Under the pieces are notes generated by a model that was not told the DNA's origin, made no database searches, and saw only the letters and a program-made list of their open reading frames with translations. From Alphaproteobacteria bacterium (GTDB lineage: Bacteria; Pseudomonadota; Alphaproteobacteria; UBA7887), in NCBI GenBank assembly GCA_030739735.1, contig JASLYQ010000001.1, positions 62,001 through 126,000 of the forward strand: 64,000 nt of DNA, in the 5' to 3' direction. This document shows positions 1 through 64,000 of the stretch, one piece after another. Position 1 is the first letter of the stretch. Every line of letters begins with the position of its first letter. The translations under genes and the position numbers were made by a program.

Positions 1-770
1 AGCCCGGCGAGATAGATGGGATAGGTCAGCGGCGTGTTGACCATGCTCTCGTTTCCCGCCTGCACAGTGTAGTCGAGCACGCTCGGGGTCTCGGGCCGCG
101 CATGGCCAAGCAGGTCGTTGCGGATTAGCACCAGGACTAGCCCGGCCGGGCCGATGTTCTTTTGTGCTCCGGCATAGACCATGCCGTATTGCGCCACATC
201 GAGCGGCCGTGTGAGAAAACTTGAGGTCATGTCGGTGATCAACGGTACGGCGCCGGTCTCGGGCAGCCAATGGAACTCGCTGCCCTCGGCGGTCTCGTTG
301 TCGGTTATATGGCAATAAGCGGCAGCCGGATCGAGCTGCCAACTCGCCATGGCGGGGATGCGTGTGAAACTACTGTCGGTTCCGGTCGCGGCGATGCGAA
401 TATCACCATAGCGGCGGCCCTCGCGGATCGCCTTACGTGCCCAATGGCCGGTCTCGGCATAATCTGCACTGGCGCCCGGCGGCAGCAGGTTGAGCGGTAA
501 TAGAGAGAACTGGGTCGAGGCGCCGCCGTGCATTAGTAGTATGCTATAGCCCTTTGGCAGGTCGAGCAGTGTCGCCAGATTGTCACGAAAGCTTGCGACG
601 ATGGAGCGGAAATTCTCGCCGGTAAATGGCATCTCCCAAACCGACATGCCGCTGCCGTGCCAGCTAAGCAACTCGTCGCGGGCACGCAGCAGCACCGGCT
701 CCGGTAGCATGGTTGGCCCGGCGGCAAAGTTGTAGGCCACGCCCGATCGCTCTTCGGCCAAAACCGCCAT
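1..770 (-). CDS. serC: Phosphoserine aminotransferase, C-terminus cut by window edge
   Basis: PLP-dependent transaminase that makes 3-phosphoserine from 3-phosphohydroxypyruvate and glutamate, the second step of cytosolic serine synthesis. The visible 256 residues begin MAVLAEERSGVAYNFAAGP, where YNFAAGP is the usual SerC N-terminus. They carry the HGGA phosphate-binding region and the PLP lysine at about residue 204 in YAGAQKNIGPAGL. The family is about 360 residues long, so roughly the last 110 lie outside the window. The ATG at 768-770 is four bases below the stop of the upstream membrane-protein gene, so it is probably cotranscribed with the pqq genes. The identification is firm; only the end is missing. 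Confidence 0.93.
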   Translation of the reverse strand, partial: MAVLAEERSGVAYNFAAGPTMLPEPVLLRARDELLSWHGSGMSVWEMPFTGENFRSIVASFRDNLATLLDLPKGYSILLMHGGASTQFSLLPLNLLPPGASADYAETGHWARKAIREGRRYGDIRIAATGTDSSFTRIPAMASWQLDPAAAYCHITDNETAEGSEFHWLPETGAVPLITDMTSSFLTRPLDVAQYGMVYAGAQKNIGPAGLVLVLIRNDLLGHARPETPSVLDYTVQAGNESMVNTPLTYPIYLAG

Positions 771-774
771 CTGC

Positions 775-1398
775 CTACTCGAAGATACCGGGGGCGTGGG
801 GCGCCGCCACCATCAGCAGGATCAGCGGAATCGACAGGATCGTGTTGGTGCGGGCGCTGAGAAAGGTGATGCGCGAGCAGCGGATACGCTCCTCGTCAGG
901 TGCCGAAACGAAGCCCAGCACTTTTTTCTGATGCGGCCACATGATCAGCCACAAGTTGGCCAACATGATTGTCCCTATCCACGTCGCAGCACCAATCGGC
1001 GCTGCATAGCCACTCAGCGTCAGCGCCTCGACCAGCATGCCCTCCTGGCGCCACAGCATGAGCATGCCGGTAACCCAAGCTACCACGGAGCTGTAACGGA
1101 AAATGGCATGCTCGCGTGTCTGTCGGCCCATATAGGACGAGGTCGTGACTTCTCCCTGATCTTGCGCCGGGTTCCAGGGACGAAATATCGGCACCAGGAC
1201 CAAACCGGCATAATTGTGGCCGATCCAGACCATACCGGCGAGCACGTGCAGCCAGCGTAGAACGGCATCAACGCTTGCAGCCTCCATGGCGCGCTCCAGA
1301 TCGGCGAGCTGATATTCGCCGAAGACGACCACCAATAACAATGAAAGCAGGAAGCCGGTCACCAGTGTGCCGGTAAAGGAGTCATGCGGCAGTTTCAT
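775..1398 (-). CDS. PuuD-like (urate oxidase N-terminal type) integral membrane protein
   Basis: A 207-residue inner-membrane protein with about five hydrophobic segments (near residues 10-27, 46-70, 103-118, 132-157 and 185-200). The segment RWLHVLAGMVWIGHNYAGL and the ending ARTNTILSIPLILLM resemble the membrane domain found in PuuD urate hydroxylases. That family also has a C-terminal cytochrome c domain, which is absent here, so this is the membrane half only. It overlaps the PqqE-like gene by four bases and precedes serC by four, so it belongs to the pqq-type operon. Histidines in the second segment could bind heme, as proposed for the family. A role in urate oxidation is not supported by the neighbours. 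Confidence 0.6.
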   Translation of the reverse strand: MKLPHDSFTGTLVTGFLLSLLLVVVFGEYQLADLERAMEAASVDAVLRWLHVLAGMVWIGHNYAGLVLVPIFRPWNPAQDQGEVTTSSYMGRQTREHAIFRYSSVVAWVTGMLMLWRQEGMLVEALTLSGYAAPIGAATWIGTIMLANLWLIMWPHQKKVLGFVSAPDEERIRCSRITFLSARTNTILSIPLILLMVAAPHAPGIFE

Positions 1399-2489
1399 GT
1401 CACGGTCTCAATCGCCGAGCCACGATGGACCAACGGTGTCCGCGAGCCCGCTTGCGGCCAGGCCAGGTCATGGTCGGGCGCCAGGGCGCAGGCCGGGTCG
1501 GCATTGGCGGCGTCTCCCGTGAGTTGATAGGCCTGACAGCGACAGCCACCGTAATCGACCGTTTTGTCCGGGCAGTCGCGGCAGGGTACTTTCATCCAGT
1601 CGCTGCCACGAAAGCGGTTGAAAGCGGGCGAGCGGTGCCAAATCCAATCGAGATCATGCTCGCGCACATTGGGGAATGCGAGATCATCAATAGCAACGGC
1701 ATCGCGGCAGGGCAGCGCCGTGCCATCCGGCGACACGGTTAGGCGAACCGTGCCCCAATCGTTGCGGCAAAGCTGCGGCCTGCCACTGTCACCGTCGTCG
1801 AGGGCGGTAAAAATCTTGAGGCGCTGGCTGGCATCTGCGATCCAGGTCCGCGTCGCCGCTAGTTGCTCTCGGCTCGGCGAAAGCGCCTCGCGGTTGCGCG
1901 CCGCCCAGGTAGTGGGGCGGACCTGGGTCACCTCCACCATATTGGCGCCGAGCCGCTCGGCCAGTGACAATATATCGGGCAGCTGCTCTATCGTGTCGCG
2001 GCATAAGGTGATGGTGAACAGCAACGGCAGGCCGGCCGCCTTGACGGCACGCGCAGCGGCAATCTTCTGGTCGAACGCGGGTGCACCCGTCAAAGCGTCT
2101 ACATGCTCCCTGTCGCCCGCCGGCAAACTGATGCGGACCTGGTTGAGACCGGCATCCTTCAGTGCCACAGCACGCGGACTATCCAGACCAACGCCGCCGG
2201 TGATGAGATTGCTGTACAGCTGCAATTCACGCGCCTTGTCGATCAGCACCTCCAGATCATCGCGCAAAATTGCCTCGCCGCCGGTAAACGCCACCTGCAA
2301 AGTGCCCAGCGCGCGTGCTTCCTCCAGCACGCGCAGCCACTCTGCCGTTGCCAGCTCAGCTTCTGCGTAGCGTTCAAAATCCAGGGGATTTGGGCACGTC
2401 GCGCAAGCCAGTGGGCAGCGATAAGTGAGCGCACAATACAGCCAAACAGGCGTCCGTGACCCATCGACCTTGGTTTCCGGACCCGGCAT
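1395..2489 (-). CDS. Second PqqE-like radical SAM/SPASM enzyme
   Basis: A 364-residue radical SAM protein and clear paralogue of the adjacent PqqE. The radical SAM cluster motif is C25-x3-C29-x2-C32. The SPASM region keeps the same pattern as PqqE: an early Cys in LCRNDWG, Cys in TALPCRDA, then CRDC, GGCRCQAY and a final DPAC. In known PqqE this layout binds two auxiliary Fe-S clusters. PqqE forms the Glu-Tyr carbon-carbon bond of PqqA. Retention of all ligands suggests this copy is active, either redundantly or on another peptide. It lies 33 bases below pqqE and overlaps the PuuD-like gene by four bases. No second precursor peptide is obvious beside it. Confidence 0.8.
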   Translation of the reverse strand: MPGPETKVDGSRTPVWLYCALTYRCPLACATCPNPLDFERYAEAELATAEWLRVLEEARALGTLQVAFTGGEAILRDDLEVLIDKARELQLYSNLITGGVGLDSPRAVALKDAGLNQVRISLPAGDREHVDALTGAPAFDQKIAAARAVKAAGLPLLFTITLCRDTIEQLPDILSLAERLGANMVEVTQVRPTTWAARNREALSPSREQLAATRTWIADASQRLKIFTALDDGDSGRPQLCRNDWGTVRLTVSPDGTALPCRDAVAIDDLAFPNVREHDLDWIWHRSPAFNRFRGSDWMKVPCRDCPDKTVDYGGCRCQAYQLTGDAANADPACALAPDHDLAWPQAGSRTPLVHRGSAIETVT

Positions 2490-2522
2490 CGGCTTAACCC
2501 CAGTTCCGACTATATAAGAACC

Positions 2523-3704
2523 TCAGGATGTGCTTCCGACTTCAGTCATAACGGCACCCGGCTGGCGGCGGACGAGGGGTTTGCGCACGTAGGGCACGCG
2601 CATGGCATCTTCTCTTACCCGCTCGATCAGATAATGGTCGGGCGACTTGGTGCAAGTCGGGTCGCAACCGGCCATATCGCCAGTCAACAAATAAGCCTGG
2701 CAGCGGCAACCGCCGAAGTCGATGTCCTTTTCGTCGCAGCTGCGGCAGGGCTCCTTCATCCAGTCGTCGCCGCGGAACTTGTTGAACTCCGGCGATTCCT
2801 GCCAGATCCAAGCGAGGTCGTGATCGCGCACATTGGGGAAGTCGATGTCCTTGAGGACGCGTGCCTCCTGGCAGGGCAACGCCCCGCCATCAGGTGCGAT
2901 GGTAAGGTGGATGGCACCCCAGCCGTTCATGCAGGCCTTGGGCTTGCCGGCGCGCTCGCCGCCCATCTCCACCGAGTAGTAGTCGTTGATGACGAAGTAG
3001 ATCGTCATCTTGTCAGCCAATCGTTCGCGAGCCTCCATAACCTGGGCTTCGGCGCGCTTGAGTTGGTCGAGGGTGGGCAGAAGCTGCCCGCGGTTGAGGA
3101 GTGCCCAGTTGTAGTACTGAACCTGGACGTACTCCACGTAATCGACGTCCAACTCCTCGGCCATGGCCAGAATCTGAGGTGTTTGATCCATACTGTCGCG
3201 GGTCACCGGCACGTTGAGCACGATGCGGAAGTCGAGCGCCTTCATTTCGCGGGTAATGGCAAGTTTGTGATCAAGCGCGTCGGCGCCCATCAAATCCTTG
3301 AAAACATCGTGATCGCAGGATTGGATGCTGACCTGGATCTGGTGCAGCCCAGCCTCTTTCAGCGCCTCCAGACGGCCCCGGTTGAGGTGCAGGCCGCTGG
3401 TGATAAGATTGGTGTAATAGCCGAGGCTGTGGGCTTCGGCGACTATCTCCTCAAGGTCGTCGCGCACTGCCGGCTCGCCGCCAGTCAGGCCAAGTTGCAG
3501 CGCACCGAGCGCGCGCGCCTCGCGCAGCACCCGCTTCCATTCCGCGGTGCTGAGTTCAAGCTCGCGGTAACGATCGAAATCGAGGGGATTACTACACCAA
3601 ACACACTTTAGAGGGCAGCGGTAGGTCAGCTCGCAACAGAGCCACATGGGGTTCTGTTGTCCGTCGAGGGAAACCTCACTTGCGTTGGATCCAGCCTTTG
3701 GCAT
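2523..3704 (-). CDS. pqqE: PqqA peptide cyclase (radical SAM)
   Basis: Radical SAM enzyme that, with the chaperone PqqD, cross-links the conserved Glu and Tyr of PqqA in the first step of pyrroloquinoline quinone synthesis. Starting at MPKAGSN the protein has 393 residues, with C30-x3-C34-x2-C37 for the SAM cluster. It has a SPASM domain of CMNGWG, ALPCQEA, CRSC, GGCRCQAY and CDPTC. A longer open frame to 3776 exists, but the extra 24 residues lie inside pqqD and lack family similarity, so 3704 was chosen. That start overlaps the end of pqqD by 29 bases, which suggests translational coupling. This copy is closer to canonical PqqE than the one downstream. Confidence 0.92.
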   Translation of the reverse strand: MPKAGSNASEVSLDGQQNPMWLCCELTYRCPLKCVWCSNPLDFDRYRELELSTAEWKRVLREARALGALQLGLTGGEPAVRDDLEEIVAEAHSLGYYTNLITSGLHLNRGRLEALKEAGLHQIQVSIQSCDHDVFKDLMGADALDHKLAITREMKALDFRIVLNVPVTRDSMDQTPQILAMAEELDVDYVEYVQVQYYNWALLNRGQLLPTLDQLKRAEAQVMEARERLADKMTIYFVINDYYSVEMGGERAGKPKACMNGWGAIHLTIAPDGGALPCQEARVLKDIDFPNVRDHDLAWIWQESPEFNKFRGDDWMKEPCRSCDEKDIDFGGCRCQAYLLTGDMAGCDPTCTKSPDHYLIERVREDAMRVPYVRKPLVRRQPGAVMTEVGSTS

Positions 3705-3960
3705 GGGACATCTCCAGGAACTTAAACACGCCATCGGCAACGTCGCCGTCGACATAATCTTGCTGCAATTCGTCAATCAACTCGCCTACCGAGAGACCCT
3801 TGGAGATCCTCTCAAGGATCGCACCGGCGGTTTGGTTAAGTTTCACCACGCCTTCCGGGTAAAGCAAGATGTGCGAGTCCTGCGAATCTTCCCAGCGAAA
3901 CATGTAGAGCGGATTGATCTCCACATGATCCTGTCGCGACAATGCCGGAGCATCGGACAT
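3676..3960 (-). CDS. pqqD: PqqA-binding chaperone PqqD
   Basis: A 94-residue peptide chaperone (RRE fold) that binds PqqA and presents it to PqqE. It begins MSDAPALSRQDHVEINPLY and contains the family hallmarks LLYPEGVVKLNQTAGAIL and a late aspartate-rich helix. The ATG at 3958-3960 is preceded by an AGGAG ribosome site about seven bases upstream. An open frame continues upstream to 4035 but has no such site. It is 88 bases downstream of pqqA and overlaps pqqE. pqqB and pqqC are not in the window and must be elsewhere if PQQ is made. Confidence 0.92.
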   Translation of the reverse strand: MSDAPALSRQDHVEINPLYMFRWEDSQDSHILLYPEGVVKLNQTAGAILERISKGLSVGELIDELQQDYVDGDVADGVFKFLEMSHAKGWIQRK

Positions 3961-4048
3961 AACCGGTCTCCTGACGACGGCTAAAGATGAAACGTGAGAA
4001 GCTTGAAAGAGGAGCCAGCGCGGCCCCCCTTCCAATCTCGTTTATGTC

Positions 4049-4123
4049 CTAGCGGACGTAGACGTACGCGGTGACTTCAAAGCCAAGGCGCAGATCGCAA
4101 TATGCGGGATCAACCCATTTCAT
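4049..4123 (-). CDS. pqqA: PQQ precursor peptide PqqA
   Basis: A 24-residue peptide starting MKWVDPAY and ending GFEVTAYVYVR. It carries the Glu16-x3-Tyr20 pair that becomes PQQ in the known pathway, and the MKW start and GFEVT core are typical of PqqA. A strong GGAGGAGG ribosome site lies just upstream of the ATG at 4121-4123. An in-frame ATG 15 bases earlier exists, but using it would consume that site. It heads the minus-strand operon pqqA-pqqD-pqqE-pqqE-like-PuuD-like-serC. Confidence 0.93.
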   Translation of the reverse strand: MKWVDPAYCDLRLGFEVTAYVYVR

Positions 4124-4264
4124 AGGAGCCTCCTCCATGGTTACAGCCATCGAACGGACGCGGTCTTCGTATATCGGCAGTGGGCCACGTGGAAGCCCCT
4201 TGAGCGCCGTTCAAGCAACTGACGAACCCTAGCCTTGCCGCCCTCCGCATTGCAATGAATACTA

Positions 4265-4370
4265 ACTATTGATGGTTTTAATGTTTTGAATCATTTGAAA
4301 CTATTGATGAGCTTAATGTTTTGAATCATTTTAATCATTTGAATATGCAATGATTTGAATCATTTGAATG
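4265..4370. repeat. AT-rich tandem repeats (about 35-base unit) in the pqqA/protease intergenic region
   Basis: Two adjacent copies of a 35-base unit start at 4265 and 4300. Both read ACTATTGATG, a short variable stretch, then TTAATGTTTTGAATCATTT. A third, partial and rearranged copy with two more TTTGAATCATTTGAA-like cores runs to 4370. The tract is far richer in A and T than its surroundings. It lies upstream of both pqqA (minus) and the M48 protease gene (plus), so it may hold promoters, a curved DNA segment or regulator sites. Confidence 0.75.
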
Positions 4371-4413
4371 TAAAAGAATTTTAACCATTCAATACAAAAG
4401 AGAGTGAAAGGCG

Positions 4414-5580
4414 ATGGCTCTTGTGACTATCAGCGCTACCATATTGCTATCAGTAGTTAGTGTAGGCCTTGCCGTCAGGCTATGGCTTGGCCTGCGCAAT
4501 ATTGCTCATTTGCGCGGCCACGACCCCGACGCCAAAACCACGCGCCAGACCGTGGCTCGCGAGCGCCTGCTTTGCCTCGACGCCTCGCTGAGCGGACTTC
4601 TGGTACTTGCCTTGACCCTTGGCGGCGGCATCGCGGGCATCGACCAAACGCTGCCACCGTTCCTGGTGCTGTTAGTAGCGGCAGGAATATTCGCCTCCTT
4701 GCGCCTAATCACGGCTTTGTGGCGGCGTCTCGTTCTCGATGTCCGCTTCGGACTTGCCCCGGCCGGTCTTGGCCCCGCGCTCGGTGCCACAGTGCGGCGT
4801 GTGACCCCAACGGCAATGCTCTTCACTGGTGCAGCATGGTTAGCATTGTGGCTGATCGAGGCGGGCGGCAGCCTTTGGTGGCTCACGGCTTGGCTGCTGT
4901 GGAGCGCCATCTCGATCGGACACACGTTTTTGCCCTCCCCTCGCGCCGGCCCGTCGCAGCCGCTCAAGTCCGGCGCGTTGCGCACCAGGCTGGAGGCACT
5001 TGCCAAGCGCAGCGGCACCCAGCTCGCCGGCATTCGAGTTGCCGAGGTATCAGGCCAGACCAGCCGGGCTAACGCGTCGGTAGAGGGCTTGGGTCCAGCA
5101 AAGCGTGTGCTGCTACATGACACGCTGCTTACGGCGCTCGACGAAACAGAGGTGGAGGCGGTCGTGGCGCATGAGCTTGGGCATGTGCGCCAGCATCATG
5201 AGGAGATTTGGCTGGCGGTGCTGTCGCTCGGGCGCCTTTTTGGTCTCGCCCTTTTCACGTGGGCAGTGCGCACGCCAGAGATAGCTACCGGACTCGGCCT
5301 ATCCGACGGCTCGGCCGGTGCGGAACTCACCCTGATCGGTTGTCTTTTCTTCGCTGCGAGCCTTCTGGTAAGTCCCTTGCGGGCACTGCTCATCCGACAC
5401 CTGGAACAGACTGCCGATGCCTTCGCCGCGCAGCACGCCGATCCGCGGGCGTTGGGCAGTGCCCTGGTCATGCTCGACCGCGTTAATGCCGCCGCGCCCA
5501 ACCCGGATCCGCTTTACGCAGCACTGGTGCAGGGGCACCCGCCGACCGCCGAGCGCCTGCGCTTTCTCAACGCGGCATGA
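4414..5580 (+). CDS. M48-family membrane zinc metallopeptidase (HtpX-like)
   Basis: A 388-residue membrane-bound metalloprotease. N-terminal hydrophobic segments (about residues 5-27, 50-105 and 128-170) precede the catalytic domain. The zinc motif is H253-E254-L-G-H257 in VVAHELGHVRQHH. The third ligand is probably E331 in HLEQTADAFA, followed by D335, as in Ste24/HtpX enzymes. Two further hydrophobic stretches lie between the motifs. Family members clear misfolded membrane proteins, or act like BlaR/Oma1 proteases. It is monocistronic, with an AGAG-type ribosome site before the ATG and the AT-rich repeat zone upstream. The substrate is unknown. Confidence 0.85.
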   Translation: MALVTISATILLSVVSVGLAVRLWLGLRNIAHLRGHDPDAKTTRQTVARERLLCLDASLSGLLVLALTLGGGIAGIDQTLPPFLVLLVAAGIFASLRLITALWRRLVLDVRFGLAPAGLGPALGATVRRVTPTAMLFTGAAWLALWLIEAGGSLWWLTAWLLWSAISIGHTFLPSPRAGPSQPLKSGALRTRLEALAKRSGTQLAGIRVAEVSGQTSRANASVEGLGPAKRVLLHDTLLTALDETEVEAVVAHELGHVRQHHEEIWLAVLSLGRLFGLALFTWAVRTPEIATGLGLSDGSAGAELTLIGCLFFAASLLVSPLRALLIRHLEQTADAFAAQHADPRALGSALVMLDRVNAAAPNPDPLYAALVQGHPPTAERLRFLNAA

Positions 5581-5582
5581 GG

Positions 5583-5990
5583 TCAGGTGCCATAGCTCTT
5601 ACATCTGTGCAGATCGGCGCGGCTGAGGAAGACGTCGATGTCATCAAAGCACTTGCCTGAGTTGTGGGCGAAGCTCGACGGGCGGATGCCCCTGGTCTCC
5701 CGCAGATAGTTGCTGCTGGCACAGGTGCTATAGACGAGAATAGCGTTGCGCACGGCGCCACTGGCGGTAGAGCCGAGATAGAAGGCGAGCGCGTCCTGCG
5801 CCGCCTCGACCTGTACCGGATCGCGGCCAATCAGCTTCTGTGCCGGCCAGTCGTGGATATGCGTATCCACCGGACCCGGACCGAAATGCACCTCGCCAAG
5901 ACTCTTCAGGCCTTCGGCGGTGTACATATGCACCCACAGAAAGTTGGGAACCGAACACCTCCGAATCCTTTCAAGAGCAGTGATTTTCAT
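5583..5990 (-). pseudogene. Remnant of a mandelate racemase/galactonate dehydratase-type gene
   Basis: The open frame begins MKITALERIRRCSVPNFLW and continues with YTAEGLKSLGEVHFG, the standard N-terminal capping domain of the enolase superfamily. After ASGAVRNA the text jumps to ILVYSTCASSNYLRE, which in intact relatives lies roughly 40 residues further on. It then ends after DDIDVFLSRADLH. The catalytic barrel with Lys, Asp, Glu and His ligands is absent. This indicates an internal deletion plus loss of the C-terminal two thirds. It diverges from the intact family member at 6026. A short functional protein is unlikely. Confidence 0.75.
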
Positions 5991-6025
5991 GTCAGGTTGG
6001 TACAATAAATCTGGGAGGGGCCATC

Positions 6026-7114
6026 ATGAGAATCAACCGCGTTGAGACCATGCTCTATCGCATCGCGCTGGAGGCGCCGGTGCAGATGGCCGGCAAGCCT
6101 ATACTCGCGGATTTCGACATGGTGGTGGTCGAGATCGGCTGCAACGACGGTGCGGGTGGCTGGGGCTATACGGCGCTGCATTCAGGCCACGGCCCGGCCG
6201 TGGCGGCGCTTACAGCCGGGCCTTTCACCGAGCATTTGATAGGCGAAGACCCGCGCCACATCGAAGCACTCTGGCACAAGCTTTGGAGGTCCGCCTACTA
6301 CTCGGGCCGCGGCGGCTCTACGACCTTCGCCCTGGCGGCAGTGGACACGGCGCTATGGGATTTGCGCGGCAGGAGCCTTGGCGAGCCGCTTTGGCGCCTG
6401 CTCGGCGGCTTTCAACCCAGGGTTCCCGCCTACGCCGGCAATATCGATCTGCATCTGTCGCTGGAGGCCCTGCTCGACAACGCCACGCGCACATTGGGGT
6501 CGGGGCATCGCGCGCTGAAGATGCGCCTCGGTAAGCCTACTATGGCCGAAGACGTGGCACGGGTGACGGCCATGCGCAAGCTGGTCGGCGACGACACGCC
6601 ACTGATGGTCGACGCAAACGAAAGCTTTCGCGTCGACCAGGCGGTGCGCACGTGTCACGCGTTACGCGACCTCAACCTCGACTGGATCGAGGAACCGACG
6701 ACGCCCGACAATTTCGCCGGCTACGCCCATATTCGAGCCACCGGCGGCATTCCCGTCGCCGCCGGCGAGAACCTGCACACGGTGGCCGAGTTTGCCCAAC
6801 TCATTGTGGCCGGTGGTATCGATTTTCCGGAGCCGGACTTGACGACCTGCGGCGGCATCACGCCGTGGCTGAAGATCGCCCATCTAGCCGAGGCCCACGG
6901 CCTACCCGTCACCTCACACGGCGCCCACGAGATGCACGTACACCTGCTCGCCGCTGTGCCCAATGCCGCCTATCTCGAAGTGCACGCGGTCGGCCTCGAC
7001 CGCTTCATCGCCGAGCCGCTTGCCATCACTGACGGCCACGCCACCGCGCCGGACAGGTCGGGTCACGGTATTGACTTAGACCACGACGCTCTAGCGCCGT
7101 TCAAGATCGGCTAG
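6026..7114 (+). CDS. Mandelate racemase/muconate lactonizing enzyme family protein (probable sugar-acid dehydratase)
   Basis: A 362-residue enolase-superfamily enzyme. Visible catalytic residues are K165-x-R167 (ALKMRLGKP), metal ligands D196 (VDAN), E222 (IEEP) and E248 (GEN), and general acid/base H298 (SHGAH). This pattern fits the mandelate racemase and talarate/galactarate dehydratase subgroup, which abstract the proton alpha to a carboxylate using Mg2+. A GGGAGGGG ribosome site precedes the ATG. It stands alone, between the decayed relative and a convergent NIPSNAP gene, so the substrate cannot be read from context. Confidence 0.87.
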   Translation: MRINRVETMLYRIALEAPVQMAGKPILADFDMVVVEIGCNDGAGGWGYTALHSGHGPAVAALTAGPFTEHLIGEDPRHIEALWHKLWRSAYYSGRGGSTTFALAAVDTALWDLRGRSLGEPLWRLLGGFQPRVPAYAGNIDLHLSLEALLDNATRTLGSGHRALKMRLGKPTMAEDVARVTAMRKLVGDDTPLMVDANESFRVDQAVRTCHALRDLNLDWIEEPTTPDNFAGYAHIRATGGIPVAAGENLHTVAEFAQLIVAGGIDFPEPDLTTCGGITPWLKIAHLAEAHGLPVTSHGAHEMHVHLLAAVPNAAYLEVHAVGLDRFIAEPLAITDGHATAPDRSGHGIDLDHDALAPFKIG

Positions 7115-7753
7115 CTACTTTCGCGGCGAATAGGGCGAGGGCTTGAGAAGCATCGAATACATCTCCTCGATCTGCGGGCCGGCGAAACCGAGGAACTCCT
7201 TCCACTCGGCGTCAGCCTGAGCGGCTGCCCGGGCCTCCATGCGGGCTTCGTAGGAGTCGTATATCCAGAGATGCACCACCACGTTGGGGTCCGGCCAGAG
7301 CGTGGTCCAGAGCCCAAGGTTGGTGGAGTATTTCTCCCGCGCCGGCATGTGCTCGGCCAATTTTTCGGTCCACGCCGCTGCCTTGCCCGGCTGCAGGCGA
7401 TAGCGGCGCAGCTCGTAGAGATGGCCCTCACCCTCGACAGGCTTCATGGGCAGCACGGGATTGAGGATCGTGACCTTCTGCGTCAGTATGTGCGGGCGAA
7501 TCAGCGGCACGTACTCGGCCGTCCATTCGGGCTTCGCCATCAGCTCACCACGCAAGCGTAGCATCTCCTCCACACTGTCATAGGCCCAGAGATGGATGTA
7601 CTGGTTGAGCTTGCCGATCTCGGAGGAGAAATGGCCTTCGAGCACGCCGTAGTCGTCGCCGCCGCGGATGCGTCGCGCGACCGTGCCGCTGGCCTCAAGC
7701 ACCGCCGGAATCGTGCCCTGCCGGCAGGTGTACATACGCAGTTCGTAAATCAT
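7115..7753 (-). CDS. NIPSNAP family protein (two ferredoxin-like repeats)
   Basis: A 212-residue protein with two NIPSNAP units, the first opening MIYELRMYTCRQGTIP (about 1-95) and the second HLYELRRYRLQPGKA (about 108-207). Each has the dimeric alpha/beta barrel signature, with a conserved HLWAYDS or HLWIYDS strand. Bacterial members are small cytosolic proteins of unknown activity, often near catabolic genes. It converges on the dehydratase gene with no space between stop codons and has no obvious operon partner. Confidence 0.85.
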   Translation of the reverse strand: MIYELRMYTCRQGTIPAVLEASGTVARRIRGGDDYGVLEGHFSSEIGKLNQYIHLWAYDSVEEMLRLRGELMAKPEWTAEYVPLIRPHILTQKVTILNPVLPMKPVEGEGHLYELRRYRLQPGKAAAWTEKLAEHMPAREKYSTNLGLWTTLWPDPNVVVHLWIYDSYEARMEARAAAQADAEWKEFLGFAGPQIEEMYSMLLKPSPYSPRK

Positions 7754-7764
7754 ACGTTCTCTCC

Positions 7765-8010
7765 CTAGTTATTGCGCGCCATCATAGCACTCCAGAACAA
7801 CAGTCCTCCGCCGTCGGCCTCGATCAGATAGAGCATGATGTGATCATGCTTTAGGCTCGCTGGCGACTATCGTGCGCAAGCGGCGCGTACAGCTGCCGAG
7901 CGGCCATGGCATAGCCGCCGTCAACGACGTCGACGATGTGCACGTGGCGCGACTTTTCAAGACTGAACACGAGGCAGGTCATGATGGCTTGCGTCGCGGC
8001 GATGTTGGCT
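7765..8010 (-). pseudogene. Unidentified frameshifted gene remnant
   Basis: Two coding-like minus-strand segments in different frames abut here. The upstream one contains SRHVHIVDVVDGGYAMAARQ and stops at 7851-7853. One frame away the text resumes as LKHDHIMLYLIEADGGGLL and stops at 7765-7767. Read together they look like the last 80 or so residues of one protein with a frameshift near 7855. I do not recognise the family. The upstream part runs into the end of the cytochrome gene, so the remnant has lost its N-terminus. Confidence 0.4.
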
Positions 8011-8016
8011 GGGCTC

Positions 8017-8412
8017 CTACCAGATGATCTTGTCGGGGTCACCTTCGTAGAGCGAGCGGATATAGGCGATGAGCTTCCAGATCTGCTCGTCGCTGAGGTC
8101 CTTCGACCAACCCACCATGTTGGTGCCGGGCCGGCCCTGGGAGATGGCCTTAAACAGGGTCTTGTCGGTCGGTGTGTAGACCCAATCGTCGTCGGTTAGG
8201 CTAGGGCCAAGGCCCCCTTCCGCCTTGCCGCCGTGGCAGCTGTAACAGCCGGCGCTGCCCCACAGCGACTTGCCCTCGGCGACCGCTGCCGTGTCGTCCA
8301 TATAGGGATTGCCGTCGTTTCCCGGCGCCGCGGTGATATTGGCCTCGTCACCGATACCCGCATGGGCGGGGAGGATGAAGAGCAATAAAGCGAGGAGCCG
8401 TAAATAAGGCAT
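8017..8412 (-). CDS. Periplasmic c-type cytochrome
   Basis: A 131-residue secreted monoheme cytochrome c. The signal peptide MPYLRLLALLLFILPAHA decides the start; an open frame to 8472 exists but would bury it. Heme attachment is C56-Y-S-C59-H60 and the likely axial methionine is M99 in GTNMVGW. It lies downstream of the PQQ alcohol dehydrogenase on the same strand, so it is probably the electron acceptor of that enzyme, as with cytochromes cL and c550 in known systems. An intrinsic terminator between the two genes should make its expression lower or separate. Confidence 0.88.
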   Translation of the reverse strand: MPYLRLLALLLFILPAHAGIGDEANITAAPGNDGNPYMDDTAAVAEGKSLWGSAGCYSCHGGKAEGGLGPSLTDDDWVYTPTDKTLFKAISQGRPGTNMVGWSKDLSDEQIWKLIAYIRSLYEGDPDKIIW

Positions 8413-8434
8413 ACCGATTCTGTCGCAAATGTCC

Positions 8435-8471
8435 AAAAAAGTGCCCTCGAGGCGCCGTGGCCTCGAGGGCA
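8435..8471 (-). terminator. Intrinsic terminator between PQQ dehydrogenase and cytochrome c
   Basis: A perfect 12-base stem (TGCCCTCGAGGC at 8442-8453 pairing with 8460-8471) encloses a six-base loop. On the minus strand a run of six T follows at 8440-8435. It sits 19 bases past the dehydrogenase stop and 22 bases before the cytochrome start, so it may attenuate rather than end transcription. Confidence 0.85.
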
Positions 8472-8489
8472 TATTATGCAGCTTGGCGT

Positions 8490-10205
8490 CTAGTGCAATG
8501 CGAAGCCGACGATGATACCGCCCTTGCGGCTACCTTTCAGCCACGGCGCGCCACCCTGGCCGAAATGGGCCCAGCCGGTCCAACCGCCGAAGCCAGACGG
8601 CACGGCGATATATTGCGTGCCGTCAACCGTGTAGGTCGACGGGCTGCCGAAGATGCCGGAGCCGGTCTGGAACGACCACAGTTCTTCGCCCGTGTCCTGA
8701 TCATAGGCGCGGAACTCGCCCTCCGGCGTGCCGGCGAAGACTAGGCCGCCACGTGTCGAGAGCAGGCCGCTGGTAAAGGGCGAGCGGTCCTTGACCACCC
8801 ACATCTTCTCACCAGTGCGTCCGTCGAAGGCAACGAGTTGCCCATGGCCAGTGTTCCAGCCCACGGTGCCAATGCCCCAATAGGGCTTACCGATGGTGCG
8901 CTCGGGTGGGTTGAGGCCGGCGCCGATCGGTGCGCTCATAATATCGACACAGATTTCGCGACTTGGCACGAACACCCAGCCAGTGTCCGGGTTCACGGTC
9001 ATCGGGTTCCACCACTTGCCGCCTTCCGAGGCCGGGCAGATGTTCTTGGCCTCGTAGTCGTAGGTCGGAACCTTCTCCATATTCCAGATCGGCCGGCCCT
9101 CGTAGGTGAAGCCGGTAGCCCAGTTCACGATCGAGATCGGCACGCCGTAGCGGAACCTACCGTTGGTGCGATCGATCTTATACAGGAAGCCGTTGCGATC
9201 ACCGTGTAACCAGACCTTCTCGGAGCCATAGTCGACTAGGATAGGCTCATTGTTGCCGTCATAATCCCAAACGTCGGCCGGCGTGTACTGAAAGTAGAAC
9301 TGGATCTCTCCGGTATCCGGATCTAGCGCCAGGGTGGAGTTGGAGTAGAGGTTGTCGCCGGGACGTACGGTGCCGTCCCAGTCGGGATTAGGATTGCCGA
9401 CACCCCAATAGAGTAGATCGAGCTCGGGGTCGTAGGAGCCGGTTAGCCAGGTTGAGGCGCCGCCATGCATGGCTGCATCGGTCGAGCCCCAGGTGTCGTG
9501 GCCGGGCTCTCCGGGCCCCGGGATCGTATAGGTGCGCCAAGCCTGCGCGCCGGTCTCACTATCAAGCGCCTCGATATAGAGGCGGGTCGGATATTCGGCG
9601 CCCGACATGCCAACAACGACATTGCCTTTGACCACGAGCGGCGCCACCGTCATGGTAATGGCCTTCTCCCAGTCACCGACGGTGACGTCCCAGACAACCT
9701 CGCCCGTGCCCTTGTTCAGGGCTACAACATGACTGTCCGGCGTGGCCACGAATACTTTGTCGCCATAGAGCGCGACGCCGCGATTACCAATATCGCAGCA
9801 CATCTTGCCGGCAACGCCTTCCGGCATCTGATGCGCGTAGCGCCAGATCTCGGTGCCGTTCTCGGCATCGAGCGCATAGGTGTGCCCGTGTGAAGCGGTG
9901 GCATACATGACGCCGTTGTGCACCACAGGCGTTGTGTTCTGAGCGTCGAGCGTGCCCAGCGAGAAGATCCACTTCGGCACCAGCTCGCCGACATTGCCCG
10001 TATTGATCTGTCCCAGGGTGCTGTAGCGGTTGCCCGTGTAGTTGCCGGGCGCCATCAGCCAATTGTTGGGATCTCCTGCCGCTGAGCGCAGCATTTCGTC
10101 CGTGACGATCTCCTGGGCATGCGGGCCGCTCGCGAAAAGCGGCATGGCCGCCACAGCAACGCCCGCGATGAGCGCCACAAAGACCTTAAGGCATTTCTTC
10201 CACAT
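8490..10205 (-). CDS. PQQ-dependent alcohol dehydrogenase, probable lanthanide type
   Basis: A 571-residue periplasmic quinoprotein of the methanol/ethanol dehydrogenase family that oxidises primary alcohols and passes electrons to cytochrome c. It has a signal peptide of about 30 residues and an eight-bladed propeller with repeated GxxxW blade motifs. The vicinal disulfide pair is C136-C137. Likely metal ligands are E204 and N271, and the catalytic Asp is D314. In WDYDGNNE a second acidic residue, D316, lies two positions after the catalytic one. In characterised enzymes this extra Asp marks lanthanide-dependent XoxF/ExaF/PedH types, whereas calcium enzymes have Ala, Ser or Thr there. Its cofactor would come from the pqq genes 4 kb away. 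Confidence 0.92.
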   Translation of the reverse strand: MWKKCLKVFVALIAGVAVAAMPLFASGPHAQEIVTDEMLRSAAGDPNNWLMAPGNYTGNRYSTLGQINTGNVGELVPKWIFSLGTLDAQNTTPVVHNGVMYATASHGHTYALDAENGTEIWRYAHQMPEGVAGKMCCDIGNRGVALYGDKVFVATPDSHVVALNKGTGEVVWDVTVGDWEKAITMTVAPLVVKGNVVVGMSGAEYPTRLYIEALDSETGAQAWRTYTIPGPGEPGHDTWGSTDAAMHGGASTWLTGSYDPELDLLYWGVGNPNPDWDGTVRPGDNLYSNSTLALDPDTGEIQFYFQYTPADVWDYDGNNEPILVDYGSEKVWLHGDRNGFLYKIDRTNGRFRYGVPISIVNWATGFTYEGRPIWNMEKVPTYDYEAKNICPASEGGKWWNPMTVNPDTGWVFVPSREICVDIMSAPIGAGLNPPERTIGKPYWGIGTVGWNTGHGQLVAFDGRTGEKMWVVKDRSPFTSGLLSTRGGLVFAGTPEGEFRAYDQDTGEELWSFQTGSGIFGSPSTYTVDGTQYIAVPSGFGGWTGWAHFGQGGAPWLKGSRKGGIIVGFALH

Positions 10206-10550
10206 GTTGTTTCCTCCCGAATGATCAAAATGTCCAGCGGAGGCCGCACGTCAGGCAGGATTTGCAAGAAATCGCTCCGATATTCACTGTCCAGATTGCC
10301 GTCCGTCCTTCCCCACGGGGCAATGGTGCATGAATCGACGGCCGCCGACAAGGGAATGTAGCGTTGCAATTCTCACCGCTGATCCCGGCAATCGCGGGAG
10401 AATTCAGCCCAGAGGTAAGGCTGGAGAGCAACGCACGCTGTCGGCGATTCCATACTTTACTCTCCTCGCCTTCCATGGCTTTGCGTGCCCTATTCTTCTT
10501 GCGGCCGTCCTATCTCAGCAGCTTTCTTAGGCTGGGATGGCAGGATGTAG
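10206..10550. other. Gene-free stretch upstream of the PQQ dehydrogenase
   Basis: It presumably contains the dehydrogenase promoter. A ribosome site (GGAGG type) lies just upstream of the start at 10205. Short open frames on both strands show no recognisable protein. I see no other feature. Confidence 0.5.
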
Positions 10551-10724
10551 GAACGCAAGAGCCGGCTCAATGATCGGAAGCGGGATCGTCTGATCAAACA
10601 CTTCGTGGCGGGCACGGCGGTACGTACCGCGACGGCACTTATCGGCATATACCAGAACACGGCGGCCTCGTTCCACACGTGGCGGCGTGAGGAAGGGCAA
10701 GCACGGTCTGGGTGCCGCCGTTAG
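10551..10724 (+). pseudogene. IS1595-family transposase N-terminal fragment
   Basis: Plus-strand translation reads KSRLNDRKRDRLIKHFVAG followed by TAVRTATALIGIYQNTAASF. This matches the helix-turn-helix N-terminus of IS1595/ISPna2-type transposases (typically RLSxxKQxRLLEHFVAG, then AAxLIGVNxxTAxxYFHRLR). Similarity stops near 10695 and a TAG follows at 10722. The zinc and catalytic domains are missing and no terminal inverted repeats are evident, so it is an old fragment. Confidence 0.6.
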
Positions 10725-10791
10725 ATCACTTCCATGTGAGACAGAACCAGTCTTACCGATGCCTTCTCAGCAGAAAATAACCTTAAGAATG

Positions 10792-12189
10792 TCATGGTAT
10801 CCCTTTGTCTACTAACAGTGGTCGTGGATCCACTACGTTCTTGCCGAGCCCCACGGCCGTCTCGTCGAGACCGAAGGCGAGCGCCGCAAGCTGAGTTCCG
10901 TGCAGGATTGGCAGCTCGCTATCAAGGCCGAGCTGGGGCTGTCTGGCGTCGAGGTTGAGATGGCACATCGGACACATAGTGACGACGGCCTCGGCGCCAG
11001 CCGCACGAGCTTTATCAAGCACCGTGCGCGACATCTCCTGCGCGACATGCGTCTGGCTCAGGCCCAGGGCGCCGCCGCAACACGCGGTCTTGTGCGACCA
11101 ATCGAGGGGTTCCGCAGCCAGCGCGCGCACCATGTCGTCCATGCGGCGTGGATATTCCGGGTGCTCGGCGCCGGTCAGCGCTGCCGGCCGGGTGATCAGG
11201 CAGCCATAGTAGCAGGCGACCTTTAGCCCATTAAGCGGGCGCCTGACGCGTGACCTGATCTCGGGCAAACCTGCGCGCTCAACAAGCGTATCGAGAAAAT
11301 GCTCGACCTTGACCGTGCCGCGATAGGAGTAGCCCGCTTTGGCCCGCGCTTGGCTCGAGATATCGCCGCCGTGCCGATCGGTACGCTCAGCCGACTTCAG
11401 CCTAGCAAAGCATTTGCTGCAGGGTGAGGTCACTGTGTCGAGCCCCATCCGCTCGACACTGGCGATGCCGCGCATGGGCATACCGATAGCCATCACCGGG
11501 TCGGTCGCCGGTGCCGGGGTGGCACCACAACATTGCCAATCCGGCGGCTCGACCAGCTCGATGTCGAGCGCCGCAGCGGTGGCGCGCACGCTGCGACCAT
11601 ATTCGACAGAGGTCGAATCTAGCGCGCAGCCAGGAAAGAAGCCTACCGCCTTATCACTCTGCACCGACGCGGGTTTCACCCGGCGCGGCAGGCTAGGGAA
11701 GAGATGGAGCCTACCGCGCCTGATCAGCGCCCAACCCATGCGCAGATCCTTGAACAGCTTGCCCTGGGCCAGGTTCAGCAGCACACCAAAGCCGAACTCC
11801 CAGGCTCGGCCGAAAAATTTCACATGCCCCATAAAGAGGTGGTTGAAGCGCGCTATTCCGGGCACGCCGGGGGCCACACCGCGCCGCTTGGACTCGACGC
11901 AGAGTGCGGCCATGACCGCGGCCACGTCGATCTCCTGCGGGCAGCGCGTGGTGCAGGTCTGGCATGAGGCACAAAGCCAGATCGTGTGGCTCGCCAGCAC
12001 ACCCGTGTCGTCGAGTTGAAGGCTGCGCATAACCTGGTTGGGTGCAAGGTCTAAATGCCTGGCCAGCGGGCAGCCGCTGGTGCAGCGGCTGCACTGGTAG
12101 CAACGAAACACGTTGTCGCCAGTCGCCTGGCTGATGGCCTCGGCGAGTGAACCGGCCTCCGCGGGCGCCTCTATCATTGCCGTGCTCAT
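10792..12189 (-). CDS. HdrC-HdrB fusion (heterodisulfide reductase-like iron-sulfur protein)
   Basis: A 465-residue fusion. The N-terminal HdrC part has two [4Fe-4S] motifs, C30/C33/C36/C40 and C73/C76/C79/C83. The C-terminal HdrB part has two CCG domains, with CCG at 220-222 and 370-372 and their partner cysteines C257/C260 and C406/C409. CCG domains bind the noncubane clusters that reduce disulfides in methanogens. In bacteria, HdrBC homologues instead form an electron relay between HdrA and a partner oxidoreductase. It is the last gene of the five-gene unit, overlapping metF by four bases. A partner role with MetF is inferred from this context. Confidence 0.88.
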   Translation of the reverse strand: MSTAMIEAPAEAGSLAEAISQATGDNVFRCYQCSRCTSGCPLARHLDLAPNQVMRSLQLDDTGVLASHTIWLCASCQTCTTRCPQEIDVAAVMAALCVESKRRGVAPGVPGIARFNHLFMGHVKFFGRAWEFGFGVLLNLAQGKLFKDLRMGWALIRRGRLHLFPSLPRRVKPASVQSDKAVGFFPGCALDSTSVEYGRSVRATAAALDIELVEPPDWQCCGATPAPATDPVMAIGMPMRGIASVERMGLDTVTSPCSKCFARLKSAERTDRHGGDISSQARAKAGYSYRGTVKVEHFLDTLVERAGLPEIRSRVRRPLNGLKVACYYGCLITRPAALTGAEHPEYPRRMDDMVRALAAEPLDWSHKTACCGGALGLSQTHVAQEMSRTVLDKARAAGAEAVVTMCPMCHLNLDARQPQLGLDSELPILHGTQLAALAFGLDETAVGLGKNVVDPRPLLVDKGIP

Positions 12190-13169
12190 AACACCGGCCG
12201 CGGCTCAAGGCCGGCTGCCTCTACGATAGGCCCGACCACGGCCTCCCACTCGATGGCCATAATATGCACGCCAGCCACGCCTTCAATCTCGCGCACCTGC
12301 TCAATTTGCTCGACGCAAATCCTGATGCCCTCGGCGCGCCAGGCTTCTTGTCGCGCCGGCTTGTCCTCCTTGGCGATATCAGCCACTGCACCTGCCATGC
12401 GCTCGATATATTCGTCGGCCACGGTCATACCGGGAACCCTGTCGCGCATGTAGCGCGCCATGCCGGCGCTCTTGAGGGGCCCGACGCCAGCCAGGATGGC
12501 AACCCTTTCGTGCAAGCCCATATCGACCACACGCTTCATGTAGTCGTGGAACAGAGGCATGTCGAAGATCAGCTGAGTCTGCACAAAATCGGCTCCAGCG
12601 GCGATCTTTTTAGCGAGGCGAAAGTGGCGCAGGTCGACTGGGTCGGCGAAGGGATTTGCGGCAGCGCCGATAAACAGGCGTGGACCACCGCCAGGAATCT
12701 CCTCGCCACACTGGAAGTGGTTTTCGTCGCGCATATCCTTGGCCATGCGCAGCAGCTGCATGGAATCGATATCGTGGACGTTCTTAGCGCCCTGGTGATT
12801 GCCGAACGACTGGTGGTCGCCGCTGAGGCAGAGCACATTGGTGATGCCATGTCCTGCAGCGCCCAGTAAATCGCTCTGCATGGCCAGGCGGTTGCGATCG
12901 CGACAAGTCATCTGGATGACTGGCTCGAGGCCCTCCTGCACCATGGCAATACCGGCGGCAATGCTGCTCAGGCGCACGATGCCGGTCTGGTTGTCGGTGA
13001 TGTTCGCCGCATCCACATGACCCTTGAGCAGCTCGATCTTCTCGCGCACCTGCGCCATATCGTGGCTCTTGGGCGGCCCCAACTCAGCAGTGACAGCAAA
13101 ATGCCCCTGCGCCAGAACACCCTCCAGATTGCTGCGGGTCTTCCGAGTCTCTGATATTGCGCCGTCCAT
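12186..13169 (-). CDS. metF: Methylenetetrahydrofolate reductase
   Basis: An FAD-containing TIM-barrel enzyme of about 327 residues that interconverts methylene- and methyl-tetrahydrofolate. Hallmarks include the N-terminal VTAELGPPKSHD, NITDNQTG with the folate-contacting acidic residues, the NVLCLSGDH loop and ADFVQTQLIFD. Either the GTG at 13172 or the ATG at 13169 could start it; both overlap the metV stop. MetF clustered with metV and hdr genes belongs to the type that lacks an NADH site and depends on partners for electrons in acetogens. This differs from the stand-alone MetF of methionine synthesis. The overlap with metV and hdrCB supports a complex. Confidence 0.92.
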   Translation of the reverse strand: MDGAISETRKTRSNLEGVLAQGHFAVTAELGPPKSHDMAQVREKIELLKGHVDAANITDNQTGIVRLSSIAAGIAMVQEGLEPVIQMTCRDRNRLAMQSDLLGAAGHGITNVLCLSGDHQSFGNHQGAKNVHDIDSMQLLRMAKDMRDENHFQCGEEIPGGGPRLFIGAAANPFADPVDLRHFRLAKKIAAGADFVQTQLIFDMPLFHDYMKRVVDMGLHERVAILAGVGPLKSAGMARYMRDRVPGMTVADEYIERMAGAVADIAKEDKPARQEAWRAEGIRICVEQIEQVREIEGVAGVHIMAIEWEAVVGPIVEAAGLEPRPVL

Positions 13170-13855
13170 CACTCGCCCTCAGCGTCCGGCATACGCAGGT
13201 CGTCACGAACGATACGCCTGAGGCCGCCGTCTCTGCTGGTCGACCAATCCTTGACCGGCTCGACCTCCATCAACCGATCCATCAGACCAAGTTTGGCCGA
13301 GCGCTCCCATATCATTTGCCAGGCGCAGGGGATGGAGGGATCAACCTCGCACTTCCCGTCCTGAGTGCCACCGCAGGGTCCGTTGAATAGCGATTTGGCG
13401 CAGCGCGTTACCGGGCAGATGCCCGCCGTCTTGTCGAGCACACAACTGCCGCAGGCCTGACAGCGCTCCTCCCAGACACCCTGCTCTGTGGGTCGGCCCA
13501 TGAAGGTCGTGTTGAGTGCCGGCAGCACGCGCTTATCGGGGTATCGATCGGCCAGACTTTGGACGCCGATGCCGCAGCCGAGCGAGAGGATGGCGTCGTA
13601 GTCGTCGAGCCCTTCGGCCAACGGCTCGAGGTATTCATCCTCGCACTGGCGCTGCACCGTGGTCTCCTCGACCGCCAGCGGCTCGCCGTCAACACGGCTT
13701 GCCATGCGCAGCGACGAGGCGAGAATACCGACCTCGCGGGCGCTGCCGGCGAAGCAAACCGTGACGCAGGTGCCGCAGCCCACGGCAAGCACCTTGCGGC
13801 AGCCTTCCATCATCGATGTGATTGCCGCGAGCGGCTTCTGTTCAGCGACGATCAT
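13169..13855 (-). CDS. metV: MetV, methylenetetrahydrofolate reductase zinc/iron-sulfur partner
   Basis: A 228-residue protein of the MTHFR C-terminal family. It has a cysteine-rich N-terminal segment (CRKVLAVGCGTCVTVCFAG) and a second cluster, CQACGSCVLDKTAGICPVTRC, followed by the family mark LFNGPCGGTQDGKCE. In acetogens MetV binds MetF and Fe-S clusters that feed its flavin. It is encoded directly upstream of metF with a shared stop/start and overlaps mvhD by four bases. Identification is good; electron path details are inferred from homologous systems. Confidence 0.88.
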   Translation of the reverse strand: MIVAEQKPLAAITSMMEGCRKVLAVGCGTCVTVCFAGSAREVGILASSLRMASRVDGEPLAVEETTVQRQCEDEYLEPLAEGLDDYDAILSLGCGIGVQSLADRYPDKRVLPALNTTFMGRPTEQGVWEERCQACGSCVLDKTAGICPVTRCAKSLFNGPCGGTQDGKCEVDPSIPCAWQMIWERSAKLGLMDRLMEVEPVKDWSTSRDGGLRRIVRDDLRMPDAEGE

Positions 13856-14301
13856 GTTTCACCTTCAAGCTGATCGTTCCCTATGCGCAAGGGGCTAGCG
13901 CCCAGCGCCCTGACTTCCTCGACCATCTCCGAGGCATGCTCGGCAAACTGCGCACCCATCGCCGCCGAGATGTTGACCATACGAATACGCGCCTCGTCGA
14001 GGCCGATCTCGGCGAGCTGTCGGCGCACGTAGTCCACGCGTTGCTTGGCATACAGGTTCCCCGTCTGGTAATGACACTTGCCCGACAAGCAGCCGGCGAC
14101 GAGAACACCATCGACGGCGGCCTCGAAGCTGCGCAGCACCGTCAGCACGTCGACGCGGCCGGTACACGGCAACTCAACGATCTTCAGCGACGGCGGATAG
14201 GAAAGCCGCGACGAGCCCGCAAGATCGGCCGCCGCATAGGCGCAATGGCGGCAGCAGAAGGCGATGATGGAGGGTTCAAAATCGGGCTCGGAGTCGCTCA
14301 T
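13852..14301 (-). CDS. mvhD: MvhD-like [2Fe-2S] electron transfer subunit
   Basis: A 149-residue protein of the methyl-viologen-reducing hydrogenase delta family. Conserved cysteines lie in AFCCRHCAYAAADLAG (C16, C17, C20), in VELPCTGRV and in VAGCLSGKCHYQTGN. In methanogens MvhD delivers electrons from the hydrogenase to HdrA. Here no hydrogenase genes are present, so it probably links HdrA to MetFV or to a pyridine-nucleotide module. It overlaps hdrA and metV by four bases each. Confidence 0.9.
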   Translation of the reverse strand: MSDSEPDFEPSIIAFCCRHCAYAAADLAGSSRLSYPPSLKIVELPCTGRVDVLTVLRSFEAAVDGVLVAGCLSGKCHYQTGNLYAKQRVDYVRRQLAEIGLDEARIRMVNISAAMGAQFAEHASEMVEEVRALGASPLRIGNDQLEGET

Positions 14302-17300
14302 GCCGGAACTCCCTCAAGCATTTCTGGGCTGAACAATGCATCGATTTTCGACATTACCTGACCGTCGGTATAGTGGCGGAGCTCGATCGCCTGGGCCGGG
14401 CAGGCTGCGGCGCACAATCCACAGCCTTGGCACAATGCCGGCTCGATCGCTGCCGCACCTGGAATGCCGCCGACGCCGGGAAGCTCGGTATCAATGCGCG
14501 TTGCACCGTAGGCGCAGCTTCGCACACAAGTCAGACAGCCAACGCAAAGCGCGGTATCAACCGTAGCGACCTGGCCGCCGACTGTGATGGTGTCTTTCGA
14601 CAGCACCCGCGCGGCGCGTGCCGCCGCCGCCCGAGCTTGGACGATGGCCTCATCGAGCAACTTTGGGTAATGCGCCAAGCCGGCCATGAAGATGCCTTCG
14701 GAAAGAAAATCGACCGGACGCAACTTGACATGTGCCTCAAGGAAATAGCCTTCCATGTCGACGGGAACCTTGAGGCGGTTGCTCAGCTCCTGCGTTGCCG
14801 GCGCTGGCACGACAGGGGTGCTGAGTACCAGCAGATCAGGCTGCAACACCATCTCCTTGCCCAGAATTTCTTCCCAGGCGCGCACTTCGACGGTGTTCCC
14901 ATCGACACTAACGGTTGGCTTGCGCGCGGCCTCATAGCGCAGGAAGATGATGCCGCTCTCGCGCGCCTCCGTATAGAGCCTCTCCTTGAAGCCGTACACA
15001 CGCATGTCGCGGTAGATCACAGTTATGCGGACGCTGGGGTCGAGGCGCTTGAGCACGAGCGCGTTCTTCAGCGCCGAGGTACAGCAGATACGTGCGCAAT
15101 ACCGCTCCGCGGGACCGACACATTGGATCATCACCACGGACTTAGGCAGGTTTTCTCCCGCGGCCAGCAACCCCTCAAACTGTTGCTGGGTGACGATGCG
15201 CGGGCTCGACCCGTAGCCGTATTCGTCGCCGCGATATTCAACGCCGCCAGTGGCGAGCACAGTGACACCATGAGCCACCTCCACAGTGCCGCCGCTGCCA
15301 GTGAGGGCCGAAGAGAAGTTGCCGAGAAAGCCGCCGGTCGACCTCAGCTCGCTGCCGAGATGCAGGGTGACCAGCGGGTGAGACCCTACCGCCTTTACAA
15401 GCTCGGCCAGAAAAGCCTGGGGATCGGCCTCGGCGTCGCAGCCAAAATGGAGTTGGCGCAGGTTACCGCCCAGGCTGTCCTCGCGCTCGACAAGATCCAC
15501 CGGAAAACCCTGCTCGGCCAGCGCCAGGGTTGCGGTCATGCCCGCGGCACCACCGCCGACAACCAGGGCGGTCTTGACGATCGGCATCTCGGCGGTTTCC
15601 AGCGGCCGTAGCCGCGCTGCCCGTGCCGTCGACATGCGCACCAGGTCCTTGGCTTTCTCAGTCGCCGCCTGGCGTTGTTGGCCATGCACCCATGAGCACT
15701 GATTGCGGATGTTGGCCATTTCGAAAAGATATGGGTTGAGTCCCGCTTCACGGATGCTGCTCTGAAACAGGGGCCCATGGGTGATCGGCGTACAGGCAGC
15801 CACCACAAGCCGGTTGGCGCCAAGCTCGCGCACCTTCTCGGTGATCTGCGCGATGCTGTCCTGCGAGCAGGCATAAAGCGTGTCCTCGGCGTGGATAACG
15901 CCCGGCAGCGCCTTGGCATATTCGGCAACGTCGGGGACATCGAGATAGCCGCCGATATTGGTACCGCAATGGCAAACGAAGACGGCGGTGCGCGTCTCAT
16001 CGTCTTCGACGCAGCGCTCGGGTGGATAGTAGGCTTCGCGTGCCAGGGTGCCGCGTGCGCGGGTCAACAGGGCAGCCGCGCTCGCCGCCGCACCGGATGC
16101 ATCGAGGAGCGATTCGGCGATGTCCTTGGGCTCGCGGAAAGTGCCCGCAGCAAAAACACCCGGCCGAGTCGTCTGCAACGGATCGAACGGTTGCGTCCGG
16201 CAGAAGCCATGGGCGTCGAGATCAATGCCGGAGCGCTCGCCGAGGACCCTGGCGCTGTCGCCGATTTCCATCCCGACCGAAAGCACCACCATGTCAAACT
16301 CCTCTGCCACCATCTCGCCGCTCTCGACATAATTCACCAGTAACCCGCCGCTAGCTGGGTTCTCCTCCAGCGACGACAGACGGCAGCGCACATAGCCGAT
16401 GCCGTGGGTCTCGCGGGCCTTGCGATAATAACCCTCGTAGCCCTTGCTGAAGGCACGCGTGTCCATCATGAAGACGACCGCCTCGGCGCTCGGTAGTTGC
16501 TCGATGAGCCGGCGCGCTTGCTTGGCGGCGTACATGCAGCAAACCGATGAACAATAATCGTGCGACTGGTCGCGCGAGCCTACACATTGCAGAAAGGCGA
16601 TTTTCTTTGGCGTCCCACCGTCGGATGGGCGCTGTATATTGCCAGTGGTGGGGCCGGAGGCGCTCAACAGCCGCTCAAGCTGGAGCGACGTGATGACGTT
16701 GGCATGGCGCCCGAAGCCGAGTTCCTCGGACAACTCCGCCCTGCTGGGCCGGAAGCCCGGTGTCAGTATTACCGCGCCAACCTCGATCTGGCGTGTACTC
16801 TCAGCCATCTCGTGGTCAATGGAGCCGAGCCCGCAGGCATCGGAGCACATCAGGCATTCCGAGCAGATGCCACAGGAGAGACACCGCGATGCTTCGGCCA
16901 TGGCCTGCAAAGAAGTGTAGCCGCCCTCGACCTCCACGAAGCTGCCCACGGCGTCTGCGCTCTCGATATACGGCTGGGGCTGGCGCGGTGCCAAAGCAAG
17001 CTCGCCCTTGAGCACGCGGGCATCGAGCTCGGTCTGGCTCAGCTCGGCGACAGCTGTTTTTGGCGCCGTCGCCGCCATGTCTTTGCCGCGTAAGTGGTGC
17101 TGAATCGCCGTGGCGCAGCGGTGCCCGCTGGCAACCGCCTCGATGACGAAGGCGGTACCGCTGATGCTATCGCCCGCGGCGAACACGCCAGGCCGACCGG
17201 TGGCACAGGTCTCGGGGTCGACGGCGATGGTCCAGCCCTTGGTAACGTTGACGCCGGCATCATCGGGGATAAAGCCGAGGCCGACGCGTTGGCCAACCGA

Positions 17301-18809
17301 GAAGATGATCACGTCAGCGACCAGAAGATGCTCGGAGCCGCGCTCGATTTGTGCCACCGGGCGGCCGTCCTCACCTGGCACGAAGGCTTCCACGCGCTGG
17401 CATTCGAGGCCAGCGACGCAGCCCGTCCCATCGTCGGTCACACGCAGGAAGTTGAGCCCGATGTGCATGGCGATACCTTCCGAGCGCGCCCAGGCAATCT
17501 GCTCATCGTCAGCCGGCATGCGGCCCGAGCTGCCGCGGACGGCCATTTGCACGTCACTGGCGCCAAGGCGCACCGCGGTGCGCGCCACATCGATGGCGAC
17601 GTCGCCGCCGCCGACCACCAGTACGCGCTTGCCCGCAATATCGACGCGCGGATCGGGAGCATCAGGGTCGCCGCACTCGGCCAGGCGAGCGTCGCGCAGA
17701 AAGCGCGTATTGACCAGCACGCCGTTTAGGTCGTTGCCGGGGATCGGCAGGCGGATGCCTTCATGGGCACCGACGGCGATCAGCACCGCATCAAAGCCCT
17801 GCTCAAACAGATCATCGAGCTGCTCTACCCGTGTTCCCAGCCTAAGCTCGACACCGAGGTCGAGAATGTCCTGTACCTCGCGGTCGACGGCCGCACCCGG
17901 TAGGCGGAATTCTGGCACGCCAACACGCAGCATGCCACCGGCGACGGGAAGGGCTTCGAAGACAGTGACACCATAGCCAGCGCGGCAAAGATCCTGGGCG
18001 GCGGTCATACCGCATGGCCCGGCGCCGATGATGGCGATGCGCTCGTCGAAGCAGCGCGGGATGGGCTCTGGCGCAACCCGCGGCTTGGCGTTAACGCTGT
18101 CGGTGACGAAGCGCTTGAGACCGCGGATGTTGATCGCCTCGTCAACCTTGGTGCGGCTGCATGCTGTCTCGCAGCGGTGGTCGCAGATGCGCCCGCAGAC
18201 CGCGGCAAAGGGATTGTCCTCGACGATGGTGCGATAGGCGTCGTCGATGCGGCCCTCGCGGATCAGCGAGATGTAACCTTGAGCGCGCTGGCCTGCGGGG
18301 CAGGCCTCGCGACAAGGGGCGATACCGCGCTTCTCGATGGCATATGTGTCGGGCGTCGCCTGGGGATACAAGCGGTGCGCCGCCGTGCGCTGGCTGAGGC
18401 CTTCGTCAAAACCATTGGAGACGCGCTCGGGACAGACCTCGGCGCATTCGCCGCAGCCATTACAGGTGGCAAGATCGACATAGCGCGGCTCGGTACGCAG
18501 CGTGGCACTGAAGTTGCCGGGCTCGCCGGCAAGTGCGGTGACCTGGCTGCCGGTGAGAATCTCGACATTGAGATGGCGGCCGACCTCGACCAGGCGCGGT
18601 GAGATGGTGCACATGGCACAGTCGTTGGTCGGGAAAGTCTTGTCGAGTTGTGCCATATGGCCGCCGATCGCGGACTTTTCCTCGACCAGATAGACCTTGT
18701 AGCCGGCATCGGCGAGGTCGAGCGAGGCCTGCATGCCGGCAATCCCACCGCCAACCACCATGACAGCGCCGATTACCTCACGCTCAGCGGAAGGACCGCC
18801 TACCGTCAT
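14298..18809 (-). CDS. hdrA: Giant HdrA-GltD-HdrA fusion flavoprotein
   Basis: A 1503-residue cytosolic flavoprotein, more than twice the length of methanogen HdrA. Order: HdrA FAD site VVGGGIAGM (19-26) with C64/C67, and a ferredoxin-like CNGCGECAEVCP (116-127). Then a complete GltD-like NAD(P)H:FAD module (about 160-590) with Cys clusters 166-217, IIGAGPCGM at 260 and VVGGGDVAID at 398. Then Cys-rich CLSCGICSECLMCSDAC (643-659) and the rest of HdrA. A second HdrA copy follows from about 940, with VVGGGAAGM at 1083. Two C-terminal [4Fe-4S] sites lie near 1422-1432 and 1460-1471. HdrA is the flavin-based bifurcating subunit in known complexes. The inserted GltD module suggests direct NAD(P)H exchange (inference). 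First gene of the hdr-met operon. Confidence 0.92.
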   Translation of the reverse strand: MTVGGPSAEREVIGAVMVVGGGIAGMQASLDLADAGYKVYLVEEKSAIGGHMAQLDKTFPTNDCAMCTISPRLVEVGRHLNVEILTGSQVTALAGEPGNFSATLRTEPRYVDLATCNGCGECAEVCPERVSNGFDEGLSQRTAAHRLYPQATPDTYAIEKRGIAPCREACPAGQRAQGYISLIREGRIDDAYRTIVEDNPFAAVCGRICDHRCETACSRTKVDEAINIRGLKRFVTDSVNAKPRVAPEPIPRCFDERIAIIGAGPCGMTAAQDLCRAGYGVTVFEALPVAGGMLRVGVPEFRLPGAAVDREVQDILDLGVELRLGTRVEQLDDLFEQGFDAVLIAVGAHEGIRLPIPGNDLNGVLVNTRFLRDARLAECGDPDAPDPRVDIAGKRVLVVGGGDVAIDVARTAVRLGASDVQMAVRGSSGRMPADDEQIAWARSEGIAMHIGLNFLRVTDDGTGCVAGLECQRVEAFVPGEDGRPVAQIERGSEHLLVADVIIFSVGQRVGLGFIPDDAGVNVTKGWTIAVDPETCATGRPGVFAAGDSISGTAFVIEAVASGHRCATAIQHHLRGKDMAATAPKTAVAELSQTELDARVLKGELALAPRQPQPYIESADAVGSFVEVEGGYTSLQAMAEASRCLSCGICSECLMCSDACGLGSIDHEMAESTRQIEVGAVILTPGFRPSRAELSEELGFGRHANVITSLQLERLLSASGPTTGNIQRPSDGGTPKKIAFLQCVGSRDQSHDYCSSVCCMYAAKQARRLIEQLPSAEAVVFMMDTRAFSKGYEGYYRKARETHGIGYVRCRLSSLEENPASGGLLVNYVESGEMVAEEFDMVVLSVGMEIGDSARVLGERSGIDLDAHGFCRTQPFDPLQTTRPGVFAAGTFREPKDIAESLLDASGAAASAAALLTRARGTLAREAYYPPERCVEDDETRTAVFVCHCGTNIGGYLDVPDVAEYAKALPGVIHAEDTLYACSQDSIAQITEKVRELGANRLVVAACTPITHGPLFQSSIREAGLNPYLFEMANIRNQCSWVHGQQRQAATEKAKDLVRMSTARAARLRPLETAEMPIVKTALVVGGGAAGMTATLALAEQGFPVDLVEREDSLGGNLRQLHFGCDAEADPQAFLAELVKAVGSHPLVTLHLGSELRSTGGFLGNFSSALTGSGGTVEVAHGVTVLATGGVEYRGDEYGYGSSPRIVTQQQFEGLLAAGENLPKSVVMIQCVGPAERYCARICCTSALKNALVLKRLDPSVRITVIYRDMRVYGFKERLYTEARESGIIFLRYEAARKPTVSVDGNTVEVRAWEEILGKEMVLQPDLLVLSTPVVPAPATQELSNRLKVPVDMEGYFLEAHVKLRPVDFLSEGIFMAGLAHYPKLLDEAIVQARAAAARAARVLSKDTITVGGQVATVDTALCVGCLTCVRSCAYGATRIDTELPGVGGIPGAAAIEPALCQGCGLCAAACPAQAIELRHYTDGQVMSKIDALFSPEMLEGVPA

Positions 18810-19177
18810 TTACCGATCCTCCACGACACCGTGTTCCGACAGCAGTAGGTAATCCTACATCGGGGGGGTCGCTTACTTAGATGATGTCGCTTACTTAGAT
18901 CAAGGGGTCGGCAGCTGCCGCCAAGCAATCGATCAAGATGAGGATCCCCGGTGTCAGCAGCCTTGCCGGCAACATCAATGCTCGGATCCAGGCCAATTCC
19001 GAGCTCGAAGGTGTCAAGCAAGAGTGAGGGGCATCGTCTCGGCGGGGCGTACCGGCGTATGCAAAGACCGTGCTCAGGGATTGAGGCAGGTCAAGGTCCG
19101 CCCGGCAGTTTTCGCGCAAGATTTGTCTCTCCGGCGTGGTGGGGCCGCGCCGTCATGGCAATGAGCAACCGCTGGAG
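18810..19177. promoter_or_regulatory. Divergent hdrA / 2-oxoacid oxidoreductase control region with tandem repeat
   Basis: This 368-base space separates two divergent operons. It holds two direct copies of GTCGCTTACTTAGAT at 18868-18882 and 18886-18900 (18-base period). Next to them is a small dyad, GTAGG-TAAT-CCTAC, at about 18845-18858. The 18-base phasing (under two helical turns) suggests binding of a regulator near the hdrA promoter. A short frame at 18938-19027 shows no recognisable product. Confidence 0.5.
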
Positions 19178-19741
19178 ATGATGTTTCGGGTCCGAATACA
19201 CGGTCGGGGAGGCCAAGGCGTGGTGACTGCGGCTGAGCTGCTTTCGATGGCGGCCTTCTTCGAGGACAAGCATGCCCAAGCCTTTCCTAGCTTCGGCTCG
19301 GAGCGCATGGGTGCGCCGGTCGTCTCCTACTGCCGTATTGACGACAGCGAAATCCGCTTGCGCGAGCCCATCAACAGCCCCGACGCACTCATCATCCAGG
19401 ATCCGACGCTGCTGCTTTCCGTCGACGTATTTCATGGCCTCGAGCGGGATGGCTTCATCCTGATCAATTCGCAGCGCTCGTTCGAGGAGTTGGGTATCGC
19501 TGAGTTCGTCGCAAAATTTCCGTTCGGCCACGTCTGCAATGTGGGCGCCACGGATCTCGCCTTAAAGCATGTCGGACGACCGCTGCCGAATGCTGCCTTG
19601 TTGGGGGGCTTTGCCGCCATCTCGGACGAGATCCGCCTGGCTTCGGTCGAAAAGGCGATCCACCAAAAGTTTTCCGGCGAGATCGGCCAGGCCAACGTCG
19701 CCGCCGCGCGCGAAGCCTTCGAAAGCCTCAAGGCAGCCTAG
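19178..19741 (+). CDS. porG: 2-oxoacid:ferredoxin oxidoreductase, gamma subunit
   Basis: The gamma domain of pyruvate/2-oxoacid:ferredoxin oxidoreductase, about 187 residues, beginning MMFRVRIHGRGGQGVVTAAE. The RxHGRGGQG motif is the family signature, and FPSFGSERMGAPV follows as expected. The frame is open from 19136, but the extra 14 residues have no family counterpart. First gene of a four-gene plus-strand operon, three bases before porA. The enzyme decarboxylates a 2-oxoacid with CoA to acyl-CoA and reduced ferredoxin, or the reverse. Confidence 0.9.
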   Translation: MMFRVRIHGRGGQGVVTAAELLSMAAFFEDKHAQAFPSFGSERMGAPVVSYCRIDDSEIRLREPINSPDALIIQDPTLLLSVDVFHGLERDGFILINSQRSFEELGIAEFVAKFPFGHVCNVGATDLALKHVGRPLPNAALLGGFAAISDEIRLASVEKAIHQKFSGEIGQANVAAAREAFESLKAA

Positions 19742-19744
19742 GGC

Positions 19745-21007
19745 ATGTCCGGATTGCAGCAGATCGAAGGCTCGCTCGCTGTCGCCCAGGCCATCGCGCT
19801 GTGCCGACCCGAAGTAGTCTGCGCCTATCCCATTACGCCACAGACCCATATCGTCGAAGGCGTCTGCGCGCTGGTGAGAACCGGCAAGCTGAAGAACTGC
19901 GAGTTCATCAACGTCGAATCCGAGTTCGCCGCGCTATCCGTCGCCATCGGCGCCTCCGCCGCCGGCGCCCGTGCCTATACCGCAACAGCCAGCCAGGGCA
20001 TCCTGCATATGGCGGAGGCGATCTACAATGCTGGGGGACTTGGCCTGCCCATCGTCATGACGGTCGGTAACCGCGCCATCGGCGCGCCGATCAATATATG
20101 GAACGACCACATGGATTCCATGGCGGTCAAGGATGCCGGCTGGATCCAGCTTTTCGCGGAAACCAACCAGGAAGCGGTCGACCTGCATATTCAGGCCTTC
20201 CGCCTGGCCGAGGAGTTGAGCTGTCCGGTCATGGTTTGCATGGACGGCTTCATCCTCACCCACGCCTATGAGCGCGTCGACATCCCGACGCAAGCGCAGG
20301 TCGATGCCTTCCTGCCGCCCTATGAGCCGGTGCAGGTGTTGGACCCGGCCGAGCCGTACTCGATCGGTGCCATGGTGGGGCCCGACGCCTATACCGAAGT
20401 GCGCTATCTCGCGCACGAGAAACAATTGCAGGCGCTGCGTCTGATTCCCGAGATCGGGCGCGTCTTTGAGGGCGTATTCGGCCGCACATCCTGTGGCCTT
20501 GTCTATTCCTATCGCACCGAAGGCGCCGATGTGGTTGCGGTGGCGCTCGGCTCTGTCAACGGCACCATCAAGGAAGTTGTCGACGCCATGCGCGCCGACG
20601 GCGCCGCGGTCGGCTCGGTCAGTGTCACCTCTTTCCGACCGTTTCCCCTCGAAGAATTGCGAGTCGCGCTCGGTGACGCGAAACATGTGGTGGTGATCGA
20701 GAAGAACCTGGCGCCGGGACTGGGCGGCATGGTCGCCTCCGATATCCGCATGGCGCTCCGCGATACACCGATCCAGATCTATACGGTCATCGCCGGGCTT
20801 GGTGGTCGGCCCATCACCATGGCAGCACTGCAGGAAGTGCTGGCGGGCGCCGGCGACGGCAAGCTCCCGGACATGCAGTTTCTCGACCTCGATCACGGAA
20901 TCGTCGAGCACGAGATCATCCGTTCGCATCGGGTTAGGCGCTCCGGTCCGACCGCCGAGAACATCCTACGAAACCCGGCCGCAACGATCGCACAGGCCGA
21001 GAATTAG
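19745..21007 (+). CDS. porA: 2-oxoacid:ferredoxin oxidoreductase, alpha subunit
   Basis: A 420-residue alpha chain with the pyrimidine-binding TPP domain. CAYPITPQTHIVE at the N-terminus is the classic PorA motif, and ESEFAALSVAIGASAAGAR and TATASQGILHMAEA follow. A transketolase C-terminal-type domain covers about 235-370. Sequence style is that of pyruvate-type enzymes, but pyruvate versus other 2-oxoacids cannot be settled here. Three bases separate it from porG and 12 from porB. Confidence 0.92.
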   Translation: MSGLQQIEGSLAVAQAIALCRPEVVCAYPITPQTHIVEGVCALVRTGKLKNCEFINVESEFAALSVAIGASAAGARAYTATASQGILHMAEAIYNAGGLGLPIVMTVGNRAIGAPINIWNDHMDSMAVKDAGWIQLFAETNQEAVDLHIQAFRLAEELSCPVMVCMDGFILTHAYERVDIPTQAQVDAFLPPYEPVQVLDPAEPYSIGAMVGPDAYTEVRYLAHEKQLQALRLIPEIGRVFEGVFGRTSCGLVYSYRTEGADVVAVALGSVNGTIKEVVDAMRADGAAVGSVSVTSFRPFPLEELRVALGDAKHVVVIEKNLAPGLGGMVASDIRMALRDTPIQIYTVIAGLGGRPITMAALQEVLAGAGDGKLPDMQFLDLDHGIVEHEIIRSHRVRRSGPTAENILRNPAATIAQAEN

Positions 21008-21019
21008 AGGAGGCTGATC

Positions 21020-22036
21020 ATGGCTCAGGACAGCGCTCTGCAACGCGTGAAGTTTTACCAGACTGGCACCCATACGGTGGGCAACCGGCTGATGGACGAA
21101 GAGGCCCGCAGCGTCCAAGCCTCTATGGAGCGCTCTAACGCCATCACCTCCGGTCATCGTGCCTGCCAGGGCTGTGGCGAAGCGCTCGGCGCTCGCTATG
21201 CCCTGGATGTCGCAATGCGGGCGACCGGGGGACAGCTTGTCGCCGTCAATGCCACAGGCTGCCTCGAAGTGTTCACCACGCCGTATCCGGAAACCTCGTG
21301 GCAGATCCCCTGGCTACACTCCCTGTTCGGCAACGCGCCGGCGGTTGCCACGGGTGTCGCCGCAGCCATGCGGCGCAAGGGACGGAACATAAAAGTGGTG
21401 GCGCAAGGCGGCGACGGTGGCACCACCGATATCGGTTTCGGTTGCCTATCGGGCATGTTCGAGCGCAACGACGACGTGCTCTATATTTGCTATGACAACG
21501 AAGCCTACATGAATACCGGTGTGCAGCGCTCTTCCGCAACACCGGCCACGGCGCGCACCGCGACCACACCGACGGTGGGTGGCGCGCCGGGAAATGTCTT
21601 CGGCACCGGCAAGAACCTGCCGCTGATTGCGATGGCACACAACATCCCTTACGTGGCGACGGCCACGGTTGCCGGCCTACACGATCTAGAAGCCAAGGTG
21701 AACAAGGCTATCGATATGGCCGGTGCCCGCTATCTTCATATCCTCGTACCTTGCCCGCTAGGCTGGGGCTCGGCACCGTGCGATACGATCCACATCGCGC
21801 GGCTCGCCGTCGAGAGCGGATTTTTCCCGGTATTCGAGGCGGAGCACGGCCGCGTCACCGCCGCACATAAGATCCGCCGCCAGTTGCCGGTGTCGGACTA
21901 TCTCAGGCCGCAGCGACGCTTCGCACACTTGTTCCGCAAGGGCACCGAGGATAGCGAAGGCGTGGCAACGCTGCAGCGCATGGCCGATGCCAATATCGAG
22001 CGCTTCAATCTGCTCGGTGAGAGGAAAAGCCCATGA
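21020..22036 (+). CDS. porB: 2-oxoacid:ferredoxin oxidoreductase, beta subunit
   Basis: A 338-residue beta chain binding the TPP pyrophosphate and one [4Fe-4S] cluster. Cysteines lie in HRACQGCGEALG and ATGCLEVF and further on in CPLGWGSAPC. The TPP/Mg motif is GGDGGTTDIGFGCLSGMFE, followed by ICYDNEAYMNTGVQRS, both diagnostic. A good AGGAGG ribosome site precedes the ATG. It overlaps the downstream flavoprotein by four bases. No separate delta ferredoxin gene exists in the operon; the next protein supplies those clusters. Confidence 0.93.
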   Translation: MAQDSALQRVKFYQTGTHTVGNRLMDEEARSVQASMERSNAITSGHRACQGCGEALGARYALDVAMRATGGQLVAVNATGCLEVFTTPYPETSWQIPWLHSLFGNAPAVATGVAAAMRRKGRNIKVVAQGGDGGTTDIGFGCLSGMFERNDDVLYICYDNEAYMNTGVQRSSATPATARTATTPTVGGAPGNVFGTGKNLPLIAMAHNIPYVATATVAGLHDLEAKVNKAIDMAGARYLHILVPCPLGWGSAPCDTIHIARLAVESGFFPVFEAEHGRVTAAHKIRRQLPVSDYLRPQRRFAHLFRKGTEDSEGVATLQRMADANIERFNLLGERKSP

Positions 22037-23670
22037 GCAAAAGGCTGCCTTTCGCCATTACTCTCGATCCCGGCACCAGCCTCGCCAACGTGACCGGAAC
22101 CTGGCGGACGGAAAGGCCTATCTACGTCGACCGCATGCCGCCCTGCAATGACGCCTGCCCGGCGGGCGAAAACATCCAAAAGTGGCTGTTTTATGCCGAA
22201 GAGGGCGCCTATGAGCAGGCCTGGCAGGTGCTAATGACGGACAATCCGCTGCCCGGCGTCATGGGCCGCGTCTGCTACCACCCTTGCGAGACGGCGTGCA
22301 ATCGCGGACAGCTGGACGAGCCCATCGGCATCCACGCCATCGAGCGCTTTCTGGGACGCACGGCCTGGGAGCATGGCTGGAAGGCGAAGTTCGATGCCGA
22401 GCGCTCGGGCAAGCGCGTGCTCGTGGTCGGCGCCGGGCCGAGCGGTCTTGCCGCTGCCTATCACCTCACCCGGCTCGGCCATGCCGTCACAATCCGCGAA
22501 GCCGGCCCCATGGCCGGCGGCATGATGCGCTTCGGCATCCCAAAATATCGCTTGCCACGCGATGTCCTGGACTACGAGATCCAGCGCATCGTCGACATGG
22601 GGGTCGAGTTGCAGCTCAACCGCAAGGTCGAGGATATCGAGGCCGCTTTCCGGGACGAGGGCTTCGACGCCGTATTTGCCGCCGTCGGCGCGCATTTAGC
22701 CAAGCGCATCGAGATCCCGGCCTATGCCGCAGGCAGAATCCTCGACGCGGTCAACCTGTTGCGCAACATGGAGACGGGCGCCGAGCCACCACAGCTCGGC
22801 CGCCGCGTCATCGTCTATGGCGGCGGCAACACGGCTATGGATGTAGCGCGAACCGCCAAGCGGCTCGGCGTCGAAGACACGATGATCGTCTACCGGCGCA
22901 CGCGAGAGCAGATGCCCGCCCACGACTTCGAGGCCGCCGGGGCCGAGGAGGAAGGGGTCATGATCCATTGGCTGCGCACCATCAAGCAGATTGACGAGAC
23001 CCGGTTCACCGTCGAAAAGATGGAGATTGATGAACAAGGTCGCCCACAGCCAACTGGCGAATTCGAGACGCTCGAGGCCGATACGCTGATCCTGGCGCTA
23101 GGCCAGGACGTCGAGACCGCGTTCCTGGATAACGTGCCGGGGGTCAATGTCGGTGAAGGCGGCATGGTGATGGTCGACGAGCAGATGATGACCGGTCGCG
23201 AAGGCCTATTCGCGGGTGGCGACATGGTGCCGGCCGAGCGCACGGTGACCGTGGCCATCGGTCATGGCAGGAAGGCGGCCAATCACATCGACGCCTGGCT
23301 CAGGGGTAAGCGCCACAAGCGTCCGTCAAGGCCCGAGCTTGCCGGGTTTGGCGTGCTCAACACCTGGTATTACGACGATGCCCCGAAGACGGTGCAGCCG
23401 CAGCTCGATCTTGTGCGCCGCCAATCCGACTTCGCAGAGGTGCTGCAGGGGCTAACCGAGGATAACGCGCTATACGAGGCTCGGCGCTGCCTATCCTGCG
23501 GCAATTGCTTCGAGTGCGACAACTGCTATGGCGTGTGTCCGGACAACGCGGTCAACAAGCTCGGCGCCGGCAAGCGCTTCGACTTCAACTACGACTATTG
23601 CAAAGGCTGCGGCATGTGCGCCGCCGAGTGCCCCTGTGCCGCCATCATTATGGTTCCGGAGACCGTTTGA
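22033..23670 (+). CDS. GltD-like FAD/NAD(P) oxidoreductase with C-terminal 2[4Fe-4S] ferredoxin domain
   Basis: A 545-residue flavoprotein related to the small subunit of glutamate synthase. The N-terminal Cys motifs are PPCNDACPAG and GRVCYHPCETACNRG, for Fe-S clusters. FAD site VVGAGPSGLAAAYH is near residue 136 and NAD(P) site VYGGGNTAMDVART near 260. The C-terminal ferredoxin has CLSCGNCFECDNCYGVCP and CKGCGMCAAECPC. In related clusters such proteins bridge NAD(P)H and the 2-oxoacid oxidoreductase through ferredoxin. The porB overlap supports that role here. It resembles the module embedded in HdrA across the divergent promoter. No glutamate synthase large subunit is nearby. Confidence 0.87.
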   Translation: MSKRLPFAITLDPGTSLANVTGTWRTERPIYVDRMPPCNDACPAGENIQKWLFYAEEGAYEQAWQVLMTDNPLPGVMGRVCYHPCETACNRGQLDEPIGIHAIERFLGRTAWEHGWKAKFDAERSGKRVLVVGAGPSGLAAAYHLTRLGHAVTIREAGPMAGGMMRFGIPKYRLPRDVLDYEIQRIVDMGVELQLNRKVEDIEAAFRDEGFDAVFAAVGAHLAKRIEIPAYAAGRILDAVNLLRNMETGAEPPQLGRRVIVYGGGNTAMDVARTAKRLGVEDTMIVYRRTREQMPAHDFEAAGAEEEGVMIHWLRTIKQIDETRFTVEKMEIDEQGRPQPTGEFETLEADTLILALGQDVETAFLDNVPGVNVGEGGMVMVDEQMMTGREGLFAGGDMVPAERTVTVAIGHGRKAANHIDAWLRGKRHKRPSRPELAGFGVLNTWYYDDAPKTVQPQLDLVRRQSDFAEVLQGLTEDNALYEARRCLSCGNCFECDNCYGVCPDNAVNKLGAGKRFDFNYDYCKGCGMCAAECPCAAIIMVPETV

Positions 23671-23866
23671 AGCAGCCAGCCCGAGGCGGCCCAACCAAGG
23701 GTTTTTAGGGCGAGATCAACACAAGATCGGCCCTCCCCCACGCCCGGCTAAGTGCGGCCGCAAGCCGAAGGGCGCCAGCACAGGCGGGAAGACGTAGCTT
23801 TTAACGAATTCCGTCGACACAGGGGCGTTGGCGAGCGGCGTCGGATCCTGATAAAAAGGCCATCTC

Positions 23867-24463
23867 ATGTTCAGCGGTCTGCCCAACATTCTGACCCTGT
23901 CGCGGATCCTGGTGATCCCGATATTCCTGGCCGCCTTCGCCGTACCAGCGCCGGCTGCCAACTGGGTCGCCTTCGGGCTGTTCGTGGCCGCTTCTCTGAC
24001 CGACTGGCTGGACGGCTTTTTGGCGCGAAAGCTGGCCCAAACAAGCGAGTTCGGCCGTTTTCTTGATCCCGTGGCGGACAAGCTGCTGGTGGCGGCGGCG
24101 CTGATCATGCTGGTGGCGGACGGCCGCGCCCCGGCAATCGCCGCGCTGATCATCCTCTGCCGCGAGATCCTTATCTCGTCCTTGCGCGAGTTCCTAGCTC
24201 GCGAGGCGCTGAAGCTGCCGGTAACTATGCTGGCCAAGATTAAGACGGCGACCCAGATGCTGGCGCTCAGCGTCCTGCTGGTGGGCGATGCGGCGACGGG
24301 CATCGGGCTTTCTGCCAAGCTGATGCTTGACGGTGGTGCCTGGTTACTGTGGCTTGCGGCAGTGCTATCCGTGGCCAGCGGCTGGGGCTATGCGCGGCAC
24401 GGCATCTCAATGATGCTGGCTACCGACAAAGACAAGGATTCGAAAGGAGTGGCAGACAAGTGA
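23867..24463 (+). CDS. pgsA: CDP-diacylglycerol-glycerol-3-phosphate 3-phosphatidyltransferase
   Basis: A 198-residue inner-membrane enzyme making phosphatidylglycerol phosphate, the committed step to phosphatidylglycerol and cardiolipin. It has the CDP-alcohol phosphotransferase motif D-x2-D-G-x2-A-R-x8-G-x3-D-x3-D in TDWLDGFLARKLAQT and EFGRFLDPVADK. Several transmembrane segments are visible, and PNILTLSRI at the N-terminus is typical. The last codons overlap the GTG start of mobB (GTGA), placing it at the head of a molybdenum-cofactor operon, as in many alphaproteobacteria. Confidence 0.93.
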   Translation: MFSGLPNILTLSRILVIPIFLAAFAVPAPAANWVAFGLFVAASLTDWLDGFLARKLAQTSEFGRFLDPVADKLLVAAALIMLVADGRAPAIAALIILCREILISSLREFLAREALKLPVTMLAKIKTATQMLALSVLLVGDAATGIGLSAKLMLDGGAWLLWLAAVLSVASGWGYARHGISMMLATDKDKDSKGVADK

Positions 24464-24975
24464 AAGTAATGGGAATCAGCGGCTGGAGCGGCAGTGGGAA
24501 GACAACCTTGGTGACGCGCCTGTTGCCGGTGCTGGTGGCGCGCGGCTTGCGCGTCTCGACGGTCAAGAACGCCCATCATGAGTTCGACGTGGATACGCCG
24601 GGTAAGGATTCCTATGAGCATCGCGCCGCCGGCGCCTCCGAGGTGTTGGTTGCCTCGGCGCGGCGCTGGGCGCTGATGCACGAGCACCGCGAGGCAGCGG
24701 AGCCAGAACCATACCTCGATGCCTTGCTGGCGCGCCTCGGTGAGGCCGATCTGGTGCTGGTCGAAGGCTTCAAGCATGAGGACCACGACAAGATAGAGGT
24801 CTGCCGCGAGGGTTCGCGCCGCGAACCACTCTATCCCGGCGATCGCTCGGTGGTGGCAGTAGCCAGCGATCGCCCGTTACCCGATGCCAATCGCCCGGTA
24901 TTCAATCTCGACGACACGCAAGCCATCGCCGACTTCATCTGCCGGCATTGCACCCTAGCGGAGCGGGCGGCATGA
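24460..24975 (+). CDS. mobB: Molybdopterin-guanine dinucleotide biosynthesis adaptor MobB
   Basis: A 171-residue GTP-binding P-loop protein acting with MobA in attaching GMP to molybdopterin. The Walker A motif is GWSGSGKTTL close to the N-terminus, followed by VSTVKNAHHEFDVDTPGKDS, highly typical of MobB. The GTG start at 24460 overlaps the pgsA stop and has a GGAG site ten bases upstream. The longer open frame from 24349 lies wholly inside pgsA and was rejected. It overlaps moeA by four bases. Confidence 0.92.
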   Translation: MKVMGISGWSGSGKTTLVTRLLPVLVARGLRVSTVKNAHHEFDVDTPGKDSYEHRAAGASEVLVASARRWALMHEHREAAEPEPYLDALLARLGEADLVLVEGFKHEDHDKIEVCREGSRREPLYPGDRSVVAVASDRPLPDANRPVFNLDDTQAIADFICRHCTLAERAA

Positions 24976-26237
24976 GCCAGCTCTGCAACGATTGCTTCGA
25001 TATTGATCAACCGATGTTGCGTCTAGACGAGGCGCTGGCCCTGATCGAGGCGCGCATGACGCCGCTGACCGCCACTGAGACGGTGCCGCTCGATGCCGCT
25101 ACCGGGCGCATTCTAGCAGAGGACGTGAGCGCCGCGACTGACGTCCCGGCGCACCACAATTCCGCCGTTGACGGCTTTGCGGTCTATCATGCCGATCTCG
25201 ATGCCGACAGCCCGACGCCCCTGCCGGTGACGGGTCGCATCGCCGCCGGCCATCCCCTCGACCGGGCGGCGCGGCGCGGCGAGGCGCTGCGCATCTTCAC
25301 CGGCGCGGTGATACCGCCTGGCCCCGATACAGTGGTCATGCAGGAGAATTGCGGACTTGCCGGCGAGACGGTAACCATCCCGCCCGGCATCGCACTTGGC
25401 GACAATTGCAGATTGGCCGGCGAGGACGTGCGCCACGGTACCACGGTGCTACGCGCTGGCCGCCGCCTACGGCCCGAGGACCTGGGTCTCGCGGCGGCGG
25501 CAGGTAGCGCCACGCTCGCCGTGCAGACGCTGCTCCGCGTCGCCTTGTTTTCCACTGGTGACGAGCTGTGTGAGCCCGGCGCGGCACTGGTGCCCGGTGC
25601 CATCTACGACAGCAACCGGCACATGCTGCGAGGTCTGCTGGCCGGCCTCGGCTGCACCGTCAACGATCTCGGTATTCTCGCGGATCGGGCTGACAGCGTG
25701 CGCCGGGCGCTCGCCGGTGCGGCACCCGACCACGATATGCTAATCACCTCGGGCGGCGTCTCGGTCGGCGAAGAGGATCACGTCAAGGCGGTGGTTGAGC
25801 AACTTGGCGGGCTCTCTTTCTGGCGCCTCGCCATTAAACCCGGGCGGCCGCTGGCGCTCGGTCATATCGACGATGCCGGGCGCACCGTACCTTTCGTCGG
25901 CCTGCCGGGAAATCCCGTAGCGGCGGCCGTAACCTTCCTGCGCCTGGCGCGGCCGCTGATTCTGCGTTTGTCGGGAGCGACGCATACGGTGCCGCGGCTG
26001 TGGCGCGTTGCCGCCGGCTTCGAGTTGACGAAGAAAGCCGGGCGGCGCGAGTTCTTGCGCTGCCGCCTGGAGGATGGCGATGCCGGCGTCCCCGTCGCCA
26101 AGCTTGCCGGCGCCCAGGGCTCGGGCGTGCTTTCCAGTCTCACGGCCGCTGACGGGCTGGTCGAACTTGGTGAAGAAATGACCTATGTTGCGCCGGGCGA
26201 CGGGATAGACTTCCTGCCCTTCGCGGAGGTGAGCTGA
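24972..26237 (+). CDS. moeA: Molybdopterin molybdenumtransferase MoeA
   Basis: A 421-residue enzyme that inserts molybdate into adenylylated molybdopterin. It begins MSQLCNDCFDIDQPMLRLDE. It has HHNSAVDGFAV (conserved SxxDG active region), FTGAVIPPGPDTVVMQE, and the MoCF-binding run ITSGGVSVGEEDH with GLPGNPVAA. The start ATG overlaps the mobB stop (ATGA). An eight-residue longer frame exists but lies inside mobB. Cotranscribed with moaD and moaE; no moaA or moaC in the window. Confidence 0.93.
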   Translation: MSQLCNDCFDIDQPMLRLDEALALIEARMTPLTATETVPLDAATGRILAEDVSAATDVPAHHNSAVDGFAVYHADLDADSPTPLPVTGRIAAGHPLDRAARRGEALRIFTGAVIPPGPDTVVMQENCGLAGETVTIPPGIALGDNCRLAGEDVRHGTTVLRAGRRLRPEDLGLAAAAGSATLAVQTLLRVALFSTGDELCEPGAALVPGAIYDSNRHMLRGLLAGLGCTVNDLGILADRADSVRRALAGAAPDHDMLITSGGVSVGEEDHVKAVVEQLGGLSFWRLAIKPGRPLALGHIDDAGRTVPFVGLPGNPVAAAVTFLRLARPLILRLSGATHTVPRLWRVAAGFELTKKAGRREFLRCRLEDGDAGVPVAKLAGAQGSGVLSSLTAADGLVELGEEMTYVAPGDGIDFLPFAEVS

Positions 26238-26488
26238 TGCAAGTACTCTATTTCGCCTGGTTGCGCGAGAAGGTGGGCGTCGCCGAGGAGGCGATCGAGC
26301 CACCGGCCGAAGTTGCTACCGTGGCCGAGCTGATCGAATGGCTGAAGGCGCGCTCACCGGGCCATACCACGGCCCTGGCGGACACCTCGGCCGTGCGTGT
26401 GGCGCTCGACCAGGAATATGTCCAACTCGACGCCGCCATTGCCGGGGCGCGCGAAGTCGCCCTGTTTCCTCCGGTGACCGGAGGCTGA
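26237..26488 (+). CDS. moaD: Molybdopterin synthase sulfur carrier subunit MoaD
   Basis: An 83-residue ubiquitin-like protein ending PVTGG, the C-terminal diglycine that is thiocarboxylated and donates sulfur for the molybdopterin dithiolene. The fold begins MQVLYFAWLREKVG, typical of MoaD. Its ATG overlaps the last base of the moeA stop, and moaE follows four bases later. Confidence 0.93.
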   Translation: MQVLYFAWLREKVGVAEEAIEPPAEVATVAELIEWLKARSPGHTTALADTSAVRVALDQEYVQLDAAIAGAREVALFPPVTGG

Positions 26489-26492
26489 GGCC

Positions 26493-26966
26493 GTGATCCG
26501 CGTGCAGAGCGAGGCTTTCGATGTCGGCGCCGAACTGGTGGCGCTGAGCGCCGGGCGCACAGATATTGGCGGCGTCGCGAGCTTCATCGGCCTGGTCCGT
26601 GACATGCACGGCGATAGCGCCGTTGGCGCCATGACGCTCGAGCATTATCCGGGCATGACAGAGCGCAAACTGGCCGAGATCGAGGCAGAAGCGCAATCGC
26701 GCTGGCCCTTGCAGACAAGCCTGATCATCCATCGCTACGGCCGCTTGGCACCAGGTGATCCCATCGTGCTAGTGGCCACGGCCTCGGCCCACCGTGTCGC
26801 CGCACTGGAGAGCTGCCAGTTCCTCATCGACTGGCTCAAAACCCAGGCACCGTTCTGGAAGTGCGAGGAGGCGTCCGACGGCAAGGCCACCTGGGTCGAA
26901 GCGCGTAGTAGCGACGACGCCGCAGCAGCGCGTTGGCGTGAGGGGAAGCCTGAGGCGGCCGAATAG
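26493..26966 (+). CDS. moaE: Molybdopterin synthase catalytic subunit MoaE
   Basis: A 157-residue catalytic subunit that, with MoaD, converts cyclic pyranopterin monophosphate to molybdopterin. Typical motifs are GGVASFIGLVRD, MTLEHYPGMTE, RYGRLAPGD and the active-site lysine in APFWKCEE. It starts with GTG at 26493, four bases after moaD. It ends the pgsA-mobB-moeA-moaD-moaE run. Confidence 0.94.
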   Translation: MIRVQSEAFDVGAELVALSAGRTDIGGVASFIGLVRDMHGDSAVGAMTLEHYPGMTERKLAEIEAEAQSRWPLQTSLIIHRYGRLAPGDPIVLVATASAHRVAALESCQFLIDWLKTQAPFWKCEEASDGKATWVEARSSDDAAAARWREGKPEAAE

Positions 26967-26985
26967 GACCAGTTCCATCAATTCT

Positions 26986-28197
26986 ATGATGCGTCTACTC
27001 GCGGCCCTCGGCTGCCCGATCCTTTGTGCCGCGCCCCAGGCCAGCGCCAGCGAGCCCAATCTCGATGTCCGCTACCGTCTGGAGGTGGTCGATCAGGCGT
27101 CGAAGCCGCGACGAGCGCAAGCGCACACCATCCGCGCCAAGCTAGGCTACGAGGTTGGGCCCCGGCACGGCTTTAGCGCGCGTCTCGAAGGCGAGGCGAT
27201 TCTAGCCCCGGGCAGCGAGCGCTACGACACCGCCATCAAGCGCCGCAGCGACCTGCCGCGCATCAACGACGCCGAGACGCACGAGGTCAACCAGGCTTGG
27301 GTCGCCTATACGCCGCGGTCCGAGACGGTGATCAAGGTCAGCCGCCAGACCCTCTTCCTCGGCGCTGAAACCTTCGTCGCCAGCGCCCGATTCCGTCAGA
27401 ACCAGCGAACCTTTGACGCTGTCACGTTGAGCGATCACGCGCTACTACCCGACACGCACCTGCAATACGGCTACATGTGGCTGGTCGACGACACCTCTGG
27501 CGAGGACGCAACCCACGGCGACTGGAATACGAACACCCATTTCGTGCAGATCGACTATGGCGGCTTCGCGCCGGTCAAACTCGGGGCCTATGCCTTACTG
27601 CTCGACATTGACCACCTGCCGGCAGAGTCATCTAAGACACTTGGGGCGCTGGCCGACAGCAGATGGGATATGGGCGGCAGTACCCTGCTAGCGCGCGGCG
27701 AGTTCGCCTGGCAGGGCGACTGGGGCGATAATCCCAGCAATCTCAGCGAGCATCTGCTGATTACCGAGGCGGGTGTCGGTCATGGCGGCCTTTGGCCCCT
27801 ACTCGGCCTGCGCCAGCAGACCGGCAACGGCCGCGTTGCCCTGCAGATCCCTATCGGCAAGAAGCACGGCAATCGCGGCTGGGCGGATGTCTTCAGCATC
27901 ACCCCCGCGGCAGGCTTGCTGGATGTCTACGGCGAGGCCAAATTTAAGCTTAAGCAAGCCGACTGGCTCGGCCTCGATCTCGCCGGCACACCGCTCGAGA
28001 GCCTGGAGCTTGTCGCCGCTCACCACCGCTTCTTCGATGACCGCGGCAGTATCAACTATGGGCACGAGACCGACTTACGCCTGCGCCTCAAGCCGCTAGA
28101 CGGCGTCACCGTGACACTCGATTACGCCGACTACCGCGCCTCACAGTTCAGCGTCGACACGCGCAAGTTCTGGTTCTCGGTAACGCTGACGCGCTAG
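26986..28197 (+). CDS. Alginate-export-type outer membrane porin
   Basis: A 403-residue outer-membrane beta-barrel protein of the AlgE/alginate_exp family. The signal peptide MMRLLAALGCPILCAAPQAS sets the start at 26986; the open frame reaching back to 26794 lies inside moaE and is rejected. Repeated amphipathic strands end in an aromatic-rich C-terminus (FWFSVTLTR). Family hallmarks include the NQAWVAYTPRSETVIKVSRQ strand pair with an Arg-Gln turn. Homologues often serve as general porins rather than alginate exporters, and no alginate genes are present. It converges on ilvE, overlapping its stop by four bases. Confidence 0.8.
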   Translation: MMRLLAALGCPILCAAPQASASEPNLDVRYRLEVVDQASKPRRAQAHTIRAKLGYEVGPRHGFSARLEGEAILAPGSERYDTAIKRRSDLPRINDAETHEVNQAWVAYTPRSETVIKVSRQTLFLGAETFVASARFRQNQRTFDAVTLSDHALLPDTHLQYGYMWLVDDTSGEDATHGDWNTNTHFVQIDYGGFAPVKLGAYALLLDIDHLPAESSKTLGALADSRWDMGGSTLLARGEFAWQGDWGDNPSNLSEHLLITEAGVGHGGLWPLLGLRQQTGNGRVALQIPIGKKHGNRGWADVFSITPAAGLLDVYGEAKFKLKQADWLGLDLAGTPLESLELVAAHHRFFDDRGSINYGHETDLRLRLKPLDGVTVTLDYADYRASQFSVDTRKFWFSVTLTR

Positions 28198-29093
28198 TCG
28201 CTGCCGATGTGGGCCGGGTCCGGCTCGAGGCCGTTGGTTAGCGCCGTGAAGTCGTCGATGAGGATGCGGCAGACCTCGCCCGGGGTGAAGCTGAGGTCGC
28301 CGATCTGGCCGACCGGCGTGACTTCTGCCGCCGTGCCAGTGAGGAACACCTCGTCCGCCTTCTCCAGCTCTTCCGGCATGATGATGCGCTCGATTACCGG
28401 GATCTGCTGCGCTTCCGCCAACCCGATCACTGTGCGTCGGGTGATGCCGTCGAGGAAGCAGTCGGGCGTCGGCGTGTGCAGTTCACCATTGATGACGAGG
28501 AAGATATTGGCGCCTGTCGATTCCGCAAGTCGCCCGCGCCAGTCGAGCATCAGCGCATCGTCGAAGCCCTCGGCCTCGGCCTTGTGTTTGGACAGCGTGC
28601 AAATCATGTATAACCCCGCCGCCTTGGCCTTGGCAGGGATCGTCGCCGGGTCGGGGCGGCGCCAGTCGGACCATTGCAACTTGATGCCCTTGAGCCGCGC
28701 CTCGGGCGAGAAGTATGACGGCCACTCCCAGGCCGCGATGGCGACATGGATAGCGTTTTGCTGAGCTGAGACGCCCATCATCTCGCTGCCGCGCCAGGCC
28801 ACTGGGCGTACATAGCCGTCGTCGATATTGTTAGCTTTACAAACATCATAATTAGCGCGGTTTATGTGGCCCTGGCTAAAGGGAATCTCAAAGCCGAGTT
28901 GGCTCGCCGACTCAAACAGGCGCTCGGTATGTTCCGCCAGCTTGAATATAGTGCCGGCATAGACGCGCTGACCCTCGAAGACGGAGCTGGCATAGTGCAG
29001 ACCGTGCGACAGGACGTGCAGGTTGGCCTCTCGCCAAGGCACCATCTTGCCATCGTACCAAATGAACCCATCGTGATCGTCAAAGCTCAACAT
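28194..29093 (-). CDS. ilvE: Branched-chain amino acid aminotransferase
   Basis: A 299-residue fold-type IV PLP transaminase acting on valine, leucine and isoleucine. Recognisable features are FIWYDGKMVPWREANLHVLS, HGLHYASSVFEG, the PLP lysine region ICTLSKHKAEAEGFDDAL, ESTGANIFLV and FLTGTAAEVTPVG. The length is standard. It is divergent from the MarR gene at 29186, an arrangement also seen with petP in purple bacteria. Confidence 0.93.
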   Translation of the reverse strand: MLSFDDHDGFIWYDGKMVPWREANLHVLSHGLHYASSVFEGQRVYAGTIFKLAEHTERLFESASQLGFEIPFSQGHINRANYDVCKANNIDDGYVRPVAWRGSEMMGVSAQQNAIHVAIAAWEWPSYFSPEARLKGIKLQWSDWRRPDPATIPAKAKAAGLYMICTLSKHKAEAEGFDDALMLDWRGRLAESTGANIFLVINGELHTPTPDCFLDGITRRTVIGLAEAQQIPVIERIIMPEELEKADEVFLTGTAAEVTPVGQIGDLSFTPGEVCRILIDDFTALTNGLEPDPAHIGSD

Positions 29094-29185
29094 GTCAGAC
29101 CGTCCCGTCGCCCAGAGGCTCGATAAAGTGGCATCCTATAAGAAGGGACTTGCGTCAGGAAGCACTAGCAAACATATACGTCAAT

Positions 29186-29674
29186 ATGACTGACAAAAAA
29201 CTAACGCGTGACCCGGGTGACTTGCATGAAATAGCCCTCAACCGGGGCATCGAGATGCTCTATTTCGGCTATCGCAACTTCGTTGCCAAGGCCAATGCCC
29301 TGCTCTCGCCTCTTGATTTCGGGCGCGCTCACCACCGCGTTATCTATTCCGTCGGCCGCAGTCCGGGTCTCACCGTGGGCGAGCTTCTGGCCACGCTACG
29401 CATCACCAAACAAAGCCTGTCGCGCGTGCTCGGCCAACTCGTGCGCACCGGATACGTGGCGCAGTTGACGGGCACGCGCGACCGCCGCCAGCGCCTCTTG
29501 AGCCTGACCGACAAGGGTCGGAAACTTGAGCACCGCTTGTCCGGCCTGCAGCGCACGCTCGTCGCCGAGGCCTATCGGGAAGCGGGGTCGGAGGCAGTGG
29601 GCGGCTTCGAGAAGATCATGCTCGGCCTCATGTGCGACGATGACCGCCCACGCTTCAGTGGCGAGCCCGGCTGA
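29186..29674 (+). CDS. MarR-family transcriptional regulator (PetP-like)
   Basis: A 162-residue winged-helix regulator. The core is FGRAHHRVIYSVGRSPGLTV, then LRITKQSLSRVLGQLVRTGY (recognition helix) and the wing GTRDRRQRLLSLTDKG. Start MTDKKLTRD was chosen over a 12-residue upstream extension because of its position and composition. The divergent ilvE neighbour is typical of petP in Rhodobacter-type genomes. A short dyad CATAT-6-ATATG at 29173-29188 overlaps the start and could be an autoregulatory operator. Confidence 0.85.
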   Translation: MTDKKLTRDPGDLHEIALNRGIEMLYFGYRNFVAKANALLSPLDFGRAHHRVIYSVGRSPGLTVGELLATLRITKQSLSRVLGQLVRTGYVAQLTGTRDRRQRLLSLTDKGRKLEHRLSGLQRTLVAEAYREAGSEAVGGFEKIMLGLMCDDDRPRFSGEPG

Positions 29675-29687
29675 TCGTTTCTTTTTA

Positions 29688-29718
29688 CCAGGGGGACATC
29701 GTACTTATTCCCCTCTGG
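29688..29718. repeat. REP-like imperfect hairpin
   Basis: The stretch CCAGGGGGACATCG through TTATTCCCCTCTGG folds into an imperfect stem with a one-base bulge. The GGGGGACA...TTATTCCCC layout resembles REP/RAYT-associated elements common in proteobacteria. It lies 14 bases after the MarR gene and might act as a weak terminator. Confidence 0.35.
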
Positions 29719-29860
29719 AGTCGATGGCGGCGCGCCTGCCAGAATTAGGTATGATATCCCCTTAATAGCCGGGCTGGGTCCCAGCAATGGCGGTTCTCGC
29801 CACCACCCGGTCAGCGTAGACTTGTGGCAACGTTGCACTGGTCCGAAAACGGGAGCGATC

Positions 29861-31819
29861 ATGACCCATCGGGAAAATCTCCTGGCCGTCATTCGCGGTG
29901 AAATGGTCGAGCAGATCCCCTGGGTGCCGCGCATCGACCTTTGGCACAACGCGCAAGTGATGCGAGGTACGCTGCCAAAGAAGTTCACAGGCATGAGCGT
30001 CGAAGACATCCATCACGCCATGGGCTGGCCACTGCACAAATTTGTGCCGGAATACAGCCGGCCCGAAAACCCTGCGGATTTGCTTCACCGCGGCATCGGG
30101 CTGTTCGATCTCAAGGAGTTTCCCTACAGCTTCACCTTTTCCAACGACGTCGACATCCGTGTTGAGGTCGAGGCCGACGAGCGCCAGGAGATGACCCACG
30201 TCGAGTACCACACGCCGGTCGGCATGGTCAGCGTGCGTCACGGCCAGACGGCTGAGATGCGCCGCGCCGGCGCCTCCATCTCCTGGGTTAAGGAACACGC
30301 CATCAAGGGACCCGAGGACTACAGGGTGCTGGCCCATATCTTCGGCAATCTCGAGATTACTCCGTCCTACGAGCGCTACACCACCTGGCGCGAAGGCATC
30401 GGCGAGGACGGCATCGCAGTGGCTCACGGCTTCGGGCTGTCCTGCACCTCGCCGATGCATTTTGTACAGAAGACCCTCCTCGATGCGACGGACTTCTACC
30501 TCCACCACCACGACTATCCGCGTCAGATGGCGGAGTTACTAGAGGCCCTGACCGGCGCCTACGACACGCTTCTCGAAATCCTTGCCGGCGGCGAGCTGGA
30601 GGCCGTGATGTGGTCGTCGAATATCGACGACATGATCACTTACCCAGCGTTGTACGAGGAATATTTCCAACCCTGGTGCCACAAGGCGGCCGACATACTC
30701 AAACCCCAGGGAACCTTACTGATTATGCATCCCGATGGCGAGAACCAGGGCCTGATGGATCTTATCGCCGAGAGCCGCATGGACGTGGCCGACGCGGTAA
30801 CACCGTACCCGATGACCAAGGTCCGCATCGAGGAGTACTACGACCGCTGGTGCCGGCCCGGACACCTGACCATTCACGGCGGTATCCCCGAGATGCTGCT
30901 GCTTGAGGAATCCTCGACCCGCGAAGACCTCTCGATGTACCTCGACAACTTGTTCCGCAGCATCGCCCCCGGCACGCGCTTCATCGGCTCGATCGGCGAC
31001 ACGACGCCGCCTGATGCCGATTTCGACCGCCTGCTCTACATCGGCGAACGCTTCGAGAAGGAGGGGCGGCTGCCGTTCGCTGCGGGCACGTATTCGCCGC
31101 TCAACCGGGACAGCGTCGCCACTGCACCACGGGTTGTCACGCCGGCGAGCACCAGCGAGACCGTCGCCGCAATGGATGTGGAGCAGGCCTTCGAGCAGAT
31201 CACCATCGACGTGCTCGACGGCGACGAGCAAGAAGTAGTGGTGCACGCGCGCGAGCTCCTCGACCAGGGCGTTCCCGCCGGCAACATCCTCAACAAAGGC
31301 ATGCTACCGGCCATGGAGGTAATCGGTGGGCGCTTCGCCGACGGCAGCGTCTTCGTGCCCGAGGTGCTGTTGTCGGCCCGCGCCATGAAGAACGGGCTCG
31401 GTGTCATCGAGCCCCACCTGGTGACCAGCAATGAGCGCCGCAGCGGCCGTGTCCTAATCGGTACAGTGCTGGGTGACCTGCACGATATCGGCAAGAACAT
31501 GGTCGCCAGCATGCTGACCGGCACCGGCTACGAGGTCATCGACATGGGGGTCAACGTGAGCACCGAGGAGATCGTGCGCCAGGTGCTCGAGCGCCGGCCC
31601 GACATCATTGCCCTTTCGGCCCTGCTAACAACGACCATGCCGCAGATCAAGGAGGTCATCACAGCGCTTGTCGAGGCCGGCCTGCGCGACGACTTTAAGG
31701 TCATCGTCGGCGGCGCCCCGGTGAACCAGAAATTTGCTGAGGACGCTGGCGCCGACGGCTACGCCCAGGATGCCGGCGCGGCGGTAGCCCTAGCGAAGCA
31801 GTTGATGCCCGCCGTCTGA
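29861..31819 (+). CDS. UroD-type corrinoid methyltransferase fused to a corrinoid-binding domain (CmuA-like architecture)
   Basis: A 652-residue cytosolic fusion. Residues 1-410 or so form a uroporphyrinogen-decarboxylase-type methyltransferase (MTHRENLLAVIRGE at the start). After a short linker, a helical cap (about 430-510) and a B12-binding Rossmann domain follow, with the lower-ligand motif D539-L-H541-D-I-G544 and a GGAPVN loop. Fused methyltransferase/corrinoid proteins are known from CmuA of chloromethane degraders. Separate versions serve methylamine and O-demethylation systems. The usual zinc motif His-x-Cys appears as H290-P291-D292, so the zinc site, and possibly the substrate class, is changed. 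A GGGAGCG site precedes the ATG. It stands alone; the methyl acceptor is probably tetrahydrofolate (inference). Confidence 0.85.
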   Translation: MTHRENLLAVIRGEMVEQIPWVPRIDLWHNAQVMRGTLPKKFTGMSVEDIHHAMGWPLHKFVPEYSRPENPADLLHRGIGLFDLKEFPYSFTFSNDVDIRVEVEADERQEMTHVEYHTPVGMVSVRHGQTAEMRRAGASISWVKEHAIKGPEDYRVLAHIFGNLEITPSYERYTTWREGIGEDGIAVAHGFGLSCTSPMHFVQKTLLDATDFYLHHHDYPRQMAELLEALTGAYDTLLEILAGGELEAVMWSSNIDDMITYPALYEEYFQPWCHKAADILKPQGTLLIMHPDGENQGLMDLIAESRMDVADAVTPYPMTKVRIEEYYDRWCRPGHLTIHGGIPEMLLLEESSTREDLSMYLDNLFRSIAPGTRFIGSIGDTTPPDADFDRLLYIGERFEKEGRLPFAAGTYSPLNRDSVATAPRVVTPASTSETVAAMDVEQAFEQITIDVLDGDEQEVVVHARELLDQGVPAGNILNKGMLPAMEVIGGRFADGSVFVPEVLLSARAMKNGLGVIEPHLVTSNERRSGRVLIGTVLGDLHDIGKNMVASMLTGTGYEVIDMGVNVSTEEIVRQVLERRPDIIALSALLTTTMPQIKEVITALVEAGLRDDFKVIVGGAPVNQKFAEDAGADGYAQDAGAAVALAKQLMPAV

Positions 31820-31949
31820 GCCGAAAAACGGTGACAGTTGATCAACCTGCGTAATTTCGGCAAGTGACAACGCCACGGCGGTATTACCGACGCCTGCCAC
31901 TTCAAAGGCCGCATCGACGCGTAGAAGAAGGTGAGCAGCGAGACTGAGG

Positions 31950-32402
31950 CTATGGCGCGCTAGGCCCATGCCCGGTGCCGGGCACCTCGCTCGGGCGTGT
32001 CACGATGTAACAGGCGACCGGTACGATGACGGCGGCGGCAAGCAGCGTTGTCAGCGGCGTTTGGCTGACCAGCGAGAGCAGGATCAGGCTGACGCCCATC
32101 ACAGCCACCGCCAGCACCTTGGCGCGCAATGGGATGACGCGATGGGTATGCCAGACCTGCAAGGGTGGCCCCAGCCTCGGATGCTGGTAAAGCCAGCGGT
32201 GGAGGCGCTCGGAGGAGCGCGAGAAGGCCCACAACGCGACGATCAGAAAGATCGTAGTCGGCAGGCCCGGTATGATGATGCCGATCAGCCCTAGTCCAAC
32301 GCAGAGCCAGCCCAGCACAAACAAGGCATGGCGCACCCCGGCCCGCCGGCTCCAACCACCTTGTGTCGAAAATTCGTCTGCTTGCTCGCCCTCACGGATC
32401 AT
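31950..32402 (-). CDS. YbaN-family (DUF454) small inner-membrane protein
   Basis: A 150-residue membrane protein with hydrophobic segments at about 27-60 and 95-135. Between them is the DUF454 core: GLIGIIIPGLPTTIFLIVAL, then AFSRSSERLHRWLYQHPRLG. YbaN relatives have no assigned biochemical function. It is alone on the minus strand. Confidence 0.82.
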   Translation of the reverse strand: MIREGEQADEFSTQGGWSRRAGVRHALFVLGWLCVGLGLIGIIIPGLPTTIFLIVALWAFSRSSERLHRWLYQHPRLGPPLQVWHTHRVIPLRAKVLAVAVMGVSLILLSLVSQTPLTTLLAAAVIVPVACYIVTRPSEVPGTGHGPSAP

Positions 32403-32782
32403 GGCCGACCGCCTGTCAGGGACCTCAGAACGCCCATGTTAGAGCCCTTTGCCTGCCGACGGAACCGATTTACCCGCTCGGTATCCTCCATCACCTTGAG
32501 CGTCTCACTAGCGGCTTCCGCACGGTGGTGCTCTCGACGAGGTCGCCGAGTTGTGAGTCGTACCGTTCGAGCGGACAGTTGGCGTCGCGACGATGCGCCC
32601 TGAGATGGCGGCCGTAGGATTACCGTGAGCGGGGTGCCGGCGGGCTCGATGGTAGTGCTTGCACCCCCGAAGACCTGACACGCTTTGCCGCGAACTGAGG
32701 GGCGCGCCGTCACGCGTATAACATGAAGAACGAAAAAGCCACGGCCGGTGCGTCCGGTCCCCTTTATAGCTGTGCGCCGCTT
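32403..32782. other. Gene-free stretch between YbaN and Flp pilin genes
   Basis: Open frames on both strands (for example minus 32399-32713) are arginine- and serine-rich with no recognisable domain and no clear ribosome site. I see no RNA gene or repeat. It may contain a decayed gene that I cannot identify. Confidence 0.4.
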
Positions 32783-32971
32783 TTAGTTGTTGTCCGTGCT
32801 GTCTTCGGTACCGCCAATACCTAAGGTGTTGCTCAACTCGGTACCGACCGTCGTCACGGCGGCGACAATTACAACCGCGATCAGCGCGGCAATGAGGCCA
32901 TACTCGATAGCGGTGGCACCACCTTCATCCTTGCCAAAACGACGCAGGCCGAACTTGGTAAGCATCTTCAT
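32783..32971 (-). CDS. flp: Flp/Fap-type pilin
   Basis: A 62-residue type IVb prepilin, MKMLTKFGLRRFGKDEGG followed by ATAIEYGLIAALIAVVIVAA. The processing site is Gly/Ala before TAIEYG, with the conserved Glu five residues into the mature protein, as cleaved by TadV/CpaA peptidases. The ATG at 32969-32971 has a GGAGAA site upstream; a GTG one codon earlier is an alternative. No tad/cpa assembly genes flank it, so it depends on genes elsewhere or is an orphan. Confidence 0.9.
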   Translation of the reverse strand: MKMLTKFGLRRFGKDEGGATAIEYGLIAALIAVVIVAAVTTVGTELSNTLGIGGTEDSTDNN

Positions 32972-33113
32972 CACGGTTTTCTCCGATACAAGCGATCAAC
33001 GAGCCTGCCGCAGTCTACCAGGAATTAACATTTCGCACAGCGCCAACAAAGGTTAGAATTTGCAATCGATGCCACTACGTTATGGAGATAGCAGCATTGA
33101 CTGAGTACGCAGT

Positions 33114-34346
33114 ATGACAATCTCACGCAGACAGTTTGTTGGCGGCGCTGCAGGCGTCGCGGCCGCGTTGGAATTACCAAGCGTCTTAGCGGCTCAAGGG
33201 CAGGGACTCAAAGTAGCAGGCATCCTAGACGGCTCGGGTGGGCTCGACATCTACGGCCGGCCCATGATCGACTGCATGCGCCTCGCCGTCGAGGAGACCA
33301 ACGCTGCTGGCGGCCTGCTGGATGAGCCTGTGGAGCTGCTGCTGTTCGACACTCAGTCGAACCTCCAGCTCTATACCCAGTTTGCCACCGAGGCAGCGAC
33401 GCGCCACCAGGTCGCCAGTGTCCACGGCGGCATCACCAGCGCCTCACGAGAAGCAATTCGCCCGCTACTCGGGCGTTACCGCACACTCTACTTCTACAAC
33501 ACACAGTACGAGGGTGGCGCCTGCGACCGCAACATCTTCTGCACGGGCAGTACGCCAGCCCAGACCGTGGCCAAGCTGGTGCCGCACATCATGGAGCGCT
33601 GGGGCAAGCGAATCTACAGCCTAGCAGCGGATTACAATTACGGCCAGACCACTGCGCGCTGGGTGCGCAAGTTCGCGCAAGAGTCCGGTGGCGATGCCAT
33701 CGCCACCGACTTCTTCCCGCTGGACGTGACCGATTTCGGTCCCACCATCCGCAAGATTCAGGCGGCCAAGCCCGATATCGTTGTCTCGGTGCTGGTCGGC
33801 GGCGCCCACATGTCGTTTTATCGACAATGGGCGGCGGCCGGCATGAAGGGCGAGATTCCGCTCGCCTCGACCACCTTCGGCGTCGGCAATGAGCACCGCG
33901 TACTGTCGGAGAAGGAGAGCGACGGCATCATCGCGTGCTATGGCTATTTCGAGGAGCTCAACACGCCCGCCAACCGCGACTTCCTGGGTCGCCTGCGGGC
34001 ACGCTACGGCGACCAGACGCCGGCCGTCAACGAGCTCGCCATGCGCTCCTATGACGCCTTCTTGCTGTGGGCGGAAGCAGTGCGCCGGGCGGGCACGGCC
34101 GATCGCATGGCAGTGATAGAGGTGCTGGAATCGAACATCAGCATGACCGGCCCTAGCGGTACTGTGACCATCGATGCGCCAACCCATCATACCATTCAGG
34201 ACGTCTATCTAGGCGAGGTCTCGGGCGGCGCCTTCAAGGTGCTCGAGACCTATCGAGAGCAGCCACCAGCGGATACCGCTGCGGTCTGCGACCTGGTCGC
34301 CAATCCCGCCGACACCACGATGTACGACATCAACGTCGACCTGTAA
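33114..34346 (+). CDS. Substrate-binding protein of a urea/short-amide-type ABC importer
   Basis: A 410-residue periplasmic type I binding protein. The N-terminus MTISRRQFVGGAAGVAAA has a twin-arginine-like signal. The mature part resembles UrtA/FmdD/AmiC proteins: GSGGLDIYGRPMIDCM, LAVEETNAAGGLL and TLYFYNTQYEGG. That branch of the Liv family binds urea, formamide or short amides rather than amino acids. It leads a five-gene operon, but the last ATPase gene is broken. No urease or amidase gene is in the window, so the substrate is inferred only. Confidence 0.8.
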   Translation: MTISRRQFVGGAAGVAAALELPSVLAAQGQGLKVAGILDGSGGLDIYGRPMIDCMRLAVEETNAAGGLLDEPVELLLFDTQSNLQLYTQFATEAATRHQVASVHGGITSASREAIRPLLGRYRTLYFYNTQYEGGACDRNIFCTGSTPAQTVAKLVPHIMERWGKRIYSLAADYNYGQTTARWVRKFAQESGGDAIATDFFPLDVTDFGPTIRKIQAAKPDIVVSVLVGGAHMSFYRQWAAAGMKGEIPLASTTFGVGNEHRVLSEKESDGIIACYGYFEELNTPANRDFLGRLRARYGDQTPAVNELAMRSYDAFLLWAEAVRRAGTADRMAVIEVLESNISMTGPSGTVTIDAPTHHTIQDVYLGEVSGGAFKVLETYREQPPADTAAVCDLVANPADTTMYDINVDL

Positions 34347-34349
34347 TCC

Positions 34350-35216
34350 ATGGATCTGACCGCCGCGGTCTTCCTACAGGCGGCGAGCGCCGTCGCAGCG
34401 CTGGTGCTAATGAGCGCCGGGCTGGCGCTAATCTTCGGCATGATGCGTGTCATCAACCTCGCCCATGGTGAGTTTCTCATGCTCGGCGGGTACGCCACCA
34501 TCCTCGCCTACGGCCAGGGACTAAACCTGTGGCTCGCTGCGCTAGTGGTAGCGCCTCTGGTCGTCGGCGCCATCGGTTGCATCGTAGAGCGGCTGCTGAT
34601 CCGCCATCTCTATGATCGCCGTACCGATACGCTGCTTGCCACCTGGGGCTTGAGCCTGTTCCTCATCGGCCTGGTTACGACACTGTTTGGCAACACCACA
34701 CGCGGCGTTTCGGCACCGCTCGGCGCAATAGCCATCGGCAACTACAGCATGGCCGCCTACGAGCTAGCGCTGATCGGTTTCGCGGTGGCGGTCGTCGCTC
34801 TGCTCTATCTCGGCCTAGCGCGCACGCGCGCGGGCTTGGTGGCGCGCGCGACCATGCAGAACCCGGATATGGCTGAAGCCTTGGGCACGGACCGCAGCCG
34901 CGTCTACGCAGTGACCTTCACCGTCGGGGCCGCGCTCAGCGGTCTTGCCGGCGGGTTGCTAGCGCCGCTCTCTGGCGTGGTACCAACCATCGGTGCCGCC
35001 TATATGGCCAAGGCCTTCATCACGGTGATCGCCGGTGGCGCAGCGGCGGTTGGCGGCACCGTCGCCGCCTCGGGCCTGCTTGGCAGCATCAACAGCGCGG
35101 CGAGTTTCTTCGTCAATCCGGTGATCGGCGAAGTGGCACTACTACTGTCAGCGATCGTGCTATTGCGGCTCTTGCCGGAAGGAATTAGCGGGCATTTCTT
35201 CCGCACCGGTGTCTGA
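34350..35216 (+). CDS. ABC importer permease, LivH/UrtB type
   Basis: A 288-residue inner-membrane permease of the branched-chain amino acid/urea family with about eight hydrophobic segments. The N-terminal half contains FGMMRVINLAHGEFLMLGGY, the family signature. The loop RATMQNPDMAEALGTDRSRV precedes the EAA-like coupling region. It starts three bases after the binding-protein stop and overlaps the next gene by one base. Confidence 0.88.
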   Translation: MDLTAAVFLQAASAVAALVLMSAGLALIFGMMRVINLAHGEFLMLGGYATILAYGQGLNLWLAALVVAPLVVGAIGCIVERLLIRHLYDRRTDTLLATWGLSLFLIGLVTTLFGNTTRGVSAPLGAIAIGNYSMAAYELALIGFAVAVVALLYLGLARTRAGLVARATMQNPDMAEALGTDRSRVYAVTFTVGAALSGLAGGLLAPLSGVVPTIGAAYMAKAFITVIAGGAAAVGGTVAASGLLGSINSAASFFVNPVIGEVALLLSAIVLLRLLPEGISGHFFRTGV

Positions 35217-36223
35217 TGCGAGATTGGCTCGGGCATGGCATCGTGGTCGCCGTAGGCATCGCGCTGCTGGTGCTGCTGCCGGCCCAGGCGCAGCTATATA
35301 CGATCATCAACGCCACTATCTGGACGGCAATGGCGACCCTTGCGCTCAGCCTCGGCCTGGTCTGGGGCTATGGTGGTATTCTCTGCCTCGGCCAAACCGC
35401 GTTTTTCGGTCTCGGCGGTTACGCCTATGCGGTAGCGGCTATCAATCTCGGTAACAGTACCTGGGCCGTGCCGCTGGCCATCGCCACGCCCGCTGTCTTC
35501 GCCGCAGCACTCGGCTATTTTCTCTTCTACGGCCGCCTCGGCGATGTTTATCTCGGGATCGTCACGCTCACCGTCTCACTAATTCTGTTCAAGCTTACTA
35601 ACAGCACATCAGGGCCAGAATACACCATCGGTAGCGCCCGGCTCGGCGGCGCTAACGGGATGCCGAAGACGCCTTTTCTCAACGCCCCGTTTGATCCTGC
35701 GGTACTGCTGTCTCCGGATACTATCTTTCGCGTCGTCCTTGGCGCATTGCTGCTCTGCTATCTATTTTGTTTGTGGCTTCTACACTCACGGTTTGGCCAC
35801 GTGACCCTAGCAATACGCGAGAACCAGCAACGCGTCGAACTGCTCGGCTATGACGCGCGTCGGCACAAGCTTCTGCTGTTCGTCATCGGTGGTGCCATCG
35901 CCGGGGTTGCAGGAATCGGCTTCGCCAACTCAGCCTTCATTAGTCCAGCGCTCTTCAGTTTGGCAACTACGGCGCAGGTCATCATCTGGGTCATCGTCGG
36001 CGGCCTCGGAACCCTGTTTGGTCCCATCCTCGGCGCCGTCGTCGTGCAGGCGTTGATGTCCTGGCTCGGCACTCTAGCGCAGGTGCACCCGGCATTGTCG
36101 CGGCTCGATCCGAACTTGGTCCTGGGGGCGGCACTGATCCTCTTCGTGCTACTGTTGCCACGCGGCCTCTGGCCCGCCGTGACGAGCCTGGCGGGACGTC
36201 TCAGACGGGGTCCAGGGCGATGA
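35216..36223 (+). CDS. ABC importer permease, LivM/UrtC type
   Basis: A 335-residue second permease with about ten hydrophobic segments. Typical LivM motifs are LGLVWGYGGILCLGQTAFFG near residue 50 and AIRENQQRVELLGYDARRHK near 205. It overlaps the neighbouring ATPase gene by four bases. Intact; pairs with the preceding permease as a heterodimer. Confidence 0.88.
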   Translation: MRDWLGHGIVVAVGIALLVLLPAQAQLYTIINATIWTAMATLALSLGLVWGYGGILCLGQTAFFGLGGYAYAVAAINLGNSTWAVPLAIATPAVFAAALGYFLFYGRLGDVYLGIVTLTVSLILFKLTNSTSGPEYTIGSARLGGANGMPKTPFLNAPFDPAVLLSPDTIFRVVLGALLLCYLFCLWLLHSRFGHVTLAIRENQQRVELLGYDARRHKLLLFVIGGAIAGVAGIGFANSAFISPALFSLATTAQVIIWVIVGGLGTLFGPILGAVVVQALMSWLGTLAQVHPALSRLDPNLVLGAALILFVLLLPRGLWPAVTSLAGRLRRGPGR

Positions 36224-36948
36224 GCGGAGACGCAGTGCTCGTGGTCAAGGACTTGAGCAAACACTTTGGCGGCGTGGCGGCACTCGATGGCTTGGCCTTC
36301 ACGCTTCGGGCCAACGAGCTGCGCTGCCTGATCGGCCCCAACGGCGCCGGTAAGAGCACGTTCTTCAAATGCCTGACCGGGCAGCTCACACCCGATGCCG
36401 GCAGTATCCGTTTCGCTGGTCGCGAGATCGCGGGCAGCGGCACGATCGCCATCGCCCGCGCCGGCGTCGGCCTGAAGATGCAGGTGCCGTCGGTGTTCGA
36501 TGGACTGACTGTCCGCGACTCCCTTTGCGTGGCAGGGCAGCGCCGCCTGCGAGGCAGAGCGCTGGATGGCGCGATAGCAGAGGCTCTGGCACGCCTCGAT
36601 ATCGGCGATCTGGCACAGCGCCTAGTCGGCACGTTGGCCCACGGGCAGCGGCAACTCGTGGAATTGGCGATGGTGTTGATGCAAGAGCCGGCATTGGTGC
36701 TGCTCGACGAGCCCACCGCGGGAATGGACGAAACGGAAATCGAACGTGTCGCGGCGTTGCTGCACGAGCTGGCCCAAGCGCATGCCCTAGTCGTGGTCGA
36801 ACACGATATGCGTTTTGTAGCCAATATCGCCGGAGTGGTCACTGTCATGCATCACGGCCGCCTGCTGGCCGAGGGCCCAGCCGATTCGGTTCTGGCCGAC
36901 GCGCGGGTGCGCGACGCCTATCTGGGCAATAGCCATGCTGACGGTTGA
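36220..36948 (+). CDS. ABC importer ATPase, LivG/UrtD type
   Basis: A 242-residue ATP-binding subunit. Walker A is GPNGAGKST, the ABC signature region is LAHGQRQLVELAMVLMQEP, Walker B is LVLLDEPTAGMD and the switch His is in VVEHDM. The GQRQ signature without LSGG is usual for the UrtD branch. It overlaps the next, broken ATPase gene by 14 bases. It is intact and could in principle work as a homodimer. Confidence 0.9.
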   Translation: MSGDAVLVVKDLSKHFGGVAALDGLAFTLRANELRCLIGPNGAGKSTFFKCLTGQLTPDAGSIRFAGREIAGSGTIAIARAGVGLKMQVPSVFDGLTVRDSLCVAGQRRLRGRALDGAIAEALARLDIGDLAQRLVGTLAHGQRQLVELAMVLMQEPALVLLDEPTAGMDETEIERVAALLHELAQAHALVVVEHDMRFVANIAGVVTVMHHGRLLAEGPADSVLADARVRDAYLGNSHADG

Positions 36949-37563
36949 CGGTCTGGGCACGGCCTATGGCCGTATCCCCGTGCTACGCGGGGTCAACCTC
37001 GCTCTGGCACCCGGTGAGCACCTGGCGGTGGCCGGTGCAAACGGCAGCGGCAAGACGACCCTGGTGAAGACGCTGATGGGCCTGCTACCGGCAAGCGCCG
37101 GGACGATCCTGTTCGACGGAGAGGACATCACGCGATGGCCCGCACAACGGCGCCGGCATCGCCTATGTGCCCCAAGGCCGCGACCTGTTCCCCGCCCTCA
37201 GCGTACGCGATAATCTGCGCATGGGTTGCCGCTCGGGAAGCGAGGGGGATGCGGCCATCGACCGGGTGATCGCGTTATTCCCCATGATCGGCGACTTGCT
37301 GGGTCGCGCCAGCGGCACGCTCAGCAGCGACGAGCAGCAGATCGTCGCGACTGCCCGCGCGATTTGCGCCACCCCGCGGCTGTTGTTACTCGACGAGCCG
37401 TCCGAGGGTGTACAGCCCTCGATGGTGGCAGAACCTAACATTCGCTGCCGAGGTAGCCGAAAGCGCGCTTGTCATGCACCGCGGCAGTATCAAACGCGCG
37501 CTCCCCTCGCGTGCCCTTGCCAAGCCCGGCATGTTGCGCGCGTTGCTCGGCGGCAAAGCCTGA
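36935..37563 (+). pseudogene. Broken second ATPase gene of the importer (LivF/UrtE type)
   Basis: The first frame encodes MLTVDGLGTAYGRIPVLRG with a good Walker A (GANGSGKTTL) to about 37140. A frameshift then moves the reading to GIAYVPQGRDLFPALSVRDN and Walker B LLLLDEPSEGVQPSMV. Near 37430 a second lesion, probably a deletion of roughly 20 codons, joins this to QNLTFAAEVAESALVMHRG in yet another frame, ending at the TGA 37561-37563. The switch-histidine segment is gone. Two independent lesions make a sequencing error unlikely. Confidence 0.85.
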
Positions 37564-37617
37564 GTGCCACACACCAGACTTTTCATAAGCGGATGGATGT
37601 AGTATGGTGTTAATCGT

Positions 37618-37671
37618 ATAACCCCAAGATATTGGGGTTATCCACAAAAACTATCCACAGGCTGTGGATTA
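37618..37671. promoter_or_regulatory. Hairpin overlapping a cluster of three DnaA-box-like sites
   Basis: A perfect 10-base stem (37618-37627 with 37632-37641, loop GATA) is followed immediately by TTATCCACA (37638-37646), CTATCCACA (37651-37659) and, inverted, TGTGGATTA (37663-37671). The first is an exact match to the E. coli DnaA box; the others differ at one position. Such clusters occur at replication origins and DnaA-regulated sites. No typical origin gene (dnaA, hemE, parAB) is adjacent. Confidence 0.5.
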
Positions 37672-37837
37672 GGGTGTGTCTTCTCGGAGAAACAGGCCAC
37701 CGAATAGATGCGCGCCGTAACCTAAAGCACCTGGGAAGAGGTGTGTCGACTAGCCGCGACATCCGCTTCCTCCCGGCGGATGCCGCGGCCTTTGTCCACA
37801 CTTCGCAAAAGCTTGCACGCGATAGCTGTTTTGCAGC

Positions 37838-37960
37838 ATGCAGCCTCTCGACGGTATCAAGGCTCTCGAATTTGGCGGCACCATCCTTGTGACGCTGCTC
37901 GCCCTGGTCTTGGCCGAGGCCGGTGCCGATAAGGTCAACGTTGAGCCCCGACTGCTTTAA
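37838..37960 (+). pseudogene. N-terminal remnant of a CaiB/BaiF CoA-transferase gene
   Basis: The 40-residue frame reads MQPLDGIKALEFGGTILVTL and then LAEAGADKVNVEPRLL, followed by TAA. This is the start of class III CoA-transferases (MxPLxGIKVLE...LADxGAEVIKVEPP), cut off exactly at the Rossmann loop. Nothing of the remaining 350 or so residues is present downstream. An intact family member exists at 58167-59396. Confidence 0.65.
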
Positions 37961-38022
37961 CATTAGGAAAATTTTAGGCATCATGGCTAATGGAGCGGTA
38001 CATAGCGATAAAGGACAATCCT

Positions 38023-38223
38023 ATGAAACTCGCCATTTCAGCCATTCTTGTGACCGTCATTCTAGCTGCGAGCTCGGCAACTGCCGATGCGAAGACGCCA
38101 TCCGGGCCGCAGGCAGTGACGCCGACCATTAACCGGGTAGTAGCCGGTCAGGTCAGCGAACAAATTGCCGACGCGTTGGCTCAGGGGCAGGAAAACAGGC
38201 GCGGTGGGGCAGACCCGATATAG
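38023..38223 (+). CDS. Small secreted protein of unknown function
   Basis: A 66-residue protein with a clear signal peptide, MKLAISAILVTVILAASSA, cleaved probably after TADA. The mature part is about 43 residues: TINRVVAGQVSEQIADALAQ, then a basic tail. The helix resembles the short segment that precedes the barrel in the autotransporter 379 bases downstream (ITGMISSRVSSLL). It may be a truncated paralogue, or a genuine periplasmic peptide. No family recognised. Confidence 0.5.
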   Translation: MKLAISAILVTVILAASSATADAKTPSGPQAVTPTINRVVAGQVSEQIADALAQGQENRRGGADPI

Positions 38224-38601
38224 CGGACGATCTTAAGCGCGATTAACAGTCATTCTTATATAAACTGCGCCGACCTTGGTTCTGTGGGAGAATATCAGGT
38301 GCCGGGCGCCGCCCAGGTGCTCGCACCAAAGCCGCCGCTTTACTGTTATCGGTGTGTTACCAGACCCTGTGGTAATTCTGCAACAAAGAGTGCGATAAGC
38401 TCGCATAATCGGCCCTAAGACAGGGAAATCTTTGACGAATTTACACGCGTGCGGTAGCACCGATTTAAGAGGTAGTAGGCGCGCTTTGTATAGATGTTTG
38501 TGGCGGGTTACGTTGTGCGGAATTGCCCAGAAGCTCCCGCGATGCGCGTGTACTGGAATGGTAAGTTTTGAAGGTACTCAAGGGAACGAGGGCCCAGTCA
38601 A
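38224..38601. other. Gene-free stretch upstream of the autotransporter
   Basis: No coding frame with a recognisable product. A weak sigma70-like pair, TTGACG at about 38432 and TAGCAC after 17 bases, could serve the downstream gene. No RNA gene or clear repeat is seen. Confidence 0.35.
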
Positions 38602-39663
38602 ATGAAACGGATTATCCCGGTTCTAGCTATGGCGATGGCTGCGTTGTTCACCCCGCCCACCCTAGCAGCGCAAACCAGTAACCCGACAAACACGACGGAG
38701 CAGGCTTCAAGCACGGCCACCGCCTCAGCCGTTGTGCGGACCGCGACCGCCCAGATCACGGGTATGATCTCTTCGCGCGTATCCAGTCTCTTGGCTCCCA
38801 CCGCCGTAGCTGATCAAGGCGGCAACGTAGACATGGCTGTGGCGCTGTACGACGAGATGACCCTCGGTACCGGCATTTCAGCCGGCGGCGGCGATGGCCG
38901 TATGGGTGTATGGCCGTCCGGCAGCTGGACGGATGTCGAAGACGACCTGTCGTCGACCGCCTATAACGGCGACGTCTACAACGCGATGACCGGTACCGAC
39001 TACCAGTTCAACTGCTGCTTAACCGCCGGCCTGGCACTCGGCTATGAATCGAGTGATATCAACACCACGTTTAACACAGGTAGTGTGGAGTCTTCAGGCT
39101 GGACCATTGCGCCCTATGCCGGCTATGTGCTCAGCCGCTACTTCACCGTGGACGTCAGTGCCGGCTACAGCATTGTCGACTACGATACGACGCGCGTCAG
39201 AAACGCCCTGACAATAACCGGTGACTTCGATTCCGACCGGTGGTTCGCATCAGGCGCAATCAACGGCTATTACAGCGTCAACAAGATCCTGTTGAATGGC
39301 CGTGCCGGGTACTCCTACGCGAAGGAAAGCCAGGACGGATTTAACGAGTCCAACGGCGTCATCAACGCCTCCCGCGACGTGAAAGTTAGCACGCTGCGCG
39401 TCGGCGGTACCGCTGCTTACGGTCTCGGCAAAGCGCAGCCCTACGTCACCGCTACCGGTGTCTATGACGTGCAACAAACCAAGGTTACGGTGGGTGACGG
39501 TCAAGCCGCACCATCTAATGACAAATCCGGCGTCGACATCGGTGGTGGCGTGCGCATCTCACTCAGCGATCGCGTGACGGGCGGTATTGAAGGAACCACG
39601 CATTTGGCGCGCGACAACTTCGAGTCCACTACTGTCTCGGGCAACTTGCGCATCAAATTCTGA
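38602..39663 (+). CDS. Autotransporter beta-barrel protein with very short passenger
   Basis: A 353-residue outer-membrane protein. The signal peptide MKRIIPVLAMAMAALFTPPT is followed by a Thr/Ser-rich stretch and a single helix, VVRTATAQITGMISSRVSSL. The autotransporter barrel covers about 95-353, with repeated YAGYVLS, AGYSIVDYD and GRAGYSYAKE strands and the terminal Phe of NLRIKF that BAM recognises. There is essentially no passenger domain, so it may act as a barrel alone. It stands 8 bases upstream of a lipoprotein gene. Confidence 0.85.
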   Translation: MKRIIPVLAMAMAALFTPPTLAAQTSNPTNTTEQASSTATASAVVRTATAQITGMISSRVSSLLAPTAVADQGGNVDMAVALYDEMTLGTGISAGGGDGRMGVWPSGSWTDVEDDLSSTAYNGDVYNAMTGTDYQFNCCLTAGLALGYESSDINTTFNTGSVESSGWTIAPYAGYVLSRYFTVDVSAGYSIVDYDTTRVRNALTITGDFDSDRWFASGAINGYYSVNKILLNGRAGYSYAKESQDGFNESNGVINASRDVKVSTLRVGGTAAYGLGKAQPYVTATGVYDVQQTKVTVGDGQAAPSNDKSGVDIGGGVRISLSDRVTGGIEGTTHLARDNFESTTVSGNLRIKF

Positions 39664-39670
39664 TCTGCAG

Positions 39671-40543
39671 GTGACATCCTCGTTTCGATGCGGAGTCCGG
39701 CGCCAGCGCCGGGCCCTATTTCTATTGGCGCTGACGGCCTTGCTCGGGGCCTGTACCTCACCGGCAACACTGTTCGAAGACGGGCACTCGCGCGCGCTTA
39801 GACTGGCCGGCAATGCCGGTTTCGACACAGTACGGGTGCCCGCGGGTGCATTTACCTTGTACAGCGCCTTCAAGGGGAGCCGCGGCGGCAGCGATCGCCT
39901 GGTGGTCTATATCGAGGGCGACGGCCAGGCCTGGACTAACCGCTTCACTCTGTCACCCGACCCGACACCCTGGAATCCGACTGGGCTGCAACTGGCGATC
40001 CGCGACGCGCGGCCCCTGGTGGTCTATCTCGCTCGGCCTTGCCAATACGCCGCACGCCAGGATCCGGCACTATGCCATCCGCGCTACTGGGCGTCACGGC
40101 GATTCGCGCCAGAGGTGATCGAGGCAACCAGTGCCGCAGTGGAGCATTATCGGACATTGCTCGGCGCCAGCGAAGTCGAACTGATCGGCTATTCCGGCGG
40201 TGGCGCCATTGCCGCCCTGGTTGCCGCAACACGCAACGATGTCGTGGCCCTGACCACGGTGGTCGCCCCACTCGATCACATGGTCTGGACATCGCACCAC
40301 GACATCTCTGCCATGCCCGGTTCACGGAACCCTGCCGACGTAGTGGCCGCTTTGGCCGACACACCGCAAATCCACTTGGTCGGTGGCGACGACGACATCG
40401 TGCCGGCACTCGTCGCTCGCGCCTATCTTTCGCGCCTGCCAAACAACAGCCCGGCCCGTCTGGTCGTGGTCCACGGCTTCGATCACACATGCTGCTGGCA
40501 GCGTGACTGGAAGCAGCTGCAGACCCGCTATCGCCTGCCGTAA
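39671..40543 (+). CDS. Lipoprotein alpha/beta hydrolase
   Basis: A 290-residue secreted hydrolase starting with GTG at 39671. The lipobox LLALTALLGAC predicts lipid attachment at Cys in GACTSP. The hydrolase core has VVYIEGDGQAW (oxyanion region), nucleophile elbow GYSGGG in VELIGYSGGGAIAALVA, VGGDDDIVP with a likely acid, and the catalytic His in VHGFDHTCCW. The open frame back to 39587 lies inside the autotransporter gene. It begins eight bases after that stop, so the two may be coexpressed. Substrate unknown. Confidence 0.78.
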   Translation: MTSSFRCGVRRQRRALFLLALTALLGACTSPATLFEDGHSRALRLAGNAGFDTVRVPAGAFTLYSAFKGSRGGSDRLVVYIEGDGQAWTNRFTLSPDPTPWNPTGLQLAIRDARPLVVYLARPCQYAARQDPALCHPRYWASRRFAPEVIEATSAAVEHYRTLLGASEVELIGYSGGGAIAALVAATRNDVVALTTVVAPLDHMVWTSHHDISAMPGSRNPADVVAALADTPQIHLVGGDDDIVPALVARAYLSRLPNNSPARLVVVHGFDHTCCWQRDWKQLQTRYRLP

Positions 40544-40671
40544 TAGTTCCGTTGCCGACACGGCGCGAGGCGGCTTGGGCAGCGTTGGCCACGGCTCTGA
40601 CGGCCGCCTATAGCGGTGCCTTCACGCCTAGGCGTTGGCTGTCGGAGCAATGAACGCCGCCCGCCTTGAAG

Positions 40672-41331
40672 ATGTTGCCACCGACACTTGCGCTGCTTCT
40701 GTTCGCCATCGTGATCATCCGCGCAACGCCACACCTTCGCATTTCTGCAGGCACCACCAGCGCCTAGCTCGTGGCCGCGGCGACTTTGGCGCTGGCAGGG
40801 CTGCTATTCGCCGACCCGGCGTTCCCTGCCAAGCGGGTGCATGTCTTCCAGTACGCCCTGCTAGCCCTGGTGGTGCGCCGCGGGCTCGCCAGCCGCCTTG
40901 ATGGCGTGCCGCTGATGGCAATGTCGGCGTTGGTCGCGGCTCTGCTTGGGGTGCATGATGAACTTATCCAGGGTCTCAGGCCCGAGCGTTATTTCAGCCT
41001 CACCGACATTCTGGTCAATACTGTATCGGCCTCCGCCGGCGGCTGCCTGGGCACAGCCCTCTGGGGCCCGGGCAACAGAGATGACCCGCCATCCCCTCGC
41101 GCCTGGCTGGCCGTCGGTTTGGCGCTGGCAGTCCTGCTTTCCGGCCTCACCTACGCGCCCGCCGCGGCATTACCAGTGTGGGCTTGGCTGCCAGCACCGC
41201 TCTGCCTTACCTCTTGGCTGCTGTCGGTGCCAGCAGGGCATCGTTGGCCTGGCGCCTTGCCGGTGTGGCTTGCCTGCGGCGCGCTTGTTGAGCCGGCCAT
41301 TGCAAACCTGGCTGACCTGCCTTTCGCCTAG
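40672..41331 (+). pseudogene. VanZ-like membrane protein gene with in-frame amber codon
   Basis: From the ATG at 40672 the frame reads MLPPTLALLLFAIVIIRATP and meets TAG at 40765-40767. It then continues in the same frame to the natural stop at 41329-41331. The downstream part matches the VanZ-like core: HVFQYALLALVVRRGL, GVHDELIQGLRPERYFSLTD and ILVNTVSASAGG. Translation from GTG 40771 would give 186 residues lacking the first membrane helix. Either the gene is dead or it restarts there. The stop codon is the first triplet of a large palindrome. Confidence 0.6.
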
Positions 41332-41388
41332 AGCACTTTATCTACCATATGCGGTTAAATGACCGCATATGGTAGATAAAGTGCTCTA
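41329..41388. repeat. Perfect 60-base palindrome joining two convergent genes
   Basis: Arms of 27 bases (41329-41355 and 41362-41388) are exact reverse complements around the loop TAAATG. The outer triplets are the TAG stops of the VanZ-like gene (plus) and of the membrane-protein gene (minus). It could be a bidirectional terminator or an inserted palindromic repeat. The AGAGCACTTT... end resembles palindromic intergenic elements common in alphaproteobacteria. Confidence 0.9.
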
Positions 41389-42138
41389 ACCGCCATGGTA
41401 GACGTATCGGACCGATACCGCCTGGCAATCGCGTATGGCAAAAGCGATAGCAGCCACCAAGAAGCTTATGCCGAGGGCGTCGATGCCGCCACGCCAAGCT
41501 GTGGCCAGAGTATCTACGGTAAACACACCACCGACAGCTTCGATGATGGAAGCGGGGATCGGACCTTCCGACACAACGAAGAGCAACCCTGCCAGAACGA
41601 AGGCGCCGATGGCCCCCGGCGACCGCCGCGCCGAGACCGCGATGCCGGCGAGCACGATGAGCTCGAGAGGTAGCAACCGGCTGAGCAGACCGTAGAGCTG
41701 CGGAGCCTCGATCCCGAAAATTAGCGGTGCCACGCCTGCGGCCCACAGGATGTGCAGTTGTGCCGCCTCGGCCAGCGTCAAGGCCGCAAGCACCGCCGCT
41801 GCCAGGCGCCAGAAGAGACCCGGCCTCCGATCGACTGGATGTGCCCTTACCATGAGGGCGGTAAGCGCAGCACCTACCACGAGCTTGAGTAGGCTCCAGG
41901 CCCAGGGGAGGTTGGCTACCAACCCGATATCGAGGTTCGCCGGAACCCCGCCCGGAGCCAGCGCCCGAACCTCGGGCAAGGTCGCTACTAGATGCGCGAC
42001 GATGAAGACAATATCGATCGCCACGAGTGCCAGCAAGAAGAGCCGACTACGCAGCCGCGTTACATATATCGGCACCCGCGCCACCCGATAGAGCGGCAAC
42101 ACCTCAAGCTCACTCAGACCCGGCTGTTCGCTTGCCAT
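41386..42138 (-). CDS. Polytopic membrane protein of unknown function
   Basis: A 250-residue inner-membrane protein with about six hydrophobic segments (near residues 33-54, 75-97, 110-128, 135-160, 176-192 and 222-238). The N-terminal 28 residues are cytosolic and polar. I do not recognise a family; there are no conserved metal or catalytic motifs. It converges on the VanZ-like gene through the palindrome and is probably monocistronic. Confidence 0.65.
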   Translation of the reverse strand: MASEQPGLSELEVLPLYRVARVPIYVTRLRSRLFLLALVAIDIVFIVAHLVATLPEVRALAPGGVPANLDIGLVANLPWAWSLLKLVVGAALTALMVRAHPVDRRPGLFWRLAAAVLAALTLAEAAQLHILWAAGVAPLIFGIEAPQLYGLLSRLLPLELIVLAGIAVSARRSPGAIGAFVLAGLLFVVSEGPIPASIIEAVGGVFTVDTLATAWRGGIDALGISFLVAAIAFAIRDCQAVSVRYVYHGG

Positions 42139-42144
42139 GTATTC

Positions 42145-42393
42145 CTATGTTCCGTTCGCTGGCGTCGAGCGAATATGCTCGGCCAGGCTAGCGTCCACGG
42201 ACATGCGCCGTTCCAGGCGGAGACTGAGGGCGCGGCGCATGCGCACAAAACCGGCGGTAGCCGTCTCTGCCTTGCCCATCATGACACTACCGGAAAATAC
42301 CACAGCCCGATCGGGGAGTCCGCATTGCCGGCCAACAGAGCTGCCTTTGGGCACCTGTCCCGTCAGCCCGCCTACACGGCCGAGATTGCGCAT
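42145..42393 (-). CDS. Short hypothetical ORF in the gap 42139-42465
   Basis: An 82-residue frame starting MRNLGRVGGLTGQVPKGSSV and rich in Gly, Arg and Ala. The frame stays open upstream to about 42464 with text (SRIVDGEIDVHAMRN) that also looks coding, so it may be the end of a decayed gene. No family recognised and no ribosome site. This is the only candidate in the 327-base gap. Confidence 0.25.
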   Translation of the reverse strand: MRNLGRVGGLTGQVPKGSSVGRQCGLPDRAVVFSGSVMMGKAETATAGFVRMRRALSLRLERRMSVDASLAEHIRSTPANGT

Positions 42394-42465
42394 TGCATGA
42401 ACATCGATCTCACCGTCGACAATACGGCTGCCCGTCGCGACCTCAGCTGGGCGCCGCGGGGATTT

Positions 42466-43452
42466 TTAACCTGCGACGACCCTCTCACCCATCTCGTCGA
42501 TGGCGGCGACCAGCGCCTTGCGTAGGGGAGGCGCCGTAGCGCTATGGCCTGCGTCTTCGATAAGACGCAGGTCGGCATTGCCCCAAGCTGCCGCCAGGCG
42601 GGCAGCGTTATGCGGCGGGCAAAGCAGGTCGTAGCGGCCTTGTACGATAATGCCGGGAATAGTGGCCAGCTTACCTGCGTGACGCACCAATTGGTCGGGC
42701 TCGAGAAAACAGCCACGGCTCACGTAATGCCATTCCACGTAAGGCGTGCGCGGTGGCGATTCCGCCTTGGCCGGACGTTCGTCCCAAAGGCTTGTAGGAA
42801 GGTTCGCAGCAGGTGGATTGATTCCTGACAGCGCCTGCTCAAAGCCGCCCCAGGCGCGCGCCGCCGGCACGTGGACGCGCGGGTCGGGGTCTTCCAGGCG
42901 CTTGCCATAGGCCGCCACCGGGTCATCGCGCTCGTCCTCCGGCAATAACTCGACAAAGTGCTGCCACAGCTCAGGGTGGAAAGTCGTCGCGGCGCCACCG
43001 AAAGCCCAGCGCACTTCTTGGGCGGTACCGAGGAAGACCGCGCGCAACACCAGCCCCAGCACGCGTTCCGGATAGCGCTCGGCATAGGCCAAGGCGAGCG
43101 TCGAGCCCCAGGAACCGCCCACCACCATCCAGCGGTCAATACCGAGCTCGCTGCGGATCTGCTCGATGTCGGCGACCAGGTGCCAGGTAGTGTTGTCCTC
43201 CAGACAAAGCCGCGGCGTGCTCAATCCGGCACCGCGCTGGTCGAACAGTACCGCGCGGAAGCGGTTGGGGTCGAACTGGCGCGCATGCTGACGCTGGCAG
43301 CCGCTGCCGGGGCCGCCATGCAGGAACAGCGACGGCGTGCCATCCTCGCGGCCATGCTGCTCTAGGTACAGCGTATGGGTGTCGTCGACGGCGATCTTGC
43401 GCCGATCGAACGGCCCAGCGTCCGCATAAAGGGGGTCGGCATCGGGTGTCAT
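42466..43452 (-). CDS. pip: Proline iminopeptidase
   Basis: A 328-residue alpha/beta hydrolase that removes N-terminal proline from peptides. HGGPGSG (45-51) forms the oxyanion region. The nucleophile is S114 in GGSWGSTLALAYAE, and the acid and base lie in GRYDLLCPP and DAGHSA near the C-terminus. Length and motifs match family S33 Pip. It overlaps the ABC exporter gene by four bases and is the last gene of the cyaY-exporter-pip run. Confidence 0.92.
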   Translation of the reverse strand: MTPDADPLYADAGPFDRRKIAVDDTHTLYLEQHGREDGTPSLFLHGGPGSGCQRQHARQFDPNRFRAVLFDQRGAGLSTPRLCLEDNTTWHLVADIEQIRSELGIDRWMVVGGSWGSTLALAYAERYPERVLGLVLRAVFLGTAQEVRWAFGGAATTFHPELWQHFVELLPEDERDDPVAAYGKRLEDPDPRVHVPAARAWGGFEQALSGINPPAANLPTSLWDERPAKAESPPRTPYVEWHYVSRGCFLEPDQLVRHAGKLATIPGIIVQGRYDLLCPPHNAARLAAAWGNADLRLIEDAGHSATAPPLRKALVAAIDEMGERVVAG

Positions 43453-45257
43453 GGCAGAGCCTCTGCAGCGGGAATCGGGTCGGACTCGCTAAGTTGCAGG
43501 GCGGCAAGGCGCGCATAAAGCCCCCCTTCGGCCATGAGCCGCTCATGGCTGCCGATGCCGACGATCTGCCCCTGGTCGAGCACGACGATGCGGTCGACGC
43601 TTTGCACGGTCGCCAGGCGATGGGCGATCACTAGGGTGGTGCGGGCCTCCATCAAGCGCTCAAGTGCCACCTGCACCTGACGCTCGCTCTCGGAATCGAG
43701 TGCGCTGGTAGCCTCGTCTAGCAACAACACAGCCGGATCTCGCAGGATAGCGCGAGCGATGGCGATGCGCTGACGCTCGCCGCCCGAGAGGCGTACGCCA
43801 CGCTCACCCAGGAAGGTCGAAAAACCTTCCGGCAGGGCGTCGAGGAAGTCTTCTGCCGCGGCGGCGCGGGCGGCCGCACGCACCTCTTCGTCTGAGGCCT
43901 CGGACCGGCCATAGCGAATATTGTCCCAGGCATCACCCGAGAAGATCACTGGTTCCTGAGCAACCAACGCGAAGCGCTCGCGCAGAGCCCGCGGATCAGT
44001 GCGTTCCACGTCGACGCCGTCGAGGGTGACGCTCCCGGCAAGGGGGTCGTAGAAGCGCAGCAGCAACTGGAAAACCGTGGTCTTGCCTGCGCCGGAGGGG
44101 CCAACGAGAGCCACCCTCTCTCCCGGGGCGACGGTGAGATTGATGCCACTCAGCGAGGCGCTATCCGGGCGGCTCGGGTAATGGAATGTGACATCTTTGA
44201 AGGCGAGCGCCCCCTCGGCCGGTGCTGGCAAAGGCTCGGGATCGGTGGGCACGGCCACGTCAGGCTCAACCGCCAATAGCTCTAGCAGGCGCTCCGTGGC
44301 ACCGGCCGCGCGTTGCAGGTCGCCATAAACCTCGCTGACGGCGCCGACGGCGCCGGCCACGACCACAGCGAAAAAAACGAACTGCGACAACTCGCCACCG
44401 CTCAGGCCACCCAAGATCACCTCGCGCCCGCCAACCCAAAACACCACGGCAACGGCGCCGAAGACGCTCGTCATGACCAACGCCGTAAGCAAGGCACGAG
44501 CGTGGACACGATCGATGGCAACGCCAAACGCCGCTTCAACGCGATCGGCGAAACGGCGGCGCTCATGGCCCTCATGGGTATAGGCCTGAACGGTACGGAT
44601 GGCATTGAACGACTCCTCGACCTGGGCGCCAACATCGGCGATACGGTCCTGGGCAGCCCGCGAGAGCCGGCGCACGCGGCGGCCGAAGATGATGATCGGC
44701 AGAACCACCAGGGGCACTAGCACGAAGACCAAAGCGGTCAGCCAGACGCTGGTGACGAACAGCATCACCGTGCCGCCGATAAGCAGCAGCAAGTTGCGGA
44801 GCGCCACCGAGGCACTGGAGCCAATCACAACCTGCAAAAGCGTTGTGTCCGTGGTCAGGCGTGACAGCACCTCCCCCGTGCGCGTGGTTTCGAAGAAGCC
44901 CGGCGAGAGGCCGATGACACGGTCGTAGACATCCCGGCGAATGTCGGCAACGACGCGCTCGCCGATCCACGAGACCAGCATAAAGCGGCCATAGGTAGCC
45001 GCCGCCATGACCAGCACGATGATGACCAGACCCGCCAGGACGCGGTCGAGCACAGCCGTGTTGCCATCGCCAAAGCCGTTGTCGATGAGATAGCGCAAGC
45101 CGACACCGAGCGAGAGCACACTGCCGGCGGCGATAGTCAGGGCTAGAGTGGCGCCGGCGATCTGCCGCAGATAGGGGCGAAGATAGCCGCCGAGGTGGTG
45201 CAGGTGGCCGAGTCGGCTGCGCGGGCGGGCGCTGGATCGGGCTTCGCCGATATTCAT
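43449..45257 (-). CDS. ABC exporter, fused membrane and ATPase domains (MsbA-like)
   Basis: A 602-residue half-transporter. Residues about 25-310 form six transmembrane helices of type IV exporter fold. The ATPase domain (about 340-585) has Walker A GPSGAGKTT, signature LSGGERQR, Walker B LLLDEATSALD and the switch His in IAHRLATV. Such proteins flip lipids or export drugs and peptides as homodimers. It is six bases downstream of cyaY and overlaps pip. Alphaproteobacterial genomes often place this exporter beside rpmE, as here. Confidence 0.9.
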   Translation of the reverse strand: MNIGEARSSARPRSRLGHLHHLGGYLRPYLRQIAGATLALTIAAGSVLSLGVGLRYLIDNGFGDGNTAVLDRVLAGLVIIVLVMAAATYGRFMLVSWIGERVVADIRRDVYDRVIGLSPGFFETTRTGEVLSRLTTDTTLLQVVIGSSASVALRNLLLLIGGTVMLFVTSVWLTALVFVLVPLVVLPIIIFGRRVRRLSRAAQDRIADVGAQVEESFNAIRTVQAYTHEGHERRRFADRVEAAFGVAIDRVHARALLTALVMTSVFGAVAVVFWVGGREVILGGLSGGELSQFVFFAVVVAGAVGAVSEVYGDLQRAAGATERLLELLAVEPDVAVPTDPEPLPAPAEGALAFKDVTFHYPSRPDSASLSGINLTVAPGERVALVGPSGAGKTTVFQLLLRFYDPLAGSVTLDGVDVERTDPRALRERFALVAQEPVIFSGDAWDNIRYGRSEASDEEVRAAARAAAAEDFLDALPEGFSTFLGERGVRLSGGERQRIAIARAILRDPAVLLLDEATSALDSESERQVQVALERLMEARTTLVIAHRLATVQSVDRIVVLDQGQIVGIGSHERLMAEGGLYARLAALQLSESDPIPAAEALP

Positions 45258-45263
45258 GCGGCC

Positions 45264-45590
45264 TCAGGCAAACCTGAGCGAGCAGCCGGCCGCTGCCGAC
45301 AATTCGTTTTCCAGCAGCGCATACAGATCACGACCGCGGCGGCGGTCAGTCCAGGCTTTAGCGACCTTGTCGTAAACATAATGACCTGCGCCACTCTTCG
45401 GTGAGGACAGCCAAAGCTCGCGATTGATGGTATGACGGTTGAGCACATACTGGCTATCGTCTTCGAGTGTGATGGTCAGCACCTCGTCGATCAACTCCGC
45501 CTCGAGCACATCGCCCGCCACCTCGTCGATGCGGTCCATCAAAGCCTCCAAGGTCGCACCCGCCAGGGCATGAAACTCGCTTTCGTCCAT
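45264..45590 (-). CDS. cyaY: Frataxin-like iron donor protein CyaY
   Basis: A 108-residue frataxin homologue that binds iron on an acidic helix and modulates Fe-S cluster assembly. Acidic residues line MDESEFHALAGATLEALMDR and EAELIDEVLTITLEDDS. The strands NRHTINRELWLSSPKSG and HYVYDKVAKAWTD are diagnostic. The start at 45590 was chosen over one six codons earlier. Confidence 0.9.
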   Translation of the reverse strand: MDESEFHALAGATLEALMDRIDEVAGDVLEAELIDEVLTITLEDDSQYVLNRHTINRELWLSSPKSGAGHYVYDKVAKAWTDRRRGRDLYALLENELSAAAGCSLRFA

Positions 45591-45698
45591 AATCTCGCCT
45601 TTCCTCACCCCTAGCGGCGGATATAGAGCACCGGCGGCTCTTGTGGAAGCGCTTGGCTTCCGCTATACAGCCCGCCGCGTCAGCAGTGGAGCCGCAAA

Positions 45699-45932
45699 AT
45701 GAAAGCCGATATTCATCCCGACTATCATGAGATCACCGTGGTGATGACAGACGGGACCGAATTCAAGACCCGCAGCACCTGGGGCAAGGAAGGCGACGTG
45801 CTCAAGCTCGACGTCGACCCCAAGAGCCACCCGGCCTGGACCGGCGGCGCCCAGCGCATTGTTGACACCGAAGGTCAGGTCGCGCGTTTTAACAAGCGTT
45901 TTGGCGCCTTCGGGCTCAGCGAAAAGAGCTGA
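45699..45932 (+). CDS. rpmE: 50S ribosomal protein L31, cysteine-free form
   Basis: A 77-residue L31 starting [20 protein letters not shown] with the typical [13 protein letters not shown] and RFNKRFG. It has no cysteines, so it is the zinc-independent (C-minus) type, usually favoured under zinc limitation or, as in many alphaproteobacteria, the only form. Divergent from cyaY. A T-run at 46067-46074 may be its terminator but the stem before it is weak. Confidence 0.95.
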
Positions 45933-46118
45933 ACCGCGCGCCACCCTAACCGCGCCGACGCGCACGCTGCGCTTCGGGTGCTCACGAAGCACCAGCACGC
46001 CGTCACGGCACAGATCCAGGCTCTCAATGCCGTAGCCACAGGCCTAACCTACACAGTGCGGGCTGTTTTTTTTATTGGTCTTTTGCTAAACGCTTTTGCC
46101 CAAGAAATATGAGGGAAA

Positions 46119-46429
46119 TGGTGCCGCCTGTAGGATTCGAACCTACGACCCCCGCATTCTTACCACTACAGTTTTCACGGCCATCCGCCACCGTTGCAGA
46201 TGTTTGTGGTCTGGACTTTCTCTTCACCATAGCCACAGAGTGACCGTAGGTGGGTCGTGTAAAGTCTCTACACTCGTCCAATGATGGACTAGCACGGGAT
46301 TGCCATCAGCTTGACCCGTTAAGGTTTCCCCGTTTTAGCGACCTTTTCACCGCATCGTTTCCGATGCGGGACGCACAGCAGAATTGTGACTGCACGAATG
46401 CGATGCTCTACCAACTGAGCTAAGGCGGC
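46119..46429 (-). tRNA. tRNA-Thr(CGU) interrupted by a group I intron
   Basis: The 5' exon is 46394-46429 (36 nt) and the 3' exon 46119-46158, including an encoded CCA. Spliced, it folds as a standard tRNA: acceptor GCCGCCT/AGGCGGC with discriminator A, D-arm GCTC/GAGC, anticodon stem TCGCA/TGCGG, and T-arm GTAGG-TTCGAAT-CCTAC. The loop is TTCGTAA, so the anticodon is CGU (threonine, codon ACG). The intron lies after the third anticodon base, between U36 and A37. Without splicing the anticodon arm cannot form, so the gene depends on intron removal. Confidence 0.92.
46159..46393 (-). ncRNA. Self-splicing group I intron (IC3-like), 235 nt
   Basis: The intron follows a U and ends in G, as group I introns require. 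It has a P2 hairpin CCGCATCG-GAAA-CGATGCGG (plus-strand 46350-46369). It shares core text with the Azoarcus tRNA-Ile intron, including GGGAAACC, GATGGCAAT, GTGTAGAGACT, CCCACCTA and GCTATGGTGAAG. A GCG internal guide just before P2 could pair with exon CGU, matching the three-base P1 of Azoarcus. There is no homing endonuclease frame. Core and splice sites were recognised by eye; subgroup is inferred. Confidence 0.88.
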
Positions 46430-46447
46430 ACTGGTCTCCTCATAATT

Positions 46448-46515
46448 TCGAATCCGTGTCAACGCAAGGTGGATTTTCGGATAGTGTCAAAACGCAGTGG
46501 AATTTTCATCAAAAC
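46448..46515. repeat. Imperfect direct repeat of GTGTCAA-type units
   Basis: GTGTCAACGCAAGGTGGATTTTC (split: GTGTCAACGCAAGG then TGGATTTTC) from 46456 and GTGTCAAAACGCAGTGGAATT plus TTC from 46484 are diverged copies about 28 bases apart. Multiple such terminal repeats resemble the ends of IS21-family elements, but no transposase is present. Alternatively they lie in the tRNA promoter region. Confidence 0.35.
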
Positions 46516-46600
46516 CGTTTGCCAAAAATTTAAACTCACCGAATTGACAAAACATGTGCTTTAACAAAAGGATACTTGGCTACCACATTTTGTAAAATGG

Positions 46601-46632
46601 ATACGATGCTCTGCCAACTGATCTAAGGCGGC
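46601..46632 (-). pseudogene. Degenerate copy of the tRNA-Thr 5' half
   Basis: The minus strand reads GCCGCCTTAGATCAGTTGGC then AGAGCATCGTAT, differing from the tRNA-Thr 5' exon at only three positions over 32. Past the anticodon stem the match fails: a CATTTTAC...AAAATG hairpin sits where the anticodon loop should be, and no intact T-arm or acceptor end follows. It is 171 bases upstream of the split gene and is probably a decayed tandem duplicate. Confidence 0.6.
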
Positions 46633-46666
46633 GGGGCGGGGAACATACGCCTCGGCCAGGGTGGGT

Positions 46667-47077
46667 TTAAGGGTTGCACCCGGCGTTCCTGAGCAGAGCG
46701 GCGAGGGTGATAGAGCCGAGGGTGGCCGCGCTGGCAGCATCGATTTCCTCGCCGACCTCGGCAAGCGCGGTGGCGAAAGGGCTTGTGGTGGCCGGGTCGG
46801 CAGCGAGTGCCGGCACCTCGTCGACATCCTCGAATAGCGCAATAACGTCGAGCAGGGTGGTGCGCCGCGGATTACCCGCAAAGCGGTAGCCGCCGCCGGG
46901 GCCAAGCACGGAGGTCGCGAGGCCGGCGCGCACCAGGGTGCGCATGACTTTAGCGAGATGGTGCGAGGAAATGCCGTAGGCCTCGGCGATCTCGCCGGCC
47001 GAAACCTGGCGTGCCGGATTGGCCGCCATCTCCAGCGCGGCGTAGAGCCCCGCCAGGCTGGCCTTACCAAGTCTCAC
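46667..47077 (-). CDS. Rrf2-family transcriptional regulator
   Basis: A 136-residue winged-helix protein starting with GTG at 47077 (GTGA overlap with the acetyltransferase stop). Motifs are LYAALEMAANPARQVSAGEI, the recognition segment AYGISSHHLAKVMRTLVRAG and the wing SVLGPGGGYRFAG. The three Fe-S cysteines of IscR are absent; the only Cys is near the C-terminus, so it probably senses something else, as NsrR-like and RirA-like relatives differ. The long open frame to 47932 is a shadow of upstream genes. Confidence 0.82.
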   Translation of the reverse strand: MRLGKASLAGLYAALEMAANPARQVSAGEIAEAYGISSHHLAKVMRTLVRAGLATSVLGPGGGYRFAGNPRRTTLLDVIALFEDVDEVPALAADPATTSPFATALAEVGEEIDAASAATLGSITLAALLRNAGCNP

Positions 47078-47511
47078 GCGTCGAGCCGCTTTTCGAGCTC
47101 GACGTAAGGCCCGGCCGTCAGCCCCTCGCCGCGGAAGAAGGAGAGGTTCACCATGTCCCGGCGCGAGACCATAGTGCGCACGACCGCCACTCCGGCCCCC
47201 GCGAAGCGATCGCACAAAGCTGCCAGCAGGGTGCGGCCGACACCGCACTCGCGCCGACCGTCGGCCACTTGGATGGCAAAGACCCAGCCAGCCGTGGGCG
47301 AGCCAAACTCCCATGCGCGCACCTCGCCGACCACGAAACCGATCACGGCACCCGCCGACTCCGCCACTAGGAAACTGCGGTCGTTGGCAGCTGCACCGTC
47401 GAACATCGCCTGCCAGTATTCGGCCTTGGCAAGCCCGGTATTGGCGCTGTCGATAGTGCTGATAGCCGCCAGGTCTGCAGCCGCTGCCTCGCGCACGGAA
47501 ATTTTTCTCAT
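47074..47511 (-). CDS. GNAT-family N-acetyltransferase
   Basis: A 145-residue acetyl-CoA-dependent acetyltransferase beginning MRKISVREAAAADLAAIS. The acetyl-CoA loop is in GRRECGVGRTLLAALCDRF, preceded by the strand AGWVFAIQVAD. Alternative in-frame starts lie 4 and 11 codons upstream; none has a convincing ribosome site. Its stop overlaps the Rrf2 gene start, so the two are cotranscribed. Substrate unknown. Confidence 0.82.
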   Translation of the reverse strand: MRKISVREAAAADLAAISTIDSANTGLAKAEYWQAMFDGAAANDRSFLVAESAGAVIGFVVGEVRAWEFGSPTAGWVFAIQVADGRRECGVGRTLLAALCDRFAGAGVAVVRTMVSRRDMVNLSFFRGEGLTAGPYVELEKRLDA

Positions 47512-47804
47512 ATCGTTCTGCATTCCCGCTTTGTGATCCAGCAAAGCAAACTATGCCCCGTGACGCCCGGAACGCAAGCCGCCCGCTCAGCCGGAACCTG
47601 CGCTTCGTCTCCGCCATGCAGTCTCCGCACCAGCAGCGGTAAGATCGAGCATTGCTTTTTGCCCCTCGAAGATGCAGCAATCTATGGCATCCTCGGTATC
47701 GCCTTCGAGCCCGAAGGCGATACTGGCAAATCTTACGTTCCCGTCGTCTGAGCGCCGTGGCGAATTGGTCCGAGCGGTAACGCCGTGCCCGCTTACGCCC
47801 CGGA

Positions 47805-48986
47805 CTAGTCGTGCCTGACTTTAGCGACACCCCAGGTAAAGGCAACGAGCCCGATGGCGGCGACAATTGTCGTGCCCAGCGCCAGGGCTGATTGGTCGTG
47901 GTGGGGGATGCGGCTGGCGATGAGGATGACAAGGGCGGAGGCCAGCATTTGGCAGAATCCTAGAAACGCCGAGGCTGCGCCGGCGTGCTCGGGCCAGGGC
48001 ACGATGGCGCCGGCAACACCGTTTGGCATGACCAGGCCGAAGCCGATCATGTAGACGGTCATCGGCAGGATTACTGCTATGGGACGATCCGCGCCGGCCG
48101 CCCACGCAAGCAACATGGCGAGCGCCGCAACGAGACAGGTCACGATCCCCACGCATGACAGGGCGTGCGAGCTGTAGCGCCCGGCAAGACGCGCGCTCAA
48201 CAGATTGCCCAGCATGTAGCCCGCCGCCACTACAGCCAAGGCCACGCCGTAGGCGCTCGGGCTCAGTCCCATGGCGTCGATCAGCACGAAGGAGGATTCG
48301 GCAAGGAACAGCGCTAAGCCAGCGAAGGCGCCGCCAACACCGGCCACGAAGCTGACATAGGTGCGGCTCGCCAAGAGGCGCCCATAGCCGAGAGCGAGAT
48401 GGCCAGGGGTCAGGGGCTGGATACTTGGCTGTCGGTTGGTTTCGGCAAGTGTCGCCCAGGTCACGGCTAGCAGAAGGGCCCCAAGTCCCGACAAAACCAC
48501 GAAACCAGCGCGCCAGCCGAAGGCTTCTTCCAGAACTCCGCCGGCAACCGGCGCCAGCACCGGCACCAAGGCCATGGCGGCGCCGATCAAGCTGAGCGCA
48601 CGCACCGCCGCGGCACCATCGAAGAGATCGCGCACGATGGCCCGGGCCAGCACCGGCGCCCCACACGCGCCCAGGGCCTGGGCCACACGCAGTGCGATCA
48701 AAGCGCCGATGGAGCCGGCCAGGGTACAGGCGGCGCTGGTAACAACGAAAATAGTCAACCCGCCGAGCAGCACTGGGCGGCGGCCGTAGCGGTCGGAGAG
48801 CGGGCCGTAGACAAGTTGCGCTAGGCCATAGGTCGCCAAGAACAGGATCAGCGTCAGCTGCACCTTGTCCGGCGTTGTCACGAAGGCCCGCGCCATGCCC
48901 GGCAGAGAGGGCAGATAGAGATCTGTGGTTAGTGGCCCGACGCTGACCAGCGCAGTCAGCAGGACGAGTGTGCCGCGACGGGTCAA
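47805..48986 (-). CDS. Bcr/CflA-family multidrug efflux transporter (MFS)
   Basis: A 393-residue 12-helix major facilitator of the DHA1 type. The N-terminal TDLYLPSLPGMARAF, the loop GPLSDRYGRRPVLLGGL between helices 2 and 3, and the motif C-like RAIVRDLFDG in helix 5 are typical for Bcr/CflA exporters of bicyclomycin, sulfonamides and similar. It overlaps the hydratase gene by four bases, as the last gene of a phzF-like-hydratase-exporter operon. Confidence 0.88.
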   Translation of the reverse strand: MTRRGTLVLLTALVSVGPLTTDLYLPSLPGMARAFVTTPDKVQLTLILFLATYGLAQLVYGPLSDRYGRRPVLLGGLTIFVVTSAACTLAGSIGALIALRVAQALGACGAPVLARAIVRDLFDGAAAVRALSLIGAAMALVPVLAPVAGGVLEEAFGWRAGFVVLSGLGALLLAVTWATLAETNRQPSIQPLTPGHLALGYGRLLASRTYVSFVAGVGGAFAGLALFLAESSFVLIDAMGLSPSAYGVALAVVAAGYMLGNLLSARLAGRYSSHALSCVGIVTCLVAALAMLLAWAAGADRPIAVILPMTVYMIGFGLVMPNGVAGAIVPWPEHAGAASAFLGFCQMLASALVILIASRIPHHDQSALALGTTIVAAIGLVAFTWGVAKVRHD

Positions 48987-49774
48987 AAGTGCGCGACAAC
49001 CTTGCCGAGTTCTTCGATCTCAACCTCGACCACCGCGCCCAGCTCGATCCACTGGGTCTGCACCAAGCTACCGAGCAGGACGAACTCGCCGGCTCTGAGC
49101 GGCAGGCCGGCCTCGGCGCGGCGGTTGGCGAGCCAAGTGAGCGCGGCGAAAGGATGGCCGAGGATATCGCTGCCGACGCCCTTACCAACCTCCGTGCCGT
49201 CGACCGTCATGCGACCAGACAACGCCGCCAAGTCAAGGCCACGCCAGTCGGAGACAGGACGGCCGAGCACGCAGCCAGCGGCGAAAAAATCGTCAGCGAT
49301 CAGGGTCGGCGTATTAATGCTGCGGTAATCGATGAAGCGGTCGTTGACCACCTCGATCGCCGCCATCACCGTGCGCACAGCATCACCGACGCTGTCGCGG
49401 TCGTAGACCTGCCCACCTGGTAGGTCGGCGGCGATGCTGACCGCGATTTCGCATTCGACGCCGAGATGCTGGTAGTCGCCATGCGCGAAGCTGCCGTCGC
49501 CTTGATGCGCCAGGCCATCAAAAACGGCACCGGAGCAGGGAGTATTGATACCGAGATAGCCCTGCATAACTTCGGTTGTGCAGCCGATCTTGTGGCCAGC
49601 AACATGACCCTGCCCGGCATTGCTCAAAATCGCGTGCAGGCGCTCCTGCACCGCATAGGCTTCGGCCTCGTCGACAGGCCGGGAGGTCTGCGGCAGCGCG
49701 CCGAGGCGCGCGCCTTCCAGCCTCCCACGGGCCAGGCGCTGCGCGGCCGCATCGATTGCCGAAGCGCTCATCAT
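48983..49774 (-). CDS. 2-keto-4-pentenoate hydratase/FAH-fold enzyme
   Basis: A 263-residue enzyme of the MhpD/DmpE type that hydrates 2-hydroxypentadienoate-like acids in aromatic meta-cleavage, or a related decarboxylase. Metal-site region HLGVECEIAVSIAADLP (Glu-x-Glu pair), VMAAIEVVNDRFIDY and the ADDFFAAGCVLG loop are typical, as is KIGCTTEVMQGYLG. The start ATG at 49774 overlaps the upstream PhzF-like stop (ATGA). No other meta-cleavage genes are nearby, so the substrate is uncertain. Confidence 0.83.
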   Translation of the reverse strand: MMSASAIDAAAQRLARGRLEGARLGALPQTSRPVDEAEAYAVQERLHAILSNAGQGHVAGHKIGCTTEVMQGYLGINTPCSGAVFDGLAHQGDGSFAHGDYQHLGVECEIAVSIAADLPGGQVYDRDSVGDAVRTVMAAIEVVNDRFIDYRSINTPTLIADDFFAAGCVLGRPVSDWRGLDLAALSGRMTVDGTEVGKGVGSDILGHPFAALTWLANRRAEAGLPLRAGEFVLLGSLVQTQWIELGAVVEVEIEELGKVVAHF

Positions 49775-50562
49775 GCCAGAAGCTCTCCTTTCCAAACCGT
49801 AGTGGCGTGCCCGGCGATGGCTACCCTATCGCCGCGGGCGCCGACGCGCAGAAGGCCGCCGCGAGCCGACAACTGCGCCGCCAGCATATCATCGCGACCA
49901 AGGCGCGCGGCCCAGAACGGCGTCAACGCGCAATGGGCCGATCCGGTCACCGGATCCTCATCGATACCGGCACGCGGGGCGAAGAAACGCGAGACAAAAT
50001 CGACCTCCCCGTTTGCAGTATGAGCAGTGACGATGATGCCGCGGCAGTCGACCTGGGCGAGACGGGCGAAATCGGGCGCCAACCCGCGCAGCACGCCTTC
50101 GCCGTCAAGCTCGATGAGCCAGTCCATGCGGTTGCGCCCGCTCCAGCGCGGCAGGCTGTCGAGGCCGTCGGCAAGCGCCTCGGGTGCAGGCGCCTCCTCG
50201 GCCGGCTCGGCGGGAAAGTCGAGTGCGATCCAGTCACCATCACGCATCGCCGTGAGGCGCCCGCTGGCGGTATCGAAACGCGCCTCGGCATCGGACGCAA
50301 GTGCCCCCGTTTGCCACAGCACATGAGCACTAGCCAGCGTTGCATGGCCGCACAAATCGACTTCATGCAAGGGTGTGAACCAGCGCAGCCCGAAGACATC
50401 TTCGCCGGGCACGACAAAGGCCGTCTCCGAGAGGTTCATCTCGGCCGCCACACTTTGCATCCAGGCAGGTTCTGCAGGTGCGTCGAGCACGCAGACCGCC
50501 GCTGGATTGCCGGCGAATGCTGCCTCCGCGAACGCATCCACCACCTGAATAGGCCTTGTCAT
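49771..50562 (-). CDS. PhzF-family isomerase/epimerase-like protein
   Basis: A 263-residue protein of the PhzF/DapF fold beginning MTRPIQVVDAFAEAAFAGNP, the family signature. NLSETAFVV contains the catalytic Glu, followed by FTPLHEVDLCGHATLASAHV and the second-half motif DPVTGSAHCAL. A GGAGG site lies 12 bases before the ATG. Housekeeping PhzF homologues have poorly defined substrates; it is not evidence for phenazine synthesis. It overlaps the hydratase gene by four bases. Confidence 0.88.
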   Translation of the reverse strand: MTRPIQVVDAFAEAAFAGNPAAVCVLDAPAEPAWMQSVAAEMNLSETAFVVPGEDVFGLRWFTPLHEVDLCGHATLASAHVLWQTGALASDAEARFDTASGRLTAMRDGDWIALDFPAEPAEEAPAPEALADGLDSLPRWSGRNRMDWLIELDGEGVLRGLAPDFARLAQVDCRGIIVTAHTANGEVDFVSRFFAPRAGIDEDPVTGSAHCALTPFWAARLGRDDMLAAQLSARGGLLRVGARGDRVAIAGHATTVWKGELLA

Positions 50563-50937
50563 CGCTGCGACGTGCCTCCCGGATTCCAGCGCGCCCGCGC
50601 TTGTAGCACAGCTTCCGCTACTTGTAGCAGAGACATCAGTCGAGGCGAAACCGCACTTTCGTGATGGTCCGACAGGCAAAGAGAGCGATGCAGGGAGGTG
50701 CCGAGATCGTCAGCGCACAAGGCCCACGCCCAATGCTTCGCTACCCCCCCGCAGGACCCGCCCGAGCCTGGCATGCGCAGGAGGACGCCCCCGGCTAACC
50801 TTCTGCCAGCCGCGACCACAGGAACGCGCGAGATTCCAGCATGCCTCCCTCGATCCGCGAGATACCGTGTTCGCGCTGATGACGCCACCGGCCTCTTAGG
50901 GTTTGACCCGCCCGCGGCAAGCGCCTAGCGTTTGCCA
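50563..50937. other. Stretch without a confident gene upstream of the PhzF-like gene
   Basis: A minus-strand frame (50559-50888) ends in an ATGA overlap with the PhzF-like start, which is suggestive. Its text (for example SPRLMSLLQVAEAVLQARAR) matches no family I know and codon use is irregular. It probably holds promoters for the divergent genes. Confidence 0.35.
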
Positions 50938-51561
50938 ATGGCATTGCTGGGCAACGGATTGCTAGCCGTCTGGAACGACATTCCACCTGACGTCGAGACA
51001 CGGTTCAACAGCTGGTATCGCGACGAGCATATGGCGGAGCGGGTTGCCCTGCCCGGCTTTCGGCGTGGCCGGCGCTATCATGCGCTCAACGGGGCGCCAG
51101 CCTATGGCGCGCTTTACGAATGCGATACACCCGAGGCCATGGCGTCGGAGGCCTATAGCGCGCAGCTCGACGACCCTACACCGCTGACATCCGAGATGTT
51201 GGCGCAGTTCAGCAATATGCACCGCACGGTCTGCCGCGTCGAAGCGAGCCGCGGGCGCGGCATGGGCGGAGTACTAGCGGTTTTGCGGCCGGGCGACGAA
51301 GCCGCGGCCACCCGCTTCGCCGGCGGCATATCTAGCCTGCTCGAATGCTCCGGCATCGTGGCAGCACATCTTTGTGTCGGCGTTCCCGCGCTGACCCATA
51401 ACGATAGTGTCGAGACGCGCGTACGCGTCGGCGCCGACAAACTCGATGTCTGGCTGGCACTTATCGAAGGCAACGATGCTACAAGCCTGCGCGCGGCGCT
51501 CGGCAGCGCGCCGGCAGCGCTATACGAGTTGATCCACGTGATCCACATCGACGATCTGTGA
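50938..51561 (+). CDS. Conserved hypothetical protein, EthD/Dabb-like fold
   Basis: A 207-residue cytosolic protein. The N-terminal half (LLAVWNDIPPDVETRFNSWY, DEHMAERVALPGFRRGRRYH, YGALYECDTPEAM) has the ferredoxin-like dimer-barrel pattern of EthD/DUF4286-type proteins, and the second half appears to be a diverged repeat. Activity is unknown. Its stop overlaps the GTG start of the MATE gene. Confidence 0.6.
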   Translation: MALLGNGLLAVWNDIPPDVETRFNSWYRDEHMAERVALPGFRRGRRYHALNGAPAYGALYECDTPEAMASEAYSAQLDDPTPLTSEMLAQFSNMHRTVCRVEASRGRGMGGVLAVLRPGDEAAATRFAGGISSLLECSGIVAAHLCVGVPALTHNDSVETRVRVGADKLDVWLALIEGNDATSLRAALGSAPAALYELIHVIHIDDL

Positions 51562-52856
51562 ACGTCACGTCCTTGCGGGTCTGGCGCCTGGCGCTGCCCA
51601 ATATCCTCGCTAATCTGACCATCCCCCTGCTCGGGGCCGTCGATACCGCCGTGATCGGACATCTAGGGGCAGCCGAGATCGGTGCAGTGGCGATCGGCAG
51701 CACGGTGTTCTCGTTCCTCTATTGGGGCTTCGGCTTCCTGCGCATGAGCACCACCGGCGTCGTCGCGCAGGCTCATGGTGCAGGCGACGGCGAGGCCGTG
51801 GTCGCCACCTTCCTGCGCGGCAGTATCCTTGCGGTCACTTTCGGGCTAGCGCTAGTCGCCCTGCAATGGCCACTGATCCAGGGCGCGCTTGCCATCATCG
51901 CGCCAAGCGAGGCGGTGAGCGCGGAAGCCACGAGCTATCTTGGCATGCGTATCTGGGGAGCGCCGGCGGCACTGCTCAACATGGTCGTCCTCGGCTGGCT
52001 GATCGCGCGTCAGCGCATGGGCACGGCACTCTGGCTGCAGCTGTTGATCAACGGTAGCAACATCGTGCTCGATATGGCCCTTGCCCGCGGCCTGGAGATG
52101 AACGTGGCCGGCGTGGCGCTAGCAACTGTGATCGGGCAATGGCTCGGGGCCGGGGCTGGCATCGCCGTGATCCTGCGTCAGAGCCCCCGCCTGGCGCCCG
52201 CTTGGCCCTGGGCAAGCGTACTCGACAGAGTGCAGCTGGCAGAAATGCTGCGCCTCAATGTGGACATCCTCGTGCGCACCCTGCTAGTCATCACCAGCTT
52301 CTCGATGATGACCGTGCTCGGCGCGCGCTTTGGCGACGAAGTGCTAGCCGCCAACGGCATATTGCTGCTGTTACAGGGCTTCCTCTCCTATGGCCTCGAC
52401 GGCTTTGCCCACGCGGCGGAAGCACTGGTGGGTGAGGCCGTAGGCGCTCGCGATAAGCGGGCCCTGAGCGCCGCGGTCAAGGGCACCACGATTGCGGCGG
52501 CAAGCGTTGCAGCGGGCTACATGATCGTCTTTTGGCTGGCCGGTAATACCTTGGTTGGGCTGGTGACCAGCGTGCCGGAGGTACGCGCAACCATCGCGCT
52601 TTATCTGCCTTGGACCGTCGCCTCCCCGCTGATCTCGGTCTGGTCCTATCAACTCGATGGCATCTTCATCGGCGCCACGCGAGGCCGTGCCATGCGCAAT
52701 GCCATGATCGCTTCCGTCGCGTTCTACGTGGTAGCGCTACTACTGCTCGTACCAGCCTATGGCAATGGCGGATTGTGGACCGCTTTCCTGGTGCTGATGG
52801 CGGCGCGCGGCGTTACTTTGACAATCGCTTATCCACGGCTCGCGCGCACGATTTAA
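51558..52856 (+). CDS. MATE-family multidrug/Na+ efflux transporter
   Basis: A 432-residue 12-helix exporter starting with GTG at 51558. Family features are LPNILANLTIPLLGAVDTAV in helix 1, STTGVVAQAHGAGD after helix 2, and the equivalent DGFAHAAEALVGEAVGARDK in the C-terminal half. DinF-like subgroup by general look. It overlaps the preceding hypothetical gene by four bases. Confidence 0.88.
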   Translation: MNVTSLRVWRLALPNILANLTIPLLGAVDTAVIGHLGAAEIGAVAIGSTVFSFLYWGFGFLRMSTTGVVAQAHGAGDGEAVVATFLRGSILAVTFGLALVALQWPLIQGALAIIAPSEAVSAEATSYLGMRIWGAPAALLNMVVLGWLIARQRMGTALWLQLLINGSNIVLDMALARGLEMNVAGVALATVIGQWLGAGAGIAVILRQSPRLAPAWPWASVLDRVQLAEMLRLNVDILVRTLLVITSFSMMTVLGARFGDEVLAANGILLLLQGFLSYGLDGFAHAAEALVGEAVGARDKRALSAAVKGTTIAAASVAAGYMIVFWLAGNTLVGLVTSVPEVRATIALYLPWTVASPLISVWSYQLDGIFIGATRGRAMRNAMIASVAFYVVALLLLVPAYGNGGLWTAFLVLMAARGVTLTIAYPRLARTI

Positions 52857-52904
52857 GCGTGTTAATAAGGGGTCCTATTTGCTACTTCACTCTGGAAAAC
52901 TAGT

Positions 52905-54059
52905 ATGAAAGTCGCGATTCCGAAGGAAATCCGCGAGAACGAAACTCGTGTGGCCGCCTCGCCAGCCATGGTGAAAAAGCTCGTCGAACTAGACCTTGAG
53001 GTGGTCGTACAAAGCGGTGCCGGTCTGGCCGCGTCCACCCCCGACGAGGCCTTCGTTGAGGCTGGGGCCGACATCGCTACCGATGCTGCCGCCACCTACG
53101 ATGGCGCCGATCTCGTGCTTAAGGTGGCGCGGCCGATGACGGCTAACGAGGGCACGGACGAGATGGCGTTGCTGCCGAGCGGCGCGACGTTGGTAGGCCT
53201 GCTCGCGCCCTTGCAGCATCGCGACCAGGTGGCGGCCTATGCTGCGGGGGGCATCACCGCCTTCGCCATGGAGCTGATCCCGCGCATCAGCCGGGCCCAG
53301 AGCATGGATGCGCTGTCGTCCCAAAGCAATCTCGCGGGCTACAAGGCGGTGCTCGACGCGGCCAACGAGTTCGGCCGCATCTTCCCCATGATGATGACCG
53401 CCGCCGGCACAGTTGTCCCCGCCAAGGTGCTGGTGCTCGGCGCCGGCGTCGCCGGTTTGCAGGCAATCGCGACGGCCAAGCGCCTCGGCGCCGTGGTTTC
53501 CGCCTTCGACGTGCGGCCCGCGGTTAAGGAGCAAGTCGAGAGCCTCGGCGGCAAGTTTATCGAGGTCGCTGACGAGGATGCCGAAAGCGCCGAAAGCGCG
53601 GGCGGCTACGCCACGGAGATGAGCGAGGACTATCAGCGGCGCCAGAGCGAGCTGATACACGAGACCCTTAAGAGCCAGGATATTGCCATCTGCACCGCCC
53701 TGATCCCAGGGCGCACGGCACCGACCCTAATCACAGAGCTAATGGTTAGCGGCATGAAGCCAGGTTCGGTGATCGTCGATTTGGCGACCGAGACCGGCGG
53801 CAATTGTGAGCTCAGCGAACATGGCAAGGTGGTGGTCAAGAAGGACGTGAGCATTGTCGGCCACGCTAATGTGCCGGGCCGCGTGCCAGTCGATGCCAGC
53901 GCGCTTTATGCCCGCAACCTGCTCAATTTTCTCAGCCCCATGATCAATACCGAGTCCAAGAGCTTGGCAATCGATTGGGAGGACGAGGTAAACACCGGTG
54001 CCTGCCTCACCCGCGACGGCAAGGTGCTCCACCCGTTGTTGACAGGGGGAGTGAACTGA
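52905..54059 (+). CDS. pntAA: Proton-translocating NAD(P) transhydrogenase, alpha subunit part 1
   Basis: A 384-residue NAD(H)-binding domain (dI). It begins [20 protein letters not shown] and contains the alanine-dehydrogenase-like region [19 protein letters not shown] and nucleotide site [18 protein letters not shown]. The separate pntAA/pntAB/pntB arrangement is characteristic of Rhodospirillum-like alphaproteobacteria. The complex uses the proton gradient to reduce NADP+ with NADH. pntAB starts two bases after its stop. Confidence 0.94.
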
Positions 54060-54061
54060 AA

Positions 54062-54376
54062 ATGATCGATCCGTTCATCGTTGATTTCACTATTTTCGTA
54101 CTTGCCGTATTCGTCGGCTATTACGTGGTCTGGAGCGTCACCCCGGCACTCCACACACCGCTTATGTCGGTAACCAACGCCATTTCTGGCATTATCGTGG
54201 TCGGCGCGCTGATCGCCGTCGGCACCCAGGTCGATACCATTGCGAAAGGCGTCGAGGAAGGTATGACATTCTCGCAGGTGATCGGCATCGTCGCGGTTGC
54301 CATCGCGTCTGTAAACATATTCGGTGGCTTCATCGTCACCCAGCGCATGCTAGCGATGTTCAAGAAGCGGCGCTGA
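54062..54376 (+). CDS. pntAB: NAD(P) transhydrogenase, alpha subunit part 2
   Basis: A 104-residue membrane subunit with about three helices: [20 protein letters not shown], then [19 protein letters not shown] and [20 protein letters not shown], ending [11 protein letters not shown]. The motif SVTNAISG is conserved. The open frame from 53975 is an artefact inside pntAA. It is nine bases upstream of pntB. Confidence 0.94.
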
Positions 54377-54385
54377 GGGGCGGCC

Positions 54386-55774
54386 ATGTCAGTAAATCTC
54401 TCTGCGCTCGCCTATCTTGCCGCCGCAGTCTGCTTCATTTTTGCCTTGAAAGGACTGTCCTCACCAACTTCGTCACGGCGCGGAAACCTGTTCGGCATGG
54501 CCGGCATGGCCATCGCTATCGCAACCACGTTAGCCCAGCCTGGCATGAGTTCGTTTGGCTGGATTGTCACCGCCATGGCGGTCGGCGGCGCGGTCGGCGC
54601 AATCATCGCGTTAAAAATCGAGATGACGGCGATGCCACAGCTCGTTGCGGCCTTCCACAGCCTGGTCGGCCTAGCGGCAATATTCGTCGCGGCAGCCGCA
54701 TTATATGCGCCCGAAGCATACAGTATTGCCGGCGCCGACGGCGTTATCAAGACCGCCAGCCGCATCGAGATGTCGCTCGGCGTGATTATCGGCGCCATCA
54801 CCTTCACCGGCTCAATCATCGCCTTTGCCAAGCTGCAGGCACTGATGTCGGGTGCGCCGGTTACCTTTCCCATGCAGCACCTGGTAAACCTGTTCGTGGG
54901 CGTGGCAATCGTTGGACTGATGATAGGCTTCTGCCTCAATCAGAGCCCGGAGCTGTTTTGGGCCATGACGGCGCTAGCTCTGGCCATCGGTATCATGATC
55001 ATCATCCCTATCGGTGGCGCAGACATGCCGGTAGTGATCTCTATGCTCAACTCCTATTCGGGCTGGGCCGCGGCTGGCATCGGCTTCACGCTGCAGAACA
55101 CTGCACTGATTATCGTCGGGGCGCTGGTCGGTTCGTCCGGCGCAATTTTATCCTACATCATGTGCAAAGGTATGAATCGCTCCTTCATCAGCGTCATTCT
55201 CGGCGGTTTCGGGGCCGAGGACGGGGCGCAGGCTACAGGCCGCAGCGACAAGACCGTGAAGTCGGGCAGCGCTGACGATGCTGCCTTCATCATGACCAAC
55301 GCGGAGACAGTCATCGTCGTGCCCGGCTACGGCATGGCGGTGGCGCAGGCCCAGCATGCCCTGCGCGAGATGGCGGATGAGCTGAAGAAGGCAGGCGTCA
55401 CGGTAACCTATGCCATCCACCCCGTCGCCGGCCGCATGCCGGGACACATGAACGTGCTCTTGGCCGAAGCAAATGTACCCTACGAGGAAGTTTTCGAGCT
55501 CGAGGAGATCAACTCCGACTTCCCAACAGCCGACGTCGCCTTCGTTATCGGCGCCAACGACGTCACCAACCCGGCCGCGCATAACGATCCGCAAAGCCCA
55601 ATCGCCGGCATGCCCATCCTCGATGTTGAGAAGGCGAAGACGGTACTATTCGTCAAGCGCTCGCTGTCGCCGGGCTATGCCGGCATCGACAACGAGGTGT
55701 TCTACCAGGACGACACCATGATGCTGTTCGGCGACGCCAAGAAAATGGTTGAGGAGATCGTTAAGGCTTTATAA
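54386..55774 (+). CDS. pntB: NAD(P) transhydrogenase, beta subunit
   Basis: A 462-residue subunit: about eight or nine transmembrane helices (1-260), then the NADP(H)-binding dIII domain. Landmarks are QLVAAFHSLVGLAAIFVAAA, MLNSYSGWAAAGIGF, the dIII start VIVVPGYGMAVAQAQHA, HPVAGRMPGHMNVLLAEA, VIGANDVTNPAA and KRSLSPGYAGIDNEV. All are diagnostic of PntB. Confidence 0.95.
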   Translation: MSVNLSALAYLAAAVCFIFALKGLSSPTSSRRGNLFGMAGMAIAIATTLAQPGMSSFGWIVTAMAVGGAVGAIIALKIEMTAMPQLVAAFHSLVGLAAIFVAAAALYAPEAYSIAGADGVIKTASRIEMSLGVIIGAITFTGSIIAFAKLQALMSGAPVTFPMQHLVNLFVGVAIVGLMIGFCLNQSPELFWAMTALALAIGIMIIIPIGGADMPVVISMLNSYSGWAAAGIGFTLQNTALIIVGALVGSSGAILSYIMCKGMNRSFISVILGGFGAEDGAQATGRSDKTVKSGSADDAAFIMTNAETVIVVPGYGMAVAQAQHALREMADELKKAGVTVTYAIHPVAGRMPGHMNVLLAEANVPYEEVFELEEINSDFPTADVAFVIGANDVTNPAAHNDPQSPIAGMPILDVEKAKTVLFVKRSLSPGYAGIDNEVFYQDDTMMLFGDAKKMVEEIVKAL

Positions 55775-55785
55775 TAGCACCTATC

Positions 55786-56523
55786 GTGATAGGTCACCGG
55801 GGCGCCCCGGCGCTCGCGCCCGAGAACACCCTGAGCGGCATTCGTGAGGCACAACGAGCGGGGCTTGACTGGGTCGAGCTCGATGTCATGCTGACCAGAG
55901 ACAGGGTGCCGGTGATCTTCCACGACCACCGCCTGGAGCGGCTAACAGGAACAAATGGCTTCGTTTCACAAACGCTGTCGGACGATGTCGTCGGCCTGTC
56001 TGTATCGGGTTGTAAGTCGCCAGAGAACACGGTGCCTACGCTTGCCGATGCCTTAGCGTTGGTTGTCGAGCTATCTCTCAATCTGAGCCTTGAAATCAAG
56101 GTCAACAGGCTCGCCCACGGGCGGACGCCAGAGCGCTGGCAGGTAGCGACAGCCGAGACCGTCTGCGCCGTGCTGGGGACCTGGCGACCGACGAGCAAGC
56201 AGCGCATCATTCTTGGCAGCTTCCATGCCGCTTGCCTGCATGTAGCGCGCGAACGCCTGCCGCAATGCGACCGCGACTTCAAGGTCGGCCGCCACCGCCG
56301 CGGCTGGCGTCAGATAGTAGCCGAAACTACACCGCAGATCCTCTCCTTCGACCATCTCTATGATGGCCCACGGCGCATCGCTGACTATGCCGGGCGCGTG
56401 TCCACGGTCTGGGCCTACACGATCAACGACCCCATCGCCGCCCGCAAGCTGGCCGGGCGCGGCGTCAGCGGCATCTACACCGATAGGCCGGGACCGATAT
56501 TGGCGGGCTTCGACCGGCCCTAA
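55786..56523 (+). CDS. ugpQ: Glycerophosphodiester phosphodiesterase
   Basis: A 245-residue cytosolic phosphodiesterase starting with GTG. The catalytic GHRGAPALAPENT (His-Arg and Glu), the metal pair in VELDVMLTRDRVPVIFHDH, and the later SLEIK glutamate-lysine are present. The C-terminal WAYTINDP and GVSGIYTDRP are typical. It follows pntB by 11 bases. It releases glycerol-3-phosphate from deacylated phospholipids. Confidence 0.92.
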   Translation: MIGHRGAPALAPENTLSGIREAQRAGLDWVELDVMLTRDRVPVIFHDHRLERLTGTNGFVSQTLSDDVVGLSVSGCKSPENTVPTLADALALVVELSLNLSLEIKVNRLAHGRTPERWQVATAETVCAVLGTWRPTSKQRIILGSFHAACLHVARERLPQCDRDFKVGRHRRGWRQIVAETTPQILSFDHLYDGPRRIADYAGRVSTVWAYTINDPIAARKLAGRGVSGIYTDRPGPILAGFDRP

Positions 56524-57005
56524 GCCTCCAGATCTATGATGTGAGATCTGTAATAGGGCCGCTTCTATAGGCCATAACACAGCGTGACCAGCCACGATTC
56601 TGGCCATGTTTACACACTACACTCCAGAATGTGGTAGCGCCGTTCCTCAACGGGCGCTGTGCGCAAATAGTGGTCATAAGGGTGGCCAGAGTAGGTGGTC
56701 TTGAGCTTTATCTGCCGCTGCTCGACGTCCTGCAAGTCGCAGGTGCCCTTGGCACTCGCAATCGATGCTGTGGCACCAGACCTCAACGAGACCGACCACT
56801 TGGCATTGCACCAGCGTGCAATCGACGAGGGTGTTCACGTTGTGGCTCGGTATGTCTGTATTCTGCACCAGTACGAAATCTGGAGTGGTCCCTCCCGAGG
56901 TGTGGACGGGATTAGGCGCCAATGCGGCGGCGGTATAGCACACAGACAAAGAAGAGAAGCCCTGCAGGCATCGCAGCCTGCATATCCTCCCCTGTCCTTA
57001 ATGGT
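56524..57005. other. 482-base stretch without a recognised gene
   Basis: The longest frame is on the minus strand (56674-56949, TTG start) and encodes a cysteine-containing 91-residue peptide with DCTLVQCQVV and SIDCECQGHL; no family and no ribosome site. The first 120 bases hold small dyads such as AGATCT pairs and ATAGGCC/GGGCCGC-like stems. I see no RNA gene. Confidence 0.35.
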
Positions 57006-57380
57006 CTATCCACTCGCTATCACCTCGTGCTCCTCGCCGACCCAGATAGCCGAGTTGGCAAGATCGATAAAGCGACATTCATCCTCGTAGAGGGCCTTAC
57101 CTGCGGCACGAGCCTCCGGGCTTTCATGCAGCGTAGCGACGGCCTCGCGACTTTCATACCAGAGCTCGGCGATGCCGTCATAGGCTTGCTCGCAGCCGCG
57201 CGAGGCGGTCAGCCCCTCGGTCAGTGCACCATGGTCGGTGTGGAGTTGGACGTAGCGCAGAATGCCGAGCGCCTTCTGGTTCTGGCGCACCAGCGGCGCA
57301 TGATCCTCGCGCCAGGTGCGCTGGAATTCCTCGACGCTAAGATGGGGCAGACGCCGCAGACAAAAAGCAAGCTTGATCAT
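57006..57380 (-). CDS. EthD domain protein
   Basis: A 124-residue dimeric alpha/beta barrel protein starting MIKLAFCLRRLPHLSVEEFQ, with W-x2-DHAPLV and the central DGIAELWYES typical of EthD. Members are accessory or catalytic small proteins in ether, polyketide and catabolic pathways. Its ATG overlaps the stop of the frameshifted GST, so it is the last gene of the GST/CoA-transferase operon. Confidence 0.82.
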   Translation of the reverse strand: MIKLAFCLRRLPHLSVEEFQRTWREDHAPLVRQNQKALGILRYVQLHTDHGALTEGLTASRGCEQAYDGIAELWYESREAVATLHESPEARAAGKALYEDECRFIDLANSAIWVGEEHEVIASG

Positions 57381-58170
57381 GCGGCGATATCCCTTTTTAG
57401 CTTCTCCAGATACGGCGCGACGTCGGGCGCAAAGGCCTTGTGTGTGGCGAGACGACGGTAATGTGCCATGGCGCTCGGATAAGTATTATCCTCACCTACG
57501 ATGGGGGCAAGGTCTTGTGCTGCAAGCTTACGGTGCAATGCTTTCTCTCGCGAGAACAGTGTTAGCTCACAAACAAAATAGATATCTGCCAGCGTGATAC
57601 CGTCGCCGACCAGATAATCATGCCGTGCAGCGCCCGCTCGATGCCGCTCATCCAGGTGTCCCAGACAGCGGCGGCGCGGACATGGATCTCCAACGTCACA
57701 CTATCGGCGTTCATGGCTAGCAAATAGATCTGGCTGTCACGCGCAAAGACCAAGCTGGCATCGAGAAAGCTGTCGATACGCGAGGCCTGGTAGGCGTCGT
57801 CCCCATAGAGCGGATAGCGCGCGGTGCCAAGGCGCGCGACCGTACGCATGATGCTGTTGGATTCGAAAATACCGGTCTCGCCGTCGGGGCTGAAAGCGGC
57901 GGGCACGGTACCGAAGGGATGGGCTTTGAGAAAAGTGTCGGTCTTGTAGAGCACGCCGTCGAAGCCGGTGCGGCTTTGCCGTGCTAAAGGGCCGTCTGGG
58001 TCGCCCTCGCCGTCTCGAAGCGGACGGGCGTCGAAATCCCACAGCCAATCGCGTAAGGCCCGCGGCTTGTCGCCACGCACCTCGATCTCCAAACCACTGA
58101 GCCGCGCCGCGATCGCCGCCTTCCAGAGCCGCGGATTGGGCAGGTAGATGAAGACGCGCAAAGCACTCAT
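57377..58170 (-). pseudogene. Glutathione S-transferase-like gene with a frameshift
   Basis: The first frame (from 58170) gives about 184 residues: MSALRVFIYLPNPRLWKAAI, FKAHPFGTVPAAF-like text and SNSIMRTVARLG, a GST N-terminal fold. At about 57617 a one-base loss shifts the frame. The correct C-terminus continues in the next frame as HDYLVGDGITLADIYFVCEL, then YPSAMAHYRRLATHKAFAP and a stop at 57377-57379. The original stop overlapped the EthD start, so loss is recent, or a base is missing from the assembly. Confidence 0.8.
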
Positions 58171-59396
58171 TTTGGGGCTCTCTCGCGCGGTGGGCTGTGC
58201 TGGAGAACGCCCGTCTCGTGCAGGCGGGCGATCTCGTCTTCCGCATAGCCGAGCTCGCTCAGGAGCTCGTCATTGCTGGCGCCGAGAAAAGGTGCCATGG
58301 CCCGCACCTGCGCCGGCGTGGTCTCGAAGCGTGCGGCGGGACGCGGTTGGCGCACCTGGCCGAGCACGGCGTCCTCATGGATCTCGATAATCGCGTTGCG
58401 CTGTACCTGCTCGTTGTCTAGCAGCGCTTCACGGCTGAGGATCGGCGCACACGGCACTTGCTCAGCAACGAAGCGGGCGAGGATCTCTTTCATCTGCCAC
58501 TTAGCAATTTCCTCGCTCATGATACGCCGACGATCGGTGATGTTGGCAAAGCGCGCGGCGGGGCTGATGAAGCGCTCATCCTCAATCAACTCCTCGCGCT
58601 TTATGGCGCGGCACATGCCGGCCCATTCGCGGTCCGTCACGGCCCCAGCGGTAACGTAGCCGTCCAGTGTCTTGAAGACCAAGTCGAGACCCATCTGACT
58701 GCGCTTCGGATCACCCTCGTTACCGACGAAGTTAAGCGCTGACATGGCCTCTGGCCAGAGATAGGCAACCATAGTGTCGAGCATGGCGAGGCGCACATGC
58801 TGGCCGCCGCCGCCACGCTCGCGCGCCAGCAACGCCGCGGTAATCGCCTGAGCCGCGGTCACCGACGTGGTCTTGTCGGGGATGATGGTGCGCACCATAC
58901 GTGGCTCGCCAGTGCCATGGTCGGCCTGGATCTCGGCCAGTCCCGAAAGCGCCTGAATGACCGGATCGTACACGCGCTGCTGAGCATAGGGTCCGTCCTC
59001 ACCAAAGCCCGAGATCGAGACGTAGATGATGTCCGGGCGTATCTCGCGCACCACATCTTCGCCGAGGCCCATGCGCTGGATGGCACCCGGCCGAAAGTTC
59101 TGCACCAACACGTCGGCGGTGGCGACGAGCTTCTTGAGTACAGCAAGACCATCTTCGGTTTTGACGTCGACAGAGAGCGAGCGCTTGGAGCGGTTGCACG
59201 ACAGGAACGACGAGGTCATGCCGCGGTTGTCGATGCCGACGCGGCGCATCAGCTCGCCTGCTGGCGGCTCGATCTTGATCACGTCGGCGCCCTGGTCGGC
59301 CAGCATCATGGTCGCGATTGGCCCTGAGACCATGGTCGTCAGGTCAAGCACGCGAAAGCCGTGCAGCGGGCCCGTTAATTCTTTTTTATCAGCCAT
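58167..59396 (-). CDS. Class III (CaiB/BaiF) CoA-transferase
   Basis: A 409-residue CoA-transferase moving CoA between acids. The N-terminus LHGFRVLDLTTMVSGPIATM and GADVIKIEPP are diagnostic, as are DVLVQNFRPGAIQRMGLG and ISGFGEDGPYAQQ. The catalytic Asp is probably D174 in IIPDKTTS. It overlaps the frameshifted GST by four bases and follows an intact GST by 12. With two GST-like genes and EthD it looks like a small catabolic operon for an unknown acid. Confidence 0.9.
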   Translation of the reverse strand: MADKKELTGPLHGFRVLDLTTMVSGPIATMMLADQGADVIKIEPPAGELMRRVGIDNRGMTSSFLSCNRSKRSLSVDVKTEDGLAVLKKLVATADVLVQNFRPGAIQRMGLGEDVVREIRPDIIYVSISGFGEDGPYAQQRVYDPVIQALSGLAEIQADHGTGEPRMVRTIIPDKTTSVTAAQAITAALLARERGGGGQHVRLAMLDTMVAYLWPEAMSALNFVGNEGDPKRSQMGLDLVFKTLDGYVTAGAVTDREWAGMCRAIKREELIEDERFISPAARFANITDRRRIMSEEIAKWQMKEILARFVAEQVPCAPILSREALLDNEQVQRNAIIEIHEDAVLGQVRQPRPAARFETTPAQVRAMAPFLGASNDELLSELGYAEDEIARLHETGVLQHSPPRERAPK

Positions 59397-59408
59397 TCTC
59401 TCGCATCT

Positions 59409-60086
59409 TTACTTCGCTTTCTCGCCAACGATACGCCCGTCCTCTATCACAAAATCAGGGAAGTTCTGCGCCAGCGCCTGGCGAAACGCGGGGCGCTCGG
59501 CAACGCGCTCGCGATAGGCGAGATAAGGCCCTGGTACCTTTGCGCCATAGAGAATCGCCCAGTCAACGCAGGTCATCAAGACCACGTCGGCGACGGACAA
59601 ACCCGCGCCAAGCACATAGGGTGCGGCGACAGCGATGCGCGGCGCCATGGCGGAAAGCTGCTTTTCGCAATATTCGAGCGCCGAGGCGACGGCCACGGGC
59701 GCCTCGCCATAGATGTGCGAAAGGTATTGGTGGCGGCGCACGAGATAGAGCGAATGGGCGTCAAGCTCCATGGCAGCGAAGGAACACCATTCGTTGAGTT
59801 TCGCCCGGCCCGCGGCATCGTCCGGAACAAGGAACCCGGCCGGCACTGGAAAAGCCTCGCTGATATATTGGGCGATGGCGACGCTTTCGCTCAGGACCAG
59901 ATCACCGTGCCGAAAGGTTGGAATTTTCTGTTTTGGATTCAATGCTTTATAGGCATTTGTCAGAGTTTCGCCCGTCCGCGAGCCGATAGCGTGGTGGGTG
60001 AACGGCAGGCCAAATTCCAACAACGTCCAGACCACCCGCATGCTACGCGTGGTGCCCGCCCCCCAGACATCTACCTTTTTCGTCAT
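59409..60086 (-). CDS. Glutathione S-transferase
   Basis: A 225-residue GST starting MTKKVDVWGAGTTRSMRVVW. The N-terminal thioredoxin fold has NPKQKIPTF with the cis-proline and LSESVAIAQYI, which binds the glutathione gamma-Glu. The C-terminal helical domain has LSVADVVLMTCVDW. Its ATG overlaps the stop of the small upstream gene (ATGA). The open frame to 60155 is out of context. Confidence 0.88.
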   Translation of the reverse strand: MTKKVDVWGAGTTRSMRVVWTLLEFGLPFTHHAIGSRTGETLTNAYKALNPKQKIPTFRHGDLVLSESVAIAQYISEAFPVPAGFLVPDDAAGRAKLNEWCSFAAMELDAHSLYLVRRHQYLSHIYGEAPVAVASALEYCEKQLSAMAPRIAVAAPYVLGAGLSVADVVLMTCVDWAILYGAKVPGPYLAYRERVAERPAFRQALAQNFPDFVIEDGRIVGEKAK

Positions 60087-60265
60087 TCCATCTCCCCAAC
60101 CGACAGCGCCAGCGGATAAACGAGTGGTACGTGCGGATCGCCAGTGCGCCCGCACGCGCTCCAGGTCTTAAAGCTAAAGCACCCCACATCGGTTTTAGCC
60201 GTCGCTACATCGCGGGTCGGCTCGACAATCGTATCGTCGGGCCGCCAGGGCATCATCTGGTCCAT
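60083..60265 (-). CDS. Small hypothetical protein at the head of the GST/CoA-transferase operon
   Basis: A 60-residue frame starting MDQMMPWRPDDTIVEPTRDV. It overlaps the GST start by four bases (ATGA), and a GGGGGAG-type ribosome site precedes its ATG. It has no signal peptide or known domain. Coupling to the GST suggests it is real. It could also be the truncated end of another gene. Confidence 0.5.
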   Translation of the reverse strand: MDQMMPWRPDDTIVEPTRDVATAKTDVGCFSFKTWSACGRTGDPHVPLVYPLALSVGEME

Positions 60266-60308
60266 GCTCCCCCTCCTTCGTTCGCGGCGCACTATGCCAT
60301 AAGAGTGC

Positions 60309-60496
60309 TCACTCGTCGAAGTAGCCCAGCCGCATGCGGTTGAAATAGGGCACCAATGGAAAGCAGGCCCGCTCGCTCGGTCAGCACTGACCGAAGCTCA
60401 CACCCTCGCACTCGCACCAGATGCCGTGGACGCACCGTCAGCGGCAGGGTCGACGATGATATGAAGGTCGCCGTTTCTATGCTCAATGTCGGTCAT
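60309..60496 (-). pseudogene. Aldose 1-epimerase-type gene remnant
   Basis: The minus strand begins MTDIEHRNGDLHIIVDPAAD, resembling the start of aldose 1-epimerase-family proteins. After about 20 residues the frame breaks, and a later segment in another frame reads PACFPLVPYFNRMRLGYFDE, matching the family motif FPLVPxSNRI. It then stops at 60309. The remaining 220 or so residues are absent. Confidence 0.5.
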
Positions 60497-60582
60497 TGCC
60501 GTTTCACCAGGCTCTCTTTAGCCGAAAGCACCCACGCACGGAGCAACTTGAATCAGTGATCGCGGGCCGCACATACCGAGCT

Positions 60583-62127
60583 CTACAAAACCACTTCGAT
60601 CAGATACGGCTTATCGCTGGCCAAGCCCCGCGCTAGGGCGCCGCTCAGAGTCTCGGCATCGTCGACGCGTTCCGCCTCGACACCCATGCCGACGGCGAGC
60701 TGGGTCCAGCCTAGATCGGGGCGGTCCAGTGTCAGCATGTCGTTGGCCCGCGGCCCTGGGTGGTTGCCGGCGCCAACCTTGGCGAGTTCGCCCTTGAGGA
60801 TGTTATAGGCGCGATTGGAGAAGATTAGCGTGGTCACGTCACAGCCCTCGCGAGCCTGGGTCCAGAGCGCCGGCAGGTTGTACATGGCGCAGCCGTCGCT
60901 TTCGAGGCAGACGACCTTACGGTCCGGGCAGGCGATCGCCGCGCCCGTCGCCATGGGTAGGCCGAGCCCGATGGCACCGCCACGGTTCTGCAGCCAGTCA
61001 TGTGGCGGCGCGCCGGCGGTGGCGGGGAGAAAGTGCCGGCCCGTGGTAACGCTTTCGTCGACCACGATCGCCTGCTCGGGCAACAACGCGGCAATGGCTT
61101 GGGCGATGCTCTCGGGGCTGATGGCGCCCGTCGGTGTGTCCGGCCGGGCGGGCTCTTGCCGAGCTGCGGCGTCCGGCGTCACCTCGAGCGCTTCAGCCAG
61201 CATGTGCAAAGCACCCCGGCAGTCCTGCTCGGCGTCGGCCAGCGCGAACACCTCACAGCCCAGCGGTGTGACCAGGCTCGGCGTGTCAGGATAGGCAAAG
61301 AAGGCGGCCGGATGCCGCGCACCAACCATGATGATGCGCCGGTACGGAGCAAGCAGTTTTAGTGCCTGGTCGACAGGATAGGGGATACGGTCGATCGCAA
61401 CGCGCCCGGCGCCCCGTTGCAGACGCTTGTTCATGCCCTCCGCAAGCAGGCCACAGCCGGTCGCGGCGGCAATATCGCCGGCCAAGTCCAAAGGCTCGGC
61501 AAACAGCGTATCGGCGCCAAGCAGCAAAAGCGCACCGGGCTCACGCAGCATCGCCGCAGCTTGCTCGATCGCGTCTTCCGCTACGGCCTCGGGCGCGACG
61601 ATCTCAGGCAATGTGCCGACCACGCCACCGTCACCCCAGGCGGCGTCGGCCGGCAGGATCAGGGTCGCCACCTGGCCAGGCGCCGCCCGCGCCGCGGCGA
61701 TCGCAGCCATGCCCTCTTCGCCGATTGTCGCCGCATCCGTCGCCGTACCGACCCAGGCGGAGACAGGCCGCGCGATGCCAGCAATGTCGGAAGTCAGCGG
61801 CGTGTTGTACTGGATGTGATAGGTGGCGTGCTCGCCAACAATATTGACCACCGGCGAGCGAGCCTTGCCAGCGTTGTGCAGGTTGGCCAGCGCGTTGCCA
61901 AGGCCGGGGCCGAGATGCAACAGCGTCGCCGCAGGCTTGCCAGCCATGCGAGCATAGCCATCAGCCGCACCCGCGACCACGCCTTCAGCCAATCCCAGCA
62001 CGCAGCGCATCTCGGCGATGCGGTCGAGCGCCGCCACGAAATGCATTTCGGACGTGCCCGGATTGGTAAAGCACACCTCCACACCGCCGGCCAACAGCGT
62101 ACGCACCAGCGCCTCGGCTCCGTTCAT
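60583..62127 (-). CDS. Thiamine diphosphate enzyme, acetolactate synthase/benzoylformate decarboxylase-like
   Basis: A 514-residue TPP enzyme. Activating Glu is E48 in GLAEGVVAGAADGYARM. The TPP/Mg motif near residue 415 is LESDGCAMYNLPALWTQARE, where the usual GDG is SDG, and IFSNRAYNILKGELAK follows. The central domain lacks the FAD-contact text of true acetolactate synthases, so a 2-oxoacid decarboxylase or related carboligase is more likely. The ATG at 62127 has a GGAGAAAG site; a GTG one codon earlier is possible. Divergent from panE. Confidence 0.85.
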   Translation of the reverse strand: MNGAEALVRTLLAGGVEVCFTNPGTSEMHFVAALDRIAEMRCVLGLAEGVVAGAADGYARMAGKPAATLLHLGPGLGNALANLHNAGKARSPVVNIVGEHATYHIQYNTPLTSDIAGIARPVSAWVGTATDAATIGEEGMAAIAAARAAPGQVATLILPADAAWGDGGVVGTLPEIVAPEAVAEDAIEQAAAMLREPGALLLLGADTLFAEPLDLAGDIAAATGCGLLAEGMNKRLQRGAGRVAIDRIPYPVDQALKLLAPYRRIIMVGARHPAAFFAYPDTPSLVTPLGCEVFALADAEQDCRGALHMLAEALEVTPDAAARQEPARPDTPTGAISPESIAQAIAALLPEQAIVVDESVTTGRHFLPATAGAPPHDWLQNRGGAIGLGLPMATGAAIACPDRKVVCLESDGCAMYNLPALWTQAREGCDVTTLIFSNRAYNILKGELAKVGAGNHPGPRANDMLTLDRPDLGWTQLAVGMGVEAERVDDAETLSGALARGLASDKPYLIEVVL

Positions 62128-62203
62128 CACTTTCTCCTCGTCTCGCGACCCGCCGGCACCGTATCTTGGCGGAGAACGAAATCAAGCGGCGATGGGAGAG
62201 AGC

Positions 62204-63184
62204 ATGAAGATCGCGGTTGTGGGAGCGGGAGCCATGGGCGGTTCCTATGGCGGGCTGCTGGCCAAGGCAGGCCATGAGGTGACGCTGATCGATATCTGGG
62301 AGGAGCATGTGGCTGCGATCAACGCCAAGGGCCTGCGCATCGATGGCGCCTTTGGCGAGCATGTCGTCGAGGTGCCGGCGCGCACCGCGCCCGAGGACAA
62401 CCAGACCGCCGATATGGTCATCGTCTTCACTGATACCAACAACACGGAAGACGGCGCCAAGACCGCCGCCGGGCTACTCGGCAATGACGGCTTCGCGATC
62501 ACCTTCCAGAACGGCATCGGCAATGTCGAGACCCTGCAGCGCGTGATCGGACCAGAGCGGGTGCTAGCAGGCTCCAGTATGTGCAGCGCGGCGCGCCACG
62601 GCCCAGGCCATGTCGATCTCACCCATCAGCGCTACACCTCGGTCGGTGAGATCGACGGCAGCAACAGCGAGCGGGCACTGGCCGTCGTCGCAGCGCTGGA
62701 GGGCGCTGGTTTCAATGCCAAGACGGTACCCGACGTGATGGCGACCATCTGGGAGAAGTTCGTGGTTAATTGCGGCTTCAACGCCATCGCCGCCACCACC
62801 GGTCTACGCTCCGGCGAGATCAGCCAGGTGCCCGAGACCGCAGCCTTTCAGCACAAAGTGCTGGACGAGGTAATGGCGGTAGTCAATGCCAAAGGGATCA
62901 CGCTGCCCAACCCGCACATCGCCAAGCAGATTCTGGTGGGTGCTGGCAAGTCCTTCAACAAGCCCTCTATGCTGCAGCACGTCGAGGCGGGGCGCAAGAC
63001 CGAGATCGACGCCATAAACGGCGCGCTGTTGAGCGAAGGCGAGGCATTGGGCGTGCCTACCCCTGCCAACGAGGCCCTGGTGGCCTTGCTCAAAGGGCGC
63101 GAGCTGGCCCAGATGCGCGCCGTCAACGAGCCCGATCTCGACTACAATGCCTGGCAGGCGCGCCTGGAGGCGGAAGCGAGCTAA
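62204..63184 (+). CDS. panE: Ketopantoate reductase-family protein
   Basis: A 326-residue NADPH-dependent reductase with Rossmann motif VGAGAMGG at the N-terminus (MKIAVVGAGAMGGSYGG). The helix WEKFVVNCGFNAIAATTG carries the catalytic Lys and Asn, and NKPSMLQHVEAGRKTEIDAI is the conserved C-terminal segment. In pantothenate synthesis it reduces 2-dehydropantoate. ApbA/PanE paralogues may act on other 2-oxoacids, and the divergent TPP enzyme could supply one. Start 62204 is preferred; an ATG four codons earlier is possible. Confidence 0.85.
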   Translation: MKIAVVGAGAMGGSYGGLLAKAGHEVTLIDIWEEHVAAINAKGLRIDGAFGEHVVEVPARTAPEDNQTADMVIVFTDTNNTEDGAKTAAGLLGNDGFAITFQNGIGNVETLQRVIGPERVLAGSSMCSAARHGPGHVDLTHQRYTSVGEIDGSNSERALAVVAALEGAGFNAKTVPDVMATIWEKFVVNCGFNAIAATTGLRSGEISQVPETAAFQHKVLDEVMAVVNAKGITLPNPHIAKQILVGAGKSFNKPSMLQHVEAGRKTEIDAINGALLSEGEALGVPTPANEALVALLKGRELAQMRAVNEPDLDYNAWQARLEAEAS

Positions 63185-63188
63185 AGCC

Positions 63189-63536
63189 ATGGACGACGAC
63201 CGCCCCGACCTCGACCTCGCCGCCATCCACACCACGCTTGAAGTCGAGCTGGCGGAGATCACCATAGCGAGCGAAGCGGCGGCGGGCGAGCGGAAACCAG
63301 TCACCCTCGACCAGCAGAGCGTCGGCCGACTTTCACGCATGGACGCGCTGCAGGTCCAGGCCATGGCCAACGCCGTCGAAGGCCGCCGCCAGGGCCGCGA
63401 AGCCCGCATTAAGGCCGCCCTCAAGCGGCTGGACGAGGGCGAATACGGCACCTGCATCACGTGCGGCGACGACATTCCTGCCGAGCGGCTCGAGTTGGAC
63501 GCGACGACTGCGAGATGTGTGGGGTGTAGCGCGTAA
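63189..63536 (+). CDS. TraR/DksA-family zinc-finger protein
   Basis: A 115-residue protein with an N-terminal coiled coil and a C-terminal zinc finger, C-I-T-C and C-V-G-C, in DEGEYGTCITCGDDIPAERL. The DSKA-type hairpin tip is not clearly present, so it is a DksA-like small member binding the RNA polymerase secondary channel, or a general zinc-finger protein. It starts four bases after panE. Confidence 0.85.
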   Translation: MDDDRPDLDLAAIHTTLEVELAEITIASEAAAGERKPVTLDQQSVGRLSRMDALQVQAMANAVEGRRQGREARIKAALKRLDEGEYGTCITCGDDIPAERLELDATTARCVGCSA

Positions 63537-63591
63537 CGGTACAGGGCATTCGCGGCCCGCACTCATGGGTCGAAGCTACGGCCCTACAGAA

Positions 63592-64000
63592 TCAGACCCG
63601 AACGATCTTGCCTGGGTTCATGATGTTATCGGGGTCTAGCGCCTGCTTGATGGCGCGCATCACAGCGACGGCTTCGCCGAGTTCGATGTTGAGGTAATCG
63701 ATCTTCCCATAACCGATGCCGTGCTCACCGGTGCAAGTGCCATCCATAGCGAGTGCCCGCGTGACGAGGCGATCGTGCAGGGTGTTTGCCTCGTCGATCT
63801 GCGCTTGATTATCGGGCTCGATCATGTAGGCGACATGGAAGTTACCATCGCCAACATGCCCCGCGATGGGGGCCGGAAAGGAGGCGGTGGTGTTGTCAGC
63901 TTCGGTCTCGGCGATGCAGTCGGCAAGGCGCGAGATGGGCACACAGACATCGGTCGCTACGGGTTTGGTGCCGGGGCAGGCCGAGATCATGGCGTAGAGC
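63592..64000 (-). CDS. FAD-linked oxidase, C-terminal part (GlcD/lactate dehydrogenase type), cut by edge
   Basis: The C-terminal 136 residues of a flavin oxidoreductase of the D-lactate/glycolate dehydrogenase family. Text includes TDVCVPISRLADCI, HVGDGNFHVAYM, GTCTGEHGIGYGK and the ending LDPDNIMNPGKIVRV, all standard. The frame is open at the right edge, so the FAD domain lies outside. It converges on the DksA-like gene. Confidence 0.92.
   Translation of the reverse strand, partial: LYAMISACPGTKPVATDVCVPISRLADCIAETEADNTTASFPAPIAGHVGDGNFHVAYMIEPDNQAQIDEANTLHDRLVTRALAMDGTCTGEHGIGYGKIDYLNIELGEAVAVMRAIKQALDPDNIMNPGKIVRV

Follow-up and report, generated by a model that had tools for sequence, protein, structure and literature searches.

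Why a complete methylene-tetrahydrofolate (methylene-THF) reductase module of the kind known from acetogens is encoded in an apparently alphaproteobacterial genome, and in which direction it would work there, is the question raised by this locus. The window analyzed here is a stretch of 64,000 nucleotides of a single contig. From its sequence, the original prediction described a complete HdrA-MvhD-MetV-MetF-HdrCB set with overlaps of about four bases in an aerobic-looking proteobacterium. Family profiles bear this description out: five ORFs on the minus strand (18809-10792) encode HdrA, MvhD, MetV, MetF and a fused HdrC-HdrB, and the genes overlap by exactly 4 bases at all four junctions. MvhD and the three Hdr components share one operon with MetV-MetF, and a full-length MetV is encoded together with MetF, both of which define type IV reductases. 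Judged by their predicted products, the five genes constitute a complete type IV methylene-THF reductase (MetVF-MvhD-HdrABC). In the survey of related genomes that had been proposed, the same order with fused HdrCB recurred in 10 of 80 related loci, so the arrangement is not a matter of chance.

HdrA (14298..18809, minus strand, 1503 aa) matched NF040770 with 878.6 bits and NF041778 with 652.4 bits, which is below the respective cut-offs (1100 and 1400), values calibrated on archaeal proteins that differ in length. Its first unit, a flavin domain with a ferredoxin insert, comprises residues 16-161 and 649-853 and is split by a GltD/Nfn-like NAD(P)H domain (about residues 163-655), the element characteristic of HdrA of the Moorella type. 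The second unit comprises residues 937-1091 and 1309-1494. Both flavin domains carry the E/K pair of bifurcating flavins, E712/K763 and E1212/K1248; E712 and K1248 are kept in 37 of 37 alignment rows, K763 and E1212 in 34 of 37.

The remaining subunits are likewise encoded on the minus strand. MvhD/FlpD (13852..14301, 149 aa), a predicted electron-transfer adaptor, was recognized by PF02662 (155 bits) and scored 141.5 bits with NF045873, below the cut-off of 215. The full-length MetV (13169..13855, 228 aa; PF12225, 125.9 bits) consists of a Cys-rich N-terminal half and a C-terminal PF12225 half. Its residues 1-224 align with Chloroflexota homologs, with 71-72% identity to those of Anaerolineales, and its Cys columns are invariant across 37 rows. 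A sequence relative of MetV was not found in the PDB, and structural comparison yielded weak matches (best Foldseek E 2.4e-3); the best VIA match, itself weak, was Dph2 to the N-terminal half (Z 10.9, rmsd 2.5, 98 aligned). A functional reading of MetV from its fold was dropped because of these weak matches. MetF (12186..13172, 328 aa; PF02219, 115.6 bits) is the predicted catalytic subunit of a MetVF-type methylene-THF reductase. The HdrCB fusion (10792..12189, 465 aa) matched PF02754 (80.9 bits) and HdrC-type dicluster models. Two [4Fe-4S] motifs lie in its HdrC half, at residues 30 and 73, and two CCG motifs in its HdrB half, from residues 188 and 330; these cysteines are invariant in 15 rows. 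The structure model of the HdrB half superimposes on HdrB 5odc_B with Z 34.4 and rmsd 2.1 over 281 aligned residues. Amphipathic stretches were sought in the HdrC-HdrB linker as a membrane anchor, and as the moments were unremarkable, no anchor is claimed.

The genome carrying the cluster is 98.8% complete with 0.15% contamination, and its lineage looks alphaproteobacterial. COX1 (PF00115, 543.5 bits; C1:138158-139510) is encoded on the same 251-kb contig as the cluster, with 71-72% identity to ctaD of Skermanella; PntB and MoeA of this contig share 68-70% and about 50-53% identity with alphaproteobacterial proteins. The aerobic appearance that had been noted is thus matched, at the level of genes in a profile search, by a heme-copper oxidase. 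It could be argued that Chloroflexota DNA was binned or assembled into a proteobacterial genome, as the nearest relatives of the cluster are mostly Chloroflexota and every source is a draft assembly. We regard this as very improbable in view of the quality figures, the kinship of COX1, PntB and MoeA, and the GC content and codon usage of the cluster, which resemble those of its flanks; moreover, two other proteobacterial bins contain sister copies, none of them near-copies of the Chloroflexota ones. The profile search of the host genome gave no match to acetyl-CoA synthase (ACS, PF03598), the enzyme expected with a Wood-Ljungdahl methyl branch of acetogens, and none to RnfC_N of Rnf; the control of the ACS search gave matches in 2 of 14 genomes. 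The quinone of alphaproteobacteria is the high-potential ubiquinone, which is therefore, by class, the likely quinone of this host.

Among the samples of 385 genomes of the class and 398 of the phylum, full-length MetV occurred only in the window's genome. The nearest kin of the cluster are found in Chloroflexota and in two other proteobacterial MAGs (L072 and L090, without stated completeness), both of which have COX1 and neither an ACS match. Eight Chloroflexota (Anaerolineae) loci, L067, L068, L075, L079, L080, L083, L086 and L087, show the same five-gene order with fused HdrCB; identities of L067 and L068 to the window proteins are 63-65% for HdrA, 71-72% for MetV and 76-77% for MetF. A search of 14 Chloroflexota host genomes found ACS in 12, in contrast to the window's genome. 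The phylogeny of MetF and MetV suggested in the original prediction unites window, L072 and L090 in one clade (SH-aLRT 99 for MetV+MetF, 100 for HdrA). The HdrA tree, a rapid LG+G4 reconstruction flagged for long branches, nests this clade inside Chloroflexota and rejects a Chloroflexota-only clade (AU p 4e-5); by MetV+MetF the nesting was not significant (AU p 0.306). The complex was apparently acquired by transfer from a distant Chloroflexota lineage.

Further folate and corrinoid genes of the genome bear on the source of methyl groups. On contig C26 a corrinoid cluster encodes a URO-D enzyme (unfused; TIGR01463 240.7 bits, cut-off 235.4), a corrinoid protein, a RACo activator and a Pterin_bind enzyme, divergent from a short MetV paired with a MetF, the latter with 64-68% identity to MetFs of Sinorhizobium and Paracoccus. 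A second corrinoid/URO-D set is located on contig C32, and an MttB-type methyl donor gave no match in the host genome. RACo is present in nine of nine genomes of the host's family, and full-length MetV is absent from the others. Because of this distribution of RACo, corrinoid methyl transfer is probably old in the family and the Hdr module new. All three complete MetFs, those of the window (63.2 bits), C26 (70.2 bits) and C4 (55.2 bits; alone among housekeeping genes), fall below the cut-off of 293.7 for TIGR00676, so that none qualifies as a type I NAD(P)H-dependent MetF. The neighborhood of metF and metH is usual in alphaproteobacteria; here all that is left of the canonical metF, directly upstream of a metH ORF that looks intact, is a remnant with an internal deletion. 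A canonical NADH-dependent MetF as the only active one, which had been named as the finding that would speak against the complex, has thereby become less plausible.

Divergent from hdrA, and about 330-370 bases away, a 2-oxoacid oxidoreductase operon extends over 19136-23670 on the plus strand. It comprises PorG (19136..19741; TIGR02175 194 bits, cut-off 81), whose model match covers the protein from residue 16 onward (a later ATG may be the real start), PorA (19745..21007; PF01855, PF17147), PorB (21020..22036; PF02775; NF008819 343.6 bits, below the cut-off of 405) and a fusion of a GltD-like NAD(P)H domain with the PorD ferredoxin (22033..23670; NF009410 764.6 bits, cut-off 516; TIGR02179 62.5 bits, cut-off 60.05). 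The operon as a conserved partner is not supported, as no window-type Por match lies beside the cluster in L072 and L090. In L081 and L084, Por matches of 29-32% identity occur about 5 kb past the HdrCB matches. Farther along the plus strand, a URO-D methyltransferase fused to a corrinoid-binding domain (29822..31819, 665 aa; PF02310 100, PF02607 66.8, PF01208 28.1 bits; E 4.6e-53 to 1y80) is a candidate methyl donor enzyme. Its identification as CmuA was rejected, as it gave no match to TIGR01463 (MtaA/CmuA; cut-off 235.4 bits) at E 1e-10. The fusion, the divergent Por operon, the GltD insert of HdrA and the joining of HdrC and HdrB in one protein go beyond what had been predicted.

The PQQ alcohol oxidation that had been predicted corresponds to a real gene (8490..10205, minus strand; TIGR03075 565 bits, cut-off 480), which adjoins a cytochrome c gene (8017..8472, minus strand; PF13442, PF00034). 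The lanthanide-type Asp is a motif of PQQ enzymes. The nearest plasmid relatives of the enzyme share only about 41-42% identity and come from mixed taxa, so it is uninformative with regard to the host. The window gave no Rfam match at gathering score, whether to a cobalamin riboswitch or to another RNA.

Taken together, we lean slightly toward the reading that an acquired type IV reductase oxidizes corrinoid-derived methyl-THF in an oxygen-respiring alphaproteobacterium and splits the electrons between NAD(P)+ and quinone. In this scheme, methyl groups would reach THF from URO-D-type methyltransferases and corrinoid proteins by way of the Pterin_bind methyltransferase (MT2), and the complex, if its subunits assemble as predicted, would oxidize methyl-THF to methylene-THF. 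Electrons taken by MetF would pass via MetV and MvhD to HdrA, where the two E/K flavins would split them, one branch reducing NAD(P)+ at the GltD insert and the other running via HdrCB to ubiquinone and the cytochrome chain. Oxidation of methyl-THF is the likelier direction because ACS has no match in the genome and a corrinoid methyl-transfer cluster is present; in this respect the proposed oxidation of methyl-THF is supported. Ferredoxin as partner is less well supported, given the missing RnfC_N match and the description of the Moorella enzyme in PMC13391211, by which ferredoxin is not used and a quinone is proposed. The same source regards the third carrier of electrons in type IV reductases as still unknown, and quinone as acceptor here would follow these literature proposals. 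According to the consulted part of PMC9430772, oxidation of methyl-THF with NAD+ alone requires +23 kJ/mol, with quinone plus NAD+ it yields -29 kJ/mol. Against the oxidative reading, such enzymes are able to work in either direction, the Hdr module does not adjoin MT2, and the pair of short MetV and MetF inside the C26 cluster could oxidize methyl-THF unaided, a role proposed for single MetF2 enzymes in aerobic Ruegeria. Since RACo occurs without full-length MetV elsewhere in the family, corrinoid demethylation as such can do without the Hdr module.

Three other uses of the complex were weighed. In a reductive, anabolic role it would make methyl-THF for MetH-dependent methionine and replace the deleted canonical MetF; the remnant upstream of metH and the reductive work of type IV enzymes in acetogens fit this, but two other complete MetFs remain (C26, C4), the corrinoid route can itself yield methyl-THF, and a bifurcating complex of six functions would be a costly replacement, which makes this role unlikely. 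Closer to the original prediction, the divergent 2-oxoacid oxidoreductase could deliver reduced ferredoxin that pulls methyl-THF oxidation and yields NAD(P)H. The short distance between hdrA and the Por operon and the ferredoxin insert kept in HdrA would suit such a confurcation, yet the Por delta subunit, which carries a fused GltD-like NAD(P)H domain, may not release ferredoxin, no match to a window-type Por operon lies beside the cluster in the sister loci, and the reported disuse of ferredoxin in Moorella as well as the missing Rnf match likewise argue against it; we consider it improbable. It is also conceivable, if doubtful, that a facultative cell employs its oxidase at other times and the complex only under oxygen-poor conditions. 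HdrABC enzymes and corrinoid proteins generally tolerate oxygen poorly, and most Chloroflexota hosts of the cluster have ACS; against this stand the COX1-type oxidase and the PQQ enzyme of the host and the COX1 of both proteobacterial sisters.

The wider reading of the preferred, oxidative function is tentative: a bifurcating methyl-THF oxidase (NAD(P)+/ubiquinone) would feed an aerobic chain, and the complex would have moved at least once from Chloroflexota with the acetyl-CoA pathway to ACS-less, oxidase-bearing proteobacteria. In a 2018 survey (PMC6085437), all putatively bifurcating Met complexes were found in obligate anaerobes and bifurcating enzymes, Fix excepted, were nearly absent from aerobes. 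A complete set accompanied by cytochrome c oxidase in an alphaproteobacterial context with no ACS match represents a counter-example in kind. A literature search covering titles and the beginnings of abstracts, with subscription papers and preprints outside its scope, retrieved no report of a type IV complex in an alphaproteobacterium. An ACS-less host with likely ubiquinone would be better suited than an acetogen to telling the quinone model from the ferredoxin model.

Among known systems, the type IV reductase of Moorella thermoacetica (HdrBCA-MvhD-MetVF) has all subunits in common with the window cluster, as the original prediction had recognized. As given in the part of PMC9430772 consulted, Moorella HdrA (1487 aa) has a ferredoxin and TrxR-like domain split by GltD, followed by a second HdrA unit without inserted ferredoxin; it shares domain order and E/K residues in both flavin domains with the window HdrA, a likeness of domain plan and not of computed identity. 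The window differs in the fusion of HdrC and HdrB and in the order HdrA-MvhD-MetV-MetF-HdrCB, and its host in having COX1 and no ACS match. The HdrCBA-MvhD-MetVF complex of Sporomusa ovata has the same subunit set and is, in the same part of PMC9430772, membrane-linked with a proposed coupling of methyl-THF oxidation to quinone; its HdrA of about 101 kDa is described there as lacking the GltD insert and as carrying the E/K pair in just one flavin domain of the two, whereas the window HdrA has both pairs. Aerobic alphaproteobacteria that pass corrinoid-borne methyl groups to THF offer a parallel to the C26 cluster, namely Ruegeria pomeroyi with MtgBCD-MetF2 for glycine betaine demethylation, and Sinorhizobium and Paracoccus with clusters of short MetV, MetF, MT2 and RACo. 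Unlike the Ruegeria-type system, the window's genome gave no MttB match, and unlike the window, two 18-kb regions of Sinorhizobium and Paracoccus contain no annotated HdrA, MvhD or HdrCB. In Methylobacterium extorquens CM4, CmuA, CmuB and MetF2 act on chloromethane by methyl transfer to THF and oxidation by MetF2 (PMC3621897, in the part consulted). CmuA of CM4 fuses a methyltransferase to a corrinoid domain, the same domain pair as in the window fusion; in contrast to that fusion, the unfused URO-D enzyme of C26 does match the MtaA/CmuA family.

The overlapping five-gene module of the original prediction was borne out, since all four junctions are 4-base overlaps and family models match every product. 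HdrA (1503 aa), MvhD (149 aa), MetV (228 aa), MetF (328 aa) and HdrCB (465 aa) are encoded in this order on the minus strand (18809-10792). HdrC and HdrB form one fused protein, in which the HdrC motifs occupy positions 30 and 73 and the two CCG motifs (HdrB) follow from residue 188. In the predicted HdrCB model, which is of low confidence over the HdrC part, the HdrB half resembles HdrB of Methanothermococcus (Z 34.4, rmsd 2.1, 281 aligned residues; unrelated rows about 7). Residues 16-161 and 649-853 of HdrA align with both parts of the flavin domain of 5odc HdrA, residues 163-655 with NAD(P)H domains of the GltD, Nfn and DPD type, and a second HdrA unit was aligned at 937-1091 and 1309-1494. 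This is the domain plan of Moorella HdrA according to an excerpt of Kremp et al. (PMC9430772). The archaeal bifurcation residues E356/K409 correspond to E712/K763, and the second flavin domain carries E1212/K1248. E712 and K1248 are kept in all 37 aligned HdrAs, K763 and E1212 in 34; one of the three departures is an ambiguous base in L090, a locus titled Acidiferrobacteraceae. Judged from its sequence, the module encodes a type IV methylene-THF reductase (MetVF-MvhD-HdrABC) of the Moorella kind.

Family models assigned the genes divergent from hdrA (19136-23670) to PorG, PorA, PorB and a GltD-PorD fusion, the product being a 2-oxoacid oxidoreductase with its own GltD-like NAD(P)H domain, fused to PorD. 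The PQQ alcohol dehydrogenase of the window (8490-10205) contains the sequence WDYD, which presumably resembles lanthanide-type enzymes; together with a neighbouring cytochrome c gene it occupies 8017-10205. A URO-D/corrinoid-binding fusion methyltransferase, likewise assigned by family models (29822-31819), is preceded by a MarR regulator and followed by a branched-chain-type ABC transporter, and this region (29150-36948) is a candidate uptake and demethylation unit.

The window spans C1:62001-126000 of a 2.64-Mb draft genome (completeness 98.79%, contamination 0.15%) for which we infer an alphaproteobacterial host. The module's contig C1 carries COX1 (C1:138158-139510) with 71-72% identity to ctaD of Skermanella, and PntB of the window matches those of Phyllobacterium, Sinorhizobium and Skermanella at 68-70%. 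Codon usage and GC content of the cluster lie inside the range of 21 flanking genes. At this completeness no match to acetyl-CoA synthase (ACS, PF03598) was obtained in the genome, and profile searches for RnfC_N and MttB gave none either.

Contig C4 of the same genome encodes metH (4435-7905, minus strand) and, between it and a gene for an ArsR-type methyltransferase, a metF remnant (L022:7905-8192, minus strand). In this single frame the E. coli-type MetF start motif is joined directly to the MetF C-terminus, the middle being absent, and PF02219 matches weakly over profile positions 226-287 only; the remnant may represent a real deletion or an assembly fault. C4 further carries a complete metF, a lone gene surrounded by those for a carbamoyltransferase, an amidohydrolase, an FAD synthetase and a tRNA synthetase. 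None of the three complete MetFs of the genome reaches the type I cut-off.

The genes for corrinoid methyl transfer on contig C26 (L018:8495-18884) include one for an MtaA/CmuA-family URO-D enzyme, which scores 240.7 bits with TIGR01463 (cut-off 235.4). With it are encoded a RACo-type activator, a corrinoid protein, an MT2-like Pterin_bind enzyme, CobW and an acetolactate-synthase-like TPP enzyme. The genes divergent from these encode a GntR regulator along with a short MetV and a MetF. This MetF shares 45% with the window MetF and 64-68% with those of similar clusters on Sinorhizobium pSymB and in Paracoccus aminovorans, which include an MttB-family gene. Another corrinoid protein and two URO-D enzymes are found on contig C32. 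RACo occurred in all 25 searched genomes, including nine of nine from the host's family (controls 1/14), and PF12225 in two of the nine. Further methylmalonyl-CoA-mutase-type B12 enzymes or subunits lie at L020:6225-8223, L021:7261-11765 and L024:7119-9074, a large B12 enzyme load for a 2.6-Mb genome.

Of 385 class genomes, 29 matched the window MetV, as did 17 of 398 in an overlapping phylum sample, full-length in both cases in its own genome only; the other 28 class matches cover MetV from residue 131 onward only and are the short form. Scanning of named genomes with MetV yielded at least 80 loci. Among the matches listed, the best derived from Chloroflexota (Anaerolineae, up to 72%), and L072, titled uncultured beta proteobacterium, and L090 reached 70% and 71%. 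Among the 80 loci listed, MvhD lies directly upstream of MetV in at least 68, MetF directly downstream in at least 54, an HdrA match upstream in at least 62 and a fused HdrCB in at least 17, and at least 10 have the full order HdrA-MvhD-MetV-MetF-fused HdrCB; these are lower bounds because many loci end at contig ends. The Anaerolineae locus L070 packs three MetF matches and three of MetV, two of them full-length and one short, into about 16 kb beside HdrA, MvhD and HdrCB. The L090 locus (L090:3472-20207) has 60 ambiguous bases; genes near its cluster include one for an aldehyde ferredoxin oxidoreductase and another that is spore-photoproduct-lyase-like.

The MetV+MetF tree (54 rows) unites the window with L072 and L090 in a single clade (SH-aLRT 99) within a set of 21 rows, 18 of them Chloroflexota; the HdrA tree (37 rows) recovers this clade with a support of 100, placed among Chloroflexota. 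A constraint grouping nine Chloroflexota HdrA rows was rejected (p 4e-5), whereas one grouping 18 Chloroflexota MetV+MetF rows was not (p 0.306). On these trees a transfer of the module from the Chloroflexota side is likely, though not proven by every gene. Among 16 searched host genomes of related loci, eight have COX1 and 12 have ACS (12 of the 14 Chloroflexota hosts), those without being L068, L087, L072 and L090. All three proteobacterial hosts (window, L072, L090; completeness of the latter two not given) have COX1, as a partial match in L090 (model positions 327-436), and lack an ACS match.

Without an ACS match, methyl-THF has two obvious fates in the host, methionine or oxidation. Since the corrinoid systems produce methyl-THF, the sensible flow is towards methylene-THF, and the complex would catalyze this oxidation; the rival is a reductive complex with an anabolic role. 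As electron acceptors we infer quinone plus NAD+, ferredoxin confurcation being the alternative. In an excerpt of PMC9430772 methyl-THF oxidation amounts to about +23 kJ/mol with NAD+ alone and about -29 kJ/mol with quinone plus NAD+, and an excerpt of PMC13391211 likewise proposes quinone for Moorella on methanol. Oxidizing methyl-THF in an oxidase-bearing host, the complex would act as a respiratory enzyme, unless it is used under low oxygen only.

A literature search, mostly at title and abstract level, found no report of a type IV complex in an alphaproteobacterium, and a 2018 survey (PMC6085437), as excerpted, assigns every such complex to obligate anaerobes. Unlike in the settings described, the complex here belongs to an alphaproteobacterium with an oxidase, corrinoid demethylases and no ACS match, in which the canonical metF is broken or appears so through an assembly fault.

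Follow-up and report, generated by a model that had tools for sequence, protein, structure and literature searches.

A tRNA-Thr(CGU) gene in the analysed stretch of DNA (64 kb of a 2.64-Mb alphaproteobacterial genome, hereafter the window) is interrupted immediately 3′ of its anticodon by a 235-nt insert. With high confidence, the insert can be identified as a small IC3 (Azoarcus/tRNA) group I intron, whose core type is likely to be of phage-related origin. The intron kind itself is already known, and tRNA-Thr(CGU) is a host gene for which no earlier report was found.

Anatomy of the gene and of the ribozyme

The gene consists of two exons and the intron between them:

46394–46429, minus strand: tRNA-Thr(CGU) exon 1, tRNA positions 1–36, 36 nt, with the anticodon CGU at 46394–46396 (ARAGORN on the spliced sequence; identical contiguous exon in the related genome G002)
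46159–46393, minus strand: intron of group I (IC3 type) with a length of 235 nt, placed between tRNA positions 36 and 37 and ending in G at 46159 (empty-site comparison, covariation, independent covariance model)
46119–46158, minus strand: tRNA-Thr(CGU) exon 2, 40 nt, with the CCA encoded (ARAGORN on the spliced sequence)

When the exons were joined, ARAGORN returned a 76-nt tRNA-Thr(cgt) with all stems paired, and no tRNA was called anywhere in the unspliced 64-kb window. The boundaries and the length of the intron were confirmed by an intronless allele in G002, a genome of the same family, in which the exons (query positions 12–47 and 283–322) are contiguous, so that the match breaks exactly at 47/283. 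The base before the 5′ splice site is U and the final base of the intron is G, and both bases are common to all Thr(CGU) introns compared. The initial annotation had given the same coordinates, strand, length and U/G splice boundaries and had read the joined exons as a tRNA-Thr with the anticodon CGU; all of these points were borne out. No ORF was found inside the intron, and the flanking sequence contained no convincing promoter or terminator for the tRNA gene. The flanking genes of the window were not found beside the tRNA in its relatives, within the stretches compared, and synteny was therefore uninformative.

The following ribozyme elements were assigned within the intron:

46372–46374, minus strand: internal guide triplet GCG, pairing with the anticodon CGU in P1, with U·G at the splice site (GCG in 12 of 12 Thr(CGU) introns)
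46350–46369, minus strand: P2, a perfect 8-bp stem with a GAAA loop (sequence; covarying pairs)
46202–46348, minus strand: catalytic core P3–P8, matched by the covariance model R2
46339–46343, minus strand: P3 5′ strand GGTCG, pairing with CGACC at 46253–46257
46253–46257, minus strand: P3 3′ strand CGACC (covariation, core alignment)
46262–46266, minus strand: P7 5′ strand GACTT, the guanosine-site helix, pairing with AAGTC at 46214–46218 (100% paired in all sequences; the last pair covaries)
46214–46218, minus strand: P7 3′ strand AAGTC (covariation, core alignment)
46162–46210, minus strand: P9 domain with two side hairpins (helices 8–11 of the covariation alignment)

P5 is a simple hairpin and P5abc is absent. 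In P1, the exon triplet CGU faces GCG of the intron (C-G, G-C and U·G), and about five further pairs are supplied by the intron, which brings the helix to approximately 8 bp. Thus, the three-base guide proposed in the initial annotation holds for the exon part of P1, three exon pairs being usual for tRNA introns of this family, whereas the whole helix is longer; the GAAA-capped P2 had been recognized correctly. No more than one P10 pair was seen between exon 2 and the guide strand.

The helices were evaluated in a covariation alignment (P2–P9) of six Thr(CGU) introns of the window type, three Arg(CCU) introns and two Leu(UAA) introns. In this alignment, 89.9% of cells were paired and 28 of the 55 assigned pairs showed changes in both partners, a result that was not equalled by any of 500 shuffles; sliding the partner strand by one column abolished the signal. 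In a core alignment that had P3 in the correct register, 91.5% of cells were paired and 18 pairs were changed on both sides; between lineages, such changes affected four of the six pairs of P3, which is pseudoknotted with P7.

Guide triplets followed the host gene among the assigned introns: CGU was matched by GCG (12/12), CCU by GGG (16/16), CUU of Leu(UAA) by GAG (39/39) and CAU by GUG (3/3). Other guides in a census of genomes described below were GGA for Lys, GCC for Thr(GGU) in 4 of 5 cases and GCA for Thr(UGU). Because the script picked the best complementary triplet, the evidence lies in the uniformity within each host and in the constant place of the triplet before P2. Among introns of the window type, the guide and splice-site bases were invariant.

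Detection of the intron depended on the covariance model used. The Rfam scan of the window at the gathering cut-off gave no match; the Intron_gpI model (RF00028) aligned with the window intron over the whole model at 16.5 bits only (E 0.12; cut-off 50) and did not match the five relatives of the window type up to E 0.5. Related Thr and Arg introns scored 34–69 bits with RF00028, and an Arg(CCU) relative also fell below the cut-off, so the low score can be attributed to the insensitivity of this model to the subtype. Model R2 was built from 26 other tRNA introns, none of the window lineage, although its underlying alignment was fitted with a first model, R1, which did include that lineage. R2 matched the window intron at 122.5 bits (E 2.4e-28), as the sole match in 64 kb, and the five relatives at 116–130 bits. 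The score of R1 on the window is circular, since R1 contains the window intron, and it was left out of the evidence. The initial annotation had called an Azoarcus-type group I intron after the anticodon, had named the Rfam model as the check and had taken the lack of a significant covariance-model match as refutation. By Rfam alone the outcome would be exactly this; the R2 match and the covariation in P3 and P7 support the call.

The assignment to IC3 is based on the anticodon-loop site 36/37, the length of 235 nt, the absence of P5abc and homology with tRNA-Leu, tRNA-Arg and tRNA-Ile introns in alignment and trees. The intron does not belong to the tRNA-Arg(CCU) intron family: the exons give tRNA-Thr(cgt), and the Arg(CCU) gene of the same genome (L040) is intronless.

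Distribution, phage relatives and origin

Five more genomes of the family carry the intron at the same site with 81–83% identity, and G002 is without it. When 84,980 species genomes were scanned for a tRNA-Thr(CGU) gene split around an IC3-like anchor, ten records were obtained, all of them named Rhodospirillaceae, Rhodospirillales or Alphaproteobacteria and most of them marine MAGs. Four of them were already-known family members, and the other six carry a second intron type of 214–221 nt with the common core. In total, twelve genomes of marine alphaproteobacteria carry Thr(CGU) introns of two core types. Compared with the usual cellular core, the window core shows compensated changes in P3 (GGTCG/CGACC), P4 (A-U) and P6 (U-A).

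A scan of IMG/VR for the P3–P4 string of the window matched one phage contig, L188 (IMGVR_UViG_3300014613_002122). Its intron (L188:960–1720) lies in a tRNA-Leu(UAA) gene and contains an ORF for an HNH endonuclease, located after the 5′ splice site and ahead of the core. Together with a second contig, L191 (IMGVR_UViG_3300028887_000077), it represents tRNA-Leu(UAA) introns of 657–682 nt with similar HNH-type ORFs inside. In another contig (L199:1740–1975, minus strand; IMGVR_UViG_3300027896_000041), a phage tRNA-Thr(UGU) gene is interrupted by a group I intron of 182 nt, which has GTGTAGAGACTTTACACGACCCACC in common with the window intron. Phage protein families adjoin both L188 and L199, and the gene beside L199 matches a phage family with E 8.6e-130. 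A general core pattern matched at least 120 stretches in IMG/VR, and IC3 introns were found to be common in viral contigs, many of them within tRNA arrays (L193, L204, L206, L213, L248 and others). Published descriptions differ from this picture: a 2014 review placed every phage intron then known in protein-coding genes (PMC3984707), and a 2019 report described phage tRNA introns only as enigmatic (PMC6784885).

A tree was constructed from 105 cores over 139 columns, among them the introns of 50 viral loci retrieved by the general pattern. The six window-type introns and 11 introns from viral contigs, which are predicted as viral, formed a clade (100/97) without any other cellular intron of the sample, in a tree that has many unresolved forks and long viral branches. 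Several viral rows had been picked by patterns resembling the window core, and L248, L268 and L292 by the general pattern. Most of the viral introns of this clade, the nearest relatives of the window core, lie in phage tRNA genes. Assigned hosts in this clade were Leu(UAA) (L188, L191, L206, L213, L215) and Thr(UGU) (L199); the host of L248 is probably Asn(GUU). This grouping suggests that the window core type was most likely derived from introns in phage tRNA genes or goes back to a common ancestor with them, as far as partly biased sampling and a short alignment permit such a reading.

How the intron reached tRNA-Thr(CGU) can be explained only tentatively. Mobile IC3 introns that circulate among phage tRNA genes, some armed with an HNH endonuclease, may have seeded a tRNA-Thr gene of a bacterial host, after which the endonuclease was lost and the intron was fixed; we consider this scenario possible but not compelling. 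If it is true, a move to a new tRNA would need little beyond a change of the three-base guide, which pairs with an exon whose last base is U. Through its grouping with phage tRNA introns, some of which carry endonucleases, the intron has a concrete route by which it could spread horizontally.

It is possible, but short of probable, that one cellular insertion was ancestral to all Thr(CGU) introns, the window core having diverged through compensatory changes and phages having acquired copies from their hosts. The two core types agree in their site and in the guide GCG, both have GCGTCC at the junction and GTGAAAA following P2, and their P9 hairpins are similar; a single Thr(CGU) clade is compatible with the data when cellular introns alone are analysed (p-AU 0.55 and 0.52). 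However, with viral rows included, a single clade carries a cost of 60 log units (p-AU 0.069, a borderline value), and the second core type clusters with L090, an Arg(CCU) intron. The first core tree had seemed to require two independent Thr(CGU) origins, but the same one-clade test on cellular introns contradicted this, one clade being as good as two, and two origins are not claimed.

Splicing and the state of the gene

In the proposed mechanism, the intron would fold into P1–P9 in the primary transcript of tRNA-Thr(CGU). A guanosine bound in P7 would cut after U36, held in place by the U·G pair between CGU and the guide GCG; the freed exon would then attack after the terminal G of the intron, and the joined exons would form a functional tRNA-Thr reading ACG. 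Members of a family of marine alphaproteobacteria have the intron in common, and some members lack it. We infer splicing of the window intron from the preserved ribozyme and by analogy with the related Bartonella Arg(CCU) intron, for which splicing has been demonstrated (PMC7717549); the ribozyme may well be self-sufficient.

The window genome also encodes tRNA-Thr(UGU), and tRNA-Thr(CGU) may therefore be dispensable, a condition that would make it easier for an intron to enter its gene. A tRNA family search of the assembled window genome (L032–L066) found no tRNA-Thr(GGU), which may reflect an assembly gap or another disrupted gene.

It is improbable that the intron has decayed and that tRNA-Thr(CGU) is a pseudogene, with Thr(UGU) reading ACG in its place. 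The loss would be bearable, given that tRNA-Thr(UGU) can read ACG by wobble; the low Rfam score would also agree with decay, as would a 32-nt stretch located 203 nt upstream that copies the exon 1 region at 91% and can be read as a relic. However, six genomes have intact copies of both exons, and the T-stems pair despite differing sequence (GUAGG/CCUAC versus GUGUG/CACAC); compensatory changes were kept in the core helices, and the guide and splice-site bases did not vary. The conservation of the exons in six genomes argues that tRNA-Thr(CGU) is still in use. The upstream copy itself (46601–46632, minus strand) corresponds to the 5′ half of tRNA-Thr, ends near the anticodon loop and could be left over from a tRNA duplication or be the scar of an integration.

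Removal of the insert by a protein enzyme of the archaeal type, or the absence of any intron, can practically be dismissed: the site 36/37 is close to the canonical 37/38 of protein-spliced tRNA introns, but the insert contains a full group I core with P7 that R2 recognizes, and we know of no bulge-helix-bulge splicing system in bacteria.

Host genes and comparison with known introns

A census of 385 alphaproteobacterial and 398 pseudomonadotal genomes was carried out with R1, and the matches were spliced in silico; the host counts cover assigned introns, a few with broken or cut exons being left out. Among the hosts were Leu(UAA), Arg(CCU), Lys(UUU), Lys(CUU), Thr(GGU), Leu(CAA), Arg(UCU) and Ile/Met(CAU). 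Automatic host calls such as His(AUG) at 33/34 were rejected as alternative frames of Arg(CCU) or Thr(GGU).

Several further split genes were observed. Thr(GGU) genes of several alphaproteobacteria (L100, L110, L111, L118, L122) are interrupted at 36/37 by IC3 introns whose guide matches the host, and tRNA-Leu(CAA) genes (L112, L115, L125, L131) contain IC3-like introns at 33/34 of up to 431 nt. On the megaplasmid of Tritonibacter mobilis F1926 (NZ_CP015231.1; L186:2990–3330), tRNA-Thr(UGU) is split by a 252-nt group I intron, and this region is 66% identical to the query over nearly its full length. The window genome has a second group I intron, of 214 nt and of the common core type, in tRNA-Leu(UAA) (L002:1323–1622).

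In the literature consulted, the bacterial tRNA hosts of group I introns are Leu, fMet, Ile and Arg, in agreement with the initial annotation, which had listed these four without Thr(CGU). Arg, Gly and Lys hosts have been claimed in one paper on cyanobacteria, but the inserts described there measure 22–49 nt, which is not long enough for a group I intron. No report of a group I intron in tRNA-Thr was found in the open-access literature, which is weak evidence of absence given that subscription papers lie outside this coverage. Thr(CGU) extends the small set of published hosts, and it is one of several Thr hosts observed (CGU, GGU, UGU). The new host fits a wider pattern of anticodon-loop sites after U that can be reached by a three-base guide, and the match between guide and anticodon provides a simple, testable rule for a change of host gene. 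The census also suggests that the published list is shaped by limits of detection: such split genes escape standard tRNA finders and Rfam, and genomes therefore appear to lack the tRNA.

Among known systems, tRNA-Leu(UAA) introns (including that of the window genome) are ribozymes of the same kind with the same P2–P9 plan. Unlike the window intron, they are located at 34/35, have the guide GAG and reside in a tRNA with a long variable arm; a Leu(UAA) intron reached 53.7 bits with Rfam Intron_gpI compared with 16.5 bits for the window intron. The Azoarcus tRNA-Ile(CAU) intron, an IC3 intron, resembles the window intron in its site after U36, its small core without P5abc and its three-base guide (GUG), the introns analysed here being gammaproteobacterial CAU relatives. 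Introns of this kind differ in their Ile/Met(CAU) host and shorter P9 and form a separate clade.

The phage-borne introns from IMG/VR (L188, L191, L199, L213, L215) belong to the same clade as the window type. They share with the window core P3 GGTCG/CGACC (L188, L199) as well as the closing A-U of P4 and GCU/AGU of P6 (L188), whereas their hosts are Leu(UAA) and Thr(UGU), and two of them carry an HNH endonuclease in the P1 loop, which the window intron does not. Alphaproteobacterial tRNA-Arg(CCU) introns (Agrobacterium, Bartonella BbgpI) differ from the window intron in the guide GGG for CCU, in the P3, P4 and P6 pairs and in the host gene. Nevertheless, they gave the best DNA match outside the family (72%, E 4.5e-23), occur in the same bacterial class at a length of 205–255 nt and, like the window intron, combine the site 36/37 and three exon pairs with an IC3-like core.
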